From assembly GCF_001468395.1 (NCBI RefSeq), contig NZ_LNSG01000004.1, forward strand, positions 1-64,000: a stretch of 64,000 bases of DNA, given 5' to 3'. How positions within the stretch are numbered: position 1 is the first letter of the stretch; each line of letters starts with the position of its first letter. Below, piece by piece: positions 1-64,000 of this stretch. The notes below the pieces were generated by a model. It was not told where the DNA came from. It was given only the letters and a program-made list of their open reading frames with translations, and made no database searches. A program made the position numbers and the translations under genes. The DNA comes from Sphingopyxis sp. H073 (lineage in GTDB: Bacteria > Pseudomonadota > Alphaproteobacteria > Sphingomonadales > Sphingomonadaceae).

Positions 1-109
1 TGCCTTTGGAATGCTGGAGTCGTCGACGCATAGAGTCGACCCATAAGTGCGCGCAGAGACGCTTAGCGTATATCTGTGCCCGTTCTATGTCCTGACCCCG
101 ACTTGCCAT
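1..109 (-). CDS. possible 5' part of an unidentified gene, cut by the window edge
   Basis: From an ATG at 109 the minus strand stays open for 36 codons to the edge of the window, while the other two minus frames hit stops. The ATG lies one base after the stop of the ferritin-like gene, so the two could be co-transcribed. The peptide (MASRGQDIERAQIYAKR...) matches no family I recognise. It is short enough to be chance. Confidence 0.25.
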   Translation of the reverse strand, partial: MASRGQDIERAQIYAKRLCAHLWVDSMRRRLQHSKG

Positions 110-110
110 A

Positions 111-704
111 TCAGCCGAACAGATACGCAGATTTGGGCATCGCGCCGCCCGCCGCGTTGTTGAGAATGGCCCAGTGAACCGCTTCGTCTGTGCTAAGTTG
201 CGCGAAGAGATGTGCCAGCTTGTGGTCCTGCAACGCAGCGATCTGGCCGACATAGGCGTTCGTCGCGCCCTGTTCGAGGCCGGCAGCAAACTTAATGACA
301 TCGCCTTCTGACTTGAGCGCGCCGATGTTAAGTGCCGAAATATACTCGGCATCGGTCTTGGGTTCGACAGGCTTTGCACCAGCCGTCGCGATCAGCTTGG
401 CAAGTGAATCGCGGTGCCCCTCGTGATGGCCGAGGAAAACCAACGCAACGTCGAGCACGCCTTTGCTGAGCAGCCCGCTTCCGCCGGCAATGCGATACGC
501 AGCGATACCTTCATGTTCAAGTGCAAGAGCACCCTGCATCACGCCGACATCTGAGCTGACGGTATCGCCGCGGCGCGCTATCTTGCGTGGCGCGGCCAGC
601 AACGGTGCGTTAAGGGTGGCGAGCCCAAACCCAGCCGCGGCAATTCCAGCTGAACGGAACAGGGCACGGCGGGACTGGATGGCAACTTCATTTTCATTGG
701 ACAT
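111..704 (-). CDS. Tat-exported ferritin-like domain protein
   Basis: This 197-residue protein begins with a twin-arginine signal (SRRALFR at about residues 11-17, then a hydrophobic stretch), so it is probably exported folded to the periplasm. The rest is a four-helix ferritin-like domain. Acidic and histidine motifs suited to a di-iron centre occur in each helix: LEHEG near residue 62, HHEGH near 92, LEQG near 143 and DEAVHW near 172. Members of this family are poorly characterised; a role in metal or oxidative stress handling is inference. A good ribosome-binding site (AGAGGGAAA) precedes the ATG at 704. It lies downstream of the SnoaL-like gene on the same strand, inside the mobile-element segment. 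Confidence 0.75.
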   Translation of the reverse strand: MSNENEVAIQSRRALFRSAGIAAAGFGLATLNAPLLAAPRKIARRGDTVSSDVGVMQGALALEHEGIAAYRIAGGSGLLSKGVLDVALVFLGHHEGHRDSLAKLIATAGAKPVEPKTDAEYISALNIGALKSEGDVIKFAAGLEQGATNAYVGQIAALQDHKLAHLFAQLSTDEAVHWAILNNAAGGAMPKSAYLFG

Positions 705-791
705 GAGATTTCCCTCTGTTGGAGTAGTAAATTACCCGCCCGCTGTGCGCCGGGATTCAAGTCGAAACGGAGCCAATCGGGTCGCCCGAGA

Positions 792-1148
792 TCAGGCCTG
801 GGTGTAGTATTTTTCTGAGACGATCTTGCCGTCCCGCCAGGTGCGCACGAGCGTTTCGTGCCAGATGATCGGGCTGCCATCATCGGCCGTCATCTTGAAC
901 GTCCATTCGCTCGCCGAGAAATTGTCCCCGACGGCCTGGCCGTGCAACGTCGCGCTTTCGAAGCTCTTCAGGCTCGCGAAAAAGCCTTCAAGATGTGCGC
1001 GCTCTGCAGCCTTCGAAGTGCGGCTTGCGCCATCGGGTTCGATGAATACGCAATTGTCGGCATAGTACTGGTCGATCGACTCAAGGATTCTGCCCTGAGC
1101 GGTGAGCGCGTTTGATGCGCTTTCGGCAGCTTCTATTGGATTGGTCAT
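792..1148 (-). CDS. SnoaL-like / NTF2-fold protein
   Basis: A 118-residue protein with the length and pattern of the SnoaL/NTF2 cone fold: an N-terminal helix (IDQYYADNCVFIEP), then alternating strands ending in WHETLVRTWRDGKIVSEKYY. Such proteins are small-molecule binding enzymes or accessory proteins, and the substrate cannot be read from sequence. A Shine-Dalgarno sequence (AAGGA) sits before the ATG at 1148. It lies between a decayed AhpD-like gene and a ferritin-like gene on the same strand. A perfect hairpin separates it from the former, so it may start its own transcript. Confidence 0.7.
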   Translation of the reverse strand: MTNPIEAAESASNALTAQGRILESIDQYYADNCVFIEPDGASRTSKAAERAHLEGFFASLKSFESATLHGQAVGDNFSASEWTFKMTADDGSPIIWHETLVRTWRDGKIVSEKYYTQA

Positions 1149-1188
1149 TGGCTTTTCCTTCGGATTGAATGTGATTGAAGACTGAGTT

Positions 1189-1220
1189 GGGCCGGTTCGC
1201 TGGGGGCGGCGAACCGGCCC
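1189..1220 (-). terminator. perfect 12-bp hairpin after the AhpD-like pseudogene
   Basis: Positions 1189-1200 (GGGCCGGTTCGC) pair perfectly with 1209-1220 (GCGAACCGGCCC) around an 8-base loop. The hairpin begins 12 bases after the stop of the pseudogene read on the minus strand. No T-run follows on either strand, so it is not a textbook intrinsic terminator. It could end transcription with Rho, protect an mRNA end, or be a protein-binding site. Confidence 0.45.
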
Positions 1221-1231
1221 GTTCGGGTCGC

Positions 1232-1782
1232 CTAAACAAACAAGGCGCTCCGCGAACGCATCAGCGGGAGATCATTTTCGGTCCCCGCGATATGGTTGAA
1301 GTAGTTCGTGAAAATGCTGAGTGTGATGTTCGCGACAGTCTCGACACCGGCCTCATGATCGAAACCGGCGTGGTGAGCGTTGCGAGTTGAGCTGCCGTTG
1401 TCTGGCCACGTAGGCGAACGACTTCGCATGTGACGCCCGACAGAGCGGCGGTCTTGGGATATGACGATCTGCCAATCAAATTCCTGGCCATTTCGTCGGA
1501 CGAAAGACCTGCTCCCTTGCCGCATCCCGTATGCACCGAAGCGCAATAATCGCACACATTGGCACCGGCGACAGCGAGCGCAATCTGCTTGCGGTTCACA
1601 TTTGACAGGCTTCCTGCGGCGAGTGCCCCGGCAACTCCAGGACAACCACTGCGCCCGGCCGGTGATTGCGCCATGGTGGCAAAAATTTTTGGCAAGCCGC
1701 CCATCTGCTTCTTCACCGCATACAGCAGGTCTTGGGTTTTCGACGGCGCAGACGCGGCATCAGTCTGGGGAATGGTCTCCAC
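1232..1782 (-). pseudogene. frameshifted carboxymuconolactone decarboxylase / AhpD-like gene
   Basis: One minus-strand frame encodes the N-terminal two thirds of an AhpD-like protein, with the CxxC...H active-site motif intact (CDYCASVH) and GKGAGLSSDEMARNLIG after it. Near 1370-1380 the reading frame is lost. The expected C-terminal part (AGFDHEAGVETVANI, then FTNYFNHIAGTE) continues in another frame to a stop at 1232. Other family-conserved positions are also eroded, for example SPAGRSGCPG where family members usually read SPAVLEGYLG. The likely start is GTG at 1782 behind GGAG; the frame is open to an ATG at 1863. Divergent to an AraC regulator, a common partner of this family. The frame change could be a sequencing error, but the extra substitutions favour real decay. 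Confidence 0.75.
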
Positions 1783-1968
1783 TACAAATCTCCGGGGCGG
1801 TTCCTGGCGAAGGGTTAGCAGTTCCGTCGATGCTTGGTTGCGCTTCGGTGGGAGGTAACGCAATGCCGTGGCGCGATTTTACGATTTCTGGTCAATTCAT
1901 TGGGATGACCTGCAACGTTTCACGAATAGTCTTGCGGATTTAGCGGACGCCGGTGCTATGCAACCAGC

Positions 1969-2904
1969 ATGACCGATGTACTCAGCGACGTGCTCGACAC
2001 AGTAGCACTGAAAGCCGCAATTTACTTTCGCACCGATTTTTACCCGGCGTTTAGTATCGCCGTCCCTAGCTACAGGCGTGCAGCGCGCTTTCACCTGGTG
2101 GTACAAGGGACGTGCTACGTCACCCTCGCCGATGGGACGCGCACAAAGTTGCGAGCTGGCGATCTTGCCCTTGTTCCCGGCGGCGCTGGCCATTTGCTGT
2201 CGAGCAGCGAAACCGTTGAAGGGCAACCGCTTGGCGATGTCATACAGCAAGCAGGCTTCACGGGCTCGGGGCCGTTCATCGTCGGGAGCGGCGAAGCCGG
2301 CGAATCCTGCCAAATGGTATGCGGCCATTTCTCCTTTGCCGATGGTGCAGACCACCCGTTGCTGCGTTCGATACCGGACTTGTTGCATGTTACCGCAGCG
2401 GACCGTGCATCACGGCCCATGCTTGACGACGTTCTGCGCCTGCTTGTGCGCCGCATGTTTGAGGGCGAACCGGGAGCCACAGCCAGCGTCAGCCGCCTGT
2501 CCGAGGTGCTGTTCATCGAGGCGATACACGCCGGCATCGCGCAGGCGCCCGAAATCAGCCGTTTGATGTCCGCTGTCTACGATCCTCAGATCGGCAAAGC
2601 ACTCAGCCTTATTCACGGTGATGTCGCCCATGGATGGACTGTCGAAAGCCTAGCGGCGGCCGTGGGGATGTCGCGCAGCCGCTTTGCCGAGCGCTTTCGC
2701 GAGCTGGTTGGCAGTGGCCCGATGGCCTATATAGTGGACTGGAGGCTTCAGCGTGCGCTCAACCTACTCGCGGAAAGCAATGTCCCGATAAAGACGGTTG
2801 CCAATCGCGTTGGCTATCGCTCGGCTGCCGCTTTCACGCGCGCGTTTTCAGAGCGCTTCGGCTGTTCGCCCAAAGAGCGAAGGATGAGCAGCAACGCAGC
2901 GTAG
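1969..2904 (+). CDS. AraC-family transcriptional regulator with cupin sensor domain
   Basis: The 311-residue protein has an N-terminal cupin-type ligand domain (about residues 15-190, with FHLVVQGTCYVTLADG and LRAGDLALVPGGAGH). A C-terminal double helix-turn-helix follows (about 205-305): SLAAAVGMSRSRFAERFRELVG is the first motif, and IKTVANRVGYRSAAAFTRAF with a final GCSPKE is the second. This layout is typical of AraC regulators sitting next to small oxidoreductases or AhpD-like genes. It is divergent from the AhpD-like pseudogene, with a 186-bp gap that presumably holds its target promoter. Loss of the pseudogene may leave it without its original target. Confidence 0.88.
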   Translation: MTDVLSDVLDTVALKAAIYFRTDFYPAFSIAVPSYRRAARFHLVVQGTCYVTLADGTRTKLRAGDLALVPGGAGHLLSSSETVEGQPLGDVIQQAGFTGSGPFIVGSGEAGESCQMVCGHFSFADGADHPLLRSIPDLLHVTAADRASRPMLDDVLRLLVRRMFEGEPGATASVSRLSEVLFIEAIHAGIAQAPEISRLMSAVYDPQIGKALSLIHGDVAHGWTVESLAAAVGMSRSRFAERFRELVGSGPMAYIVDWRLQRALNLLAESNVPIKTVANRVGYRSAAAFTRAFSERFGCSPKERRMSSNAA

Positions 2905-3113
2905 AAGTGGCGAAGCCATCGCGGTCGACCGCATAAACTAATTCTTGCTTTTGCTTTATCAACTCGTCGAGCCTGTTCATGACTTTTAGAATATTGATGT
3001 ATTTTCCCGAATTCAAACTATTGATAGGCGATCTAATCAGCCGGTGACGAAAGATACGGCAAATGCTGTATCTGAGCAATAGGGTGGTGCATGGGCGTCA
3101 GACCTGAATACGC

Positions 3114-3644
3114 CTAGGGTCCCGCATCCTCGAGCAATTCCAGTCGCCGCGTGAAGTTATCAGGCTCCCCGTCATGCAACTCGAGAAAGCGATTGGCCTC
3201 TTTGACAATCCGCGCCACTACCACCGCTTCGCGGTCGATTTTTGCCTGGGCGTGGAGCCACTCGGTGACTTCCAGCCAATCCCAGAGAGGACTGTTGGAG
3301 GTGACGCGCGCAACCGGATTGGGGAAGCCCGAGCCACGTTCCGCCTTGGTGTAAAGCGAGATCGCCTGACGGGTGAGGCCGGAACGCTCGGCAATGTCAC
3401 TGAGGTTCACCAGATAATCCGGCTCGACCCGTTCGATCTTGGCACCCGTTTTGAGCATATCCCTATAAGCGGTTACAACAGCTTTGGAAAATGACACAGC
3501 TTCACGGGCGAACTCGGCGATAATCACGCCCTTCTGGAACGAAAGAGTCGCGTCGTCGCAACCGGCCTCGAAGAAGCGGTCTTCGTAGCCGTCCGCCTCG
3601 GGATCGAGGCCGGAGGCGACAATCGTGAACTCATGCGTCTTCAT
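3114..3644 (-). CDS. HTH-containing protein, possible antitoxin-like partner
   Basis: A 176-residue protein from the ATG at 3644. The N-terminal half (EFTIVASGLDPEADGYEDRFFEAGCDDATLSF...) looks like a small alpha/beta domain. The middle contains a helix-turn-helix (LSDIAERSGLTRQAISLYTKAERG, about residues 92-115), followed by PVARVTSNSPLWDWLEVTEWL. The start lies five bases after the stop of the 77-residue gene, so the two are a transcriptional unit. The frame runs further upstream, but that stretch overlaps the neighbour and is not convincing. By arrangement and size the pair resembles a toxin-antitoxin module whose second gene is the DNA-binding antitoxin. That is inference, with no family name assigned. 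Confidence 0.65.
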   Translation of the reverse strand: MKTHEFTIVASGLDPEADGYEDRFFEAGCDDATLSFQKGVIIAEFAREAVSFSKAVVTAYRDMLKTGAKIERVEPDYLVNLSDIAERSGLTRQAISLYTKAERGSGFPNPVARVTSNSPLWDWLEVTEWLHAQAKIDREAVVVARIVKEANRFLELHDGEPDNFTRRLELLEDAGP

Positions 3645-3649
3645 CTCAC

Positions 3650-3883
3650 TCACTCCGCTTGCCCGTGCGGGCACCGCGCCACATCCCGTCGTATAGCCTT
3701 GGCATGGTTCTCCGCATTGCGCGGCGTGCTCCACACCGAGACCATGCAACCGTCCGGGTCAGCCCAAGCGCAGTAGAGCCGCCCCCAGGCGTGGCCACTG
3801 ATCGGAACGACCCGCCAGCCCAGCGTTTCCGCATGGGCAACAGCCGCTTCAATCTCCTTGTTCGGATGGCGTGGCCTAGCCAT
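3650..3883 (-). CDS. small HicA-like protein, possible toxin-like partner
   Basis: A 77-residue basic protein: an N-terminal helix (NKEIEAAVAHAETLGW), then strands (RVVPISGHAWGRLYCAW, CMVSVWSTPRN) and a final helix (AENHAKAIRRDVARC). The order helix-strand-strand-helix and a histidine within the strand region recall the double-stranded RNA-binding fold of HicA toxins, but the similarity is only at pattern level. It is the first gene of a two-gene unit with a helix-turn-helix protein and lies close to the integrase, as accessory modules often do. A toxin role is inference. Confidence 0.6.
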   Translation of the reverse strand: MARPRHPNKEIEAAVAHAETLGWRVVPISGHAWGRLYCAWADPDGCMVSVWSTPRNAENHAKAIRRDVARCPHGQAE

Positions 3884-4036
3884 TCAACCGACTTCCTTAT
3901 CGTCTAACTGTTGACAAATGTCAACGGTATTTGCGGTACCGCTTTGGTTGCACTGCCGTGCTGCTGCGCTACGTTCGTCACGGGCCGAGAGGCGAAGCAA
4001 GCCATGCTCTGGAATCAGACCCTGCGTCTCATTGGC

Positions 4037-5263
4037 CTATGTCGACAGGAGGGACCGCAACTTCGCGTCCCAAGCATCGAGAGCGGTGCGCTTCTCATCG
4101 TCATATCTGTAGCGGTTGTAGATCCCCGCGACCCCTGCCCTTGTTCCGCTGATATGGTTGAGCACGCTTTCTGTCACCTCGACGGGGACTCTCAACGACT
4201 GGAGATGGGTTGCGCCGGTTCGGCGGATATCGTGCAGCCGCCAGTTTGGAACCTCCACCTCTGCTGGGTCACCGCCCTCCTCGACCTGCTTCGCCTTCAG
4301 ATATGCAATCATGTCCTTATGGAGCGCCGCCCTTCCCTTAAAGAATCCCGAGACGGGGGTCGTGCCAGTGGTCGTGAACACGAGGCCCTTGCGCTTCGGG
4401 CCAAGCAGCTGCAGCTCTGCCAAAGCGAGGCTTGTCAGCGGTATGACATGTTCCTGGTCATTCTTGGCCCGATCGGCCGGCAAGGTCCATCGGCGCGCAT
4501 CGATGTCGATTTCGGACCAGTCCATCTCTGCAACTTCCTGACGCCGTTGCATCGTCAGAATCAGCATCCGGACAAAGGGTCCCCAAGGCCATCCCGAATT
4601 CTCGGTCGCCCTCCACAGGGCGACAATCTCTTCGTCACTGAGCACCCGACGGCGCGACGGGACGGCCTTTGGAGCTTTCATCCCGGCCAGCGGCGAGACA
4701 TCGATATCCTGCCGGTCGGTTGCCCAGTTGAAGAACTTGCGCAGGAGCGAGTGGATCTCTTTGCGCCTCGCCGGGCGATCGGAATACTCGTCCAGTACCT
4801 TCACGATATCGGCGCGGGTGATCTCATGGACAGGTCGGTTGCCCCAGCGTGGAATAAAAACATTGTTGATCGTGCATTGCGCCGAGCCCCACGTCCCCCG
4901 CCAGTTTGGCTTGAGATAGAGCTCCACGAACCTCTCGCTGTAGGTCCGAAAGTTCAACGTCTCTTTTTTCCGCTTTGCTTCACGCTTGGCTTCGACCGGA
5001 TCGATCCCTTGATAGACCTGGACCAGCAGCCGCTCGGCTTCCTTGCGCGCAGTGGCAGGCGTCCATGGACTGCCGACAGGCCCGATGGTCTTGCGGCGGG
5101 CTGGCCCGCCATCGACCCGATACTGGAACACAAAGGACTGTGCTCCTCTTGGCGTGATGCGAAGTCCGAAGCCCTTCAGCCGGGGGTCCCACACGTAAAT
5201 GTCGCGGTGCGGGTCCGGTTTGACTGACTGGATTGTTCGCAGTGTGATTGACTGATTCGGCAT
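4037..5263 (-). CDS. int: tyrosine-type site-specific integrase (P4-like)
   Basis: A full-length phage-type tyrosine recombinase of about 408 residues. The N-terminal DUF4102-like domain (DPRLKGFGLRITPRGAQSFVFQYR) precedes a SAM-like core-binding domain and the catalytic domain. The catalytic residues are visible in order: Arg in TMQRRQEV, Lys in DRAKNDQ, His and Arg in RLHDIRR, His in VLNHISG and the nucleophile Tyr in AGIYNRY. It inserts and excises DNA at a tRNA gene. Its start faces a 3' tRNA-Lys fragment at 5422-5466. The ATG at 5263 follows GGACGAG and is preferred; a GTG at 5281 is possible. Repeats in its upstream region may be arm-type binding sites. Confidence 0.92.
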   Translation of the reverse strand: MPNQSITLRTIQSVKPDPHRDIYVWDPRLKGFGLRITPRGAQSFVFQYRVDGGPARRKTIGPVGSPWTPATARKEAERLLVQVYQGIDPVEAKREAKRKKETLNFRTYSERFVELYLKPNWRGTWGSAQCTINNVFIPRWGNRPVHEITRADIVKVLDEYSDRPARRKEIHSLLRKFFNWATDRQDIDVSPLAGMKAPKAVPSRRRVLSDEEIVALWRATENSGWPWGPFVRMLILTMQRRQEVAEMDWSEIDIDARRWTLPADRAKNDQEHVIPLTSLALAELQLLGPKRKGLVFTTTGTTPVSGFFKGRAALHKDMIAYLKAKQVEEGGDPAEVEVPNWRLHDIRRTGATHLQSLRVPVEVTESVLNHISGTRAGVAGIYNRYRYDDEKRTALDAWDAKLRSLLST

Positions 5264-5277
5264 GATCTGGCGCTCGT

Positions 5278-5387
5278 CCACGTAATCGCCACGTAATCAG
5301 ATGTCGGGATTACGCTGGCGTAGCGAAGGGTAATCCACGGCGGATTTATTCCAACCGTTTCAAGCCTTTGAGCGTAGTCTGGCGTAG
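5278..5387. repeat. short repeats between integrase start and attachment site
   Basis: CCACGTAATC occurs at 5278-5287 and again at 5289-5298, 11 bp apart, which is about one helical turn. Its core in inverted form (GATTACG) is at 5308-5314. CTGGCGTAG occurs at 5315-5323 and 5379-5387. They lie between the integrase gene and the tRNA fragment, where tyrosine integrases have arm-type sites, and may also serve to regulate the integrase. The role is inferred from position and spacing. Confidence 0.5.
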
Positions 5388-5421
5388 TATTGGAAAGGAA
5401 CGAAAAGGGCACAAAGCTCCG

Positions 5422-5466
5422 CTCTTAATCAGCGGGTCCTAGGTTCGAGCCCTAGTGCGTCCACCA
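5422..5466 (+). other. 3' fragment of tRNA-Lys(CTT): integration attachment site
   Basis: These 45 bases match the 3' part of a tRNA-Lys. They hold an anticodon loop CTCTTAA (anticodon CTT), the following stem strand TCAGC, a T-arm with stem CTAGG/CCTAG around TTCGAGC, the acceptor strand TGCGTCC, discriminator A and CCA. No matching 5' half (acceptor strand GGACGCA, D-arm) lies upstream, so this is a fragment and not a gene. A partial tRNA 3' end beside an integrase is the usual mark left by integration. Given its orientation, the element lies to the left and the intact tRNA-Lys should be beyond the left edge. Confidence 0.85.
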
Positions 5467-5807
5467 TTTTTCAATAACTTGATCGTTGGCTTAGATTGAC
5501 GCCGGCCAAGAGCTTGAGCCTCGGCGGCTCCGAACTGTGACCATTTTTGTGCCCTCCCCGCGAAACCGCGAATGAAGGGCTTCTTCTGCTGCCCTCCATC
5601 CCTGACGACCGGAACGGCGGCGACGCATTCGTGGCGCGGCGGCTTGGCAGCGGCCGCTCGTTGCCGGCTATCGCATCCCTATCCAGCATGGATGCGCCCC
5701 GCCTTCACGGCCCGACGGATCGTGACGGCGGGGGCACGGTGGCGCAATTCGCCGCGGCAAGGTTGGAAGGCCGTACCCCCTCCCCGCCCCCTCCCGCGAC
5801 ATCGTGG
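5467..5807. other. 341-bp gap without a convincing gene
   Basis: This is chromosomal DNA to the right of the attachment site, before the end of the acyl-CoA dehydrogenase gene. Open frames cross it but continue antisense into that gene and look like by-products of high GC. I see no RNA gene, clear promoter or terminator in it. Confidence 0.4.
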
Positions 5808-7052
5808 TCAGTGCCGGCCGAGTTCGTCGCGGCCGACGACCATGTAATGGACCTCGTCGGGACCGTCGGCGAAGCGCAGATGACGCACATCGGCATAGAG
5901 CTCGGCAAGCGGGGTCCAGTGCGAGATGCCCGTCGCGCCGTGGATCTGGATCGCCTGGTCGATGATCTGGCAGGCGCGCTCGGGGATCATCGCCTTCGCC
6001 ATGCTCACCCAGACCCGCGCCTCGCGGTTGCCGAGCAGGTCCATCGCCTTGGCGGCCTTGAGCACGATCAGGCGCATCGCTTCGATATCGCAGCGCGCTC
6101 GCGCGATGACTTCCAGATTCTTGCCGAGCTGCGACAGCGGCCTGCCGAAGGCAGTGCGCGAGTTGCCGCGCTTTACCATCAGGTCGAGCGCGACCTCGGC
6201 CTTGCCGATGGTACGCATGCAGTGATGGATACGGCCCGGCCCCAAGCGCATCTGCGAAATCTCGAACCCCCGGCCCTCGCCGAGCAGAATATTCTCGCGC
6301 GGCACGCGGACATTGTCGAACCGCATGTGCATATGTCCCTGCGGCGCATGGTCGGCGCCGAACACGCGCATCGGGCCGAGCACCTGCACGCCCGGCGTGT
6401 CCATCGGCACCAGGATCTGCGAATGCTGACCCTTGCGTGATGCTTCGGGGTTGGTCTTGAGCATGCAGATCAGGATCTTGCAGCGCGGATCGCCGGCGCC
6501 GCTGATGAAATATTTCTCGCCGTTGATCACCCATTCGTCGCCGTCGAGTACCGCACTCGTTTCCAGATTGCTGGCATCCGACGAGGCGACGCCGGGTTCG
6601 GTCATGACATAGGCCGACCGGATTTCACCATTGAGCAGCGGCTTAAGCCAACGCTCCTTCTGCGCGGGAGTACCGACCATTTCGAGAACTTCCATATTGC
6701 CGGTGTCGGGCGCCGAGCAGTTCAGCGATTCCGATGCGAGCGGCGACTTGCCGAGTTCGGCCGCGATATAGGCATAGTCGAGGTTGCTGAGCGGCGTTCC
6801 CGTGTCGCCGTGCGGGAGGAAGAAGTTCCAGAGGCCCGCGGCCTTTGCCTTGTTCTTCGCCTCTTCGAGCAGTTCGAGCTGGCCCGGCGCCCAGCTCCAG
6901 CGATCAGCGCGATTCTCGCCCAATCGGAAGAATTCTTCGGTAATCGGGTCGACGTTTTCTGCGATATGACGTTTCACAGCGTCGAAGAGCGGCTGAGCAT
7001 CCTTCGACATACGCAGGTCGTTAAGTTCCGCTTGAAGTTCGATTTCGGTCAT
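5808..7052 (-). CDS. acyl-CoA dehydrogenase family protein (ACAD10/11-like)
   Basis: The 414-residue flavoenzyme shows the family layout. An N-terminal helical domain is followed by the beta domain with FAD/substrate motifs (YVMTEPGVASSDASNLET about residue 150, GDEWVINGEKYFISGAG) and a C-terminal four-helix domain (RTAFGRPLSQLGKNLE, QIIDQAIQIHGATGISHWTPLA). The sequence NFFLPHGDTGTPLSNLDYAYIAAELGKS is characteristic of the long-chain ACAD10/11-like branch. It would catalyse alpha-beta dehydrogenation of an acyl-CoA. It follows the LysR gene on the same strand, with a 17-bp palindrome between them that could be the regulator's operator. Confidence 0.9.
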   Translation of the reverse strand: MTEIELQAELNDLRMSKDAQPLFDAVKRHIAENVDPITEEFFRLGENRADRWSWAPGQLELLEEAKNKAKAAGLWNFFLPHGDTGTPLSNLDYAYIAAELGKSPLASESLNCSAPDTGNMEVLEMVGTPAQKERWLKPLLNGEIRSAYVMTEPGVASSDASNLETSAVLDGDEWVINGEKYFISGAGDPRCKILICMLKTNPEASRKGQHSQILVPMDTPGVQVLGPMRVFGADHAPQGHMHMRFDNVRVPRENILLGEGRGFEISQMRLGPGRIHHCMRTIGKAEVALDLMVKRGNSRTAFGRPLSQLGKNLEVIARARCDIEAMRLIVLKAAKAMDLLGNREARVWVSMAKAMIPERACQIIDQAIQIHGATGISHWTPLAELYADVRHLRFADGPDEVHYMVVGRDELGRH

Positions 7053-7129
7053 GGACGGCTCTCCGCTGAAGCTGGCGCGATGCTAGTCGCGCTCAACCAT
7101 CGATCAAAATGATAGGTCGGAATATATGG

Positions 7130-7146
7130 TATTCGTCTGACGAATA
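7130..7146. promoter_or_regulatory. 17-bp perfect palindrome upstream of the acyl-CoA dehydrogenase
   Basis: TATTCGTCTGACGAATA is two perfect 8-base arms around one base. It contains a T-N11-A core, the usual form of a LysR-type box. It sits one base after the end of the LysR gene and about 78 bp upstream of the acyl-CoA dehydrogenase start, so it is best placed as an operator for that gene. There is no T-run, which argues against a terminator. Confidence 0.55.
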
Positions 7147-7147
7147 G

Positions 7148-8059
7148 TCAGTCGGGCTTGGCCATCTCGTTGATGATGATCCTGCGTAGCCATTCGAGCG
7201 CCGGGTCGGCCTGCGCCGCCTGATGCCAGTAGAGGTAGGTTCCGCCCCGATCGACCGGCAGCGGCAGGTCGAGAAGTTGCATCGGCCACACCGCGTCGAG
7301 CACCTCGGCATGCGAGCGCGGCAGCGAATAGAGCATGTCGGATCCGGCGATGATCTGCCACGCGGTAATCGCATGTTGGCAGCGCACGGCTACCCGGCGG
7401 CCAAGCCCCATCCGCTCCAGCGCCATATCCTCGATCCCCGGGCCGTGCGGACGCGCCGTCGCGACGACATGATCGAGCGCCAGATAGGTATCGAGGTCGA
7501 TCGCGCCATCGACTCGGGGATGGCCCCTGCGTGCGACGACGACGAGCGGCTCCGTGCCGAGAAAGTGGCGGCACAGCCGCTCGTCGGTCGGAAGCGCAAC
7601 ATCGAGCGCGAGGTCGAGATCACCGTTCGCAAGCGCCGTCACCAGGTCGCGGCGGCGGAAGGTCACGCTGGCGAGCGCGACGTGCGGCGCATCATGCCGT
7701 ACGCGGCCAACCAGCGACGAGAAGCGCGGCATTTCGCCCGACAAGCGGACGCCGATGCGGAACTCGCGCGTCGACTGCACCGGATCGAAGGATGCCGCCG
7801 CATCGAGCGCCGCGTCGAGCCCGCGCAGCGCCTCGCGCACCGGCCCGGCGATCGCCCGCGCCGCGGGTGTCGGCACGAGCTTGTTACCCTGCCGTACGAA
7901 CAGCGGGTCGTCGAAGGCGTCGCGCAGCTTCGCGAGTGCATGGCTGATCGCGGGCTGTGACAGGTTGAGGTGGCGCGCGGCGGCCGATACGCCGCCTTTG
8001 GAATGGATCGCGTCGAATATCTGCAGCAGGTTAAGGTCGAAGCGTGCCAGCCGCCGCAT
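7148..8059 (-). CDS. LysR-family transcriptional regulator
   Basis: A 303-residue protein with the N-terminal winged helix (about residues 3-62: FDLNLLQIFDAIHSKGGVSAAARHLNLSQPAISHALAKLRDAFDDPLFVR) and a C-terminal periplasmic-binding-like effector domain. The frame extends to 8179, but the ATG at 8059 gives the family start (MRRLARFDLNLLQIFD) and overlaps the stop of the response-regulator gene by one base (TAATG). The gene is therefore translationally coupled to a redox two-component system, which is unusual for a LysR gene. Its nearest likely target is the downstream acyl-CoA dehydrogenase, preceded by a 17-bp palindrome. Confidence 0.88.
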   Translation of the reverse strand: MRRLARFDLNLLQIFDAIHSKGGVSAAARHLNLSQPAISHALAKLRDAFDDPLFVRQGNKLVPTPAARAIAGPVREALRGLDAALDAAASFDPVQSTREFRIGVRLSGEMPRFSSLVGRVRHDAPHVALASVTFRRRDLVTALANGDLDLALDVALPTDERLCRHFLGTEPLVVVARRGHPRVDGAIDLDTYLALDHVVATARPHGPGIEDMALERMGLGRRVAVRCQHAITAWQIIAGSDMLYSLPRSHAEVLDAVWPMQLLDLPLPVDRGGTYLYWHQAAQADPALEWLRRIIINEMAKPD

Positions 8060-8592
8060 TATTTCACCTGCCGTTTCTCGAGCTTCCGCGCCAATGTGCG
8101 ACGATGCATCCCCAGCCGCCGCGCGGCCTCCGAAATGTTGAAATTTGCTTCGACCAGCGTCTGATGGATATGTTCCCACTCGACGGTCTTGATCGACGAC
8201 GGCCTGGCATCGAGCGGCGCATCGACGTCGCCTTCCGCTCGGTCGAACGCCGCTTCGATATCGTCGGTGTTCGACGGCTTGGCGAGATAATAGGACGCCC
8301 CCAATTTGATCGCCTCGACCGCGGTCGCGATGCTGGCGAAGCCGGTCAGCACCACAATACGCATCGCGGGATCGACTGCGCGCAGCATCTGGACGCAGGC
8401 AAGCCCCGAAGCATTGCCGAGTTTCAGATCGACGACCGCAAAGCCCGGCTGCCAGTCGTCAAGCAACGCCGCCGCCGCCTCGGGACTCGACGCGACCCGC
8501 ACTGCATAGTCGCGCTTTTCGAACGAACGCTTCAGCGTCCGCGCGAAGACATCGTCATCCTCGACGATCAGCAGTTGCCGCCGGCCACTCAC
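8059..8592 (-). CDS. regA: RegA/PrrA/ActR-type response regulator
   Basis: A 177-residue two-domain regulator. The receiver domain occupies about residues 5-120, with acidic residues EDDD at 11-14, phospho-acceptor Asp55 in VVDLKLGNASG and Lys in YLAKPSNTDD. A linker and a Fis-type helix-turn-helix close the protein (NISEAARRLGMHRRTLARKLEKR). The C-terminal sequence is the hallmark of the RegA/PrrA/ActR family, which activates respiratory and redox genes when phosphorylated by the partner kinase. Its start overlaps the kinase stop by four bases (ATGA), and its stop overlaps the LysR start. Gene symbol by family membership; PrrA and ActR are synonyms. Confidence 0.92.
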   Translation of the reverse strand: MSGRRQLLIVEDDDVFARTLKRSFEKRDYAVRVASSPEAAAALLDDWQPGFAVVDLKLGNASGLACVQMLRAVDPAMRIVVLTGFASIATAVEAIKLGASYYLAKPSNTDDIEAAFDRAEGDVDAPLDARPSSIKTVEWEHIHQTLVEANFNISEAARRLGMHRRTLARKLEKRQVK

Positions 8593-9905
8593 ACCGCCTC
8601 TCCTTCGGCGGCGACCGCCGACAGCGGCAGGACCACGCGCACCACCGCGCCGCCGGCATCGCGGTTGGCGACGCTAGCGCTGCCGCCAAGCTTGCGCAGC
8701 ACATTGACGAGCAGGAACAGTCCCAGCCCGCCGCCCGGCCGCCCCTTGGTCGAGCTGTAGGGTTGGCCGAAGCGCTCGATCATCTCGTCGCTGAATCCCG
8801 GCCCGCGATCCGAAATCTCGATCACCGCCATGCCGCCGTCGCGCGACGCGGTGAGGGCGATCCATTCGGGCGAGACTTCGGAGGCATTGTCCAGCACGTT
8901 ACCGATCACCTGCCGCAAGGCAGGGTCCGAGATGATCGCGAGGTCGGCACCGAACAGGTCGTTGAATTCGACCGTCCCCGGCATTCGCCCCGCCCGCGCC
9001 TCCTCGACCAGGGCAGTCAGAAAGGCGCGCATCGTCGTGACCTGCGGCGCCTCGCCGCGTGCCTCGCCCGCCGACATCAATATGCCGCTGACGATCGCCT
9101 TGCAGCGCCGCACCGCCGCATCCATGTCGGCCAGATCCTGTTGCAAGTCGGTATCGCGGGCGATCGCCGGCGCCGTCTTCCAGTCACCGATCAGCACCGA
9201 CAAGGTCGACAGCGGGGTGCCGAGTTCATGCGCCGCGCCCGAGGCGAGCAATCCCATGCGCACGATATGGTCCTCCTCCACCGCGCGCTGGCGACTCGCG
9301 GCAAGCGCAGCGTCGCGCTCGCGCAAATTGCGGCTGATCCGCGTCACGAACGCGACGAGCAGCACCGCGATCAGAAGGAAGCAGACGAGGCTGCCTTTGA
9401 GGTAGAGCCCCATCGGATCGGCGGCATAGGGAGGGGGCAGCAGGAGCGGCGTCGGGTCGACCGCAAGCACCCCGATGGCCGCCAGTGCTGCGACGACAAT
9501 CGCCCACGACGATGCCGGGGTCAGCAACATCGCGCCGATCACGACCTGCAACAGGAACAGCGAGGCGAAGGGATTGGCCAGACCGCCGCTGTGATGGAGT
9601 TGCCAGCCAAGCGCGGCGACGTCGAAGAGCAGCACGGCCGTCAGTTCGGCGTTCGTCACCGCGCGCCCGCGGCGGAGCAGGGCGAGACTGGCGAAATTGA
9701 TCGCGATCAGGACAAGGACTGCAGCGAGCAGCGGCGCCCGCTGAAGCGAAATTCCCATCGGCCCGGTCACGATACCGATCGTCGCGAGTTGCCCGCCCAC
9801 GGCGAGCCAGCGGAGCTGGATCAGCAGCGCCATGTTGCGGCGGCCGGCATTCGCTTCGGCGGGGGCCTCGGCCGCCACGGTCGGCAGGGTTGCGGTACTG
9901 GTCAT
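8589..9905 (-). CDS. regB: RegB/PrrB/ActS-type redox-sensing histidine kinase
   Basis: About 438 residues from the ATG at 9905, which overlaps the SURF1 stop by one base (TGATG). There are six likely membrane segments in the first 190 residues. The loop GGLANPFASLFLLQ is the GGxxNPF redox/quinone-sensing box of RegB/PrrB kinases. The phospho-acceptor His is in AAHELGTPLSTLS. A Cys in VRRCKAIVSGIL is at the position of the family's redox-active cysteine. The ATPase core has the N box (NVLDNASEVS), G1 (DRGPGFS) and G2 (GGGLGLFL). Known homologues monitor the quinone pool and oxidase activity. Lying directly behind a quinol oxidase operon suggests feedback control of that operon. Confidence 0.92.
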   Translation of the reverse strand: MTSTATLPTVAAEAPAEANAGRRNMALLIQLRWLAVGGQLATIGIVTGPMGISLQRAPLLAAVLVLIAINFASLALLRRGRAVTNAELTAVLLFDVAALGWQLHHSGGLANPFASLFLLQVVIGAMLLTPASSWAIVVAALAAIGVLAVDPTPLLLPPPYAADPMGLYLKGSLVCFLLIAVLLVAFVTRISRNLRERDAALAASRQRAVEEDHIVRMGLLASGAAHELGTPLSTLSVLIGDWKTAPAIARDTDLQQDLADMDAAVRRCKAIVSGILMSAGEARGEAPQVTTMRAFLTALVEEARAGRMPGTVEFNDLFGADLAIISDPALRQVIGNVLDNASEVSPEWIALTASRDGGMAVIEISDRGPGFSDEMIERFGQPYSSTKGRPGGGLGLFLLVNVLRKLGGSASVANRDAGGAVVRVVLPLSAVAAEGEAV

Positions 9906-10606
9906 CAATCCCGGATACGCCACAGCCGCCACGCAAAAAAGAGGCTGAGCGCGCAAAGCGCGAACCATGTCAGCGCATAGACCAGGTGATTGTCGGGAAA
10001 GCCGACGATGGTGAGCCCGCCAACCGGGTAGCCGCCACGGTTGGGCGCGCCATCGGCATCGACGAAATAGGGCGCGGTCTCCCCAAGCCCCCTCGCCTTC
10101 GCGATCGCTGCAACGTCGCGCGAATACCAGCGGTTCGCGGCGGGATCGTTAGTGCGCAGGAAGGCGCCGCCCGGTTCGGTCACGCGGAGCAATCCGGTAA
10201 CCTCGACCTCGCCGGGCGGATTGCCAGTCGCTCGCGCCGCGGTTGCTTTGCGGTCCTTCGGCACAAAGCCGCGATTGACGAGCAAGGTGAAGTCCGGCGT
10301 CTCCAGTGGCGTCAGCACCCAATAGCCCGCACCGCGCTCCGTAACCGCCTGTACCAGGGTTTCGCGGTCGTGAAGGAAGCGCCCGGTTGCGCTCACGCGT
10401 CTGTAGGCGTCGTCCTTCGCATTGATCGTCGGCCATCGACCTGGACCGGGCGCCGCAACCGGCGGTGCATGAATGCGCGCATCGACCGCCGCGACAAGTT
10501 CATGCTTCCACGCCCGCCGTTCGACCTGCCAGATACCGAGCGCCGCGAGGCACGCCGCCGCAACCAGCGCCGCGGCGGCGAAGGCCGCCCGGCGGGGGCG
10601 CGTCAC
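9905..10606 (-). CDS. SURF1-family oxidase assembly protein
   Basis: About 233 residues starting at a GTG that overlaps the cyoD stop (GTGA). There is an N-terminal membrane segment (FAAAALVAAACLAALGIWQVERRAWK) with the conserved GxWQxxR motif. A periplasmic domain with LVNRGFVP follows, then a C-terminal segment near NHLVYALTWFALCALSLFFAW. SURF1 proteins help insert heme into subunit I of heme-copper oxidases. Position immediately after cyoD supports a role for this quinol oxidase. An ATG further upstream at 10666 would put the start deep inside cyoD and is unlikely. Confidence 0.88.
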   Translation of the reverse strand: MTRPRRAAFAAAALVAAACLAALGIWQVERRAWKHELVAAVDARIHAPPVAAPGPGRWPTINAKDDAYRRVSATGRFLHDRETLVQAVTERGAGYWVLTPLETPDFTLLVNRGFVPKDRKATAARATGNPPGEVEVTGLLRVTEPGGAFLRTNDPAANRWYSRDVAAIAKARGLGETAPYFVDADGAPNRGGYPVGGLTIVGFPDNHLVYALTWFALCALSLFFAWRLWRIRD

Positions 10607-10968
10607 GGCAATTGGCTCACATCGTGCGGCGGCATCATGTTGGTGTTGAGATGGTGCATCACCCACAGCGAGCCCGCGAGCATGATCACCACGACGATGA
10701 TCGTGAAGGTCAGCGAAGTGATCGACCAGCCGCCCTCGGCCTTCGGAGACATGTGGAGGAAATAGACCATATGAACGACGATCTGGATCGCCGCGAACGC
10801 CATGATGATCGCCGCGGTTGCTCCCGCCGAGAACGGCCGCTCCATCACCAGCCAGAAGGGAATGGCGGTCAGGATCACCGACAGGACGAAGCCGATCACA
10901 TAGTCGCGCATCGACGCGTGCGGCAGCTCGATCTCGTCATGACCGGCGGCGTGGGGATCGGCGCTCAT
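10603..10968 (-). CDS. cyoD: cytochrome o ubiquinol oxidase subunit IV
   Basis: A 121-residue protein from the ATG at 10968, overlapping the cyoC stop by four bases. It has three hydrophobic helices ([63 protein letters not shown]). The motif VHMVYFLHM is diagnostic of CyoD/COX4-type subunits. It is a small structural subunit of the inner-membrane bo-type oxidase. Longer N-terminal extension of the frame overlaps cyoC and is not used. Confidence 0.93.
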
Positions 10969-11591
10969 CGCAGCACTCCCATCAGATAGACAATGGTGAA
11001 GACGCCGATCCAGACGACGTCGAGGAAATGCCAGAACATGCTGAGGCACATCACGCGGCGCTTGTTCGCGGCGATCAGACCATGCTTGCCGAGCTGGACC
11101 ATCAGCACGACCAGCCAGACGATGCCGAAGGTGACGTGCAGCCCGTGCGTGCCGACCAAGGTGAAGAAGCTCGACAGGAAGGCGCTGCGCTGCGGCGTCG
11201 CGCCGATCTCGATCAGGTGATGGAACTCGTAAAGCTCGATGCCAAGGAACGCGAGGCCGAAGAGACCCGTGATCGCGAGCCAGAGCTGGACGCCCTTCAC
11301 CTTGCCCTGCTGCATCTGCAGCACCGCAAAGCCGTAGGTGATCGACGAGAAGAGCAGCATCGCGGTGTTGAGCGCGACGAGCGGCAGGTCGAACAGATCC
11401 TTCGGCGCCGGGCCGGCGGCATAATTGCCGCCGAGCACCGCGAAGCAGGCGAACAGGATCGCGAAGATGAGGCAGTCGCTCATCAGGTAGATCCAGAAGC
11501 CCAGCATCGTGCTGTGCCCCTCGGGATGGGCGTGCTCGTCGAGGTCGTAGAACCGGACAGAATCGCCCGCAGTGACGGTGTTTGCGCTCAT
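10965..11591 (-). CDS. cyoC: cytochrome o ubiquinol oxidase subunit III
   Basis: A 208-residue protein from the ATG at 11591 ([10 protein letters not shown]). It has five membrane helices, and the segments [44 protein letters not shown] and [19 protein letters not shown] are typical of subunit III. It stabilises the catalytic subunit. Four bases separate it from the cyoB stop, and it overlaps cyoD by four bases, so all are translated from one message. Confidence 0.94.
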
Positions 11592-11595
11592 CGGA

Positions 11596-13602
11596 TCAGG
11601 CTCCGGCCGCCAGCTGGCGGGTGCGCGCCTCTTCGACTGCGGCGACCGTGGCCGCCGGAATGTCGAAGTCGCGCTTGTAATTGAAGGTGTGGAAAATCGC
11701 ATAGGCGATGGTCGCGGCGAAGCTGGCGATCACCAGCCACCAGATATGCCAGACCAGCGCAAAGCCCATCGCCAGGCAGAAACCGGCAAGGATGATCCCC
11801 GTCCCCGTATTGCTCGGCATATGAATATCGCGGAAGCCGCCGACCGGACGTTCGTGCCCGCGCGTCTTCATATCGTGCCACGCATCGAGATTGTGGATCA
11901 CCGGCGTGAAGGCGAAATTATAGTCGGGCGGCGGCGAACTGGTCGCCCATTCGAGCGTCCGGCCGTGCCAGGGATCGCCGCTGTCGTCGGCCAGTTCCTT
12001 GCGCTTCCAGATGCTCACGCCGAACTGGATCAGCATCGCGGCGATTCCGCAGGCAATCACCCCCGCACCGATCGCGGCAATGACGAACCATATCTGGAGA
12101 CCCGGGTCGTCGAATACGCGCATCCGCCGCGTCACACCCATCAGGCCGAGGATATAGAGCGGCATGAAAGCGAGCCAGAAACCGACCACCCAGCACCAGA
12201 AGCTGACCTTGCCCCAGAAGACGTTCAGCTTGAACCCGAAGGCCTTCGGCCACCAATAGTTGATCGCCGCGAATAGTCCGAACAGCACGCCGCCGATAAT
12301 CACGTTGTGGAAATGCGCAATGAGGAACAGCGAATTGTGCAGCACGAAGTCGGCGGGCGGGACAGCGAGCAGCACGCCGGTCATGCCGCCGACGACGAAG
12401 GTCAGCATGAAGGCGATCGTCCACATCATCGGCAGTTCGAAGCGGATGCGGCCGCGGTACATGGTGAAAAGCCAGTTGAAGAGCTTCGCGCCCGTCGGGA
12501 TCGAGATCACCATCGTCGTGATGCCGAAGAAGCTGTTGACGCTGGCGCCCGACCCCATGGTGAAAAAATGGTGCAGCCAGACGAGGTAGGACAGGATGGT
12601 GATGCACACGGTCGCATAGACCATCGACGTGTAGCCGAAGAGCTTCTTGCCCGAGAAGGTCGAGGTGACTTCGCTGAACACGCCGAACAGCGGCAGGATC
12701 AGGATATAGACCTCGGGGTGTCCCCAGATCCAGATCAGGTTCACATACATCATCGGCGAGCCGCCGAGATCGTTGGTGAAGAAGTTCGTGCCCGCATAGC
12801 GGTCGAGGCTGAGCAGCGCGAGCGTCGCGGTCAGGATCGGGAAGCTCGCAACGATCAGGATGTTCGAACAGAGCGAGGTCCAGGTAAAGACCGGCATCTT
12901 CATCAGGCCCATGCCCGGCGCGCGCAGCTTCAGGATCGTCACGATCAGGTTGATGCCCGACAAGGTCGTACCGACCCCCGCTATCTGAAGCCCCCAGATA
13001 TAATAATCGACCCCGACATTGGGGCTGTAGGCGATCCCCGACAACGGCGGATAGGCGAGCCAGCCGGTCTGCGCATATTCGCCGACGAACAGCGAGACCA
13101 TCGTCAGCGCGGCGCCCGCGGCGGTCATCCAGAAGCTGAAATTGTTGAGGAACGGAAAGCTGACGTCGCGCGCGCCGATCTGCAGCGGGACGATATAGTT
13201 CATCAGGCCCGTAATGAACGGCATCGCCACGAAGAAGATCATGATCACGCCGTGCGCGGTGAACACCTGGTCATAATGGTGGGCGGGCAGATAGCCTTCG
13301 GACCCGCCGAACGCCATCGCCTGCTGCAGGCGCATCATGATCGCGTCGGCGAAACCGCGCAGGAACATGATAAGGCCAAGGATCATGTACATGATCCCGA
13401 TGCGCTTGTGGTCGACGGTGGTGAACCAGTCCTTCCACAAATAGCCCCACAGGCGATATCGGGTGATCAGGCCTAGGACGACGAGGCCGCCGACGGCGAC
13501 GCCGAGGAAGGTAAAGATCAGGATCGGTTCGTGCAGCGGCAGCGCCGCGAGCGACAGCTTGCCGAAGACGGGATCGGTCGGGGGAAGCGGAGGCGGGGTC
13601 AT
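11596..13602 (-). CDS. cyoB: cytochrome o ubiquinol oxidase subunit I (catalytic)
   Basis: The 668-residue catalytic subunit with about 14 membrane helices. The heme-copper signature is complete. It has [20 protein letters not shown] (low-spin heme ligand region), [13 protein letters not shown] (copper ligand His and the cross-linking Tyr), WLHHFF (two copper ligands) and [10 protein letters not shown] (high-spin and low-spin heme ligands). It reduces oxygen to water and pumps protons. The start [18 protein letters not shown] is at 13602; upstream in-frame sequence overlaps cyoA. Heme O synthase (cyoE) is absent from this operon and must be elsewhere. Confidence 0.96.
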
Positions 13603-13619
13603 GACAATCTTGGCTGCCT

Positions 13620-14795
13620 TCAGGACATCGGTCGGGGGGTAGATGCGTTGAGCGCCGTGCGCTCGGCTTCGCCGGGGCGCGAAAGCCCCTCGCCCTTCAG
13701 CGGCGCGGGGTTCACCGGCCTGGCGTCGGGGCGGTCGGCCGACTTCATCTGCTGGCTGCACAGCGCCGCGACATAGCGCACGCTCCAGCCCGCGAGGTTG
13801 CCGGTGCCGCGCGCGGCAAACTTGTCATAGGCGACCGACCGGACATTCTGGATGCCCGCAATGCCCGCGCCGCCCCGGGCGTCGATCGCCATCATGTCGT
13901 GCATGCACATCTTGCCCGGTTCGACGCACATGTTGACCACCGCGTCGAAAAGCTGCGGGTCGACGGTGGCGAAATGGCGCACCGGCTCCTTCTCGCTGGG
14001 CACTTCGAGCTTGAGATAGGTCGCGCGATCAAGGCCGCCATCGGTCGACGCCTTGGCATCGGCGACCCATTTGTCGAAATCGGCGGCCGGCAGGCTCTTC
14101 ACTGCGAAGCGCATATGCGAGAAGCCCGCGCCCGAATAATTGGCGGAAAAGCCTTCATACTCGCCGGTCTTGTCGAAAATTCCGTGCAGCTTCGTTTCCA
14201 TGCCCGGCATGGCATAGATCTGCCCCGCGAGCGCCGGGATGTAGAAGCTGTTCATCACCGACGAGGCCGAGATGCGGAAGCGCACCGGGCGATTGACCGG
14301 CAGCGCCAATTCGTTGACCGTCGCGACGCCCTGTTCAGGGTAGATGAATAGCCATTTCCAGTCGAGCGCGACGACATTGACGTCGAGCGGCTTGGCGTCG
14401 GCCGCAACGACCTGTTCGGGCGTCGTCGCAAGCGGGCGATAGGGGTCGAGCAGGTGCGTCGCGACCCAGGTCAGCGCCCCGAGGCAGATGATGATCAGCA
14501 GCGGCGCCGACCAGATGACCAGCTCGAGCTGGGTCGAATGGTCCCAGTCGGGCTTGTAGGTCGCCTCCTTGTTGTTCGCCCGGTAGCGCCACGCGAAAAA
14601 GATCGTCAGGGCCATGACCGGAACGATGATCAGCAGCATCAGCACGGTCGAAATGACGATCAGATTGCCTTGCTGGCGCGCGATGTCGCCCGCGGGGTCA
14701 ATGACGACCAGACCGCAGCCCGAGAGCAGCGGCAGCGCGGCGAGCGGCGAAAACCGAAGTATCCTGGCGAAGAAACGAGGGAGATTGCTTGGCAT
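13620..14795 (-). CDS. cyoA: cytochrome o ubiquinol oxidase subunit II
   Basis: A 391-residue lipoprotein: signal peptide with lipobox LLSGC (Cys27), two membrane helices ([21 protein letters not shown] and [21 protein letters not shown]), then a periplasmic cupredoxin domain. The CuA site of cytochrome c oxidases is missing: where Cys-rich ligands would be there is [15 protein letters not shown]. This marks a quinol oxidase rather than a cytochrome c oxidase. The tail (about residues 320-391) is proline- and charge-rich and longer than in Escherichia coli. First gene of the cyoABCD-SURF1-regBA-lysR run. Its upstream region holds a 13-bp palindrome. Confidence 0.94.
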
Positions 14796-14832
14796 GACGC
14801 GCGCCTAGGCCTCCTTTGTTGCACTGCACATA

Positions 14833-14845
14833 GGACATTTTGTCC
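14833..14845. promoter_or_regulatory. 13-bp perfect palindrome between cyoA and the MFS gene
   Basis: GGACATTTTGTCC consists of two perfect 5-base arms around TTT. It lies 38 bp upstream of cyoA and 105 bp upstream of the divergent transporter, a normal place for an operator serving the cyo promoter. I cannot assign a regulator; it does not match an FNR box. Confidence 0.4.
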
Positions 14846-14950
14846 AATCCCGCGAGCGCCGATCATCGCGCAGGGGCAATTTCATAACGGGCGCTTTTGC
14901 CCTATGATCGACTCGCGCCGCAAACCGGCGCCAGCAGCAGGACGCCAACT

Positions 14951-16279
14951 ATGTCTGCCGAAACCGCGCCTTCGACGACCCCGGCCGAACGCGATGCCCG
15001 CGCGCTTCACACCGACGGCCATCCGATTTCTCCGGCCGAAATCGCTATCGGCGTCATCATAGGCCGAACGTCGGAATTTTTCGACTTTTTCGTTTATGCG
15101 ATCGCGTCGGTTCTGGTGTTTCCCAAGCTGGTGTTCCCGCATCTCGACCCGCTGGAAGGCACGCTCTGGTCGTTCGCGATCTTCTCGCTCGCCTTCCTGG
15201 CGCGGCCGGTCGGCACCTTCATCTTTTCGTGGATCGACCGGACTTATGGCCGCGGCGCCAAGCTGACGATCGCGCTTTTCCTGCTCGGCGGGTCGACCGC
15301 AGCGATCGCTTTCGTGCCGAGCTATCATTCGGCAGGCATCGGCGCGGCGCTGCTGCTCGCGCTCTTCCGCATGGGTCAGGGCGTCGCGCTCGGCGGGTCG
15401 TGGGACGGCCTCGCCTCGCTGCTCGCGGTCAACGCGCCCGAGGGCAAGCGCGGCTGGTACGCAATGATCCCGCAATTGGGCGCGCCGCTCGGCCTGATCG
15501 TCGCCAGCCTGCTTTTCATGTTCCTGATCGCCGCCCTGCCTGCCGAGGATTTCCTCGACTGGGGCTGGCGCTATCCCTTCTTCGTCGCCTTCGCGATCAA
15601 CGTCGTCGCGCTGTTCGCGCGGCTGCGCATCGTCGTGACGCCCGAATATGCCGAACTCTTTGAAGATCGCGAACTCGAACCCGCGACGATCACCGACACG
15701 GTGAGATCCGAATGGCGCGTCATCGCGGTGGGCGCCTTCGCCCCGCTCGCCAGCTTCGCGATGTTCCATATGGTGACGGTGTTCCCGCTGTCGTGGGTCT
15801 TCTTGTTCACCGAGGAAACGCCGATCCGCTTCCTGATGATCGAGGCGATCGCGGCGGTGGTCGGCGTGCTGTCGATCATCGCCTCGGGCTATCTCGCCGA
15901 CCGTATTGGCCGCCGCACGCTTCTGGGCGGCACGGCGGCGGCGATCGCGGCGTTCAGCGGGTTCGCACCGCAACTCCTGGCGGCGGGCGAGGCCGGCGAA
16001 GCGGCATTCATGATCCTCGGCTTCCTGATCCTCGGCCTGTCGTTCGGCCAGTCGTCGGGGGCGCTGTCGTCGAATTTCTCGCCGCGCCATCGCTATACGG
16101 GTTCGTCGCTGACCTCGGACCTCGCCTGGCTGTTCGGCGCGGGCTTCGCGCCGATGGTCGCGCTGTGGTTGTCGAGCGAGTTTGGCCTGCTTGCGGCAGG
16201 CGGCTATCTGCTCTCCGGCGCCATCGGCACGCTCGTCGCGCTGTGGCTCAACCGCGAACTGGCGCGCACGATTGACTGA
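14951..16279 (+). CDS. MFS transporter, metabolite:H+ symporter type
   Basis: A 442-residue permease with about 12 membrane helices. The start region IAIGVIIGRTSEFFDFFVYAIASVLVFPKLVFP and the motif RPVGTFIFSWIDRTYGRGAKL (loop 2-3 signature of the family) place it in the metabolite:H+ symporter group. A second conserved loop GYLADRIGRRTLLGG is in the middle. The ATG at 14951 (MSAETAP) is chosen; the frame is open to 14897. It probably takes up a small organic acid or related solute. It is divergent from cyoA and overlaps the start of the MobA-like gene. Confidence 0.85.
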   Translation: MSAETAPSTTPAERDARALHTDGHPISPAEIAIGVIIGRTSEFFDFFVYAIASVLVFPKLVFPHLDPLEGTLWSFAIFSLAFLARPVGTFIFSWIDRTYGRGAKLTIALFLLGGSTAAIAFVPSYHSAGIGAALLLALFRMGQGVALGGSWDGLASLLAVNAPEGKRGWYAMIPQLGAPLGLIVASLLFMFLIAALPAEDFLDWGWRYPFFVAFAINVVALFARLRIVVTPEYAELFEDRELEPATITDTVRSEWRVIAVGAFAPLASFAMFHMVTVFPLSWVFLFTEETPIRFLMIEAIAAVVGVLSIIASGYLADRIGRRTLLGGTAAAIAAFSGFAPQLLAAGEAGEAAFMILGFLILGLSFGQSSGALSSNFSPRHRYTGSSLTSDLAWLFGAGFAPMVALWLSSEFGLLAAGGYLLSGAIGTLVALWLNRELARTID

Positions 16280-16820
16280 CGGGCCCAAGACACGAACCGC
16301 CGGCGTCGTCCTCGCCGGCGGCCGGTCGGAACGCTTCGGCAGCGACAAGGCGGCGGCGCTGTGGCGCGGACGCTCGCTCGTCGACTGGTCGGTCGCGGCG
16401 TTGGCGCCTTACTGCGATATCATCTTCATTTCGGGACGCGATCATCCCGCGCACGTCCGCGTGCCCGACCGGCCGGAACCCGGCCTCGGCCCGCTGGGCG
16501 GCCTTGCCGGAGCGTTGTTCGCGGCGCAGGAACGGGGCTGCGACCGCATCCTGTCGCTTCCTTGCGACACCCCCGAAATACCGGCAGGATTGCTCGACAG
16601 GCTCTGCGCGCAGGATAAGGCCGCATATGTCGATTCCTGCCCCGTGATCGGCATCTGGCCGGTCGCCGACGCTGCGCGGCTCGAAGGCTGGCTGGCGTCC
16701 GGGAAGCCGCGTGCAATGCGCGCCTGGACCGATGAAATCGGCGCCATCCCCGTCTCCGCAGGCGGTCGGATCGTCAACGTCAACCGCCCCGCCGATCTCG
16801 CGCATCTCGATCGCGGCTGA
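16272..16820 (+). CDS. mobA: molybdenum cofactor guanylyltransferase (MobA-like)
   Basis: A 182-residue nucleotidyltransferase. The N-terminal motif AGVVLAGGRSERFGSDKA is the NTP-binding signature of MobA. It is followed by GPLGGLAGALFAA, a DCDxP-like segment (LPCDTPEIP) and the C-terminal IVNVNRPADL. It would attach GMP to molybdopterin to make the bis-MGD cofactor. The likely start is a TTG at 16272 that overlaps the transporter stop by eight bases; no ATG fits in this frame close to the motif. The 182 residues are close to the usual length. Confidence 0.82.
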   Translation: MTDGPKTRTAGVVLAGGRSERFGSDKAAALWRGRSLVDWSVAALAPYCDIIFISGRDHPAHVRVPDRPEPGLGPLGGLAGALFAAQERGCDRILSLPCDTPEIPAGLLDRLCAQDKAAYVDSCPVIGIWPVADAARLEGWLASGKPRAMRAWTDEIGAIPVSAGGRIVNVNRPADLAHLDRG

Positions 16821-16861
16821 CCGGTTGCCAAGCCTGCAGGCGCCCGATAGGGGCTGGTGCA

Positions 16862-18322
16862 GTGAACAGCAGCATCGAAATCGGAATCGACGAACGGGGA
16901 ACCGCGGTTCACGTCAACGTACAGGAACTGCTCGCGACGCGCCTGCTCGTGCAGGGCAATTCGGGGTCGGGCAAGTCGCACTTGCTGCGCCGCCTGCTCG
17001 AAGAGAGCGCGGGGCTGGTCCAGCAGGTCGTGATCGATCCCGAGGGCGATTTCGTGACCCTCGCAGACCACTACAGCCACATCGTCGTTAACGCGGGCGA
17101 CTATAGCGAGCGCGAGATCGCGGCGATGGGCGCGCGCATCCGCGAGCATCGCGCATCGGTGATCCTCGCGCTCGATACCCTCGATATCGAGGCGCAGATG
17201 AGCTGCACTGCGATCTTCCTGAACGCGCTGTTCGACGCCCCGCGCGAGCACTGGTTTCCGGCGCTGGTCGTCGTCGACGAAGCGCAGATGTTCGCCCCCA
17301 GCGCGTCGGGCGACGTGTCCGACACGGTCCGCCGCGCGAGCCTTGCCGCAATGACCAACCTGATGTGCCGCGGACGCAAGCGCGGCCTCGCCGGCGCGAT
17401 CGCGACGCAGCGGCTCGCCAAGCTCGCGAAGAATGTCGCGGCCGAGGCAAGCAATTTCCTGATGGGCCGCACCTTCCTCGACATCGACATGGCGCGCGCC
17501 GCTGACCTGCTCGGCATGGAGCGGCGGCAGGCCGAGGCGATCCGCGACCTTGAGCGTGGCCATTTCCTTGGGCTTGGCCCGGCGATTTCGCGGCGGCCGG
17601 TCGCGGTCAAGATCGGATCGACGCAGACCTCTACGCGCGCCGGGACGCACGGCCTGCTCCCGCTCCCGAGCGCCGAGCCACAGGATATGCGGACGATGCT
17701 GTTCGCCGAGTTGGAGACGCAGCCGCTGCCGACCCCGGCTGTTGCGCCGCAACCCGTTGCGGCGCAGGACCTGATCCGCCAATTTGCCGAACAGGAGGCC
17801 GACGACGAAGCGCCCGTGGCCGCGCCCACATTGTTTCCCGAGGTCGAGGCGCTCGACGCCGAACCCGCGATCATCGCCGCGCTCGAGGAAATGCTCGCCG
17901 ATCCCGACTGCGCCTTTCATCCCGAATCCTTTCTGTATCAGGACTTTTCGGTCCGTTGCCGGATGCAGCGGCTCGGCCGCGTGCCGCTCGACCTGCCGCA
18001 ATTCCGGCGGCGCTTCGCGCTCGCCAAGGGCGGCGTGTTCGATCCCGCCGACGCCAAGTGGCGCGAACTGCTCGAGGCCGCGAGCCGCCTCCCCGACGAC
18101 ATGCTCGCCCCCTTCGTCCAGATCGCGCGTGCGGCGATGGAGGGCAGTCCCTGCCCCGACGACGACGCGCTCGGCCGCGCCTATGGCACGCGCTCGCCGG
18201 GGCGCATCCGGCGGCTCGTCGAATATATGGAAAAGCAGGGCGCGATCGTCGTCCGCTCCGATTTCGGCGGCCGGCGTTCGATCGGCATCCCCGAACTGGG
18301 GCTGAGCACCGAGGCGGAGTAA
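16862..18322 (+). CDS. HerA/VirB4-type ATP-binding protein (DUF87)
   Basis: A 486-residue protein starting at GTG 16862. Walker A is GNSGSGKSHLLRRLLEE (about residues 33-49), and Walker B is ALVVVDEAQMFAP (about residues 137-149). An arginine-rich segment (NLMCRGRKRGLAGAIATQRLAKLAKNV) is typical of HerA-like hexameric motor ATPases of the DUF87 group. The C-terminal 180 residues contain no motif I recognise. Such proteins move on or remodel DNA, but this family's role in sphingomonads is not established. It follows the MobA-like gene by 41 bp and converges with the GDT1 gene. Confidence 0.78.
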   Translation: MNSSIEIGIDERGTAVHVNVQELLATRLLVQGNSGSGKSHLLRRLLEESAGLVQQVVIDPEGDFVTLADHYSHIVVNAGDYSEREIAAMGARIREHRASVILALDTLDIEAQMSCTAIFLNALFDAPREHWFPALVVVDEAQMFAPSASGDVSDTVRRASLAAMTNLMCRGRKRGLAGAIATQRLAKLAKNVAAEASNFLMGRTFLDIDMARAADLLGMERRQAEAIRDLERGHFLGLGPAISRRPVAVKIGSTQTSTRAGTHGLLPLPSAEPQDMRTMLFAELETQPLPTPAVAPQPVAAQDLIRQFAEQEADDEAPVAAPTLFPEVEALDAEPAIIAALEEMLADPDCAFHPESFLYQDFSVRCRMQRLGRVPLDLPQFRRRFALAKGGVFDPADAKWRELLEAASRLPDDMLAPFVQIARAAMEGSPCPDDDALGRAYGTRSPGRIRRLVEYMEKQGAIVVRSDFGGRRSIGIPELGLSTEAE

Positions 18323-18348
18323 TCGAGACAGCGGGCCACCGCGAAGGG

Positions 18349-18921
18349 TCAGCCGATCCAACCCGCCGTCTGCGCGAGCACCCAAAGGCCGATGACCAGA
18401 AACAGGGCCGCCGCCGCGATCCGGACCTTCGCGAGATCGACGCGTCTCAGCAGCGCATTGCCCAGGAACACCGCCGGCACATTGGCGATCATCATCCCCA
18501 GCGTGGTACCCGCCGTCACCAACGCCACATTGTGATACTGCGCGCCAAGCGCGACGGTCGCGATCTGCGTCTTGTCGCCCATCTCGACCAGAAAGAAGGC
18601 GACAAGCGTCGTCAGGAACGCCCCGAAACGCGGCTTTGGCGCGTCCTCATCCTCGAACTTGTCGGGGATCAGCGTCCACGCCGCCATCGCCACGAACGAC
18701 AGGCCGACCGCATAGCGAAAAACCGGGCTATCGAGGAAAGCCGCCGCCTGTGCGCCCAGCAGCGCGGCAAGCGCATGATTGGCAAGCGTCGCGACCAAAA
18801 TTCCCAGGATGATCGGCAGCGGACGGTTGAACCGCGTCGCGAGCAGCATCGCGAGCAACTGCGTCTTGTCGCCGACTTCGGCGAGAGCGACGATCGCGGT
18901 CGAGGTGAACAGGGCTTCCAT
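18349..18921 (-). CDS. GDT1/TMEM165-family manganese exporter
   Basis: A 190-residue membrane protein with six helices in two repeats. Each repeat carries the ExGDKT signature: EVGDKTQLLAML at about residue 15 and EMGDKTQIATVAL at about 112. This is the UPF0016/GDT1 family of divalent-cation exchangers, several of which export manganese. The ATG at 18921 gives the family start (MEALFTSTAIVALAEVGDKTQ). The leader carries a yybP-ykoY manganese riboswitch, which strongly supports manganese as the substrate. Confidence 0.92.
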   Translation of the reverse strand: MEALFTSTAIVALAEVGDKTQLLAMLLATRFNRPLPIILGILVATLANHALAALLGAQAAAFLDSPVFRYAVGLSFVAMAAWTLIPDKFEDEDAPKPRFGAFLTTLVAFFLVEMGDKTQIATVALGAQYHNVALVTAGTTLGMMIANVPAVFLGNALLRRVDLAKVRIAAAALFLVIGLWVLAQTAGWIG

Positions 18922-18933
18922 GAACAGACTCCG

Positions 18934-18984
18934 GGGCCGGGCGGCAGGCAATTCCAACGGACATCGTTCCCCGCCGCCCGGCCC
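18934..18984 (-). promoter_or_regulatory. expression-platform hairpin of the manganese riboswitch
   Basis: Positions 18934-18945 (GGGCCGGGCGGC on plus) pair perfectly with 18973-18984 over 12 bases around a 27-base loop. In the RNA (minus strand) this lies between the aptamer and the start. The base of the stem directly abuts the Shine-Dalgarno-like CCGGAG, about 10 bases before the ATG. It may switch access to the ribosome-binding site or end transcription. The lack of a U-run favours translational control. Confidence 0.5.
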
Positions 18985-19004
18985 GGACGGAAGGTTCGAT
19001 GCCA

Positions 19005-19108
19005 TTGGTCTCGCCCAAGCGGTGATCCGCTTCCTCCGCACCACGGCCTCTCGACCGAGTATGTTGACGCGGTGGCCCGTCCGATACCGGACGGCTGGCT
19101 ACTCCCCA
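19005..19108 (-). promoter_or_regulatory. yybP-ykoY manganese riboswitch
   Basis: Read on the minus strand, the leader of the GDT1 gene contains the conserved elements in order: GGGGAGTAGCC (19107-19097), a hairpin GCCGTCCGGTATCGGACGGGC, the conserved GTCAACATACT, a second arm, and GGGCGAGACC (19016-19007). These are the hallmarks of the yybP-ykoY aptamer, known to bind Mn2+ and switch on exporters. The aptamer overlaps the last nine bases of the upstream lipoprotein gene. Confidence 0.88.
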
Positions 19109-19329
19109 GATGACGGGCGCGCGTTAGACGGCTTTGCTGCCTCTGGCAAGGCTTGCGGTGTTTCGTCGGACGCGGCGGCCGCTCTGTCTGCCTCGGCGAT
19201 ATCGGCGTCCATCCGCTTTGCCCGCGCCTCGACCTCCTTCGCCGCCTTGTCATAGCGCTCGTCGAAGCTCGGCTCGTCATGGCACGCCGCCAGCAGGAGC
19301 ATTGGCAGAAGGACGAGCCCCCGCATCAA
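19099..19329 (-). CDS. small lipoprotein of unknown function
   Basis: A 76-residue protein: signal peptide MMRGLVLLPMLLLAAC with lipobox LAAC (Cys16), then an alanine- and charge-rich region (ERYDKAAKEVEARAKRMDADIAEADRAAAA) likely to form one long helix, and a flexible proline/serine tail. It overlaps the tamB stop by four bases, so it is coupled to the TamA-TamB unit and may be an outer-membrane accessory of it. Its stop codon lies inside the start of the manganese aptamer. Confidence 0.72.
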   Translation of the reverse strand: MMRGLVLLPMLLLAACHDEPSFDERYDKAAKEVEARAKRMDADIAEADRAAAASDETPQALPEAAKPSNARPSSGE

Positions 19330-22300
19330 TAATCCTTCCGGTAGCGGATGCTGACGTTCGTCTGCCCCGACCCGCCTGCCTGGCTGAGCAGCGACAGCGC
19401 GCGCGTCAGGCTGATCTCGAGCTGCGTCGCGGTATAGCCGCGCGCGTCGGTGATCACCTCCAGATAGATGTCCTTGGTGATGTACTGCCCAGCGGCAAGC
19501 GCGGTCCCGCGCCCCGTCACATCGTCGGGACCGAGCACGCGCAACCGGTCGATTCCCGCCGCCGACTGCAGCGCACCGAGAGGGCTGAGGCCCCCGCCTC
19601 CGCTGCTCAGCGCGTTGAGCGATGCCGCGAGTTGAACCGCCTGCAGCGGCGACAGCGACGTGATCGAATCGCCGAACAGGATCCGCGACACGATCTCGTC
19701 CTGCGGCAGCCCCGGGACACTGGAAAAAGCGACCTGCGGATTGCTCGCGCGGCCGGTGACCGCGACGGTCACGGTTACATTGTCGAAAGTGTCGCTCGCG
19801 AGCAGGCGCAGCGCGGGGTCGAAGGCGTCACCGGTGGGGAAGGTCACGCGCCCTTCCTCCAGCTCGAACGAGCGCCCTGCGAAATCGAGCGTCCCGCGCA
19901 CCAGTTCGATCTCGCCGTTGACGCGCGGCGCGACCGTCGTGCCGCCGAGCTGGACGTCGGCCTGCCATTCGGATTCGAGCCCCATGCCCTTGACGTAGAT
20001 CTGGTCCTTGGCGCGCATCCGGATATCGAGCCGGATCAGATCGAACAGGCTGCCCCCGACCGCCGCGAGCCCGTCGCCGCTGATCCGCCTGCGCCCGGTC
20101 GGCAGCTTCCGGCGCACGCCCGTCAGCACCGGCACGCTCGCCGCGCCTTCGCGCACGATGCGGTAGCGCGTCTCGGGAAGGCGCAGATCGCCCGAGAGCA
20201 GCGCGGCCTGTCCCGCGACCTTTTCGAGACGCAGCGTCCCCGTCGCGCGCGCGGCGATATTCTCGCTCTTCGCGAGCCGCGCATTGTCGAGCGTCGCGCT
20301 GATATCCATCGGGTAGCCGTCGGCCTGCGACAGGCTGACGAAGCCTTTCGCCTGCACCGTCCCGTCGCCTGCCTTCGCGGTCAGTTGCTCGATTTCCAGC
20401 CGGTTGCCGGTGAAACGGCCGTTCACGACCATGTCGGTCAGGCGCGTACCATAGGCCTGGTTTTCATAAACCATCGCGTTGCCGCGCACGACGCCCTGCA
20501 AGCAGGGATCGCTGAGCTGGCAGCTGAAATCGGCGGCGACCGCGACCGGCCCCGATATACCCTGGTTGGCCGGTCCGGCGAAGGAGTAGAGCGTATCGGC
20601 AGGGCCATTGTAGCGCAGCCCGCCGCTCAGCGGCGCGGCACGCAGCCGCGTCAACCAGTCGCCAGCGCCGGGTCCGAGCGGACGCAGCGATGCCTGCAAC
20701 CGTCCGATCACGCTGCCGCGCTTGCGCACGACCGCGCGCGCTTCGCCGCCGTCGCTCAGCAGCTTACCCGCGAAATTGATATCGACCGGCTGGCTGACCG
20801 AGGCGGCGGTTGTGCGTGTGAAGCCGGTGACGGTCAGCCGAGCATCGGCGCGCGGGAAAGCGTCGGTGTGCGCCTGTTCGAAATCGATACTCCCCGTCGC
20901 GCGGCCGCCGAGCCCGAGGCCGGGATAGATGGCGTTGACGATCGCCATATTTGCGCGGTCGAGACGGCTCTGGATCATGATCCCCTCACCGAAGCGGCCG
21001 GCGATGCGCGCGCTGCTGCCGCGTTCGAGCGCGACCGTCGTCGGCAGAAGTTCGTAATAGTCGCGATGCGGAACGATGCGCGCGGGCGAGGTGGTGCGGA
21101 AATCGACGCCGGTCGCACGGCCGACGACCGACGCGCGCCACAATTCGGGCTGGAGGTCGGCGTTCGCGGCGATGCGGAACGGCACCCCGCTCTCCCCCTC
21201 GACCAGCGCCTGCGCTTGCCCGCGCCCGTCGCGATAATCGATCTTCACGCGTCCGACGGCGATGTCATATTGGCGGATCTGCGTGTCGGCGACCTGGATG
21301 TCGGCGACGATATGCGGCTTGTCGTAGAGGACGATATCGGCGTCGACGACCGCCGAACCGACCGCGAGATTTGCGGCGCCGGGCAGAACGACGTTGTTCG
21401 CGCGAACATTGACCGCGGCCGCCTGATATCGCCCCTGCCCGCTCAGCCGGACAAGGCCGCCAAGCCCCTGTCCCGACGCGTCGAGCCGCCCGACGAACGG
21501 CCCCGCCGCGCTCTTTTCCAGCCGCCCGCTGAATCCGATCCCCGACAGATCACCGCGTTCGATATCGATCGTCAGCGGCCCTGCCGCCGTGAGCAGCACG
21601 ACGTCGGCCGAGAGCGGGCCATAGTCGGTCTCGCCCGTCGCGGCGAGGCGATATCCGTTCGGCGCGCCGGTGATCCGCGCAACCAGCTTCGCGAGCCCGA
21701 TGCCCAGACCCGGCCGGTCCGCGGTCACGACCGCGCGCGGGTCGCTGACCGTCCCGGCAAGCTGGACCCCGACCGGTCCATAGTCGGTCGAATGCGCCCG
21801 CGCCGCGAGCTGGATCCGGCCACCCGGCGCATAGGTCCCCTGCCCGCCCGTCACGCGGAGCTTCGGCGCCGTCAGCCGCAGATTGGCGAAGCGGACGATC
21901 CCGTCGGTGCCATAGCGGACGTCACCCGACGCAGTCGCATTGCCGCCTAGGAAATCGCGCACTCCGGAATTGAAGAGTTTGGTCGAACGCGCCCGGACGC
22001 GGCCGGCGATCTCGAACCCGCCGCGCGGCGCGGTCTTGAGGTCGGCGTCGGTATCGATGTCGAAGAGGCCGACGCTCTCGATCCGATAGTCGTTCACCCG
22101 CCCATCGATCGCGCCGGTGTAGAACCCCTTGTTCAAATCGGCGATGACGATTGCCTTCGCGTCGATGCGCGGCGAGCGCAGGCGCAGATTGTCGCTGAGG
22201 ATACGGCCGTCCTTATAGGCAAGGTCGCCGTCGAGCCGCACCTGCACCAACGTCCCGCCCGCGACGGTGTCGAGCCCGCGGATCCGTACCGCGCGCCCCG

Positions 22301-23558
22301 CCACGGGCACGAAAATCTGGTCGGCATCGACGCGCGCCTTGCCCGCCAGGCTCAGCGTTTCGACAACAATATCGTTGAACGCGAGACTGTTGGCATTCGC
22401 CTGATACGCCACCGTCGGCAGCGCGAAGGCGCCGTCAAGCGCAGCGGTCGCGCGTAGCCCGCTGCCACGCACCGATTTCGCAAGCGCATCGGGGCGCAAA
22501 ATGTTGAGCGCGAGCCTCAGATCCTCGTACCGGTTGTTGCCCAGATCGACGCCCCCGCTGACGCCGAGCCGGACAGCGTTCGACGACAGCCGTCCGTCGA
22601 TGTCGGCCTTTCGTTTGTCGAGCCGCGCGGTCAGGTCGATCGCGGTCTCGGGGCCCAGCAGCACCGCCGTCTGCCCCGCGAACAGCCGCGACGCCTGTGT
22701 CACACCTTTCATCGCCACCGTCCCGTCGCGAGCCGAGAGCGCGAGGTTGGCGAGCGGTCCGGCGCCGAGATTGGCGGTCAGCGCACCGTCCCAGCGCTTC
22801 CAGTCGCCGCGCCCGTCGAGCTTCGCGGTCAGCGTCTCCTTGAACCCGCCCATCGCCGCAAGCACGCCGCCCGCCGGAGCATGGAGGTCGAGCGTCATCG
22901 CCAGCCGGTTCTTGTCGGGCACGGCATCGAGAACGAGCGCGAGCTTGTCGCCCTTTGCCGCCCGGCCGATCGTCTCTGCGTTCGCCGTCACCTGCGCGCG
23001 GCGGTCGGCGATTGCGATCTTGCCATCGATCGTCGCGACCTGCCGCTCGCCGGTGATCGCCGGCTCGAACACGAGCCGGTCGACGCGCACCTTCCGCACG
23101 TCGATATCAATGTCGGGCAGCAGGGGCTCACCGGTGTCGGGGACCGGCTTGAACGCGGGCAATCGCTCGACCACCAGCGTCTGCGCGGTCGCCGAGCGGA
23201 TGTCGATATGATTCTTCAGATATTTGAACGGCCGCCAGTCGATCCGCACTTCGGGCGAGCGGAGGAATATGCCCTTGGGATCGCCGAGGGTGAAGTCGCG
23301 GATGACCATCTCGCCGAACAGCGATCCGTCGAGCCGGCCGATGCCGATCTTCATCCCGTTCTCGAACCGATATTTCTCGACCTGGTTCGCGACGAAGCGC
23401 CGCCCCGCATCGCTGTTCAGCCCGGCAAGGAACAGGCCGACGAGCACGACCAGCCCGAGCAACGTCAGGCCGATCCATTTGGCGATCCACAGCGGCCAAG
23501 ACCGGGTCGCCGTCTTGGGCGCCTCCTCCTCGCCCGCGATGATCGCGTCGTCGCCCAT
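19326..23558 (-). CDS. tamB: translocation and assembly module protein TamB
   Basis: A 1410-residue protein anchored in the inner membrane by one N-terminal helix (WIAKWIGLTLLGLVVLVGLFLAGL). The rest is a long repetitive beta-rich body, as in AsmA-like bridge proteins, and ends with the DUF490/TamB domain (GRVTFPTGDAFDPALRLLAS, DEIVSRILFGDSITSLSPLQAVQLAASL, ISLTRALSLLSQ). TamB spans the periplasm and works with TamA in outer-membrane assembly and probably lipid transport. The ATG at 23558 overlaps the tamA stop (TGATG). Upstream in-frame codons overlap tamA and are not used. Confidence 0.93.
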   Translation of the reverse strand: MGDDAIIAGEEEAPKTATRSWPLWIAKWIGLTLLGLVVLVGLFLAGLNSDAGRRFVANQVEKYRFENGMKIGIGRLDGSLFGEMVIRDFTLGDPKGIFLRSPEVRIDWRPFKYLKNHIDIRSATAQTLVVERLPAFKPVPDTGEPLLPDIDIDVRKVRVDRLVFEPAITGERQVATIDGKIAIADRRAQVTANAETIGRAAKGDKLALVLDAVPDKNRLAMTLDLHAPAGGVLAAMGGFKETLTAKLDGRGDWKRWDGALTANLGAGPLANLALSARDGTVAMKGVTQASRLFAGQTAVLLGPETAIDLTARLDKRKADIDGRLSSNAVRLGVSGGVDLGNNRYEDLRLALNILRPDALAKSVRGSGLRATAALDGAFALPTVAYQANANSLAFNDIVVETLSLAGKARVDADQIFVPVAGRAVRIRGLDTVAGGTLVQVRLDGDLAYKDGRILSDNLRLRSPRIDAKAIVIADLNKGFYTGAIDGRVNDYRIESVGLFDIDTDADLKTAPRGGFEIAGRVRARSTKLFNSGVRDFLGGNATASGDVRYGTDGIVRFANLRLTAPKLRVTGGQGTYAPGGRIQLAARAHSTDYGPVGVQLAGTVSDPRAVVTADRPGLGIGLAKLVARITGAPNGYRLAATGETDYGPLSADVVLLTAAGPLTIDIERGDLSGIGFSGRLEKSAAGPFVGRLDASGQGLGGLVRLSGQGRYQAAAVNVRANNVVLPGAANLAVGSAVVDADIVLYDKPHIVADIQVADTQIRQYDIAVGRVKIDYRDGRGQAQALVEGESGVPFRIAANADLQPELWRASVVGRATGVDFRTTSPARIVPHRDYYELLPTTVALERGSSARIAGRFGEGIMIQSRLDRANMAIVNAIYPGLGLGGRATGSIDFEQAHTDAFPRADARLTVTGFTRTTAASVSQPVDINFAGKLLSDGGEARAVVRKRGSVIGRLQASLRPLGPGAGDWLTRLRAAPLSGGLRYNGPADTLYSFAGPANQGISGPVAVAADFSCQLSDPCLQGVVRGNAMVYENQAYGTRLTDMVVNGRFTGNRLEIEQLTAKAGDGTVQAKGFVSLSQADGYPMDISATLDNARLAKSENIAARATGTLRLEKVAGQAALLSGDLRLPETRYRIVREGAASVPVLTGVRRKLPTGRRRISGDGLAAVGGSLFDLIRLDIRMRAKDQIYVKGMGLESEWQADVQLGGTTVAPRVNGEIELVRGTLDFAGRSFELEEGRVTFPTGDAFDPALRLLASDTFDNVTVTVAVTGRASNPQVAFSSVPGLPQDEIVSRILFGDSITSLSPLQAVQLAASLNALSSGGGGLSPLGALQSAAGIDRLRVLGPDDVTGRGTALAAGQYITKDIYLEVITDARGYTATQLEISLTRALSLLSQAGGSGQTNVSIRYRKDY

Positions 23559-25921
23559 CAGAACGCCTGCCCGATCGAGACATAGACGGTGATCCGCGCC
23601 TCGCCCGGACGCCGGTTGATAGGCGTCGCGAGGTCGAGCCGCATAGGCCCGAAATTGGTATAGAAGCGCCCGCCTATCCCGGCGCCGAAGCGCAGGTTCG
23701 AAAAATCGGGGGTGGAGCCACGATAGACCTGCCCGGCGTCGAGGAAGCCGACGACGCCCCAATTGCCGAAGCGATAGCGCGCCTCGACCGCCGCCTCGTT
23801 CAGGCTGCGCCCGCCGATCGGATCGTCGTTGGGATCCTTGGGACCGAGCTGCAGATAGCCATAGCCGCGCACCGACCCGCCGCCGCCGGCATAGAAACGC
23901 CGCGAAGGCGCCAGCCGCTCGCGCGCCGCGCCGATGATCGACGCGACACGAACGCGGCCAGCCAGGACGATGCTGTCGGTCACCGGATAATAGGCGCTGC
24001 CGTCGATTTGCGTTCGCGCATAAGGCGAGAAGCGGCCGGCGAGCGAGCCTTCGGGCTGGACGAGCGCGGTCAGGCGAAAGCCCTTCGTGGGATCGAGCAG
24101 GCTGTTGCTACGGTCGATGCCGACCTGCCCGCTGACCCCGAAGATCGTGTAGAAATCATTTTCGCGCACGCCGCGCGTAAAGTCATAATCATCTTCGCGC
24201 GTCGCGATCAGTTCGGCGCCGAGGGCATAGGTCAGCTTCTTCTGCCAGATCGGCGTCGAATCATAGCTCATCCGCGCCGCAACGCGCCCGGTGATCGCGT
24301 TGAACGCGTTATAGCGGCTGCGCGTCGCTTCGGTGATCAGCTCGAACGTCCGGTCGCGCTTGCCCGCGTTCGAGCGCCGCAACGTGACGCCGACGCCCTG
24401 TTCCTTCGTCCCGATCACCCCGCGCGCGATCAGCGCCCCTTCGGGCGGGAACAGGTTGCGGTGTGTCCAGCTGCCCTCGATCCGGATGCCCTCGCCGGTC
24501 CCGTAGCCCGCGGTCGCGGCGATCGTGCGCGGCGGTCCCTTTTCCTGCGTGACCAGCACCGTCACATATTCGGTGTCGTCCCCGGCGCTTTCACCGGTCG
24601 GCTGCGGTTCGACCGACACGGCGGCGAACAGCCCCGTCGCAACGAGCGCCTGCCGCAGATCGTCGGCCATCCGGCTGTCGTAGAGATCGCCACGCTTGAA
24701 CCGCGCCAGCACGCCGACATGCTCGCCGTCGAATGCGAGCTTGCCCGTCGTCTCGATGCCGCCGAAGCGGCCGCGCGGCCCGATATCGACCGGCAATGTA
24801 TAGAGCCCCTTCCCCGTATCCCCGTCGAGAAGGACGTCCCGCTGCCCCACCTTGGCAAAGGGATAGCCTTCCTCGGGCAGCTTGAGGGCAAGCGCTGCCT
24901 CCGCGCCCTGCACGCGCTGCGCAACGATTGGCTCGCCGACCGCGAGCGGGAAATTATCTTCGATCAGCTTTGGCGGCACCGTCGGCTTCGCATCGATGAC
25001 GATGTCGGAAAAGCTGTACCGGACCCCCGGCTTGACGTCGATGAGCGCGGTAATCGGTTGGCTGCGCGCCGCCTCGACCGCCGCCGCATCGCTGCGGTCG
25101 GGCCGATCGCCGCGATCGATCCGCGTATTCACGACTGCATCGTAATAGCCTTCTGACGCCAGGATGCGCGACATCAGCTCGGCGTCGGCGGACAATCGGG
25201 CACGCAGCATCGCGATGTTGTCGGCCTTTCCGTCGCCATCGTAGAGAGCGGACAGATCGCCGAACAGGTCGGCGAGATCGGCATCGGTGCTGTCATCGGG
25301 CGCCTCGAGCCCGGTGACCTTCACCGCATAGGCGATGCTGCGGCTTTCGCTGGCGTCTTCGGGCTCGGCGAATTCCACCGGGGTGACATCGAAACTGTCG
25401 AGCGGTGGCAACGGCGCTGCCAGCTCGGCGTCGCTGATCGGCGCGTCGCCAATCGCCTCGATGCTGTCTCCGTCGGCGAGCGCAGGCACCGGGGCGCCAT
25501 CGACCTTCGGCACGTCGCCTTTGCTCGCAGCCTCTTTGTCCGAGCTCTCGCGCGCCTTCGCAGCCTCGGCCTGCCGCCGCTCGAACTCGGCGATCGATTC
25601 GAGCGGCTTGTCGAGTTCGGGATCGTCCTCGGCGCTGATCGGCGGGATCGACGCCTTGAACTCCTCGTCCGAAATGATCGGCGCGACCTCTGGCAGCGCG
25701 ACGTCGGCAGGCGGCGGGGTCGGCGCTGCAATGTCGGGAACCGAAGGTTTGTTCTCGACCTTTTCCGCAGCGGGCTGTGCCGCTGCGGTCGTTTCCGCCT
25801 GCTGCGCATTCGCCGCATTCGCCGCGGCGACGCAAAGCAGCGGCGCCGACAGGATCAGGAGCCGCCGGGCCGCCACGGACGAAGATGCGCCATATTCGCG
25901 AGTGTTTTCAATCTGTGGCAT
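23558..25921 (-). CDS. tamA: Omp85-family outer-membrane protein TamA
   Basis: A 787-residue protein with a signal peptide (RRLLILSAPLLCVAAANAANAQQ). A long acidic, alanine/proline-rich linker follows (about residues 30-190), unusual for the family. The POTRA-like domains span about 230-450. The C-terminal 16-strand barrel (surface antigen domain) has GGGSVRGYGYLQLGP and VGFLDAGQVY, with a final aromatic residue in VSIGQAF. TamA is the outer-membrane partner of TamB. The ATG at 25921 (MPQIENTREYG) is preferred over 25975. Confidence 0.92.
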   Translation of the reverse strand: MPQIENTREYGASSSVAARRLLILSAPLLCVAAANAANAQQAETTAAAQPAAEKVENKPSVPDIAAPTPPPADVALPEVAPIISDEEFKASIPPISAEDDPELDKPLESIAEFERRQAEAAKARESSDKEAASKGDVPKVDGAPVPALADGDSIEAIGDAPISDAELAAPLPPLDSFDVTPVEFAEPEDASESRSIAYAVKVTGLEAPDDSTDADLADLFGDLSALYDGDGKADNIAMLRARLSADAELMSRILASEGYYDAVVNTRIDRGDRPDRSDAAAVEAARSQPITALIDVKPGVRYSFSDIVIDAKPTVPPKLIEDNFPLAVGEPIVAQRVQGAEAALALKLPEEGYPFAKVGQRDVLLDGDTGKGLYTLPVDIGPRGRFGGIETTGKLAFDGEHVGVLARFKRGDLYDSRMADDLRQALVATGLFAAVSVEPQPTGESAGDDTEYVTVLVTQEKGPPRTIAATAGYGTGEGIRIEGSWTHRNLFPPEGALIARGVIGTKEQGVGVTLRRSNAGKRDRTFELITEATRSRYNAFNAITGRVAARMSYDSTPIWQKKLTYALGAELIATREDDYDFTRGVRENDFYTIFGVSGQVGIDRSNSLLDPTKGFRLTALVQPEGSLAGRFSPYARTQIDGSAYYPVTDSIVLAGRVRVASIIGAARERLAPSRRFYAGGGGSVRGYGYLQLGPKDPNDDPIGGRSLNEAAVEARYRFGNWGVVGFLDAGQVYRGSTPDFSNLRFGAGIGGRFYTNFGPMRLDLATPINRRPGEARITVYVSIGQAF

Positions 25922-26059
25922 CTGTTTCCGGCCGATGCCGACTTTTGGCTTGCGTGATGTGGCTGCGCAACCCAATTCTCCCCTTCTGCACAGCCAACGC
26001 TCCGCTTATGGGACAGTTCCGGCGAGGCCTCTCGCCTCACCGCAAATTGCTACGGCATT

Positions 26060-27229
26060 TCAGGCGTCTGCGCCGAAGAGGTCGCGGCTATAGACCTTGT
26101 CCTCCACATCCGCGAGGTCGCTCGTCACGCGATTGGCGATGATCACGTCGGCCTCGGCCTTGAAGGCATCGAGGTCGCGGATGACGCGCGAGTTGAACAG
26201 CCGGTCCTCCTCTATCAACGGCTCGTAGACGATGACCTCGATCCCCTTCGCCTTGACCCGCTTCATCACGCCCAGGATGCTGCTCGCTCTAAAATTGTCG
26301 GACCCGGCCTTCATCGCGAGGCGGTGAATGCCGACGACGCGCGGTTGCCGCTTGATGATCTCCGACGCGATGAAGTCCTTGCGCGTCGTGTTCGACGACA
26401 CGATCGCCGCGATCAGGTTTTGCGGCACGTCCTTGTAGTTCGCCAGCATCTGTTTCGTGTCCTTGGGCAGGCAATAGCCGCCATAGCCGAAGGACGGGTT
26501 GTTGTAGAAGCTGCCGATACGCGGGTCTAGGCACACGCCCTCGATCACCTGCCGCGAATCGACGCCGTGCGTCGCGGCATAGGTGTCGAGTTCGTTGAAG
26601 AAAGCGACGCGCATCGCAAGATAGGTGTTGGCGAAAAGCTTGATCGCCTCGGCCTCGGTGTTGCCGGTCTGGAGGAGCGGTGTAGCGGGTTCGAGCGAGG
26701 CGTCGAGCAGCAGCCGGGCGAATTTACCCGCGCGCGGATGCGTGTCGCCGACGATGATCCGCGACGGATGGAGATTGTCGTACAGCGCGCGACCTTCGCG
26801 CAGGAATTCAGGCGAAAAGACGATCGCATCGCTGCCGAGTTCCGCGCGCATCCGGTCAGTGAAACCCACCGGAATCGTCGACTTGATCACGATCAACGCC
26901 TGCGGGGCGAACTTCAGCGCGTCGGCGATCACCGCCTCGACCGTGCTGGTGTTGAAATAATTGGTGTCGGGATCATAGTCGGTGGGGGTCGCGACAATGA
27001 CGAAATCGGCACCGGCATAGGCCTCTTCGCGATCAGTCGTCGCCACCAGGTCGAGCGGCCGGGTCGCCAGATACTCCTCGATCTCGGGGTCGGCGATCGG
27101 CGAGGTCTTCGCATTGATCATCGCGACCTTGCGCGCATCGATGTCGAGCGCGACGACGCGATTGCGCTGCGCCAGCAGCACGGCGTTGGAAATTCCGACA
27201 TATCCCGTGCCGACGACGGTGATCTTCAC
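26060..27229 (-). CDS. ugd: UDP-glucose 6-dehydrogenase-type nucleotide sugar dehydrogenase
   Basis: A 389-residue dehydrogenase: NAD-binding start [20 protein letters not shown], the catalytic cysteine in [16 protein letters not shown] (about residue 250) and the C-terminal UDP-binding domain. The short single-domain layout matches UDP-glucose dehydrogenase of the Ugd type, which makes UDP-glucuronate. The likely start is GTG at 27229, giving the family N terminus; an ATG at 27283 is possible. It faces the rml operon. UDP-glucuronate could feed the polysaccharide locus through the epimerase at 35550. Confidence 0.88.
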
Positions 27230-27470
27230 TGATCTTGGGGGCAAGGCTTCGTCCTCTAGATGGTGCCGCGGCGTCCCTAGCAATTGCGATCCGGTCGCTC
27301 AACCGAACTCGCCGTCATCGGGTGCAATCGATATCTCGGGCTCCAATTATGCCCGATTCGTAGCAATCTGGGGCAGAAATGCCGGTGGCCAGGCCCGACT
27401 TTTCAATTGGCCTGCCATTTTCCGGACGGTAAGGCCCCCATATGGTTCCTCTAACTGGCCGGTTTTCATC

Positions 27471-28043
27471 ATGATTCCGCAATTGGTGACGCCCCGCCGT
27501 TTCGGCGACGACAGGGGATGGTTTTCGGAGACTTACCACGAGCAGCGCTTGCGCGACCTCGGGGTGACGGCAAAGTTCGTGCAGGACAACCACAGCTATT
27601 CGAAACAGGCGGGAACGATCCGCGGTATCCATTTCCAGCGCCCCCCACACGCGCAGGCGAAACTCGTTCGCTGCATCCGCGGGCAAATATTCGACGTTGC
27701 AGTCGATTTGCGCCGGGGGTCGCCGACCTTCGGCCGCTACGTCGCCGCCGAACTTTCAGCAGACAATGGGCGCCAGCTGTTCGTCCCGGTCGGATTCGGA
27801 CACGCCTTCCTGACGCTCGAGGCGGATTGCGAGGTCATCTATAAGGTGGACGACTATTATGCTCCCGAAACCGAGGGCGGCATATGCTGGAACGATCCAT
27901 CGATCGCGATCGCGTGGCCGGGGATTGACGGCGCGGAAACCTTTCCGATGCTATCCGCCAAGGATGCAGCCCTGCCCTTCCTGTCGGACGCCGATTTCGA
28001 TTTCCCCTATGACGGCACGCCGCTCGCACCATTGTACGAATAA
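27471..28043 (+). CDS. rfbC: dTDP-4-dehydrorhamnose 3,5-epimerase
   Basis: A 190-residue cupin enzyme. The family motifs are all visible: TPRRFGDDRGWFSETY, VQDNHSYSKQAGTIRGIHFQ (catalytic His in GIHFQ), VVDLR-like FDVAVDLRRGSPTFG, FVPVGFGHAFLTL and YKVDDYYAPETEGGICWNDP. It converts dTDP-4-keto-6-deoxyglucose to the L-rhamnose epimer. The ATG at 27471 gives the usual start; the frame is open further upstream without family similarity. First gene of rmlCBDA. Confidence 0.94.
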   Translation: MIPQLVTPRRFGDDRGWFSETYHEQRLRDLGVTAKFVQDNHSYSKQAGTIRGIHFQRPPHAQAKLVRCIRGQIFDVAVDLRRGSPTFGRYVAAELSADNGRQLFVPVGFGHAFLTLEADCEVIYKVDDYYAPETEGGICWNDPSIAIAWPGIDGAETFPMLSAKDAALPFLSDADFDFPYDGTPLAPLYE

Positions 28044-28058
28044 GGAACACGCACGGGC

Positions 28059-29132
28059 ATGACTGCTTCCAAGACCATATTGATCACCGGCGGCGCCGGC
28101 TTCATCGGCTCGGCGCTCGCGCGGCACCTGATCGAGGAGAGCGGCCATAGGGTCGTCGTGCTCGATGCGCTGACTTATGCGGGCAACCTGTCATCGCTCG
28201 CGCCGGTCAGCGGCAGCGACCGCTTCCGTTTCGTGCGCGGCGACATATGTGACCGCGCGCTCGTCGAAAGTCTGATCGCGGACGTGCGACCCGACATCAT
28301 CGCCCACCTCGCCGCCGAAAGCCATGTCGACCGGTCGATCGACGGCCCTGCGGCCTTCATCGAGACCAACATCGTCGGCACCTTCACCATGCTGTCGGCG
28401 GCAACCGATTACTGGCGCGCTCTTCCCGATCCAGACAAGGCCGGCTTCCGCTTCCACCACATCTCAACCGACGAAGTGTTCGGCGCGCTCGGCGACGAGG
28501 GCTTCTTCACCGAGACCTCGCCCTATGACCCGCGCTCGCCCTATTCGGCGTCGAAGGCGGGGTCGGACCATCTCGTCTCCGCGTGGCACCACACCTATGG
28601 CCTGCCGACGCTCGTCACCAATTGCTCGAACAATTACGGGCCCTATCATTTCCCCGAAAAGCTGATCCCGCTGATAATCATCAAATGCATCGCCGGCGAG
28701 CCGTTGCCGGTTTACGGGCGCGGCGACAATATCCGCGACTGGCTGTTCGTCGACGACCATGTCCGCGCGCTGCGCACCGTGTTCGAAAAGGGCGTCGCGG
28801 GCGAAAGCTATATGGTCGGCGGCAACAACGAACGCACCAATTTGCAGGTGGTCGAGGTCATCTGCGACACGCTCGACGGCATCGAACCGCGCGCCGACGG
28901 CCGCAGCTACCGGGAGCAGATCAGCTTCGTCGCCGACCGGCCGGGACATGATTTTCGCTATGCCATCGACGCGGGCAAGCTGCAGTCGGAGCTCGGCTGG
29001 GCGCCGCGCGAGAATTTCGAGAGCGGCATGGCGCGGACGATCCGCTGGTATCTCGACAATCGCGACTGGTGGCAGGACATATTGTCGGGCCGCTATCGGG
29101 GCGAGCGCCTGGGAATCGCGAAGTCCGCCTGA
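28059..29132 (+). CDS. rfbB: dTDP-glucose 4,6-dehydratase
   Basis: A 357-residue short-chain dehydrogenase: NAD site [21 protein letters not shown], the catalytic Thr-Asp-Glu in HISTDEVFG (about residue 133) and the Tyr-Lys pair in [13 protein letters not shown]. The sequence [19 protein letters not shown] is diagnostic of RmlB. It makes dTDP-4-keto-6-deoxyglucose. It starts 15 bases after rfbC, and its stop overlaps the rfbD start. Confidence 0.96.
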
Positions 29133-30007
29133 TGCTGGACTTGCCGCTGCTGATCACCGGAGCCAATGGGCAGGTCGGAGGCGCGGCCGCGCGGTTGGCG
29201 CGCGAGCGCGGTATCGCGTGCGAAACACCGTCGCGCGCCGCGCTGGACCTGGCCGACGCGGCGTCGATCCACCGCTACATGGACGGCAGGCGCTGGCGCG
29301 CCATACTGAACTGCGCCGCCTATACCGCGGTCGATCGCGCCGAGAGCGAGCCCGAGCTGGCCCACGCCGTCAACGCGGTAGCCCCGGGCATTCTCGCCGA
29401 CCACGCCGCCCGGCAGGACTGTCCGATCGTCCATGTCTCGACCGATTATGTCTTCGACGGCACCAAGGCCGAGCCCTATGTCGAAACCGACCCCGTCGCG
29501 CCGCTCGGCGTTTATGGCGCGTCAAAAGCAGCGGGTGAGGATGCGGTGCGCGCCGCCGCGCCCGTCACGCATGTCATCGTCCGCACCGCCTGGGTGTTGA
29601 GCGCCGGCGGCGCCAATTTCCTCAACACGATGCTGCGCCTGGGCGCCGAGCGCGACCAGCTGGGCGTCGTCGCCGACCAGCATGGCTGCCCGACCAACGC
29701 CGACGACCTCGCCGACGCGCTGCTCGCGATGCTGGACAGGGATCGCGCCCCCGGAACCTGGCACGCGGTCAACGGCGGCGAGACGACATGGCATGGCCTC
29801 GCCTGCCATATCTTCGGTCGCGCCGCCGCCGCCGGGCTCAAGGTGCCCGAGGTCCGCGCGATCGCGACCGCCGACTATCCGACGCCCGCGCGTCGGCCGG
29901 CGAACAGCCGGCTCGCGACCGGAAAATTGCACGATGATTTTGGCCTGACGCTGCGCCCATGGCAGGATGCGGTCGACGCGATCCTGGCCGAGCGGCTGGC
30001 ACGATAG
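29132..30007 (+). CDS. rfbD: dTDP-4-dehydrorhamnose reductase
   Basis: A 291-residue reductase from the ATG at 29132, which overlaps the rfbB stop (TGATG). The motifs LLITGANGQVG, NCAAYTAVDRAE, VHVSTDYVFDG and YGASKAAGE (Tyr-Lys) and the C-terminal PTPARRPANSRL are those of RmlD. It completes dTDP-L-rhamnose with NADPH. No anomaly seen. Confidence 0.95.
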   Translation: MLDLPLLITGANGQVGGAAARLARERGIACETPSRAALDLADAASIHRYMDGRRWRAILNCAAYTAVDRAESEPELAHAVNAVAPGILADHAARQDCPIVHVSTDYVFDGTKAEPYVETDPVAPLGVYGASKAAGEDAVRAAAPVTHVIVRTAWVLSAGGANFLNTMLRLGAERDQLGVVADQHGCPTNADDLADALLAMLDRDRAPGTWHAVNGGETTWHGLACHIFGRAAAAGLKVPEVRAIATADYPTPARRPANSRLATGKLHDDFGLTLRPWQDAVDAILAERLAR

Positions 30008-30019
30008 GGGGAAGACAAG

Positions 30020-30883
30020 ATGCGCGGAATCATTCTGGCCGGCGGATCGGGAACGCGGCTTCACCCGGCGACGCTCGCGATCAACAAGCAGCTCCTGCCG
30101 GTCTATGACAAGCCGATGATCTATTATCCGCTGTCGACGCTGATGCTCGCCGGCATTCGCGAGATATTGATCATCTCGTCGCCCGAATATCTCGACAATT
30201 ACCGCCGCCTGTTCGGCGACGGCAGCGACCTCGGCCTCGCGATCGAATATGCGCTGCAACCGCGCCCCGAAGGGCTCGCGCAGGCGTTCCATATCGGGGC
30301 CGACTTCATCGGCGACCAGTCGGCGGCGCTCGTCCTCGGCGACAACATCTTCTTCGGTGCCGGTTTCCAGAAACTGCTCGCGAATGCCCGCGACCGGCAG
30401 CAGGCGGCCACCGTCTTCGCCTATCAGGTCGCCGACGCCCGCGCTTATGGCGTCGTCGAGCTCGACGACGACGGCCGCGCGCTCAGCATCGAAGAAAAGC
30501 CGGCGCAACCGCGATCGAACTTTGCCGTCACCGGCCTCTATTTCTATGACAACCGGGTCGTCGACCTCGCGCGGCAGATCCGTCCCTCGGCACGCGGCGA
30601 ACTTGAAATCACCGACCTCAACCGCCTCTATATGGAGGCAGGCGACCTTTATGTCGAACAGATGGGGCGCGGCTATGCCTGGCTCGACACCGGCACCCAC
30701 GACAGCCTGGTCGAGGCATCCGAATTCGTTCGCGTTGTCCAGAAGCGCACAGGCCAGATGATCGGCTGTCTCGAGGAAATCGCCTACAGGCAGGGCTTCA
30801 TCGATCGCGACCAGCTGATCGAACGCGGCAAATTCTTCGCGAAAACGACCTACGGCCAGTATCTGCTCGAGCTCTCCGAATAA
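30020..30883 (+). CDS. rfbA: glucose-1-phosphate thymidylyltransferase
   Basis: A 287-residue nucleotidyltransferase. The NTP site [36 protein letters not shown] is nearly identical to RmlA from other bacteria. [19 protein letters not shown] and [13 protein letters not shown] also match. It makes dTDP-glucose, the first step of the pathway encoded here. It ends nine bases before the convergent SelO gene. Confidence 0.96.
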
Positions 30884-30892
30884 GCCTCCGCC

Positions 30893-32353
30893 TCAAGTAC
30901 CGCAAAAGGTCTTGTATGGGCCGAACTCGGCTGGCGCCGGCGCCTCGAACAGCGACCATTCGGGACGGCGCGCATAGGGGTGGCGCACCACTTCCAGCAA
31001 TTCGGACCATGGCGCAAGATCGCCCGCCTCCGCCGCGCCGAGCGCCGCCTCGATCAGATGATTGCGCGGGATATAGAGCGGGTTCTCGCGGTCCATCGCG
31101 TCGGCGCGGTCGAGCGGGCTGCCGCCGCCCTCGATCCGTTCCCACCATTCGGCGATCCATGGCGCCATCGCATCGGAGGCTGGAAGAAGCCCCTCCAGCG
31201 CCCTGCCCTCGCCGCGCAGCAGCATCGCGAGCGCGCGAAAGAAGGAGGTGAAATCGATCCTATGCTCCTCGAGCCGGTCGAACAGCGCGTCGATCAACGC
31301 GCCATCGTCGGCGGCGATGCCCTCCAGCCCCAGCTTCGCGCGCATCCGCGCGTGCCATTCGGCGCGAAAGCGCTCGGGGATCGCGTCAACCAGCTGTTTC
31401 GCGCGTTCGACATCGTCGGGGTCGACCGCGTGGATTGCAGGCAGCAGCGCTTCGGCGAAGCGCGCCATGTTCCAGTGCATGATCTGGGGCTGGCGGCCAT
31501 AGGCATAGCGGCCGTTCGCGTCGATCGAACTGAACACGGTGTTGACCGAGAAACGGTCCATGAAGGCGCAGGGCCCGTAGTCGATCGTCTCGCCGCTGAT
31601 CGCGACATTGTCGGTGTTCATCACCCCGTGGATGAAGCCGACGCCGAGCCAGCGCGCGACCAGATTGCATTGCAAGCCGATCACCCGGTCGAGCAGCGCG
31701 AGATGGGGGTTTGGCGCAGCGCCCAGGTCAGGAAAATGCCGCCGAACGCTGTAGTCGGAGAGTTGCACGACATGGTCGACACCGAAGTGCGCGGCGAAGA
31801 ACTGGAAGGTGCCGACGCGGATATGGCTGCTCGCGACGCGCGTCAGCACTGCACCCGGATGCGCCTGCTCGCGCTGCACGCGGTCCCCGGTTGCGACCGC
31901 GGCGAGCGACCGGGTGGTCGGGACGCCCATCGCGGCCATCGCCTCGGATATCAGGAATTCGCGCAGCACCGGTCCGACCGCGGCCTTGCCGTCGCCGTTG
32001 CGCGAAAAGGGCGTCGGTCCCGACCCCTTGAGCTGGATATCGAAGCGCGCGCCATCGGGCGCGACCAGCTCACCGAGCAACAGCGCGCGCCCGTCGCCGA
32101 GTTGTGGCGAGAAATGGCCGAACTGGTGCCCGGCATAAGCGAGCGCGAGCGGGTTGGCGCCGCCGGGCATCTCCTCGCCCGAAAAGAGCCGCGCGAGTTG
32201 ATCATCGCTCGCGTCGGAGACGTCGATACCGAGCCGGTCGGCGAGCGGCCGATTGAAAACCAGCAGCCGCGGCGCCGATGGCTTCGCGGCTTCGGCGGGG
32301 GCGTAGAAGCCTTCCATGGAATCGTGAAAACTATTGTCGAACGCAATATCCAT
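30893..32353 (-). CDS. selO: SelO/YdiU-type protein adenylyltransferase
   Basis: A 486-residue pseudokinase-fold enzyme that transfers AMP to proteins. Features seen are YAGHQFGHFSPQLGDGRALLLGE, LKGSGPTPFSRNGDGKAAVGPVLREFLISEAM (ATP-binding lysine region) and IGLQCNLVARWLGVGFIHGVMNTDNVAISGETIDYGPCAFMD (catalytic region with Asn and Asp). It ends in KTFCGT, with the Cys where some SelO proteins have selenocysteine. The ATG at 32353 (MDIAFDNSFHDSM) is preferred. It is linked to redox stress in homologues. No tie to the neighbours is evident. Confidence 0.93.
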   Translation of the reverse strand: MDIAFDNSFHDSMEGFYAPAEAAKPSAPRLLVFNRPLADRLGIDVSDASDDQLARLFSGEEMPGGANPLALAYAGHQFGHFSPQLGDGRALLLGELVAPDGARFDIQLKGSGPTPFSRNGDGKAAVGPVLREFLISEAMAAMGVPTTRSLAAVATGDRVQREQAHPGAVLTRVASSHIRVGTFQFFAAHFGVDHVVQLSDYSVRRHFPDLGAAPNPHLALLDRVIGLQCNLVARWLGVGFIHGVMNTDNVAISGETIDYGPCAFMDRFSVNTVFSSIDANGRYAYGRQPQIMHWNMARFAEALLPAIHAVDPDDVERAKQLVDAIPERFRAEWHARMRAKLGLEGIAADDGALIDALFDRLEEHRIDFTSFFRALAMLLRGEGRALEGLLPASDAMAPWIAEWWERIEGGGSPLDRADAMDRENPLYIPRNHLIEAALGAAEAGDLAPWSELLEVVRHPYARRPEWSLFEAPAPAEFGPYKTFCGT

Positions 32354-32428
32354 GGCGCCTTGTCGAGCGTTGACGTCCCGAATGCAAGTGGCCGGGCGGC
32401 ACCTCATGCAGCCCGGCCAGCCTGGCCG

Positions 32429-33577
32429 TCAGCCGTCGATATCGAGGCCGAGCGCGAGACGTCCCGCAAGCTCGAGCTGCGCTGGCTCCTGCAACGGATG
32501 GAAGCGCGCGCCCTGGATGTCGCGGAAGGCACGCTCGATCGGCGACTTGCGATAGAAGGCGCCGCCGCCCCCCACTTCGAGCGCCAACTCCACGGTGCGG
32601 ATCGCGGCGCGACCCGCGACGGTCCGACCGGTCATCACGCGGCTCGTGGTCTCGGGGCCCGGCTGCGCGGTCGCGGCGGTCGCTATCATCGCGGCGAGCG
32701 CGGTCTCGGCGGTCCAGACCGCATTCTGCATCTCGCCGGTCAGCGAGACCAATCCCGCATTCGCCGGTTTCTTCCGCGCCATCTCCAGCGCCGCGTCGCG
32801 TGCGCCTTCGGCAACGCCCAGATAGGCCGAATAGATCAGCGGGAAGGCGATCATGCTGATGATGTGGAACAGCGGATGCCATTTGCCCTGCGGGCGGCGG
32901 CCCGACACCGCCGCGTCGGCGACGAACACCGCCTTCAGCTCGACATCGTGCGATCCGGTGCCGCGCATCCCCATCGTGTCCCAGGTGTCGAGGATCGTTA
33001 CCCCTTCGGCCGAAAAGGGAATGGCGAAATGCAGGACCGTCGCGCCCGCTTCGGGATCGTCATAGACCGCGCTCGTCATCAGCAGACTGCCGGCTTGGCA
33101 CCCGCTCGAAAAGACCTTGCGCGCGTCGATCCGGAAGCCGCCCTCGACCTTCGTCGCGGTCCCCGCCCCCTGCAGCCAGTCCGATCCGCCGCTCGACACG
33201 AGCACGAGATTCTCGGCCGCAACGCGCCGCAGCAGCCCATCGGTCGGCGCCTGTGTATGCTGCCAGCGCCACGCCGCGACCGCGACCTGATGACAGTGCA
33301 TCGAAAAGGCGAGCGCGGTCGATCCGCACGCCCGGCCGATCCGCCGCACCACGCCGCACAGCGTCGCGTGGTCCATCCCGTCGCCGCCAAGCTCGACGGG
33401 CACCGCCGCGCCGATCAGCCCCGATTCGCGGAGCAGGTCGTAATTCTCGGCGACAAAACTGCCATCGCGATCGTGCGCGGCCGCGGTCTCCCCGATCTTC
33501 GCGGCGATCCGGTCCGCGATGCCATACCAATATTCCGGGGTCTTTTCTTCAGTCGCTACCAACATGTTCATCTCCAT
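32429..33577 (-). CDS. acyl-CoA dehydrogenase-family protein
   Basis: A protein of about 382 residues with the acyl-CoA dehydrogenase fold: helical N terminus (IADRIAAKIGETAAAHDRDGSFVAENYDLLRESGLIGAAVPVELGG), a beta domain (VEGGFRIDARKVFSSGCQAG) and a C-terminal helical domain ending FYRKSPIERAFRDIQGARFHP. The tail resembles the branch that includes flavin-dependent monooxygenases and related dehydrogenases, so the reaction is uncertain. Three ATG codons at 33577, 33571 and 33565 compete. The first follows AAGGGA at good spacing, while the third has GGAG five bases before it. It is divergent from an HxlR regulator, its probable controller. Confidence 0.85.
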   Translation of the reverse strand: MEMNMLVATEEKTPEYWYGIADRIAAKIGETAAAHDRDGSFVAENYDLLRESGLIGAAVPVELGGDGMDHATLCGVVRRIGRACGSTALAFSMHCHQVAVAAWRWQHTQAPTDGLLRRVAAENLVLVSSGGSDWLQGAGTATKVEGGFRIDARKVFSSGCQAGSLLMTSAVYDDPEAGATVLHFAIPFSAEGVTILDTWDTMGMRGTGSHDVELKAVFVADAAVSGRRPQGKWHPLFHIISMIAFPLIYSAYLGVAEGARDAALEMARKKPANAGLVSLTGEMQNAVWTAETALAAMIATAATAQPGPETTSRVMTGRTVAGRAAIRTVELALEVGGGGAFYRKSPIERAFRDIQGARFHPLQEPAQLELAGRLALGLDIDG

Positions 33578-33631
33578 GAATGTCCCTTGATGGCGACGGG
33601 TAATGACGGCTCGCGGCGATCGGAGATAGTT

Positions 33632-33665
33632 CAGGAACTGAATCGCCCCCGGTACAGAAACTGAA
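33632..33665. promoter_or_regulatory. 11-bp direct repeat, candidate HxlR operator
   Basis: CAGGAACTGAA (33632-33642) and CAGAAACTGAA (33655-33665) differ by one base and start 23 bp apart, about two helical turns. The first is also part of an inverted repeat AGTTC-AG-GAACT (33628-33639). They lie in the 139-bp gap between the acyl-CoA dehydrogenase-like gene and the HxlR gene, where this regulator class usually binds. Confidence 0.55.
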
Positions 33666-33716
33666 CTCGCGCCGAACACGACTCCTGCGATATGATGCGT
33701 ACAGGAGGAGCATAGC

Positions 33717-34427
33717 ATGGCGAACGCCAGTTACGGTCAATTCTGTCCGGTCGCGATGGCGGCCGAGATATTGTGCACGCGCTGGACGATCGTGCTGGTC
33801 CGCGAACTGGCCGCAGGTTCCACGCGTTTCAACGACTTGCGCCGCGGCGTCCCGCGCATGTCGCCCGCGCTGCTGTCGCAGCGGCTGAAGGATCTGGAGG
33901 CGGCGGGGATCGTCCACCGCACGCCGGTCCATGGGGAATCGGGTGTGTTCGAATATCGCCTGACCCGCGCCGGACAGGAGCTCGCGCCGGTGGTCGAGGC
34001 GTTCGGTATCTGGGGCAAGCGCTGGATCGACGGCGACCTCTCGCTCGAGAAGCTCGATGTGCAGCTTCTGATGTGGGACATGCGCCGCGGGCTCGTCCTC
34101 GATCCGATGCCCGACCGCAAGACGATCGTCCAGTTCCGCTACACCGACCTTCCCGCCGACCGCCGTTCATGGTGGCTCGTCGTCGAGCCCGGCGCCGAAA
34201 CCGAGCTCTGCTCGGTCGATCCGGGCCACGACGTCGACCTTTATGCCGCCACCGACCTGCGCACGATGACCGCGATCTGGATGGGCTATGATTCGGTTGC
34301 GGCGGCCACGGCCGATCGGCGCCTCCTGCTCACTGGTGACGACGGACTGACTGCCAGCATCGAGGCATGGCTCGGTCTCAGCCCCTTTGCCAAGACCCGT
34401 CCGGTCGAGGTCATCGCTGCGGGCTGA
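33717..34427 (+). CDS. HxlR-family transcriptional regulator with C-terminal ligand-like domain
   Basis: A 236-residue protein. Residues 1-105 are an HxlR winged helix (GQFCPVAMAAEILCTRWTIVLVRELAAGSTRFNDLRRGVPRMSPALLSQRLKDLE) with the conserved Cys at 10 and another at 20. Residues 110-230 form a second domain that resembles the SCP2-like sterol-binding fold seen in longer HxlR members. It probably senses a lipid or electrophile and controls itself and the divergent acyl-CoA dehydrogenase-like gene. It starts with ATG 33717 after AGGAGG-like CAGGAGGAGC. Confidence 0.85.
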   Translation: MANASYGQFCPVAMAAEILCTRWTIVLVRELAAGSTRFNDLRRGVPRMSPALLSQRLKDLEAAGIVHRTPVHGESGVFEYRLTRAGQELAPVVEAFGIWGKRWIDGDLSLEKLDVQLLMWDMRRGLVLDPMPDRKTIVQFRYTDLPADRRSWWLVVEPGAETELCSVDPGHDVDLYAATDLRTMTAIWMGYDSVAAATADRRLLLTGDDGLTASIEAWLGLSPFAKTRPVEVIAAG

Positions 34428-34521
34428 CGCCGGCGATCTTCATCTTTTCGTGTTCTTTGAGCTATATGGGCGGCGCTCGAAGGATCGGCAGCAAAACACG
34501 GGCGCATCGAAAGGAACGTGA

Positions 34522-35547
34522 ATGAAGGTGTTCGTAACCGGCGGGGCTGGCTATATCGGCAGCCACACGCTGGTCCAGTTGCTCGCCGCCGGGCACGACG
34601 TCTGCGTCTTCGACAATTATTGCAACAGTTCGCCGGTCGCCCTCGCGCGCGTCCGTCAGCTGACCAATCGCGACGTCGCCATGGTGGAGGGCGATATCCG
34701 CGACGCCGACGCCCTGACCGCCGCACTGGTCGATTTCGCGCCGGACGCCGTCATTCACTTCGCGGGGCTGAAGGCGGTCGGCGAATCGAACGAAAAGCCG
34801 CTTCTCTATTACCAGACCAACGTCACTGGTTCGACCAATCTGCTGGCGGCGATGGATGCCGCAAACTGTCGGCGCATCGTCTTCTCCTCGTCCGCCACCG
34901 TTTACGGCGAAGCGCAATATCTGCCCTTCGACGAAGAACATCCGATCGGTCCGACCAATCCTTATGGGCGCACCAAGGCAATGGTCGAGGGGATCATCAG
35001 CGACTGGGTCCGCGCGACGCCCGACGCCTCGGCGGTTCTGCTCCGCTACTTCAACCCCGTCGGTGCGCATGAATCGGGCAGGATCGGGGAGGATCCGCAG
35101 GGCATTCCCAACAATCTCATGCCGTTCGTTGCGCAGGTTGCCGTCGGTCGGCGCGCAAAACTCTCGATCTTCGGCGACGACTATGACACGCGCGACGGCA
35201 CCGGCGAGCGCGACTATATCCATGTCGTCGACCTCGCCGACGCGCATCTGGCGGCGCTCGACTACACCGGCCGCGCGATGGGGTGCGAGGCGATCAACGT
35301 CGGCACCGGGCAGGGCGTAACGGTCAAGGAACTCGTCGTCGCCTATCGGCGAGCGAGCGGCCGGCCCATTCCTTTGGAGATCGTCCCCCGCCGTCCCGGC
35401 GACGTCGCCAGAAGCTACGCCGCGACCGCCAAAGCCGAAAAGCTGCTGCACTGGCGCGCGGCGCTCGACGTCAACGCGATGTGCGCCTCCTCATGGCGCT
35501 GGCAGTCGGACAATCCGCAGGGTTATCCCATGGCAGGCGAGGTCTGA
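34522..35547 (+). CDS. galE: UDP-glucose 4-epimerase
   Basis: A 341-residue short-chain epimerase. It has FVTGGAGYIGSHTLVQLLAAGHDVCVFDNYCNSS, the catalytic Ser-Tyr-Lys in SSSATVYGE and NPYGRTKAMVE, and the GalE-typical RYFNPVGAHESGRIGEDP and GTGERDYIHVVDLADAH. It interconverts UDP-glucose and UDP-galactose, a precursor for the polysaccharide. First gene of the polysaccharide locus and two bases from the next. Confidence 0.95.
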   Translation: MKVFVTGGAGYIGSHTLVQLLAAGHDVCVFDNYCNSSPVALARVRQLTNRDVAMVEGDIRDADALTAALVDFAPDAVIHFAGLKAVGESNEKPLLYYQTNVTGSTNLLAAMDAANCRRIVFSSSATVYGEAQYLPFDEEHPIGPTNPYGRTKAMVEGIISDWVRATPDASAVLLRYFNPVGAHESGRIGEDPQGIPNNLMPFVAQVAVGRRAKLSIFGDDYDTRDGTGERDYIHVVDLADAHLAALDYTGRAMGCEAINVGTGQGVTVKELVVAYRRASGRPIPLEIVPRRPGDVARSYAATAKAEKLLHWRAALDVNAMCASSWRWQSDNPQGYPMAGEV

Positions 35548-35549
35548 CC

Positions 35550-36548
35550 ATGGCTATCCTGGTCACCGGTATCGCAGGATTCATCGGAATGCATGTCGCG
35601 GCAAGGCTGCTCGCGCGCGGAGAAACTGTCGTAGGCATCGACAATTTCAACGATTATTACGCCGTTGCCCTGAAGAACGCCCGCATCGCAGAGTTGGAAC
35701 GCTGCGGCGCCGACCGGCTCACCGTCCACACCGCCGATATCGGCGACGAGGCGGCGCTGGCGTCGGCGCTTGGGACTGTGAATTTCGACCGGATCGTCCA
35801 TCTCGCCGCGCAGGCAGGGGTGCGTTATTCGATCGACAACCCCGCTGCCTACGTCCGTTCGAACCTTGCCGGGCATCTCAACATCCTCGAACTCGCGCGT
35901 CATCGCAACGTGGCGCACCTCGTCTATGCCTCCTCTTCCTCGGTCTATGGCGCCAACAAGAGCATGCCTTTCAGGGTCGAAGACCGCACCGACCATCCGA
36001 TCTCGCTTTACGCCGCGACGAAGCGCGCCGACGAATTGATGAGTGAAACCTACGCGCATCTGTTCCGCATCCCGCAGACAGGGCTGCGCTTCTTCACCGT
36101 CTATGGCCCGTGGGGACGCCCCGACATGGCGCTGTGGAAATTCACGGCGAACATCCTCGAGGGCAAGCCGATCGACGTCTACAATCACGGCGATATGCAG
36201 CGCGACTTCACCTATATCGACGATATCGTCGACGGTGTGCTGCGCAGCCTTGATCATCCCCCGGCCGACGACGGCAAGGAAAAGGCGGGCGGCTTTACCA
36301 CCCCGCACCGAATCTATAACATCGGTAACAACCAGCCCGAGCCTCTGATGGATCTGATCGCGACGATCGAGGCGGCGTGCGGACGCAAGGCGGCGCTCAA
36401 TTTGCTGCCGATGCAGGATGGCGATATCTCCGCCACCTATGCCGATATTGACGCTATTGGCGCCGATCTCGGCTTTGTGCCGTCCACCGGCATCGAAACC
36501 GGCGTACGCAACTTCGTCGACTGGTATCGAGCCTATTCGGGCGACTGA
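35550..36548 (+). CDS. NAD-dependent epimerase, UDP-glucuronate 4-epimerase-like
   Basis: A 332-residue enzyme starting at ATG 35550, two bases after the galE stop. The sequences ILVTGIAGFIGMHVAARLLARGETVVGIDNFNDYYAVALKNARI, SSSSVYGANKSMPF, LYAATKRADELMSETYAHL and GLRFFTVYGPWGRPDMA are close to bacterial UDP-glucuronate 4-epimerases. These convert UDP-glucuronate to UDP-galacturonate. With ugd in the same window this gives a complete route from UDP-glucose to UDP-galacturonate. The longer frame reading from 35283 overlaps galE and is spurious. Confidence 0.9.
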   Translation: MAILVTGIAGFIGMHVAARLLARGETVVGIDNFNDYYAVALKNARIAELERCGADRLTVHTADIGDEAALASALGTVNFDRIVHLAAQAGVRYSIDNPAAYVRSNLAGHLNILELARHRNVAHLVYASSSSVYGANKSMPFRVEDRTDHPISLYAATKRADELMSETYAHLFRIPQTGLRFFTVYGPWGRPDMALWKFTANILEGKPIDVYNHGDMQRDFTYIDDIVDGVLRSLDHPPADDGKEKAGGFTTPHRIYNIGNNQPEPLMDLIATIEAACGRKAALNLLPMQDGDISATYADIDAIGADLGFVPSTGIETGVRNFVDWYRAYSGD

Positions 36549-36704
36549 TTAAATATCAAATATATCACGGATAATACTAATTTTATTTACATTTTCCATG
36601 CCGAGCAGCAAGGGTGGAAAACGAGTGCGCGATCCAGATGTTCCTCGGTAGCCAAGCGATCGGGCCTGTGCTAGACGCGCGCCGCCCAGTGGAGTTTTGA
36701 CTGA
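36549..36704 (+). promoter_or_regulatory. AT-rich leader before the export operon
   Basis: This 156-bp gap starts with an AT-rich stretch at 36549-36600 that stands out in GC-rich surroundings. It is the natural site for the promoter of the wza-like operon. I cannot define -35 and -10 boxes with confidence, and there is no clear terminator for the epimerase gene. Confidence 0.4.
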
Positions 36705-37424
36705 ATGTTCCTACGCTTGATTCCTGTTTTTCTTTTGATTTCCCTAGCAGGATGCGCGGGGGTCCGTCCGCTTGGCGGGCCGGAAGGGATCAAGGTTGTT
36801 CAAGCGTCCGACCTGCCGCCACCACCGGGGATCGAACCCGGCCAGCCGGTCCGGCCGTATCGGGTCGGCGTCAACGATGAACTGCTCGTCGATGTTATCG
36901 GCTTCGAGGAATTGCAGGACCGCAAGTTCGTCGTGGATTCGACCGGCCACATTTCTGTACCGCTCGCTGGATCGGTCATGGCCCTTGACCGGACACCCCG
37001 TGAAATTGAGGATGAACTGGTTGACCAGTTGCGTCGCAATCATGTGCGCAGCCCGATTGTAGCGGTCAACATGTCGATCAACCGCAGCCGGCGCGTGACG
37101 GTCGACGGACAGGTCAAGGAACCCGGCCTCTATCCCGTCTCCGCCAGGTTGACGCTGATGCAGTCGGTAGCGCTGGCCAAGGGCGTCGAGGAATTCGCCA
37201 AACAGGAAGATGTTGTGGTTTTCCGCACGGTCGGCAACGAACGGATGGTCGCGCTGTACAATCTGGCTGCCATTCGGCGCGGCGCCTATCCCGACCCTGA
37301 AGTCTTTGCCGACGACGTCGTCGTCGTCGGCGAATCGCGCGCTCGGCGCCTCTTCCGCGACATCATCCAGAGTGCGCCGCTCCTCGTGAGTCCGCTCGTG
37401 GCGATTCTGAACGACAATAATTAG
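36705..37424 (+). CDS. wza: Wza/GumB-type outer-membrane polysaccharide export lipoprotein
   Basis: A 239-residue protein with a lipoprotein signal (LISLAGC, Cys17), a Poly_export domain (about residues 44-120: YRVGVNDELLVDVIGFEELQDRKFVVDSTGHISVPLAGSV) and an SLBB domain (VTVDGQVKEPGLYPV onwards). It has no visible C-terminal transmembrane helix of the kind found in Escherichia coli Wza and is of the shorter OPX type. It forms or lines the outer-membrane exit channel with the downstream co-polymerase. It is likely co-transcribed with the 37540 gene despite a 115-bp gap. Confidence 0.88.
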   Translation: MFLRLIPVFLLISLAGCAGVRPLGGPEGIKVVQASDLPPPPGIEPGQPVRPYRVGVNDELLVDVIGFEELQDRKFVVDSTGHISVPLAGSVMALDRTPREIEDELVDQLRRNHVRSPIVAVNMSINRSRRVTVDGQVKEPGLYPVSARLTLMQSVALAKGVEEFAKQEDVVVFRTVGNERMVALYNLAAIRRGAYPDPEVFADDVVVVGESRARRLFRDIIQSAPLLVSPLVAILNDNN

Positions 37425-37539
37425 GATGGACCACTCCGCGCCTGAATCCTCACGATTCGCATAGAGCTGTCTTCGTACCCCTAGATTTTTACTGAGTGGC
37501 TGCCCCGGCGGTAAGCATTTTCGAGATTGAACGACGATC

Positions 37540-39723
37540 ATGAATTACGTGAAAGACATGCCAACCGCCGCGACCGACACCGGAGCCGCGATTCCACCGC
37601 TCCTGCATTATTGGCGTATCTTCATCCAGCGCCGCTGGATCATCCTCGCCATCGTCAGTTCGACGCTGATCGCGGCCATTATCTATACCCTGCTTTCGAC
37701 GAAACTCTACACCGCGACGACGCGGATCGAGGTGGCACGCGAGGAGGCGAAGGTCACGAACGTTCAAAGTGTGCAAGCTGACGTCAGCAACGACGATCTC
37801 GAATTCTACCAGACGCAATACAGCCTTCTGGAAGCGCGCTCGCTTGCCGAACGTGTGGCCCGCGAGTTGAAGCTCGCGCGGAACAAGGAATTCATCAAAA
37901 ACGAGAATATCCGCCTGTCGGGAATCGACTTTTTCAGCGACGTCGATCCTGCCGAACTGACGCGGGCGCAGCAGGAGGAACTTGAGGCGAAGATCGTGAA
38001 GGCGCTGCGCAACCGCCTGTCGATCAGCCCGATCCGCCAGTCGAGCCTGATCGACATCAGCTATACAAGCAACGATCCGGAGCTTGCGGCGCTGATCGCC
38101 AATACTTGGGCCAAACAGTTCATCGCGTCGAACCTCGACCGCCGCTTCGCTTCCACGGCGGATGCGCGACAGTTCTTGCAAACGCGGATCGACGAGCTTC
38201 GCGAGCTGCTCGAACGGTCGGAACGTAGCCTCGTCGGCTATTCGGCGGATAAGGAAATCATCGCGCTGACCAGCGAAGAAGGCAATGACGGCAGGACGCG
38301 CACGTTGAAAACGCTCGCCTCGGCGAATCTGGAGGCGCTGAATAACGCGCTTGCCGAAGCGACCGCGGCGCGCGTCGAAGCAGAGAGTGCGGCGAAACAG
38401 TCGGGGATCAACACGGCGACGCTGACGAACCTCGCGCTCAACGGCATGCGCGAAAAGCGCGCGCAGGTCGCGTCCGATTATGCACGCGTCCTGGTCCAGT
38501 TCGAGCCCGACTACCCCGGAGCAAAAGCGCTGAAATCGCAGATCGATGCCCTCGACCGCTCAATCGCGGCCGAAGAGCGCCGGATCCTGTCCAGTTCCAA
38601 CACAACCTATCGTCAGGCGTTGCAGCGCGAGAATGACCTGCGTGTCCGCGTGAACAAGCTGAAGGCGGCGCTGATCGACCAGCAGCGGTCCGGCATCCAG
38701 CTCAACATCATCCAGCGCGATGTCGACACCTATCGCCAGCTCTATGACGGCCTGCTCCAGCGCTACAAGGAAATCGGCGTTGCTGGCGTGGGGCAGAATA
38801 ATATTTCGGTGATCGATCGTGCCAAGGTGCCCGACAAGCCGTCGCGCCCCAGCATGCCGATCAACCTTGCGTTGGGCCTGCTTGCCGGCCTGCTCCTGTC
38901 GGGCGGCGTGATCTTCGCGCTCGAACAGATCGACGACAGCATCCAGGATCCTTCGGACGTCAGCCGCAAGCTAGGTCTCCCTCTGCTCGGGACCGTTCCG
39001 GCGCAGGACGAGGATACGCTGCGCGATGATATCCGCGATCCCAAGACAGACATTTCCGAGGCGGTATTGTCGTTGCAGACGAACCTGTCCTTCCTCACCG
39101 ATCACGGCGTACCGCGATCCTTCATGCTCACCAGTTCGCGAGCGTCCGAAGGCAAGTCGACCACCTCGCTCGCGCTGGCAATTTCGCTGGTTCGCATCGG
39201 TCGCAAGGTTCTGCTCGTAGATGCCGACATGCGATCTCCCTCTGTCAACGAATTGCTCGAGCTCGCCAACGATCACGGTCTCAGCAACTTTCTGGCCGGC
39301 GCCGACGACTGGCGGGCTCTGATCCAGCCGACCGATATCACGGGTCTTTCCGCGCTGACCGCCGGGCCGATCCCCCCCGCTTCGGCCGCCTTGCTCGCAA
39401 CGCAGCGCTTCAACGGGCTCATCGCAGAGGCTTCGGGTGCCTATGATCATATCGTCATCGACGCCCCGCCGGTGATGGGTATGGCCGACGCGCCGCTGCT
39501 GTCGCAGAAGTGCGAAGGCGTGATCTTCGTGATCGAATCGGGTGGCGTCCGCGTCCGTGGCCTCCAGAATGCCATCGGTCGCCTGAATTCCGTCAACGCA
39601 AAGCTCTTCGGCGCTGTCGTCACCAAGCTGGACGTTCGCAAGCAGGGTCTGCTCTATGGCTATGGCTATGGCTATGGATACGGCTATGGTGCGGATCGCT
39701 GGGAAGAGGACGACCGCGACTGA
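37540..39723 (+). CDS. wzc: Wzc-type polysaccharide co-polymerase with tyrosine autokinase domain
   Basis: A 727-residue inner-membrane protein. It has a Wzz domain with a first membrane helix (IILAIVSSTLIAAIIYTLL), a long periplasmic coiled coil (about residues 80-420), the proline-rich PDKPSRPSMPI motif and a second membrane helix. The cytoplasmic BY-kinase domain carries Walker A SSRASEGKSTTSLALA, Walker A' VLLVDADMR and Walker B HIVIDAPP. The C terminus is a tyrosine cluster with six Tyr-Gly repeats, the expected site of autophosphorylation. It controls polymer length and export. Confidence 0.93.
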   Translation: MNYVKDMPTAATDTGAAIPPLLHYWRIFIQRRWIILAIVSSTLIAAIIYTLLSTKLYTATTRIEVAREEAKVTNVQSVQADVSNDDLEFYQTQYSLLEARSLAERVARELKLARNKEFIKNENIRLSGIDFFSDVDPAELTRAQQEELEAKIVKALRNRLSISPIRQSSLIDISYTSNDPELAALIANTWAKQFIASNLDRRFASTADARQFLQTRIDELRELLERSERSLVGYSADKEIIALTSEEGNDGRTRTLKTLASANLEALNNALAEATAARVEAESAAKQSGINTATLTNLALNGMREKRAQVASDYARVLVQFEPDYPGAKALKSQIDALDRSIAAEERRILSSSNTTYRQALQRENDLRVRVNKLKAALIDQQRSGIQLNIIQRDVDTYRQLYDGLLQRYKEIGVAGVGQNNISVIDRAKVPDKPSRPSMPINLALGLLAGLLLSGGVIFALEQIDDSIQDPSDVSRKLGLPLLGTVPAQDEDTLRDDIRDPKTDISEAVLSLQTNLSFLTDHGVPRSFMLTSSRASEGKSTTSLALAISLVRIGRKVLLVDADMRSPSVNELLELANDHGLSNFLAGADDWRALIQPTDITGLSALTAGPIPPASAALLATQRFNGLIAEASGAYDHIVIDAPPVMGMADAPLLSQKCEGVIFVIESGGVRVRGLQNAIGRLNSVNAKLFGAVVTKLDVRKQGLLYGYGYGYGYGYGADRWEEDDRD
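39655..39690 (+). repeat. six-unit hexanucleotide repeat encoding the Tyr-Gly tail of the kinase
   Basis: Six consecutive 6-bp units, mostly TATGGC with variants TATGGA, TACGGC and TATGGT, code for Tyr-Gly repeats at the C-terminal tyrosine cluster. Near-perfect short repeats of this type can gain or lose units by slippage, in frame, which would change the number of phosphorylatable tyrosines. Confidence 0.85.
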
Positions 39724-39768
39724 TGCTCGGCATCCGCCCAACGGGACGAAGCAAGATTCAGGTTGGAC

Positions 39769-40962
39769 ATGTCAAAAATCACTAGATTCTGGCCCCTCCT
39801 CCCCGCCATATTGCTGGCGGCGGTGGCAGGATCGAATTCGGTCTCCAATGTGTTCAAGCGTTCCTCTCCCGAACTCGCCATCGCGGCGTGGCCGGGACAG
39901 GCGGTCGCCTACAACAGCATCGCCGATCGGTTCGGAGAGACCCAAAAGCCATCGCAGGCCCAGCTGCGCCGCAGCGTTTCGGCCGCCCGAAACGCGCTGG
40001 CCATCGAGCCAAGCAACGCCCGCGCGCTCCGGACCATGGGCTTGCTTGCCGAGCGCAAGGCGGTCGATCTCGACCCCAAGCGCCTGATGTCGCTCGCTTC
40101 GCGCTATTCGCGGCGCGATCTGGCGACGCAGATATGGTTGATCCAGGATGCGGCAAAGCGGCGTGATTATGCTGCCGTGGTCTCGCATGGCGACGCCGCG
40201 CTCCGTACCAACGAGGGCAGCCGCAAGCTGATCCTGCCGGTATTTGCCGCGGCCTTGGCCGACCCCAATATGGCGCCTCCCATTGCCGCGCGCCTGCGCC
40301 GTCCCACGACCGATTGGGCCCAGCATTTCTGGGCAACCGTTCCCAAGACGCCGCAAAGCTTTTCCAATGTTCCGGCGTTGCTGCGCTCGCTGAAGGCGAC
40401 CAATGCCCTCCCCGACCCCGGCCTGTTGGCGGACATCGTTGCCGCGATGATCTCGCGCGGACAGTTGGCTATCGCCGCCGATACGGTCGAAGCCGCGCTG
40501 CCGGGCAAAAATATCATCGTACGCAGCGGCATGAACGACCGCCAGTTCGCGCCGGGCAAGGGGCCTGCACCCTTCGAATGGCAATATGTCGAGACCGGCC
40601 AACTGGATGCGAAGCCCGTCCGCGACGGCGGCCTCTTCATTGACGTTTCACGCAGTGGCGGCGGCATGGTCGGCCGGCGACTACTCGCCTTGCGCCCGGG
40701 CCTCTATACGCTGCGCGCAGAAATCAAGGCGGAAGACGCGCCGCAAAAGGAAGTGCCTTTCATCCGGCTCCGCTGTGCCGAGGGTCGCACGGCTCGCGAC
40801 TTCGCCTTCACCAACGACAAGGGCCGCTTGCTTGTGAATAGCAAGGTCGATGTCGCGCCGGAGTGCCGTTTCCAATGGCTGGAACTGCAGTCGCCCGCCG
40901 TCGAACGTATCGACATCCGGTCCAGCGAACTGGTCCATCTGGAGATCCGCCGTGCTAGCTAA
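39769..40962 (+). CDS. hypothetical protein of the polysaccharide operon, TPR-like
   Basis: A 397-residue protein with one N-terminal membrane segment (FWPLLPAILLAAVAGS). The first half is helical and repeat-like (QAQLRRSVSAARNALAIEPSNARALRTMGLLAERKAVDLDP), as in tetratricopeptide proteins. The second half appears beta-rich (FEWQYVETGQLDAKPVRDGGLFIDVSRSGGG). I recognise no family. ATG 39769 is taken over a TTG at 39763. The stop overlaps the start of the ligase-like gene by 11 bases, so it is part of the operon and perhaps a periplasmic scaffold. Confidence 0.72.
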   Translation: MSKITRFWPLLPAILLAAVAGSNSVSNVFKRSSPELAIAAWPGQAVAYNSIADRFGETQKPSQAQLRRSVSAARNALAIEPSNARALRTMGLLAERKAVDLDPKRLMSLASRYSRRDLATQIWLIQDAAKRRDYAAVVSHGDAALRTNEGSRKLILPVFAAALADPNMAPPIAARLRRPTTDWAQHFWATVPKTPQSFSNVPALLRSLKATNALPDPGLLADIVAAMISRGQLAIAADTVEAALPGKNIIVRSGMNDRQFAPGKGPAPFEWQYVETGQLDAKPVRDGGLFIDVSRSGGGMVGRRLLALRPGLYTLRAEIKAEDAPQKEVPFIRLRCAEGRTARDFAFTNDKGRLLVNSKVDVAPECRFQWLELQSPAVERIDIRSSELVHLEIRRAS

Positions 40963-42391
40963 GCGCAAGACCCGAGGCACGATATTTCCGAAACGGGCGC
41001 CCGGAACGGCGATCCCGAAGCAGTGGCGCAGCTTCCTGCTTGTCGGACTGTTTCTGTTTTTCATCTTTCTGACCGGCGGAGCATCGCGAAGCGAGGTCAT
41101 GTCGCTTCCCTTCCTTCGCGGCGTCAGCGCACTCGTCATCGGTTTCGCGCTTGTCGGCATTTCGCGCGACGAGCTTCAGTCGGTGCGCCAGCCATTGATG
41201 CTATGCGGCCTCATGGCGGTGTTGATTGCACTGCAACTGGTTCCGTTGCCGCCGGAAATTTGGAGCAGTCTGCCTGGACGCGCCCCGCTTCTTGATACTT
41301 ACGCGGCCCTTGGAACCGAACCCGGCTGGCGGCCGCTGAACATGGTTCCCTATCTGGGCTGGAACAGCCTGTTTTCGCTGGTGGTCCCCGTCGCGGCGCT
41401 GCTCGCCTTCGCTCGGCTCCACTGGATCGATCGGCGGCGCGTCCTGCTCGTGATCGGCGCGATCGCGCTGGTTTCGGCGCTTTTTGCGGTGATCCAGATC
41501 AGCGGCGAGCCAGGCGGTCCTTTCTATCTCTATGCAATCACCAACCCGACCACCGGCGTTGGCCTGTTCGCAAACCGTAACCACCAAGGCTTCCTGCTCG
41601 CGACAACGATCCCCATTCTCGTTGCCTGCTGGCAGCTTAGCCGGGGAAGCAACGGAATGCCGCGCTTCCATATTTCGGTCGTGGCCGGGCTCGTCATCTT
41701 CCTGTTCGTTTTGCTCATGGCGACCGGCTCCCGCGCAGCGTTGCTGCTCGGCGGCGGCGCCCTCTTGGTTGCGCTCATGCTGGTCGAACCCTCGGCCCGC
41801 ATCCTGACGATCGGCAAGAAAAACCGACAGCGCAGGATCGACTTGCGCATCGCCGTGCCCGTTGCCGCCATCATCCTCGCCGCGACGCTGACCCTGCTGA
41901 CCGGACGGACCGAAGCAGTGGACCGTCTCGCCGGGCAGAGCTTCGACGAGGAACTGCGCTTTGCCCTATGGCCGCCGATAGGAGACATGCTTCACGCATC
42001 ATTCCCGTTCGGTTTCGGCGTCGGCACCTTCGCCGAAATGTATCGCTGGTTCGAACCCGAACCCCTGCTTCGCCTTTCCTATGTCAACCAGGCGCACAAT
42101 GATCTCTTCGACCTGTTCCTGTCTTTCGGACTGTTCGGGGCCCTGCCCCTTCTCTTCGGACTATTCTGCTGGTTCCGCGCGTTGCCGGCTGCCCTGCGCG
42201 GCGCCACCCCCAACGATACGTTCGACGACATGCTGATGCGCCGGCTCGGCCTGCTTCTGATTCTGATCCTCGCGGCGGCGTCGCTGGTCGACTACCCGCT
42301 CCGCATCCCGTCGCTAATCACGCTGTTCATGCTGGCAATGGCCTGGGCAAGCGGCGCGGCATCGAAACCCGTCAACGGTCTGGGCCGGTAA
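40952..42391 (+). CDS. O-antigen ligase/polymerase-family membrane protein (Wzy_C)
   Basis: A 479-residue protein with about 11-12 membrane helices and a long periplasmic loop containing the family pattern (GLFANRNHQGFLLATTIP, then FGFGVGTFAEMYRWFEPEP and the NQAHNDLFDLFLSFGLFG motif). These are the WaaL/Wzy_C signatures for transfer of a lipid-linked glycan. It starts at GTG 40952 behind GGAG, inside the end of the previous gene. Another polymerase-like protein lies at 50331, so one may polymerise and the other ligate. Confidence 0.85.
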   Translation: MLAKRKTRGTIFPKRAPGTAIPKQWRSFLLVGLFLFFIFLTGGASRSEVMSLPFLRGVSALVIGFALVGISRDELQSVRQPLMLCGLMAVLIALQLVPLPPEIWSSLPGRAPLLDTYAALGTEPGWRPLNMVPYLGWNSLFSLVVPVAALLAFARLHWIDRRRVLLVIGAIALVSALFAVIQISGEPGGPFYLYAITNPTTGVGLFANRNHQGFLLATTIPILVACWQLSRGSNGMPRFHISVVAGLVIFLFVLLMATGSRAALLLGGGALLVALMLVEPSARILTIGKKNRQRRIDLRIAVPVAAIILAATLTLLTGRTEAVDRLAGQSFDEELRFALWPPIGDMLHASFPFGFGVGTFAEMYRWFEPEPLLRLSYVNQAHNDLFDLFLSFGLFGALPLLFGLFCWFRALPAALRGATPNDTFDDMLMRRLGLLLILILAAASLVDYPLRIPSLITLFMLAMAWASGAASKPVNGLGR

Positions 42392-42393
42392 GG

Positions 42394-43083
42394 ATGATGC
42401 AACAGCCGGGGATCGAGGCCACCGCCACGCCGCCGACGGCTTCTGTCATAACCGCCGGCAAGCGCTGGAGCACAATGCAGCCCTTTCGCGACGCCCTTCT
42501 CGTGCTGCTCGTGTCGCCCTTGTTGCTACCCCTCGCGATTGCCACCGGCATCGGGGTTGGTCTCCGGCTCGGACGCCCGATCCTGTTTCGTCAGGAACGG
42601 CTCGGCCTGAATGGAGCGCCGTTCCACATCGCCAAGTTCCGGTCGATGAGCGACGCGCGCGATGCGTCGGGTGCGCTCCTCCCCGACTCGCAGCGGCTCG
42701 ACGCCTTCGGGCGCGCGATCCGGCGCTTCCGGGTCGACGAGCTCCCTGCCTTTTTCCAAATTCTGTCGGGCCGCATCGCCCTCGTCGGCCCGCGCCCACT
42801 TCCCGCTTCATCGATTGACATCCATCCGCTCGGCCACCTCCGCCTTGCGGTGAAGCCCGGCTTCACCGGTCTCGCCCAGATTTCGGGCAACACCCTGCTC
42901 GACACTGACGAGAAATTTGCGATCGACTGCCTCTATGCGGCGAACCAGAGCCTCGCCGGGGACGTTCGAATCCTGTTTATGACCGTCGTCACCATCCTGC
43001 GCGGAGAGCGGCGCGACGAGCTGGTGATCGCCGAAGCGCGGGCAAAGTTTCCGGATTTTTTCGGCGGGGACGAACCGCGATGA
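42394..43083 (+). CDS. polyprenyl-phosphate sugar-1-phosphate transferase (initiating)
   Basis: A 229-residue monotopic phosphoglycosyltransferase of the bacterial sugar transferase family. It has one N-terminal hydrophobic segment (LLVLLVSPLLLPLAIATGIGVGL). The motifs GRPILFRQERLGLNGAPFHIAKFRSMSDARDASG, FGRAIRRFRVDELPAFFQILSGRIALVGPRPLP and KPGFTGLAQISGN are the family core. Its substrate is not readable. It begins repeat-unit synthesis on the lipid carrier. The stop overlaps the formyltransferase start (ATGA). Confidence 0.92.
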   Translation: MMQQPGIEATATPPTASVITAGKRWSTMQPFRDALLVLLVSPLLLPLAIATGIGVGLRLGRPILFRQERLGLNGAPFHIAKFRSMSDARDASGALLPDSQRLDAFGRAIRRFRVDELPAFFQILSGRIALVGPRPLPASSIDIHPLGHLRLAVKPGFTGLAQISGNTLLDTDEKFAIDCLYAANQSLAGDVRILFMTVVTILRGERRDELVIAEARAKFPDFFGGDEPR

Positions 43084-43985
43084 AGAGTGTAGTCATTGGC
43101 GCAGTCGAATCCACAAGGATCACGCTGGAGTCGTTGGCCGCCGCGGGTACTCCGGCATCGCTGCTGATCACCCTGCCCCACACGCTTGCCGCCAACCACA
43201 GTGACTTTGTCGATCTCGCGCCTACCGCGGCGGCGGCGGGAACGCCGTGTCTTCGCGCCGCCGACGTAAACGCTGACGACATAATTGCCGAAGTTGCGGG
43301 GATCGCGCCCGACATCATTTTCGTGGTCGGCTGGTCGCGGCTGGTCAAGGCGCCGTTGCAGGCTTTGGCTCGTACCGGGGTCATCGGCTATCATCCGACG
43401 TTGCTGCCACTGATGCGCGGGCGGGCAGCCCTTGCCTGGACGATCCTGCTCGACGTTTCGACGACCGGCGGCACGCTGTTCTGGATCGACGATGGCGTCG
43501 ACAGCGGCGACATAGCCGCCCAACGCGAGTTCGCGCTGTCGGGACGAGAATATCTCGGCGACCTGATGACGATGCAGATGGACGCGCTCCGGTCGATGTT
43601 GGAAGAGCTGGTACCGCGCCTCGCCGAGGGCGAACGACCGGCCCGCGCGCAACATCATGAACTCGCGACCTACCTCGCGCATCGCCGCCCCGAGGATGGA
43701 CTGATTCTGTGGGACCAGCCGGCCGAAACAATCTGGAGGCAGGTGCGCGCCGTGTCGCGCCCATACCCCGGTGCCTTTACGCGCGTCGACGATGGCGTCA
43801 TGAAGATCTGGCGGGCAAGGGTCGCCGACCATCCCGAATGGCACGCGCAAACAGGACAGATTTTCATGACAGTCGACGATTGTCCCGTGGTGCGCTGCGG
43901 CGACGGGCGCGACCTGGTGATCGAGGAATTGGAAATGGTGCGCGCGAAGAAGCCGATCGGTCAGAAACGATTGGGGCGCCCGTGA
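43080..43985 (+). CDS. sugar N-formyltransferase (formyltransferase-family)
   Basis: A 301-residue protein of the formyltetrahydrofolate-dependent formyltransferase family. The catalytic segment reads IGYHPTLLPLMRGRAALAWTIL (about residues 100-121), followed by GGTLFWIDDGVDSGDIAAQ with the conserved Asp. The Asn that usually precedes the catalytic His (NxH) is Gly here. The C-terminal half contains IWRQVRAVSRPYPGAF, as in methionyl-tRNA formyltransferase and ArnA-type proteins. It would formylate an amino group on a nucleotide or lipid-linked sugar. It overlaps both neighbours by four bases, with a PIG-L deacetylase after it. Confidence 0.82.
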   Translation: MKSVVIGAVESTRITLESLAAAGTPASLLITLPHTLAANHSDFVDLAPTAAAAGTPCLRAADVNADDIIAEVAGIAPDIIFVVGWSRLVKAPLQALARTGVIGYHPTLLPLMRGRAALAWTILLDVSTTGGTLFWIDDGVDSGDIAAQREFALSGREYLGDLMTMQMDALRSMLEELVPRLAEGERPARAQHHELATYLAHRRPEDGLILWDQPAETIWRQVRAVSRPYPGAFTRVDDGVMKIWRARVADHPEWHAQTGQIFMTVDDCPVVRCGDGRDLVIEELEMVRAKKPIGQKRLGRP

Positions 43986-44683
43986 CGGACCACGTGCGCC
44001 GATCGCTCGTCATCGCCCCGCATGCCGACGACGAAACGCTGGGGATGGGCGGAACGATCGCACGAAAGCTCGCCGCTGGCGAAGTGGTGACGGTGGCCGT
44101 CATGACCGGCCACGGCGACGCGCCGCACCCGCTCTGGAAACCCGAATTGTGGGATGCCATCCGTGCCGAAGCCGCACGCGCGATGAGCGCGCTCGGCGGC
44201 GCCAGACTGGTCTTCCGCGAATTGCCCGCGTCCTGCCTGTCCGAACATCCGGCACATGCCATCAACGCCGCGGTCGCCTCGGTGATCGCCGAGGTCCGGC
44301 CGCACGAACTCTACCTGCCCTATTACCACGACTTGCATCAGGATCATGGGGCGCTTTGCTATGCCGGGCTCGTCGCGGCGCGCGCCTATCTCCCGGCGAG
44401 CCGGGAGATCGCTCTCGTCGCCATGTACGAGACCCCGACCGAAACCCACTTGATGCCTGCGAGCCTCGCGCCGCCCTTCACACCCAATCATTATGTCGAG
44501 ATTGGCGCAATGCTTGACAAAAAGCTCGCCGCCTGGCGGCAGTACGAAAGCCAGCAGCAAGAAGGACCCGCGCCCCGATCACCCGAAGCGCTCACGGCAC
44601 TGGCGCGCTGGCGCGGCGCGGAAATCGGCGTCGATGCGGCAGAAGGCTTCATGATCGTCCGCAACGTCCTGCGGGCGGATTGA
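43982..44683 (+). CDS. PIG-L-family N-acetyl sugar deacetylase
   Basis: A 233-residue metal-dependent deacetylase. The start GTG at 43982 overlaps the formyltransferase stop (GTGA). The zinc motif is APHADDETLGMGG (AHxDDE type), with another His in HDLHQDHGALCYAG. Members remove N-acetyl from GlcNAc-type sugars on lipids or small thiols. Coupling to a formyltransferase and an initiating transferase suggests it prepares a free amine on the repeat-unit sugar. Substrate is inferred, not shown. Confidence 0.88.
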   Translation: MTDHVRRSLVIAPHADDETLGMGGTIARKLAAGEVVTVAVMTGHGDAPHPLWKPELWDAIRAEAARAMSALGGARLVFRELPASCLSEHPAHAINAAVASVIAEVRPHELYLPYYHDLHQDHGALCYAGLVAARAYLPASREIALVAMYETPTETHLMPASLAPPFTPNHYVEIGAMLDKKLAAWRQYESQQQEGPAPRSPEALTALARWRGAEIGVDAAEGFMIVRNVLRAD

Positions 44684-44704
44684 GGAACTTCGCAGCGCTG
44701 CGTT

Positions 44705-45883
44705 CTACCGCTTCGCTTTCTCCAACACCGTTGTAACCACTTCGAGGATCCGCGCGAGTTGAGCATCGGTGATCGTGGGATGTGTCAGGAACATCAGGCT
44801 CGTCTCGCCGAGTTCCCGCGCAGCAGGCAACCTTTGGAGCGGACGCAGGCCGGTATCGTCGAAGGCCTTTTCCAGATAGACTTCTGAGCAGCTGCCGTGA
44901 AGCAGCGGAACGCCCATTTCGACGACCTCCTGCACGATGCGATCGCGGGTCCAGCCGGTCGCCAGCGCAGCCCCGTTCACATAGGCATATTGGCGGTAAT
45001 AGGCGTGCGAATGTCCGGCCGGGGGGACCGGCACCCGGACGATATCGGCAAAGGGCGCGAGGGCGTTAGCGATCGCTCCGCCGATCGCGCCGCGACGCGC
45101 GGACCATTGCGGCATCCGCCCCAGTTGCAGGCGACCGATCGCCGACTGCATCTCGAGCATCCGCCAATTGGTACCGAAACTGTCATGCACCCACCGAAAC
45201 CCCGGCGAATGCTGCTTCTCATAGACCGAGGACCAGTTCTTCCCATGATCCTTGTACGACCACATCAGGCTCCACAATTCCTCGTCATCAGTCGTCACCA
45301 TGCCGCCTTCGCCGCCGGTCGTCATGATCTTGTCCTGGCAGAAGGACCAGGCGCCAATACGGCCGAAGGTGCCGACCGATTTGCCGTGGATCGCAGCGCC
45401 ATGCGCCTGCGCGCAATCCTCGATCACCGCGATCCCGTGTGATTCGGCAAGGTCCATAATGGCGGGCATGTCAGCAGGCCAGCCGGCAAGATGTACGGGA
45501 ATGATTGCCCTGGTCCGCGGCGTGATCCGCGGCGCGATCGTCGCGGCGGAGATATTGCCACTGTCGCGATCGACATCGGCGAAAACCGGGATGGCGCCCG
45601 CCGTGACGACGCACGAGATGGACGCGATGAAGGTTCGGGGGGTAACAATCACCTCGTCCCCGGGTCCGATGCCGAGCGCACGAAGGGCAAGATCCAGCGC
45701 CAGCGTGCCGTTGGCGACAGCAACCCCACGCCGCGCGCCACACCAGTCAGCGAACTCGCGCTCGAAATGCCGCCCTTCTTCGCCCGTCCAGTAATTGACC
45801 CGGTTCGACAGCAGGACGTCCCTGACGCGATCGGCTTCCTCGCTGGTGAAACTCGGCCAAGGTGCGATGGTCGTATTAAGCAA
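44705..45883 (-). CDS. DegT/DnrJ/EryC1/StrS-family sugar aminotransferase
   Basis: A 392-residue PLP enzyme. The Schiff-base lysine is in WSFCQDKIMTTGGEGGM, slightly unlike the common SFHxxK motif; DVDRDSGNISAATIAP and AVIEDCAQAHGA complete the fold. It adds an amino group to a 4-keto (or 3-keto) nucleotide sugar, such as the GDP-4-keto-6-deoxymannose from the divergent gmd. The best start is TTG 45883 after AGGGAAA; an ATG at 45958 lies too far upstream. It runs opposite to its neighbours. Confidence 0.86.
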   Translation of the reverse strand: MLNTTIAPWPSFTSEEADRVRDVLLSNRVNYWTGEEGRHFEREFADWCGARRGVAVANGTLALDLALRALGIGPGDEVIVTPRTFIASISCVVTAGAIPVFADVDRDSGNISAATIAPRITPRTRAIIPVHLAGWPADMPAIMDLAESHGIAVIEDCAQAHGAAIHGKSVGTFGRIGAWSFCQDKIMTTGGEGGMVTTDDEELWSLMWSYKDHGKNWSSVYEKQHSPGFRWVHDSFGTNWRMLEMQSAIGRLQLGRMPQWSARRGAIGGAIANALAPFADIVRVPVPPAGHSHAYYRQYAYVNGAALATGWTRDRIVQEVVEMGVPLLHGSCSEVYLEKAFDDTGLRPLQRLPAARELGETSLMFLTHPTITDAQLARILEVVTTVLEKAKR

Positions 45884-47110
<1,227 letters not shown>

Positions 47111-47111
47111 G

Positions 47112-47990
47112 ATGCGTGTCGTCCTGACCGGCGCGTCGGGGTTTACTGGGCGCCACCTGATCGAACGGCTGAAGCGCAAGGGCAGCGAAGTCTTCGCGCT
47201 GGGCATGGAATACGTCGACGGCGTCGAGGGGAATCTGGTCGCCGATCTTCGCGACCACGACCGCATGGCGGCATGGCTAAAGGATGTCCGGCCGACGCAT
47301 ATCATCCACCTCGCCGCACTCAGCCATGTCGAGGGCGATGCGCTCGATTTCTACCGCGTCAATGTGATCGGCACCGAAACATTGCTGCTCGCCGTCAAAT
47401 CCGCAGAGCTCACGCCCGACAGGGTCGTAATCGCGAGCAGTGCCAATCTGTACGGCAACTCACGCCACTCGCCGATAGCCGAGACCGCGCCGGTCAATCC
47501 GGCCAATCATTATGCAGTGAGCAAGGCGGCGATGGAATTGACCTTGCTACGCTATCGTGACCGGTTGCCGATCATTGTCACGCGGCCGTTCAACTATACC
47601 GGGCCCGGCCAGTCCGAACGGTTCGTCTATGCCAAGATAGCGCGCACCTTTGCGCGCCGTGACCCGGTACTCACGCTCGGTAACATCGCGGTGGCGCGTG
47701 ATGTTTCAGACGTGCGCGACGTGTGCGAGGCCTATGCGCGCCTCCTCGATGCGCCAGTCGACAATCTGCCAGTGAACATCTGTTCGGGAACTTCGCTCTC
47801 GCTCGAACGGACGATCGCGATCCTGCGTGACATCACCGGCCACAGCCCCTCGATCGAGGTCGATCCGGCGCTGATACGCGGCTCGGACATCCGCGAACTC
47901 ACCGGCGATCCCAGTCGTCTTTATGAACTTGTCGGCAGCTGGGATCGGGTCGACATCCGGCAAACGCTCGCCGACATGCTGGCGGACTGA
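47112..47990 (+). CDS. NAD-dependent epimerase/reductase, GDP-6-deoxymannose reductase-like
   Basis: A 292-residue short-chain enzyme from ATG 47112 (MRVVLTGASGFTGRHLIERL). The catalytic region is ASSANLYGNSRHSPIAETAPVNPANHYAVSKAAMELT (Tyr-Lys in HYAVSK). TRPFNYTGPGQSERFVYAKIARTFA is typical of Rmd-like reductases found beside gmd, so GDP-D-rhamnose is the likely product. The frame reading from 47088 overlaps gmd and is not used. Confidence 0.88.
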   Translation: MRVVLTGASGFTGRHLIERLKRKGSEVFALGMEYVDGVEGNLVADLRDHDRMAAWLKDVRPTHIIHLAALSHVEGDALDFYRVNVIGTETLLLAVKSAELTPDRVVIASSANLYGNSRHSPIAETAPVNPANHYAVSKAAMELTLLRYRDRLPIIVTRPFNYTGPGQSERFVYAKIARTFARRDPVLTLGNIAVARDVSDVRDVCEAYARLLDAPVDNLPVNICSGTSLSLERTIAILRDITGHSPSIEVDPALIRGSDIRELTGDPSRLYELVGSWDRVDIRQTLADMLAD

Positions 47991-48022
47991 CCCCGATTCG
48001 GGGTCGGTAAGGGTCGACGATC

Positions 48023-49048
48023 ATGCGCATCTGCTTCTTCGCCAATCTTTCGCAGCACGCCAACTGGCGAGAAATGTTCGAGAAAGTCGAATTCTATCGG
48101 GTCGACATCGAACTGCTCCGCTCGCTGGGGCACGAGGTCGTTCTGGCCGGGACGCCTAGAGGAATTGACTGGTCGGCCGACCTCTATTACGGCTGGTGGT
48201 GGGGGCACGCCCCCTTCCTCCTCCCTCCCGCGAAGCTGCGTCGCCGTCCCCTGATCGTGACAGGGGCCTTCGATTATGCGACCTGCCGCGAGGAACTGCC
48301 AGGGCTCTGCTATCTGGATCGCCCGGCGTGGCAGCGGACGATATTGTCGTCGATGCTCCGCCTTGCTGACGCCAACCTGTTCATTTCACAATATGAATTC
48401 AATGAGGTGACCGACAATCTGAAGGTCCGCAATCCCGTCTCGGTTCCGCTGGCGATCGACACCGATCTCTGCATCGTCGACGATGCGGCGTCTCCGGGCG
48501 ACTATTACTTCACCGTATCGCTGCAAAGTCGGGAGAATGCGGTCCGGAAAGGTCTGCCACAGGCGATCGAGGCTTTCGCCAGGGTTGCACGCCAACGCCC
48601 CGAAACGCGGCTAATCATCGCCGGCAAGCGGGGCGATTATACCGCGACACTCGCCGCGCAAGCGGAGGCGCTCGGTGTAGGCGACCGGGTAGAATTCCCG
48701 GGCATGATTAGCACCGAAGACAAGCTGCGCGCCTTTCGCGAATGTATCGCCTACGTCCAACCGACGCTCTATGAGGGCTTCGGGCATGCGGTCGGCGAAG
48801 CCTTGGCCTGCGGGGCCGACGTCGTCGCCGCGAGCCGCGGGGCGGTTCCCGAAGTGACCGGCGGTCTCGCCCAAATAGTCGACCCGAAGGATGTTGACGC
48901 GATTGCCGATGCGATGCTGGCCTGCGCCGCGAACCGGGCCGACGGCGCGACCCGTCACGCGCGGCACAACTGGATCGTGTCGAATTTCGGCATGAACGTC
49001 CGGCGCGAACGACTGCGCCGCGTCATCAGCGACGTGACGGGGCGATAG
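48023..49048 (+). CDS. glycosyltransferase, GT-B fold (GT4-like)
   Basis: A 341-residue glycosyltransferase with the C-terminal donor-binding half of the family. It has YYFTVSLQSRENAVRKGLPQAIEAFARV, LIIAGKRGDY, VEFPGMISTEDKLRAFRECIAYVQPTLYEGFGHAVGEALACGADVVAASRGAVPEVTGG (with the E-x7-E motif) and a final helix. The acceptor-binding N-terminal half (RICFFANLSQHANWREMFEKVEF) is unusual. Donor and acceptor cannot be read. It overlaps the flippase start by one base (TAGTG). Confidence 0.86.
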   Translation: MRICFFANLSQHANWREMFEKVEFYRVDIELLRSLGHEVVLAGTPRGIDWSADLYYGWWWGHAPFLLPPAKLRRRPLIVTGAFDYATCREELPGLCYLDRPAWQRTILSSMLRLADANLFISQYEFNEVTDNLKVRNPVSVPLAIDTDLCIVDDAASPGDYYFTVSLQSRENAVRKGLPQAIEAFARVARQRPETRLIIAGKRGDYTATLAAQAEALGVGDRVEFPGMISTEDKLRAFRECIAYVQPTLYEGFGHAVGEALACGADVVAASRGAVPEVTGGLAQIVDPKDVDAIADAMLACAANRADGATRHARHNWIVSNFGMNVRRERLRRVISDVTGR

Positions 49049-50334
49049 TGCGCAATCTCCTGCAACGACTGCCGGCACTGTGGCAGAGCGAATATGCGGC
49101 TCTCCTCGTCCTGATCGTTTCGATTCAGGGCACTGTGCTCGTCAGCCAAGCGGTCGCCGCGATCTTCTTCGATCCGGTTTTCATTGGCAAGATCCGGACC
49201 TTTGAAAGCGGCTTTTCGGTCATGCTGCTGATTGCCGGGTTCGGGGCTCCCGGGCTCGCGATCCGTGAACTCGCCGCGTCCCGTCACGACCCCGAACTCG
49301 CAGGCACGCAGTTTCGCAATCTCATATTGCTGCCGGTCATGGGCGCTGTGATCGCGCTCGTCGTCGCCGTTCCGCTACAGCACGTCGCCCACCCAGCCTT
49401 TTCGATCGGTTTCCTCTCGCTTGCCGCGGCAGCGTTGCTTCTCGCGCTCGTCAACACCGTGCGCCTGCTGAGCGCGGTCGGCCAGGCGATAGGCGCAACG
49501 CGAACTATAGCCTTCGCGGTGCTCGTCGGCGCGATGCTCAGCGGCATGGCGCACCTCGCCGGTGCGCTGGGTGGGACGCTCGAAAGCTGGCTCATGGGCC
49601 GCGTCGCGGGAGAGACGATTCTGCTGATCTTTCTGATCATGTCATTCCGCCGTTTCCTTCCGACGAGCGCGGGCTGGCGCTTTCACTCGACCCGCTTTCT
49701 CCGGCTTATCGCACGATCGACGACGGTGAATCTCGGACTGATTACGCGAATGGCGGCCGATAGCGCGCCGATCCTGATGTTGGGCTTCGCTGTCGCTGCG
49801 GCCGTCCACGCCGGGACGGGCGACGAGATCGCGCTAAGATCCAATGTCGGCTATTTCGGCATCGCAACCCTGCTTTTGTCGCTCGGCATGCTTCCGATTT
49901 CGGTTGTCTGCCAGCAGGCGATTCCTTACCTCACCCGCGCCGAATCCGGCGATGACCGCCTGACAATTCGGCGCGCAACCTTGCTCCGCGCGGTGGCGGT
50001 CGCACTGTCGGGAGCGTGGCTCATCGGAATGGCACTGCTCATCCTGACCTTGGTGGGACTAGTGGACTGGGCAGCAGCCTCGGCGGCACTGGCGCTCCTG
50101 CCATCGCTGTTCCTCAAGGCGATCGCGGCGACCTGCGGAAGCGTGCTGCTCGCGTCCGACCGCCTGTCTCCGCCTATGTGGGTCAACTTGGCCGAACTCG
50201 GTGCGATCGCAGGCGTTTTCGCTTGTGCGGACCAAGCTTATGGTGTTTCGGTCGCCGTCGTGGCGACCTTGATTGGCAGCGTAATCTCCGCGGGCGGCAT
50301 GCTGATGATCGAGCTTACCGGAGCGAAGAAATGA
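49048..50334 (+). CDS. Wzx-like polysaccharide flippase
   Basis: A 428-residue membrane protein with about 12 helices. It resembles the polysaccharide-biosynthesis export family (TVLVSQAVAAIFFDPVFIGKIRTFESGFSVMLLIAGFGAPGLAIRELAASRHDPE at the start). It would flip lipid-linked repeat units across the inner membrane. Start is GTG 49048, overlapping the glycosyltransferase stop. It overlaps the next gene by four bases. No gene symbol is assigned because sequence similarity in this family is loose. Confidence 0.78.
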   Translation: MRNLLQRLPALWQSEYAALLVLIVSIQGTVLVSQAVAAIFFDPVFIGKIRTFESGFSVMLLIAGFGAPGLAIRELAASRHDPELAGTQFRNLILLPVMGAVIALVVAVPLQHVAHPAFSIGFLSLAAAALLLALVNTVRLLSAVGQAIGATRTIAFAVLVGAMLSGMAHLAGALGGTLESWLMGRVAGETILLIFLIMSFRRFLPTSAGWRFHSTRFLRLIARSTTVNLGLITRMAADSAPILMLGFAVAAAVHAGTGDEIALRSNVGYFGIATLLLSLGMLPISVVCQQAIPYLTRAESGDDRLTIRRATLLRAVAVALSGAWLIGMALLILTLVGLVDWAAASAALALLPSLFLKAIAATCGSVLLASDRLSPPMWVNLAELGAIAGVFACADQAYGVSVAVVATLIGSVISAGGMLMIELTGAKK

Positions 50335-51569
50335 ACCGTATCGACTGGCTGTCGCCCAAGCCATTGTTCTTAATCATTCTGCTCCTCGGCGTCTATGTTC
50401 CCGCCTACGCGTTCCTCAAATATGACGACTGGTTCAGCAAGATCTGGCCGTTCCTGTTTTTCAACAAGCTGAAGACGACGCTGGAGGTGATGGGCATTTA
50501 TGCCGCGGTCGCCGCAACGTTCGTCGTCGCGCATCGCCGCGCCGTCCGAAAGCCGTACACCGGAGCGATCCGGCCGATCCAGCACCACATATTCCACCGC
50601 CTGAACTTCATCCTGATCGGGGCCGGGCTCGGCACCATCGGATTGATCCTGTTCTTCGTCGGCGGCATCGGCGGCCTGCTTGAGGGCGCGTCGGACCGGA
50701 CGCGCGCCTTCGCTGGCATCCAGGGGCTGTTCCTGTTCCTCAACACCCTCGCCTCTGCGATCATTGTCTGGTCGCTGCGCCTGATGACGCGGCCGACTCT
50801 TCTGTCGGAAAAGGTCTCTTTTCTCGGCTTTCTGATGGTGGCGCTGCTCATCCTCGCGCTTCAGGGCCAGAAGAGCACGCTGTTCATCCTGATTGCCGCG
50901 GTGGGCATCATCTTCCATGTCCGGATTCGCCGCTTCACCCTACCCGAAATCCTGATCGCGACATTCGCGCTCTATTGCGCGCTGATGTCCTACCACATCT
51001 ACAAGCAAGAATATCTGGTCCTTGGCCGCGTCGTGTCGCTGTCGAGCGGCGGGCAGTTTTGGGACACCTTCTACCAGTTCCTGAACCAGCAGTTTTTCGG
51101 CAACTTCATGCAGTTGCAGACGATGGCGGTGCTCGTCGAAGGCATGCCGATCCCGCTGCAATATCAATATGGCGCGACCTATTGGGCGGGCATCACGCTG
51201 TTGATTCCGCGCTCGCTCTATCCGGACAAGCCGCTGCCCTCGACAGGGACGTTCACCGAGGCATTTTGGCCTGACGCATGGCGCGCAACGGGAACGACGC
51301 TGCCAGCCGGGGTCTTCGGCGAAGGCTATATGAACTTCGGCATCGCCGGGGCGCTGTTCGTCGCGTGGATCGCGGGCACATTTTACGGACGGATCGAATG
51401 CCGTCGCAAGGCCGATGTCGATGATGATTTCGGTCTGATCCTCTACGCCGTGATGGTCGCAGCGATGCTTCACTATTTCCGCGGGGAGCTCGCATCGGTG
51501 ACCTATACCGCGCTGTCGATCGTGCTGCCCTGCATCGTCGTCACACGCCGGTTGAAGGCGGCCGCCTGA
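50331..51569 (+). CDS. Wzy-like oligosaccharide repeat-unit polymerase
   Basis: A 412-residue multispanning protein from ATG 50331, overlapping the flippase stop (ATGA). About ten membrane helices alternate with a large central loop (SYHIYKQEYLVLGRVVSLSSGGQFWDTFYQFLNQQFFGNFMQLQTM) and IPRSLYPDKPLPSTGTFTEAFWP, as in O-antigen or repeat-unit polymerases. It lacks the Wzy_C motif seen at 40952, so it belongs to a different polymerase type. It probably joins repeat units in the Wzx/Wzy pathway. Confidence 0.72.
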   Translation: MNRIDWLSPKPLFLIILLLGVYVPAYAFLKYDDWFSKIWPFLFFNKLKTTLEVMGIYAAVAATFVVAHRRAVRKPYTGAIRPIQHHIFHRLNFILIGAGLGTIGLILFFVGGIGGLLEGASDRTRAFAGIQGLFLFLNTLASAIIVWSLRLMTRPTLLSEKVSFLGFLMVALLILALQGQKSTLFILIAAVGIIFHVRIRRFTLPEILIATFALYCALMSYHIYKQEYLVLGRVVSLSSGGQFWDTFYQFLNQQFFGNFMQLQTMAVLVEGMPIPLQYQYGATYWAGITLLIPRSLYPDKPLPSTGTFTEAFWPDAWRATGTTLPAGVFGEGYMNFGIAGALFVAWIAGTFYGRIECRRKADVDDDFGLILYAVMVAAMLHYFRGELASVTYTALSIVLPCIVVTRRLKAAA

Positions 51570-51575
51570 AACCCG

Positions 51576-52196
51576 TCAGCCATGCGAGCAGCTGGGCCGC
51601 ATCGGTCCGGCGGGATTGCCGACGACAGTGGCAAAATCGGGAACGTCGCTGACGACCACCGCGCCCATGCCAACGGTCGCCCCGCGCCCGATCCGGATAT
51701 TCTGACGGATCAACGCGCCCGACCCGATATAGGCATGATCCCCGATTTCCACCCCGCCGTTACAGCAGGCTGCGGGCGCGAAAGTCACAAAATCGCCGAT
51801 CCGACAGTCGTGCGCGACATAGGCGTACATGTTGCACTGGAACTGCCGCCCGACCACTGCCGCCGCGTTGATCATCGTGAAATCGCTCACCAGCGCCCCT
51901 TCGCCAAGCGTCGCGAACGGGCTGACCAGCGCGGTCGACGCAATCATCGATCCGATACGGCACCCCATTGTGACCAGTCGCCGCTCTATTTCTTCCCGCG
52001 CGCTGCCGCTTCCGACCGCGATATAGATCGTGTCGTCAGGCCCCAGTTCGGCAGAATCGAGGACGGGCAGGTCGAACATCGCGCCGCCGCCGCCGTCGGT
52101 CGCAAAACAGATGGTCTCGCTGGCTGCAAGCCTACGCCGCAGCATGTCCGCGACTTCCCTGCCGTGTCCGCCATTCCCGAAGATGATGTGCCGCAT
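51576..52196 (-). CDS. NeuD-family sugar O- or N-acyltransferase
   Basis: A 206-residue protein. The N-terminal Rossmann-like domain (MRHIIFGNGGHGREVADML) precedes a left-handed beta helix of hexapeptide repeats (GEGALVSDFTMINAAAVVGRQFQCNMYAYVAHDCRIGDFVTFAPAACCNGGVEIGDHAYIGSGALIRQNIRIGRGATVGMGAVVVSDVP). This fits the sialic-acid O-acetyltransferase NeuD/PglD group, which acetylates amino or hydroxyl groups on sugars. It could N-acetylate the amino sugar made by the DegT enzyme. ATG 52196 is chosen; a TTG at 52214 is possible. It points against its neighbours. Confidence 0.85.
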   Translation of the reverse strand: MRHIIFGNGGHGREVADMLRRRLAASETICFATDGGGGAMFDLPVLDSAELGPDDTIYIAVGSGSAREEIERRLVTMGCRIGSMIASTALVSPFATLGEGALVSDFTMINAAAVVGRQFQCNMYAYVAHDCRIGDFVTFAPAACCNGGVEIGDHAYIGSGALIRQNIRIGRGATVGMGAVVVSDVPDFATVVGNPAGPMRPSCSHG

Positions 52197-52305
52197 GGAC
52201 AGGGCATGCTTCAAGGCGAATTCTTCGTCAAGTTCAGGCGCCTGAGGTTGCGCGGCAGGGGCAGGATCGCTAGGGCACGCCCCGGATCAATCAGGAGAAT
52301 CTGCC

Positions 52306-54285
52306 TTGTGCGGGATTTATGGAGTGCTGGGTCAAACCAGGCACCCCGAACGCGGGCTTGCCGCCATTCGCCGGCGCGGCCCCGATCAGGCAGGACGCTG
52401 GTTCGACGGCGAGGCGGCGATATGGCTCGGCCATCGCCGCCTTTCGATCATCGATATTTCCCAAACCGGCGCCCAGCCCATGCATTCCCCCGACGGCCGC
52501 TACGTGATGGTCTATAATGGCGAGGTCTATAACTATCGCGAACTGAAGAGCGAACTGGAGGCGGCGGGCGAACGCTTCGCCGGGACGAGCGACACCGAGG
52601 TGGTGCTGCGACTGTTCCAGCGCGAAGGGCGCGCGGCGCTGACGCGCCTCAATGGAATATTCGCTCTCGCCATTTGGGATCGGGCGGAAAGCCGGTTGAC
52701 GCTGGCCCGCGATCCGATGGGGGTCAAACCGATCTATCTTGCCCGCACCGCCGACGGCGGCATCGCCTTCGCCAGCGAAATCAAGGCGCTGGTCCGCGCG
52801 GGCGACGTCACACCGACGCTGAATAACAGCGCCGCGCTGCACCATCTCGGTTTCCTATGGTCACCGGGACGCCAAACGATCATGGGCGGAGTGGACAAGC
52901 TGCTGCCGGGCGAATTTCTTGAAATCGAGCTCGGCCGCGAACCGCGGATCGAAACCTATGCCGATCCCTCATTACCCGATCCCAAAGCCCCTCGCATTGC
53001 TTCGGTGGATGACGCCGTCTCGGCGGTGCGATCGGGGGTCGAGGAGGCCGTCAAGCGCCAGCTCGTTGCCGATGTGCCTCTCGGCAGTTTTCTGTCGGGC
53101 GGCCTCGATTCCTCGGCGATCGCCACCTTCGCCTCGCGGCATCGCGATGGCCCTGGCGCGTTGCAATGCTTCTCGATAGAGATTGCGACCGGAGATCTCG
53201 GCAGCGAGGGCTTCGCCGACGATCTCGGCTATGCACGCCGCGTAGCGGACCATCTGGGGGTCGATCTGCACATTGTCCAGGCGGGGACCGACATGTGCGA
53301 CCGGCTGCGCGAGATGGTCTATTTCCTTGATGAGCCCACCGCCGACCTCGCCGCGCTCAACACGTTGCTGATTTCGGAGCTGGCCCGCGCGAACGGCATG
53401 ACGGTTTTGTTGTCGGGATCGGGCGGCGACGACATCTTCACCGGCTATCGCCGTCACTTCGCGCTGTCGCAGGAGAATTATTGGGGCTGGCTGCCCCGCG
53501 CTGCGCGTGCCGGCTTGCGCGCGGGCAGTAGCCTGTTGCCTAAAGACCGGCCGTTCGCGCGCCGCGTCGCCAAGGCGTTTCAATACGCCGACAGCGATGC
53601 CGATGAACGGCTTATATCCTATTTCTACTGGATCGACCCCGACCATGCGGCGCGTCTGTTACATGCCGACCGCCGTGGTGGGTTTGGCGCGGCCGCGATG
53701 GCCGCCCCGATGCGCGAGACGCTCGCCCGTATCCCCGCGGGTGCGTCGCCGCTCGAGCGGATGCTCTATCTCGAATGCCGACATTTCCTGACCGACCACA
53801 ATCTCAATTATGCCGACAAGATGGGGATGGCGGCAAGCATCGAAATTCGCGTGCCGCTGATTGACCTCGATCTGGTTCGCCTCGCCGGGCGCCTGCCCGA
53901 CGCGATCAAGCAGCGCGGCCGCGTCGGCAAATGGGTGTTCAAGAGGGCGATGGAAGGGTTGCTTCCCGACGACGTTATCTATCGGCCCAAGACCGGCTTC
54001 GGCGTTCCGCTGCGGCAGTGGATCGTGGGCCCGCTCGATCCGCTGGTCCGCGAAGCGCTGTCGCCGGCAAAAGTCGCCGCGCGCGGCCTGTTCGATGCCG
54101 ACGAGATCGCCCGGTTGATCGACGCGAACCGCGTCGGCCGAATCGACGCCTCCTATACCATCCTCTCGATGTTGTGCCTCGAAATCTGGTGCCAGCAATT
54201 TATCGACGGCGATTTCGCAGTCGATCCCGACATCGACGCGCATCGAGATGCGCCCGTTTCCAATACCGAATGTGAGCGAGCATGA
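52306..54285 (+). CDS. asnB: glutamine-dependent asparagine synthetase-type amidotransferase
   Basis: A 659-residue enzyme. The start TTG 52306 follows AGGAG and puts the catalytic Cys at residue 2 (MCGIYGVLGQTRHPERGLAAIRRRGPDQ). The glutaminase domain spans about residues 2-210. The ATP-binding synthetase domain has the PP-loop LSGGLDSSAIATFASR. Within polysaccharide loci such enzymes are thought to amidate sugar uronic acids rather than make asparagine; that is inference here. It is coupled by four-base overlap to the next gene. Confidence 0.9.
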   Translation: MCGIYGVLGQTRHPERGLAAIRRRGPDQAGRWFDGEAAIWLGHRRLSIIDISQTGAQPMHSPDGRYVMVYNGEVYNYRELKSELEAAGERFAGTSDTEVVLRLFQREGRAALTRLNGIFALAIWDRAESRLTLARDPMGVKPIYLARTADGGIAFASEIKALVRAGDVTPTLNNSAALHHLGFLWSPGRQTIMGGVDKLLPGEFLEIELGREPRIETYADPSLPDPKAPRIASVDDAVSAVRSGVEEAVKRQLVADVPLGSFLSGGLDSSAIATFASRHRDGPGALQCFSIEIATGDLGSEGFADDLGYARRVADHLGVDLHIVQAGTDMCDRLREMVYFLDEPTADLAALNTLLISELARANGMTVLLSGSGGDDIFTGYRRHFALSQENYWGWLPRAARAGLRAGSSLLPKDRPFARRVAKAFQYADSDADERLISYFYWIDPDHAARLLHADRRGGFGAAAMAAPMRETLARIPAGASPLERMLYLECRHFLTDHNLNYADKMGMAASIEIRVPLIDLDLVRLAGRLPDAIKQRGRVGKWVFKRAMEGLLPDDVIYRPKTGFGVPLRQWIVGPLDPLVREALSPAKVAARGLFDADEIARLIDANRVGRIDASYTILSMLCLEIWCQQFIDGDFAVDPDIDAHRDAPVSNTECERA

Positions 54286-56429
54286 AGCAGATCGTACAGA
54301 ACCTCAGCAGCGGCGAGACGAGCATCGTCGATGCGCCTGCGCCGTCCGTCACGCGGGGCACCGTGCTGATCCGCACCACGACCAGTCTCATTTCGTCCGG
54401 AACCGAGCGAATGCTCGTCGATTTCGGCCGTGCATCGCTGTTCCAGAAGGTTCGCAAGCAGCCGGAACGTGTCCGCCAGGTTCTCGACAAGGTTCGTACC
54501 GACGGCCTTGCGACGACCTATGAAGCGGTGCGCTCGAAACTCGAGCAGCCGATCCCGCTCGGCTATTGCAACGTTGGCGAGGTGATCGATGTCGGCGCGG
54601 GCGTGACCGAGTTCACCGTTGGCGATCGCGTCGTTTCGAACGGCCCGCACGCCGATGTCGTCCGCGTCCCCCGCTTATTGTGCGCGCGTATCCCCGACGG
54701 AGTCGACGACGAAGCGGCGGCGTTCACCGTCGTGGCCAGCATAGGCCTGCAAGGCATCCGCCTCGTCCAGCCGACCATCGGCGAAACCGTGGTGGTAACG
54801 GGCGCGGGCCTGCTCGGTCTCCTTACCGTGCAACTGCTACGCGCTGCTGGCTGCCGGGTTCTCGCGATCGACTTCGACGAAAGCAAGCTCGCGATCGCTC
54901 GCGAGCTGGGCGCCGAGACCTGCAATCCCGGCGGGGGTGCCGACCCCGTCGCCGCAGGTCTGTCGTTCAGCCGCGGCGCGGGAGTGGATGCGGTCATTAT
55001 CACCGCGTCGACCGACAGCAGCGATCCCGTGTCGCAAGCGGCCAACATGTGTCGCAAGCGCGGACGGATCGTCCTGGTCGGGGTGACCGGGCTCACCCTC
55101 AATCGTGCCGACTTTTATGAAAAAGAATTGTCGTTCCAGGTCTCATGCTCCTACGGCCCGGGCCGTTACGACCCGGGCTATGAGGAAGGCGGTAACGACT
55201 ATCCGCTGGGATTCGTGCGCTGGACCGAACAGCGCAATTTCGAGGCTGTTCTCGATATGCTCGCCAGCGGGGCGCTCGATACGGCGCCGCTCGTCAGCCA
55301 CCGTTTTGCCTTCGAAGACGCGCCCGGCGCCTACGACGTGCTGACCACCGACAAGTCGGGCCTCGGGCTGATCCTTGAATATCGCAGCGAAAACGAAAGC
55401 CGGCTTGCCCGAAACATCAGCTTCGTTCCCGCAGCGACCATACCCGCAGCGCGTGTCGACGGCGCCCCTCGCTTCGCTATGATCGGTGCCGGAAACTACG
55501 CTTCGCGCATGCTGATCCCGGCGCTTCGCGGCGCGGGTGCGATAATGGCAACGCTCGTCAGTTCGGGCGGCTTATCGAGCGCGCTCCACGGTTCGAAGAA
55601 CGGTTTCGAGCAGGCAAGTACCGATCGCGCCGCGGTTCTCGCAGACCCCGCGATCGACGTCGTCGCCATTGCGACTCGCCACGATACCCATGCGGGCTTT
55701 GCGATCGACGCGCTCGACGCGGGCAAACATGTCTTCGTTGAAAAGCCACTGGGCATCACGCGCGAGGAAATCGATGCGGTGGAGGCGGCCTATCGGGCAG
55801 CGCAGGACCGCGGCGCGGCGCGCCAGTTGATGCTTGGCTTCAACCGCCGGTTCGCGCCACATGTCGTGCGGATGAAGCAACTCCTCGCCACCGTGGCGGA
55901 GCCGAAAAGCTTCATGATGGTGATGAACGCCGGTGCAATTCCCGCCGACCACTGGACACAGAATCCGAATGTCGGCGGCGGCCGCATCATTGGCGAAGCA
56001 TGTCATCATATCGACCTGATGCGTTTCCTTGCCGGAGCGCCCATCACGTCGGTGCGCGCGCAGCGGATCGGCGATTCCGGGGGACTGGCGGTGACCGAGG
56101 ACAAGGCCGCAATCACCCTCGGTTTCGCTGACGGGTCTTTCGGTACGATCCATTATCTCGCAAACGGCTCCGCAAGTTTCCCAAAGGAGCGGATAGAGGT
56201 CTTCGCCGCCGGCCAGGTGCTGCAACTCGACAATTTCCGCAAGCTCAAGGGGTTCGGCTGGCGCGGCTTCCGGTCGATGAACATGTTCCGCCAGGACAAA
56301 GGCCAGGCCGATTGCGCAAAGGCTTTCGTTTCGGGGCTCTCCACCGGCACACCGGCGATCGCCGCCGAAGAGATTTTCGAAGTGGCACGCGCCACGATTG
56401 AGGCAGCGGAGCAGCTTCGCAGCCAATGA
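54282..56429 (+). CDS. two-domain oxidoreductase (zinc-type dehydrogenase fused to Gfo/Idh/MocA)
   Basis: A 715-residue fusion. Residues 1-360 are a medium-chain alcohol-dehydrogenase fold (GYCNVGEVIDVGAGVTEFTVGDRVVSNGPHADVVRVP and the Rossmann motif VVVTGAGLLGLLTVQLLRAAG). Residues 390-715 are a Gfo/Idh/MocA oxidoreductase (FAMIGAGNYASRMLIPALRGAGA, HVFVEKPLGITREEIDA). The two NAD(P)-binding domains could perform linked oxidation and reduction on one sugar. Such fusions are seen next to heparinase-like genes in surface-polysaccharide loci, but their reaction is not established. It overlaps both neighbours by four bases. Confidence 0.85.
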   Translation: MKQIVQNLSSGETSIVDAPAPSVTRGTVLIRTTTSLISSGTERMLVDFGRASLFQKVRKQPERVRQVLDKVRTDGLATTYEAVRSKLEQPIPLGYCNVGEVIDVGAGVTEFTVGDRVVSNGPHADVVRVPRLLCARIPDGVDDEAAAFTVVASIGLQGIRLVQPTIGETVVVTGAGLLGLLTVQLLRAAGCRVLAIDFDESKLAIARELGAETCNPGGGADPVAAGLSFSRGAGVDAVIITASTDSSDPVSQAANMCRKRGRIVLVGVTGLTLNRADFYEKELSFQVSCSYGPGRYDPGYEEGGNDYPLGFVRWTEQRNFEAVLDMLASGALDTAPLVSHRFAFEDAPGAYDVLTTDKSGLGLILEYRSENESRLARNISFVPAATIPAARVDGAPRFAMIGAGNYASRMLIPALRGAGAIMATLVSSGGLSSALHGSKNGFEQASTDRAAVLADPAIDVVAIATRHDTHAGFAIDALDAGKHVFVEKPLGITREEIDAVEAAYRAAQDRGAARQLMLGFNRRFAPHVVRMKQLLATVAEPKSFMMVMNAGAIPADHWTQNPNVGGGRIIGEACHHIDLMRFLAGAPITSVRAQRIGDSGGLAVTEDKAAITLGFADGSFGTIHYLANGSASFPKERIEVFAAGQVLQLDNFRKLKGFGWRGFRSMNMFRQDKGQADCAKAFVSGLSTGTPAIAAEEIFEVARATIEAAEQLRSQ

Positions 56430-58255
56430 GCCGCCTTGCGACCAGATTCAGAACCCTGCGCGCGCTGGGTTTCGGCAATATCCTGCGGGTGCTGTCCTAT
56501 CGGGCGCAGCTTCGCCTTGGCCGCTATCCGGCCGAGCCGGCCTCGGGCACCATATTGCCGACCGGTCCGATGTTCCTGCCCCCGGCGCTTCCTCCGACCG
56601 GCCTCGGCGCCCCGCACGACTGGACGAACGAAGGTCTGCTGTTCAGCCACCACCCCTTCCCGCTAGGCGACGCCCCCCCCGCCTGGCTGGTCAATCCTTT
56701 CACGGGCGAAGATTTCCCGGATCGCGGCCGCCCCTGGTTCCGCATCGGCGATTTCGATCCGCGTTTCGGTGACATCAAACTGGCATGGGAATTGTCACGT
56801 TTCAGCTGGGCTCTGCCGATGGCCCAGCGCGCGCGCGAGGGGTCGGGCGACGATTTCGACCGGCTCAATCGCTGGATTGACAACTGGACGTTCGAGAACC
56901 CGCCCTATCGCGGTCCCAACTGGAAATGCGCGCAGGAAGCCGGCATCCGGGTGATGCATCTCGCGATGGTGTCGCTGTTGCTGGGGCATCGCGACGCGAC
57001 GCCGCGGCTCGCTGGGTGGCTCGACTGGCATTTGCGGCGCATCGCCCCGACGATGGCTTATGCGCGCGCGCAGGACAATAATCACGGGACGTCGGAGGCC
57101 GCGGCCCTGTTCATCGGCGGGGCGTGGCTGGCGCGGTCGGGTCATCCGCACGCCGAAGGGTGGGCCCGCAGGGGCCGTGCGGCGCTGGAAGAACGCTGCC
57201 TCGCGTTGATCGCGCCCGACGGCAGCTTCAGCCAGCATTCACTGACTTATCACCGCATGATGCTTGACACGCTGTCGATGGCCGAACTGTGGCGCCGCGC
57301 GCTCGACCTGCCCCCGTTCAGCGCGTCGCTGACCGATCGTGCGACCCGCGCCGCCGGGTGGCTGCACGCGATGATCTTCTCGCCGGATGGCGATGGCCCG
57401 AACCTCGGCGCGAATGACGGGGCACAATTGCTGCCGATGTCCGATACACCCTATCGCGATTTCCGCCCGTCCTGCGCATTGGCGCTAACCTTGTTTGCAG
57501 ATGCAGACGCTTTCGGGGGCGACGTCGCCCGCCACGCCCGCTGGTTCGGCATCGACACGCCGTCCGGCAAGGTGGCGGCCGAACCGGCGCACCGACTGTT
57601 CGATGCGGGAGGCTATGCCGTCCTGCGGCAGCAAGGCGCCGTCGCTCTGCTGCGCTACCCCCGCTTCCGCTACCGTCCAAGCCAGGACGATGTGATGCAT
57701 GTCGACCTCTGGATCGATGGCGAGGCTATCCTGCGAGACGGCGGCACCTACAGCTACAACGATGGCGATGCGTGGATCGACTATTTCGGCGGGATCGCGG
57801 GGCATAATAGCATCGAGTTCGACGGCCGCGAGCCGATGCCGCGGCTCGGCCGCTTCCTTCTCGGAGACTGGCTCGACGCGTCGGAATCCGAAACTGGAAT
57901 AGATGCCGCAGGCCGCCCCGTCGCCCGTGCGGCGTATCGCGACCGACACGGCGCGCTGCATCGCCGTATGATCACCCTGGCGCCCGGCGAAGCGGTGGTG
58001 GTCGACGAAGTCTCGGGACTCAGCAACGATGCGACGATCCGCTGGCGCCTGCGGCCCGGCGAGTGGCATCCCATCGCCGGCGGCGTCGCGGCGGGCGGCC
58101 TCTCGATCACGATCGAAGGTGATTTCCGCGACGCGCCACGCATCGTAGCGGGCCATGAATCGCTCTTCTATCGCGAAAAACGCGACGTTCCCGTGCTAAT
58201 CGCGACCGCGGCCGACGCAGGGACGATCCTTACGCGGCTAAGGTGGCCAGCATGA
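56426..58255 (+). CDS. heparinase II/III-family protein
   Basis: A 609-residue protein with the N-terminal alpha-helical barrel (about residues 100-350: RIMHLAMVSLL-like helices, QDNNHGTSEAAALFIGGAWLARSG with conserved Asn-His, SLTYHRMMLDTLSMAELWRRAL) and a C-terminal beta-sandwich (DVMHVDLWIDGEAILRDGGTYSYNDGDAWIDYFGGIAGHNSIEFDG). Family members cleave uronic-acid-containing polysaccharides by beta-elimination. No signal peptide is visible at the N terminus (MSRLATRFRTLRALGFG), unusual for an exported lyase. It overlaps the oxidoreductase and the next glycosyltransferase by four bases each. Confidence 0.86.
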   Translation: MSRLATRFRTLRALGFGNILRVLSYRAQLRLGRYPAEPASGTILPTGPMFLPPALPPTGLGAPHDWTNEGLLFSHHPFPLGDAPPAWLVNPFTGEDFPDRGRPWFRIGDFDPRFGDIKLAWELSRFSWALPMAQRAREGSGDDFDRLNRWIDNWTFENPPYRGPNWKCAQEAGIRVMHLAMVSLLLGHRDATPRLAGWLDWHLRRIAPTMAYARAQDNNHGTSEAAALFIGGAWLARSGHPHAEGWARRGRAALEERCLALIAPDGSFSQHSLTYHRMMLDTLSMAELWRRALDLPPFSASLTDRATRAAGWLHAMIFSPDGDGPNLGANDGAQLLPMSDTPYRDFRPSCALALTLFADADAFGGDVARHARWFGIDTPSGKVAAEPAHRLFDAGGYAVLRQQGAVALLRYPRFRYRPSQDDVMHVDLWIDGEAILRDGGTYSYNDGDAWIDYFGGIAGHNSIEFDGREPMPRLGRFLLGDWLDASESETGIDAAGRPVARAAYRDRHGALHRRMITLAPGEAVVVDEVSGLSNDATIRWRLRPGEWHPIAGGVAAGGLSITIEGDFRDAPRIVAGHESLFYREKRDVPVLIATAADAGTILTRLRWPA

Positions 58256-59466
58256 GGATAATCTATCTACACCAGCATTTTTCGACGCCTAAGGGATCCG
58301 CGGGCAACCGCTCATATCAGATGGCCCGCGCGCTGGTTTCCGAAGGTCATCAGGTGACGATGCTGTGCGGCAGCTATTCGGGCGGCACCACTGGCCTGAC
58401 AGGCAATTTTCAGCGGGGCATCCGCCGCGGCATCGTCGACGGAATAGACGTCATCGAATGCAACCTCCCCTACTCGAACGCCACCGGCTTCCTTAGACGG
58501 TCATTGCTGTTCCTGCGCTTCATGCTGCGCACGATCGGCTTTGTCCTGACCGAGCGATACGACATCCTGTTCGCCACGACCACTCCGCTGACCGTCGGGG
58601 TTCCGGGAATCATCGGCCGCTGGCTGCGCGGCAAACCTTTCGTGTTCGAAGTCCGCGACCTGTGGCCCGAATTGCCGAAGGCGATGGGAGCGATCCGCAA
58701 TCCAGCCGTGCTTCGGGCGCTCGCCATCCTCGAAAAGGCGAGCTACAGGTCGGCGGACCGACTGATCGGCCTCTCGCCTGGAATCGCCGAGGGGATTGCG
58801 CGCGTCGGCGTCGACAAGGAACGGATCGCGATGATCCCGAACGGCTGCGACCTTGAGATTTTCGCGACTGACGCGCCCGAACGTCCGGAGGGCATCGCCG
58901 CGTCCCACTTGCTCGCCATCTACGCGGGCACGCACGGTATGGCGAACGCGCTCGACAGTGCGCTCGACGCGGCGGCCGTCCTTCGGCGCCGCGGGCGGGA
59001 CGACATCAGGATCCTGCTGGTCGGCCAAGGCGGGCAGAAAGACGCGCTTGTCGAACGCGCGCGTCGCGAGGGACTGGACAATGTCCTTTTCCACGCACCG
59101 GTTCCGAAGGAAAAGCTTGCGTCGTTCATGGCAGGAGCCGACGTCGGGCTTCAGCTTCTGGCCAATGTGCCTGCCTTTTACTACGGAACATCGCCCAACA
59201 AATTCTTCGACTATCTGTCGGCGGGCCTGCCCGTCCTCTGCAATTATCCCGGCTGGGTCGCCGACATGATCGAACGCGATCATATCGGTTTCGCTGTCGC
59301 CCCCGACGATCCCGAAGCCTTTGCCGACGCGCTCGAACGCGCGGCGGCGGCAAAGGCCGAGCTGCCGGCGATGGGCAAACGGGCGCACTCGCTCGGCCAA
59401 CGCGAATTCGACCGGCCCCTGCTCGCCCGCCAGTGGGTCGATTGGGTCACCGGCACCGTTCGTTGA
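58252..59466 (+). CDS. glycosyltransferase family 4 (WbuB-like)
   Basis: A 404-residue GT-B enzyme. The start RIIYLHQHFSTPKGSAGNRSYQMARALVSEGHQVTMLCGSYSGG is the N-terminal acceptor domain of the WbuB-like group. The donor domain has IPNGCDLEIFATDAPERPEG, AIYAGTHGMANALDSALDAAAVLRRRG and SPNKFFDYLSAGLPVLCNYPGWVADMIERDHIGFAVAPDDPEAFADALERA. WbuB homologues transfer N-acetyl-fucosamine-type sugars, but the donor here is not proven. ATG 58252 overlaps the lyase stop. Confidence 0.88.
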   Translation: MRIIYLHQHFSTPKGSAGNRSYQMARALVSEGHQVTMLCGSYSGGTTGLTGNFQRGIRRGIVDGIDVIECNLPYSNATGFLRRSLLFLRFMLRTIGFVLTERYDILFATTTPLTVGVPGIIGRWLRGKPFVFEVRDLWPELPKAMGAIRNPAVLRALAILEKASYRSADRLIGLSPGIAEGIARVGVDKERIAMIPNGCDLEIFATDAPERPEGIAASHLLAIYAGTHGMANALDSALDAAAVLRRRGRDDIRILLVGQGGQKDALVERARREGLDNVLFHAPVPKEKLASFMAGADVGLQLLANVPAFYYGTSPNKFFDYLSAGLPVLCNYPGWVADMIERDHIGFAVAPDDPEAFADALERAAAAKAELPAMGKRAHSLGQREFDRPLLARQWVDWVTGTVR

Positions 59467-59566
59467 AGGGCCGGGGCAAATGCGACATGCGCCGACAACC
59501 GGTCTTTGCCTTCGCGGCGCAACGGCGATAGGAGCGCCTTCCACTTTTCGTCATGGGAAATAGTTA

Positions 59567-60697
59567 ATGGCCGCGAGAAAGATATTGATCGTTTTTGGAA
59601 CCCGTCCCGAGGCGATCAAGATGGCCCCTGTCGTCCAAGCCCTCGCGGCGGATCCGGCGATCGACGCACGTGTATGCGTGACGGCGCAGCATCGGCAGAT
59701 GCTCGATCAGGTGCTCGAGCTCTTCTCAATCCGTCCGGAATATGATCTCGACATCATGCGGCCGGGCCAGGGGCTGTACGACATCACCAGCAATGTGCTG
59801 CTCGAATTGCGTCCGGTGCTTGAGGCTTTCCGTCCCGAGGTCGTGCTGGTTCATGGCGACACCACGACGACATTAGCGGCGAGCCTTGCGGCCTATTATC
59901 AGCAGATCGCGGTCGGCCATGTCGAGGCTGGGCTCAGGACAGGGAACATCTATTCACCATGGCCAGAGGAAGTGAACCGCAAGGTTACCGGCGCAGTCGC
60001 GACGCTCCACTTTGCGCCGACTGAAAAGGCGGCAGCGAACCTCCGCGCCGAAGGTGTCCCAAACGACCGCATCTGGGTCACCGGCAATACGGTGATCGAT
60101 TCGTTGCAGCACGCCGTCGAACTGATCCGAACGCAGCCGGAACGCGAGCGCGAACTTGCCGAGCGCTTCAATCTCGACCCGGCCAAGCGCATGATCCTGG
60201 TCACCGGTCACCGCCGCGAAAGTTTCGGCGACGGTTTCGAACGCATCTGCATTGCACTGGCGCGCCTCGCACAGCGCCAGGATGTCGAGATTGTCTATCC
60301 GGTTCATCTCAATCCAAACGTGAAGGGGCCGGTCGAAGCCAATCTCGGCAATCTTGCCAACGTCCACCTGCTCGCCCCGCAAGACTATTTGCCATTCGTC
60401 TATCTGATGGATCGCTCGACGATCATCATCACCGATTCGGGCGGCGTGCAGGAGGAGGCACCGTCGCTGGGCAAGCCGGTACTCGTGATGCGCGACACCA
60501 CCGAACGGCCCGAGGCGGTCGAGGCCGGAACCGTTCGCCTCGTCGGGACCGATGTGGAGGCGATCTTGTCCGAAGCGAGCTTGCTGCTGGACGACGCGGA
60601 AGCCTATGCAGCCATGTCGCGTGCGCACAATCCCTATGGCGACGGAAAGGCAGCCGGACGGATTTTGCAGGCTCTGCGCGGTCTCGATCGCGCCTGA
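59567..60697 (+). CDS. wecB: UDP-N-acetylglucosamine 2-epimerase (non-hydrolysing)
   Basis: A 376-residue enzyme: [86 protein letters not shown] and [43 protein letters not shown] are the full family signature. It converts UDP-GlcNAc to UDP-ManNAc. It begins 100 bp after the glycosyltransferase and 26 bp before wecC. Together they make UDP-ManNAcA. Confidence 0.96.
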
Positions 60698-60723
60698 CGT
60701 CATCAATATTCAAGGACAATTTC

Positions 60724-61959
60724 ATGGCTTTCGAAACGATTTCGGTCATTGGTCTCGGGTATATCGGCCTGCCCACGGCAGCGATGTTCGCGTCGCTGAA
60801 GCGCAAGGTGATCGGGGTTGACGTCAACCCGAATGCGGTCAATGCGATCAACCGCGGAGAGGTACATATCGTCGAGCCCGATCTCGATATCGTCGTGCGG
60901 TCATGCGTGTCGGAAGGCATGCTGCGCGCGACCGCGACGCCCGAACCTGCCGACGCATTCCTGATTGCAGTGCCGACGCCCTTTACCGGTGACGATCACC
61001 AGCCTGACCTTGCCTATATCGAAAGTGCGTCGAGGGCGATCGCGCCCGTCCTCAAGGCTGGCGACCTTGTCGTTCTCGAATCCACTTCCCCGGTCGGTGC
61101 GACCGAGCAGATGGCGGCATGGCTTGCGGAAGCTCGACCGGACCTCCGTTTCCCGCAAGACGCGGGCGAAAACGCAGACATCAATGTCGCCCATTGCCCC
61201 GAACGCGTACTCCCCGGCCGCGTGATGCACGAGCTGGTGTGGAACGACCGTGTCGTCGGCGGCATGACCGCGCGCTGCTCCGAGCGCGCCACCGCGCTGT
61301 ACAAGCTTTTCGTCCGCGGCGAGTGCGTAAAGACCAACGTCCGCACGGCCGAACTTGCCAAGCTGGCCGAAAACAGCTTCCGCGATGTCAACATCGCCTT
61401 CGCGAACGAATTGTCGATGGTGTGCGACAAATTCGGCATCGACGTCTGGGAACTGATCTCGCTCGCCAATCGCCATCCCCGTGTCAACATCCTCCAGCCG
61501 GGCCCGGGCGTGGGCGGCCATTGCATCGCAGTCGATCCCTGGTTCATCGTCGCCGGCGCGCGCGACGAGGCGAAACTCATCCGCTCCGCCCGCGAAGTCA
61601 ACGATGCCAAGCCGGGCTGGGTCATCGACAAGATAGAGGCGGCGATCACCGCAGCTGGCGATACCGCGGCGATCGCCTGCTACGGACTTGCCTTCAAACC
61701 CGACATCGACGACCTGCGTGAAAGCCCGGCGCTCGAAATCACCCGCGAACTAGGGACGCGTTATCCGGGTCGCGTGCTAGCGGTCGAGCCCAATATCGAT
61801 GCCCTGCCCGCCGCGCTCTCGGGCATCCAGCTGGTTTCGCTGGCAGAGGCGCAGGTGACGGCCAAGGTCCATGTGATGCTCGTCGATCACCGCGAGTTCA
61901 AGGAAGCCGGGGTTCCGACGGGCGAGCTCGTCGACAGTAAGGGCGTCTGGAAGAGCTGA
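60724..61959 (+). CDS. wecC: UDP-N-acetyl-D-mannosamine dehydrogenase
   Basis: A 411-residue NAD-dependent dehydrogenase: ISVIGLGYIGLPTAAMFASLKRKVIGVDVNPNAVNAINRGEVHIVEP, AHCPERVLPGRVMHELVWNDRVVGG, the active-site Cys in GPGVGGHCIAVDPWFIV, and the C-terminal UDP-binding domain. Its motif set separates it from the ugd-type enzyme at 26060. It makes UDP-ManNAcA, a uronic acid that may be the target of the heparinase-like lyase or of amidation by AsnB. It converges with the 61994 gene, 34 bp apart. Confidence 0.95.
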   Translation: MAFETISVIGLGYIGLPTAAMFASLKRKVIGVDVNPNAVNAINRGEVHIVEPDLDIVVRSCVSEGMLRATATPEPADAFLIAVPTPFTGDDHQPDLAYIESASRAIAPVLKAGDLVVLESTSPVGATEQMAAWLAEARPDLRFPQDAGENADINVAHCPERVLPGRVMHELVWNDRVVGGMTARCSERATALYKLFVRGECVKTNVRTAELAKLAENSFRDVNIAFANELSMVCDKFGIDVWELISLANRHPRVNILQPGPGVGGHCIAVDPWFIVAGARDEAKLIRSAREVNDAKPGWVIDKIEAAITAAGDTAAIACYGLAFKPDIDDLRESPALEITRELGTRYPGRVLAVEPNIDALPAALSGIQLVSLAEAQVTAKVHVMLVDHREFKEAGVPTGELVDSKGVWKS

Positions 61960-61993
61960 CGGGGCAGCAGCCGAGCCGGGGGGGCCCGCGCCA

Positions 61994-63940
61994 TCATCCG
62001 TGGGCCAGCAGCTCCGTCACGGTTCCATTCTCAATCTTTGCGGTGCGATACTCGGGGACGAGCTTTTCCATCAGCGCGAGCGCCGCCCCAGCGTCCCCGG
62101 CTTCAAGCCGGTCGTGCATCGCTGTCAGGACCGCCTCGAGCGCGGGCCAGGGCAACATCGTTTCGTGGGCGCGAATGATTCGCTCGTGGCCGGTCGGCTG
62201 AGGATCGTCGCCGATCAGCAACTCCTCATACAATTTCTCGCCGGGACGAAGGCCAATTTCGACGATCTCGATGTCGCCGGCCGGGTTGTGCGCCGAACGT
62301 TCGGTCAGACCGCAAAGCCGGATCATCGAGACCGCAAGATCATAGATGCGAACCGACTGCCCCATGTCGAGAACGAACACCTCGCCGCCCTTCGCCATCG
62401 CGCCGGCCTGGATCACCAGCTGCGCCGCCTCGGGAATCGTCATGAAATAGCGCGTGATCCGCCTGTCGGTCAGCGTGATCGGACCGCCGGCGCGGATCTG
62501 TTGTCGAAACAGCGGCACGACCGAACCGCTCGAACCCAGAACGTTGCCGAAGCGGACCATCGAAAACACGGTTGCCGAACCGGCGGCCGCGCGAGCCTGA
62601 AGGACGAGTTCGCAAATGCGCTTCGACGACCCCATGACATTGGTCGGGCGCACCGCCTTGTCGGTGCTAACCAGAATGAAATGGGATACGCCCACAGCCT
62701 CGGCCGCCAGAGCCGTGTGAAACGTACCGAAAACATTATTGCGCAGGCCGGAGATCGGATTCGCCTCGACCAGCGGAACATGCTTGTATGCTGCGGCGTG
62801 AAAGGTGGTGTCAGGGCGATACTTTTCAAAGATGCGACGGATCGAGGCCCGATCGGACACGTCGCATAACTCAGGCACCACCTCCGAACCCAGCCCGCCA
62901 CGAAAGGCCACCGACGAAAGCTCGCGCTCGATTTCATAGAGGCCAAGCTCGGATTGCTCGACCAGGATCAGCCGCGAGGGACGGCACGCCAATATTTGCC
63001 GGCACAATTCGCTACCGATCGATCCGCCAGCCCCCGTTACCAACACGACGCGGCCGGCAAGCGTCTTGCCCAGCAACAGTTCGTTCGGCGCAACGGGGTC
63101 GCGACCGAGCAATTCTTCGATCTGGATTTCGCGCAGATCGGAAATAGACACTTGGCCTTCGATGATGTTGCCGACGCTGGGCAATGAACGGACGGCGACT
63201 CCGCGCTCGGAAAGATCCTCGATGATCTGGCGGCGACGCGAGCGCGCGGCACTCGGAATCGCAAGCAGGACTTCGTCGATCCGATATTCATCGATCAGGG
63301 CAGGAAGATGCGCCGACTCATGGACTGGAATACCATCGAGCAGTTGTCCTCGCAGCCGGGGATCGTCGTCGATGAACGCGACTAGTTTCATCTGCGGTTC
63401 GTGACGAAGCGCCATCGCAAGCTGCTGCCCGGCCCGGCCCGCGCCATAGATGCAGATACCGTGCCGCTCGAACTGCTTATTTCCGGTATGCAAAAGGTCG
63501 ACCACAATGAAACGCAGCGCCAGACGGCTGAAGCACAGGAGTGCGAGGAAGGTCATCGGGTATAGCAGTCCCATCGTCCGCGGAATGCCGGGAAACGAGA
63601 CAAAGGACAGCATGATGACCATCGGCACCGTGAAGATCGCGCATGCGACGGCGAGGCTCATCATCGTACGGCCGCCCGAAAAACGGATCAGCGACGAATA
63701 GATATTGCGCGCCCAAGCGATTGGGAACCAGAAACTCGCCCCGAACGCGACGAGCATCCCGAAATAGGGGCCCCAGATGAACCACTTCCCGGTACGGAGC
63801 TGGAGCGCAATGATCGCTGCCACGACCAGCAGTCCGGCGTCGATGACCACCGCCATCCATCGCCGTTCAGACCGGGGCCGACCAGCAAGCCGGGTAATCG
63901 CTGCCAGCAGCATTTGCTCGCAACGCTCCAATATAGTCAC
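61994..63940 (-). CDS. membrane-bound nucleotide-sugar 4,6-dehydratase (CapD/WbpM-like)
   Basis: A 648-residue protein with four N-terminal membrane helices (residues about 30-135), a Rossmann-like domain with YGAGRAGQQLAMALRH, and the C-terminal dehydratase domain (VVLVTGAGGSIGSELCRQILACRPSRLILVEQSELGLYEIERELS, HAAAYKHVPLVEANP, LVSTDKAVRPTNVMGSSKRICELV). At the usual Tyr-x3-Lys site the sequence is MGSSK, the Ser-Met-Lys form of the FlaA1/PglF/WbpM family. It makes UDP-4-keto-6-deoxy-HexNAc. Start is GTG 63940 after GGAG. Its product could be used by the DegT aminotransferase. Confidence 0.93.
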   Translation of the reverse strand: MTILERCEQMLLAAITRLAGRPRSERRWMAVVIDAGLLVVAAIIALQLRTGKWFIWGPYFGMLVAFGASFWFPIAWARNIYSSLIRFSGGRTMMSLAVACAIFTVPMVIMLSFVSFPGIPRTMGLLYPMTFLALLCFSRLALRFIVVDLLHTGNKQFERHGICIYGAGRAGQQLAMALRHEPQMKLVAFIDDDPRLRGQLLDGIPVHESAHLPALIDEYRIDEVLLAIPSAARSRRRQIIEDLSERGVAVRSLPSVGNIIEGQVSISDLREIQIEELLGRDPVAPNELLLGKTLAGRVVLVTGAGGSIGSELCRQILACRPSRLILVEQSELGLYEIERELSSVAFRGGLGSEVVPELCDVSDRASIRRIFEKYRPDTTFHAAAYKHVPLVEANPISGLRNNVFGTFHTALAAEAVGVSHFILVSTDKAVRPTNVMGSSKRICELVLQARAAAGSATVFSMVRFGNVLGSSGSVVPLFRQQIRAGGPITLTDRRITRYFMTIPEAAQLVIQAGAMAKGGEVFVLDMGQSVRIYDLAVSMIRLCGLTERSAHNPAGDIEIVEIGLRPGEKLYEELLIGDDPQPTGHERIIRAHETMLPWPALEAVLTAMHDRLEAGDAGAALALMEKLVPEYRTAKIENGTVTELLAHG

Positions 63941-64000
63941 CGCAATCTCCTCGCCGACGGATCGTCAGAGCGTGAAACACCGAAACGGGACCGGAGTTGC

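Follow-up and report, generated by a model that had tools for sequence, protein, structure and literature searches.

A conserved gene module of a fused oxidoreductase, a heparinase-fold protein and a glycosyltransferase as a candidate source of L-galacto amino-uronic acids in bacterial surface polysaccharides

The module described here, found in a 64,000-nucleotide stretch of the Sphingopyxis sp. H073 genome (the window), has as its core a fused oxidoreductase (BiOx), a heparinase II/III-fold protein (Hep) and a GT4 glycosyltransferase (GT4); an AsnB-type glutamine amidotransferase (AsnB) is an add-on. On balance, the module probably serves to produce an L-galacto amino-uronic acid (L-GalNAcA or a closely related sugar) and to build it into a Wzy-type surface polysaccharide. 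More tentatively, and short of what we would call probable, BiOx may invert C3 of UDP-ManNAcA by means of two domains of unrelated fold and a cytoplasmic Hep may invert C5 on the lipid-linked sugar, which would be a new route from D-manno to L-galacto. The observed basis is gene content, co-occurrence, residues kept or lost and module exchange; work by others places the pair, or its probable counterpart, in strains with L-GalNAcA or its acetimidoyl derivative in the LPS. The reactions of BiOx and Hep we infer from their sequences, and we agree with an earlier, sequence-only reading of the window that the reactions of the fused oxidoreductase and the lyase-like protein in such loci are not established.

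All four open reading frames lie where that reading placed them (Table 1), and the four-base start/stop overlaps it described are present as ATGA at all three junctions. The Hep-GT4 overlap is four bases long only if GT4 starts at ATG 58252, the ORF list having GTG 58243; the ATG is favoured by the best family match of GT4, which starts at residue 5 of the GTG frame. AsnB has a TTG start, and its MCGIYG N-terminus with Cys2, presumably the nucleophile, its PF13537 and PF00733 domains and its TIGR01536 score above cut-off mark it as AsnB-type. The CapD/PglF-type gene is proposed to provide the first step toward the initiating amino sugar. For the SDR genes in the window, the matching models are Gmd, LegB/GalE-like and PseB/FnlA-like.

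Table 1. Features of the module and its surroundings in the window
Feature	Position	Strand	Evidence
Initiating sugar-phosphate transferase, PglC-like	42394..43083	+	PF02397 147 bits
DegT/PglE-type aminotransferase	44705..45958	-	PF01041 309.3 bits
Wzy-type repeat-unit polymerase	50310..51569	+	TIGR04370 60.5 bits (cut-off 40)
NeuD/PglD-type acetyltransferase	51576..52214	-	TIGR03570 181.8 bits (cut-off 160.8)
AsnB-type glutamine amidotransferase	52306..54285	+	TIGR01536 420.6 bits (cut-off 267.1), PF00733, PF13537; N-terminal Met-Cys
ATGA start/stop overlap AsnB-BiOx	54282..54285	+	sequence
BiOx, fused oxidoreductase	54282..56429	+	PF00107, PF01408, PF22725
ATGA start/stop overlap BiOx-Hep	56426..56429	+	sequence
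Hep, class A, 609 aa, heparinase II/III-fold	56426..58255	+	PF07940/PF16889
ATGA start/stop overlap Hep-GT4	58252..58255	+	sequence
GT4 glycosyltransferase	58252..59466	+	PF13579 90 bits (cut-off 29.7), PF00534
WecB, UDP-GlcNAc 2-epimerase (to UDP-ManNAc)	59567..60697	+	TIGR00236 518.6 bits (cut-off 210.15)
WecC, UDP-ManNAc dehydrogenase (to UDP-ManNAcA)	60724..61959	+	NF008286 695.8 bits (cut-off 459)
CapD/PglF-type nucleotide-sugar dehydratase	61994..63940	-	PF02719 387.9 bits

Among 80 related BiOx loci, the top 80 out of at least 554 and therefore biased to close relatives, Hep is present in 77, and the three without it (L007, L024 and L072) stop at contig ends. In 71 of these 80 BiOx is followed directly by an ORF of 500-680 aa, with the same four-base overlap as in the window in 45 of the 71. 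Hep is also found in 20/20 further BiOx regions (20 of 33 matches, the remaining 13 including three already counted as L010, L015 and the window); low-GC loci of the S. stutzeri order were included with an Acinetobacter copy in mind. Around more distant BiOx (29-43%), Hep is adjacent in four of ten regions, a weak match lies within 4 kb in two and none is seen in four. The coupling of BiOx to Hep exceeds chance. AsnB (at least 40% identity) adjoins BiOx in only 8/101 Hep-bearing loci, the window among them, and a ninth copy occurs at L033, a locus without a Hep-class label; three loci (L008, L015 and L071) carry AsnB-BiOx-Hep-GT4 in the order of the window within nearly the same cluster. The neighbourhood comparison suggested by the sequence-only reading thus keeps BiOx, Hep and GT4 together and mostly lacks AsnB, and with so few adjacent AsnB copies the view of the four genes as one functional unit is rejected. 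AsnB probably amidates a uronic acid of the repeat unit. A literature search combining the PGAP name, heparinase and asparagine synthase returned no match.

BiOx consists of a zinc-less MDR domain (about aa 1-370) and a Gfo/Idh/MocA domain (about aa 395-715), with PF00107 and PF01408 (61.5 bits) found within one chain, and its AF2 model has a pLDDT of 87.6. Both Rossmann-motif glycines, Lys488 and His575 are invariant in 36 sequences, as in Gfo/Idh/MocA oxidoreductases, of which we take the EKP lysine and the catalytic His to be functional sites. In the MDR domain, GHE is replaced by G-Y in 36/36, and the Cys-ligand position is Ser39 in the window and variable among relatives; Cys and GHE are presumably the catalytic zinc ligands of zinc-dependent MDR alcohol dehydrogenases, and BiOx was rejected as a zinc enzyme on these replacements. 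Both PDB comparisons place KanD2, an enzyme acting at the C3 position of a sugar, first among Gfo-domain structures. In NCBIfam, the Gfo domain scores highest against inositol 2-dehydrogenase (97 bits, under the cut-off of 355), followed by UDP-GlcNAc 3-dehydrogenase (58 bits, under the cut-off of 450).

UDP-ManNAcA is proposed to be the substrate of BiOx. WecC scores above cut-off in 50/50 BiOx genomes, sampled from the 80 related loci, and is found in 15/289 genomes of the window's taxonomic class; within that class, with distant BiOx included, it occurs in only 5/15 BiOx genomes versus 10/274 others. In the S. stutzeri order (Pseudomonadales) the corresponding figures are 22/26 and 23/267, the four BiOx genomes without WecC above cut-off being G372, G490, G544 and G623. 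Only for 45 of the 101 loci does the fetched region include both WecB and WecC. Parabacteroides has BiOx-Hep-WecC-WecB-GT4 in a single row, and genome G085 has BiOx-HepB-GT4-WecB-WecC, its WecC carrying one internal stop. L-GalNAcA is a component of Ralstonia EPS I; no Ralstonia record turned up when plasmids were searched with BiOx, Hep or WecC, in a collection that may not include its megaplasmid. With BiOx beside a heparinase-fold gene and UDP-ManNAcA genes at hand, the gene content fits a UDP-L-GalNAcA module of the gnlAB/PA14 type. Of the earlier proposal of an edited, amidated uronic-acid polymer, which took the UDP-ManNAcA genes behind the module into account, a coupled amino-uronic-acid module drawing on UDP-ManNAcA is probable, while amidation by AsnB is optional and polymer editing is unsupported.

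Hep belongs to the heparinase II/III-like family (PF07940, 66.3 bits, cut-off 24; PF16889, 24.3 bits, cut-off 22), and the best PDB match of its AF2 model (pLDDT 88.5) is heparinase III (4fnv). Two classes differ at active-site residues. Asn219, His220 and Tyr275, invariant in 29/29 class-A sequences, align with the NH and YH of heparinase III, whose Asn/His and Tyr we take to be active-site residues of that lyase. The lyase His, presumably the H of WHCQPD, is Pro418 in 29/29 class-A sequences (motif RPSQ.D..H, 609 aa in the window) and is kept in 12/12 class-B sequences (canonical GHAHAD type, about 550 aa). On a simple hydrophobicity scale, with a threshold set in this analysis, the N-terminus of the window Hep scores 0.92, like cytoplasmic neighbours (0.25-1.62) and unlike membrane neighbours (2.43-2.75), and is not signal-like; values below 1.8 were obtained for 27/29 class-A (window included) and 12/12 class-B proteins. 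Hep has the fold and the Asn/His and Tyr motifs of heparinase III (PL12; 4fnv, 5jmd, 4mmh) but differs from it in Pro418 for His, in the absence of a signal-like N-terminus expected for export, and in its biosynthetic-operon setting. We propose that Hep is a cytoplasmic-looking uronate C5-epimerase. Dermatan sulfate epimerase is likewise a lyase-fold C5-epimerase acting on a glycosidic uronate, although it is a eukaryotic enzyme of the secretory pathway that acts on polymer. Neither it nor a uronate C5-epimerase was among the 50 fold-search matches listed for Hep, which were lyases and one weak aldose 1-epimerase.

The class of Hep tracks the glycosyltransferase, while BiOx swaps partners. A GT at least 50% identical to that of the window is found in 64/64 class-A loci (window included) and in 0/34 class-B loci, three further class-B loci without a GT match being left out; a DegT/PglE-type aminotransferase homologue (at least 50%) is found in 48/64 class-A loci (window included) and 0/37 class-B loci. 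On the BiOx tree, counted without the four loci that lack a class label (L007, L024, L033 and L072), the Hep-class partner changes 16 times, with at least 12 changes forced. This suggests that the substrate of BiOx is the nucleotide sugar and that Hep comes in at the transfer step or later. Since BiOx is about equally window-like with class-A (61-70% identity) and class-B (63-70%) partners and switches so often, its product is probably the same for both classes. The same observations argue against a rather unlikely alternative, in which the class-A pair makes another sugar from UDP-ManNAcA (L-GulNAcA, or a C4 or C2 variant) and L-GalNAcA is made only by the class-B, PA14-type pair. The active-site differences between the classes are in line with such a division, as are the class-A Hep without BiOx in Sphingobium CFD-2 and the L-GulNAcA of Vibrio cholerae VPS, suggested to arise from D-ManNAcA by C5 inversion (PMC3901696).

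In the pathway that we favour, WecB and WecC, members of established families, supply UDP-D-ManNAcA. BiOx would then invert C3 by redox, its Gfo/Idh/MocA domain oxidising the C3 hydroxyl and its zinc-less MDR domain reducing the ketone from the opposite face to give a D-altro sugar. The Asn/His/Tyr part of the heparinase active site of Hep would abstract the C5 proton, and re-protonation of the carbanion on the other face would yield the L-galacto sugar; since O4 of a terminal uronate bears no sugar that could be expelled, inversion would be favoured over cleavage. GT4 would transfer the sugar to a lipid-linked first sugar, which the neighbouring genes suggest to be of bacillosamine type in the window, and the link between Hep class and transferase makes it probable that Hep works at this step or immediately afterwards. 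Finally, AsnB, where present, may amidate the uronic acid. GT4 enzymes are classed as retaining, so an alpha-L linkage is not readily explained.

From the described architecture and primer peptides, the BiOx-Hep pair is identified as zbdP/hepP of P. aeruginosa PA14. Of ten published PA14 primers, five encode peptides of 6 residues with an exact match in BiOx or class-B Hep, each in the family to be expected and with up to three frames tried. The other five reached 4 or 5 of 6 residues, and hepP-For2 was closer to class A (5 of 6) than to class B (4 of 6). Among 60 random controls for each family, no match exceeded 5 residues. Excerpts of the PA14 literature also name the genes ORF_10/ORF_11 (PMC5732420, PMC3406104), list PA14_23420/23430 as an O-antigen transcription unit with mutants of both attenuated (PMC3406104; PMC2568960) and link hepP to O-antigen (PMC3406104, PMC4198096). 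The PA14 O-antigen is -4)-alpha-L-GalNAcA-(1-3)-QuiNAc-(1-3)-Rha (PMC2997053), and a gene predicted to encode a UDP-ManNAcA dehydrogenase carries a locus tag close by (PMC12654532). As far as these excerpts go, PA14 thus shares with the window the BiOx architecture and the adjacent heparinase-fold gene, in a strain with L-GalNAcA in its O-antigen, but its HepP is class B rather than class A, and the window has another GT and a bacillosamine-type initiator.

Probable counterparts, by description, are VV0357/VV0358 of V. vulnificus YJ016, a pair annotated as zinc-binding dehydrogenase and heparinase-like protein that lies close to a capsule locus; according to excerpts of PMC6037467, capsule formation needs each of the two genes. 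The LPS of YJ016 contains alpha-L-GalNAmA, the acetimidoyl derivative of L-GalNAcA (PMC3210612); this structure is of LPS, whereas the mutants were scored for capsule. The window Hep is class A, and no class-A strain with a solved polysaccharide could be linked to it by sequence; the support from solved structures comes from PA14, whose HepP is class B, and from V. vulnificus, likened by description. In Acinetobacter, WeeE/WeeF, renamed gnlA/gnlB (AJ243431), are two adjacent genes postulated for UDP-L-GalNAcA (excerpt of PMC9676051), likened to the window pair by description; the second one is also found by itself (KL215), like Hep in Sphingobium CFD-2, and the excerpt gives no mechanism and, unlike the window, mentions no AsnB. 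The idea of an undescribed pathway is thereby narrowed, since in these excerpts a gene pair, WeeE/WeeF, has been postulated for UDP-L-GalNAcA (PMC9676051) and the PA14 pair is listed as O-antigen genes (PMC3406104); a biochemical demonstration of a gene pair making L-GalNAcA was not found in our literature search. The zinc-binding dehydrogenase ETAE_3141 of Edwardsiella tarda lies outside the O-polysaccharide island ETAE_1192-1214, and an Acinetobacter baumannii structure paper does not mention heparinase.

It is unlikely that Hep is a true polysaccharide lyase trimming or clearing the polymer in the way that AlgL acts on alginate, with BiOx making an unrelated sugar. The structural match to heparinase III would fit such a role. 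In excerpts of PMC5732420, where HepP is called a heparinase and the term O-antigen does not appear, rHepP was reported to clear heparin on plates, a sign of lyase activity in class B at least; this counts against the favoured pathway. So does the finding there that the zbdP insertion mutant still had well-developed biofilm and 80% worm killing while the hepP mutant had neither, which is not the pattern of two enzymes serving a single pathway; other work found both mutants attenuated. The V. vulnificus authors, as excerpted, also invoked lyases degrading misplaced capsule (PMC6037467). However, deletion of the probable V. vulnificus counterpart abolishes capsule (same excerpts), which counts against this reading because a clean-up lyase should be dispensable for capsule making. 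The near-obligate pairing with BiOx, the N-termini of both classes and the missing lyase His of class A stand against it as well; a secreted lyase or polymer editor, and with it the editing uronic-acid lyase of the sequence-only reading, was rejected on the last two points together with the capsule loss.

Improbable to a like degree is a scheme in which Hep inverts both C3 and C5 while BiOx only oxidises and re-reduces C4, giving the same product, in the manner of GDP-mannose 3,5-epimerase, which works through a 4-keto intermediate. The sequences do not fix which carbon BiOx oxidises, leaving room for this; the C3-acting KanD2 as first Gfo-domain structure argues weakly against it, as does the occurrence of Hep without BiOx. 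Excerpts of PMC2279256 propose such chemistry, a 4-keto sugar and 3,5-epimerisation, for L-GalNAc3NAcA in Bordetella, where WbmF/G/H would likewise convert D-manno to L-galacto amino-uronic acid on UDP; these are SDR enzymes unrelated to BiOx and Hep, and none of AsnB, BiOx, Hep and GT4 matches an SDR family. Finally, a single four-gene pathway to an amidated uronic-acid polymer edited by Hep is very improbable, the three ATGA overlaps and the three loci of like order being outweighed by the rarity of AsnB and by N-termini that give no sign of Hep meeting polymer.

L-GalNAcA occurs in the PA14 O-antigen (IATS serotype 19 type), in V. vulnificus YJ016 as the acetimidoyl derivative, in Pseudoalteromonas polysaccharides and in the Acinetobacter RAG-1 capsule (excerpts of PMC2997053, PMC3210612 and PMC9676051), and in the literature examined its biosynthesis so far rests on a postulate. 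If the 'zinc dehydrogenase' and the 'heparinase' were assigned to this step, two published interpretations would need correction, that of a virulence heparinase and that of a heparosan- or alginate-like capsule. As a genomic marker, the BiOx/Hep pair would point to L-configured amino-uronic acids in many bacteria, and Hep would offer a testable example of a lyase fold that has become a cytoplasmic epimerase. If the tentative new route holds, the bacterial 'heparinases' encoded in loci for capsule and O-antigen would be epimerases of biosynthesis, and where Hep stands without BiOx, as in Sphingobium CFD-2, it would make L-GulNAcA.

L-GalNAcA is the 3,5-epimer of D-ManNAcA, and we propose that the fused oxidoreductase (BiOx, MDR and Gfo/Idh/MocA domains) and the heparinase-fold protein (Hep) of the window convert the latter to the former, with BiOx inverting C3 and Hep inverting C5. 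For Bordetella, a different set of enzymes has been proposed to turn a D-manno into an L-galacto sugar (PMC2279256). The three ATGA overlaps (AsnB-BiOx, BiOx-Hep and Hep-GT4) on which the sequence-only reading based a four-gene unit are real and can be read in the sequence; the compared loci show a three-gene core, BiOx-Hep-GT4, with AsnB adjacent (≥40% identity) in only 8 of 101 Hep-bearing loci. At least 554 relatives of BiOx were found in bacterial genomes; the best 80, which were studied, span Alpha-, Beta- and Gammaproteobacteria, Chlorobium and other groups and share 60–70% identity with it, a spread pointing to frequent transfer. A heparinase II/III-fold gene is present at 77 of these best 80 loci, the contig stopping <3 kb past BiOx in the remaining three (L007, L024 and L072), and in all 20 of the further BiOx regions fetched from the S. 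stutzeri order (Pseudomonadales) and the window's family. The distribution of BiOx is patchy (7/149 genomes of the window's family, the window's own included, and 26/293 of the S. stutzeri order at a stricter E-value). A direct transfer route is provided by Sphingobium sp. AntQ-1 plasmid pl3, typed as conjugative, which carries the entire WecB-WecC-BiOx-Hep-GT4-bacillosamine locus (L098, 3751-26052).

Evidence on the product comes from P. aeruginosa PA14, whose zbdP/hepP genes we identify as the same BiOx/Hep pair from their described architecture and from primer peptides. The former is described as a 78 kDa MDR and Gfo/Idh/MocA protein, after whose gene comes a heparinase-like one of 1653 bp (PMC5732420), and five of ten primers tested from that paper encode exact peptides, RVLAID and KRGRIV in BiOx and LSPMYH, PLSLRI and EGWEPY in class-B Hep; the best of the random six-residue control peptides reached at most five matches. 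The two genes appear in print as one O-antigen transcription unit, and mutants of each as attenuated in worms (PMC3406104; see also PMC4198096 and PMC2568960), and the PA14 O-antigen repeat is given as alpha-L-GalNAcA, QuiNAc and Rha (PMC2997053). In ceftazidime-selected P. aeruginosa, hepP (three mutants, filed under other/unknown functions) and orfN/wbpL (four mutants) are recurrently mutated (PMC10187892), which is consistent with a shared O-antigen role. V. vulnificus YJ016 VV0357 and VV0358, likened to BiOx and Hep by description, are both reported as needed for capsule (PMC6037467), whereas the structure containing alpha-L-GalNAmA is that of LPS (PMC3210612).

The starting sugar is likely to be UDP-ManNAcA, as judged from the co-occurrence of WecC and from rows joining BiOx and Hep to WecB and WecC. 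Each of the 50 BiOx genomes searched has a WecC above the curated cut-off. For the S. stutzeri order, this holds for 22 of 26 BiOx genomes versus 23 of 267 others (Fisher p 6e-17); the four BiOx genomes with no WecC above cut-off count against the proposal. Only 15 of 289 genomes drawn from the window's class carry WecC, five of them together with a BiOx relative. Counted by BiOx, WecC is found in 5/15 genomes of this draw with any BiOx relative (E up to 1e-60) versus 10/274 others, and in 3/4 of those with BiOx at ≥55% identity. WecB and WecC both lie inside the fetched locus in 45 of 101 cases. The order is BiOx-Hep-WecC-WecB-GT4 on a Parabacteroides plasmid and BiOx-Hep-GT4-WecB-WecC in one genome (G085), and a predicted UDP-ManNAcA dehydrogenase has a locus tag neighbouring the PA14 pair (PMC12654532), with no WecB seen there.

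Each of the two differently folded domains of BiOx binds a cofactor, and the pair would oxidise and reduce one carbon from opposite faces and so invert it. The Gfo domain keeps a Lys and a His in 36/36 sequences and has KanD2, which acts at C3, as its first match among solved structures; among NCBI families, inositol 2-dehydrogenase scores best (97 bits) and UDP-GlcNAc 3-dehydrogenase lower (58 bits), all under their cut-offs, so that similarity does not fix which carbon is oxidised. The MDR domain has lost its zinc ligands.

The modelled fold of Hep resembles heparinase III (pLDDT 88.5, best structure match 4fnv), and a profile search matched heparinase III chains only. The Asn-His and Tyr motifs are retained; in class A (∼609 residues), to which the window belongs, the lyase His is replaced by Pro in 29/29 sequences and a new invariant His425 appears, and in class B (∼550 residues, PA14's class) GHAHAD-like motifs are kept. 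An N-terminal hydrophobicity check gave no signal-like N-terminus. Hep may be a uronate enzyme of the cytoplasm that abstracts H5 and, having no sugar on O4 as a leaving group, would invert C5. Two reports in PMC5732420 count against the proposal: rHepP showed activity towards heparin in a plate assay, and mutation of zbdP failed to reproduce the biofilm and worm phenotypes of the hepP mutant, in contrast to other work in which both mutants were attenuated (PMC2568960, PMC3406104). The window's own genome encodes a second heparinase II/III-family protein (L001, G000:C2:491860-492594), for which no hydrophobic N-terminal stretch was found and the Asn-His and Tyr-His motifs are absent in the alignment.

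Hep class tracks the glycosyltransferase. All 64 class-A loci have one ≥50% identical to the window's GT4, whereas the best match is <40% in 34/34 class-B loci (three loci without a match left out), and a bacillosamine-type aminotransferase occurs in 48/64 versus 0/37. On the BiOx tree, built by a quick method, the class of the Hep partner switches 16 times, at least 12 of them forced by well-supported branches, the labels nonetheless clustering more than after 500 random shuffles (mean 30). BiOx is therefore exchangeable between acceptor systems, unlike Hep, a pattern expected if BiOx works on the nucleotide sugar and Hep when that sugar is transferred to the acceptor, or later. Alternatively, the Hep-glycosyltransferase linkage could be an inheritance block without functional meaning. 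The link to PA14 is through class B, whereas the window is class A, and no class-A member of known polysaccharide structure was matched by sequence; this also counts against the proposal. In addition, GT4 enzymes are classed as retaining, and a retaining enzyme using the expected UDP-sugar would hardly form an alpha-L linkage, which counts against the proposal; the same puzzle applies to L-FucNAc transferases.

Ten regions carry a distant BiOx (29–43% identity), with Hep adjacent in four, a weak Hep ≤4 kb away in two and none in four, three of the last being AsnB-BiOx-WecC rows. In L100, L102, L103 and L104, from the window's class and Streptomyces, a distant BiOx (∼37–41%) lies beside AsnB and WecC, and no heparinase gene was found there; such rows may encode a related pathway whose end product is a C3-epimer amide. 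A third, divergent heparinase-fold class directly adjoins distant BiOx genes in L105, L106, L107 and L109. A Sphingobium sp. CFD-2 plasmid (L101, 5293-17551) has the same polysaccharide locus, including GT4 and a class-A Hep, BiOx not being found in the 25.8 kb read; this locus may make L-GulNAcA or be decaying.

In the window, the core sits in a Wzy-type surface-polysaccharide locus running from ∼36.7 kb to the end. After the PIG-L deacetylase (see table) follow a PglE-type aminotransferase, Gmd, an SDR, a glycosyltransferase, Wzy, a PglD-type acetyltransferase, AsnB, BiOx, Hep, GT4, WecB, WecC (closest copies on Sphingobium plasmids) and a PglF-type dehydratase. Loci of Pseudomonas yamanorum (L008) and Stutzerimonas stutzeri TS44 (L015) read WecC-Gmd-SDR-GT-Wzx-Wzy-AsnB-BiOx-Hep-GT4-NeuD-DegT-CapD on a single strand, and L071 has nearly the same order; the window differs from L008 and L015 in having WecB and WecC last and NeuD, DegT and CapD on the opposite strand. 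The four polymers may be closely related.

Features of the polysaccharide locus in the window
Feature	Position	Remark
Export protein and Wzc	36705-39723	
Initiating sugar transferase	42394-43083	
Sugar formyltransferase and PIG-L deacetylase	43080-44683	Adjoin initiating transferase; possible role in formylating or deacetylating the 4-amino sugar
Flippase candidate	49048-50334	Based on position and hydrophobic N-terminus only
Wzy frame	50016-51569	Possible GTG start at 50016 gives a ∼320-base overlap with the upstream frame; true start probably near 50310
AsnB	52306-54285	
BiOx	54282-56429	
Hep	56426-58255	
GT4	58252-59466	

Published work already assigns the PA14 pair to the O-antigen (PMC3406104, PMC4198096). 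Emulsan WeeE and WeeF, putative counterparts of BiOx and Hep, have been postulated to make UDP-L-GalNAcA, and their homologues gnlA/gnlB are reported in seven A. baumannii K loci, with gnlB alone in KL215 (PMC9676051). In the searched literature on L-GalNAcA, UDP-L-GalNAcA, wee/gnl and hepP/zbdP we found no enzymology, and no statement that the PA14 pair makes L-GalNAcA or that it corresponds to the two genes YJ016 needs for capsule and to the window's module. To a postulated module, the present finding adds a testable mechanism and the correction of two annotations.
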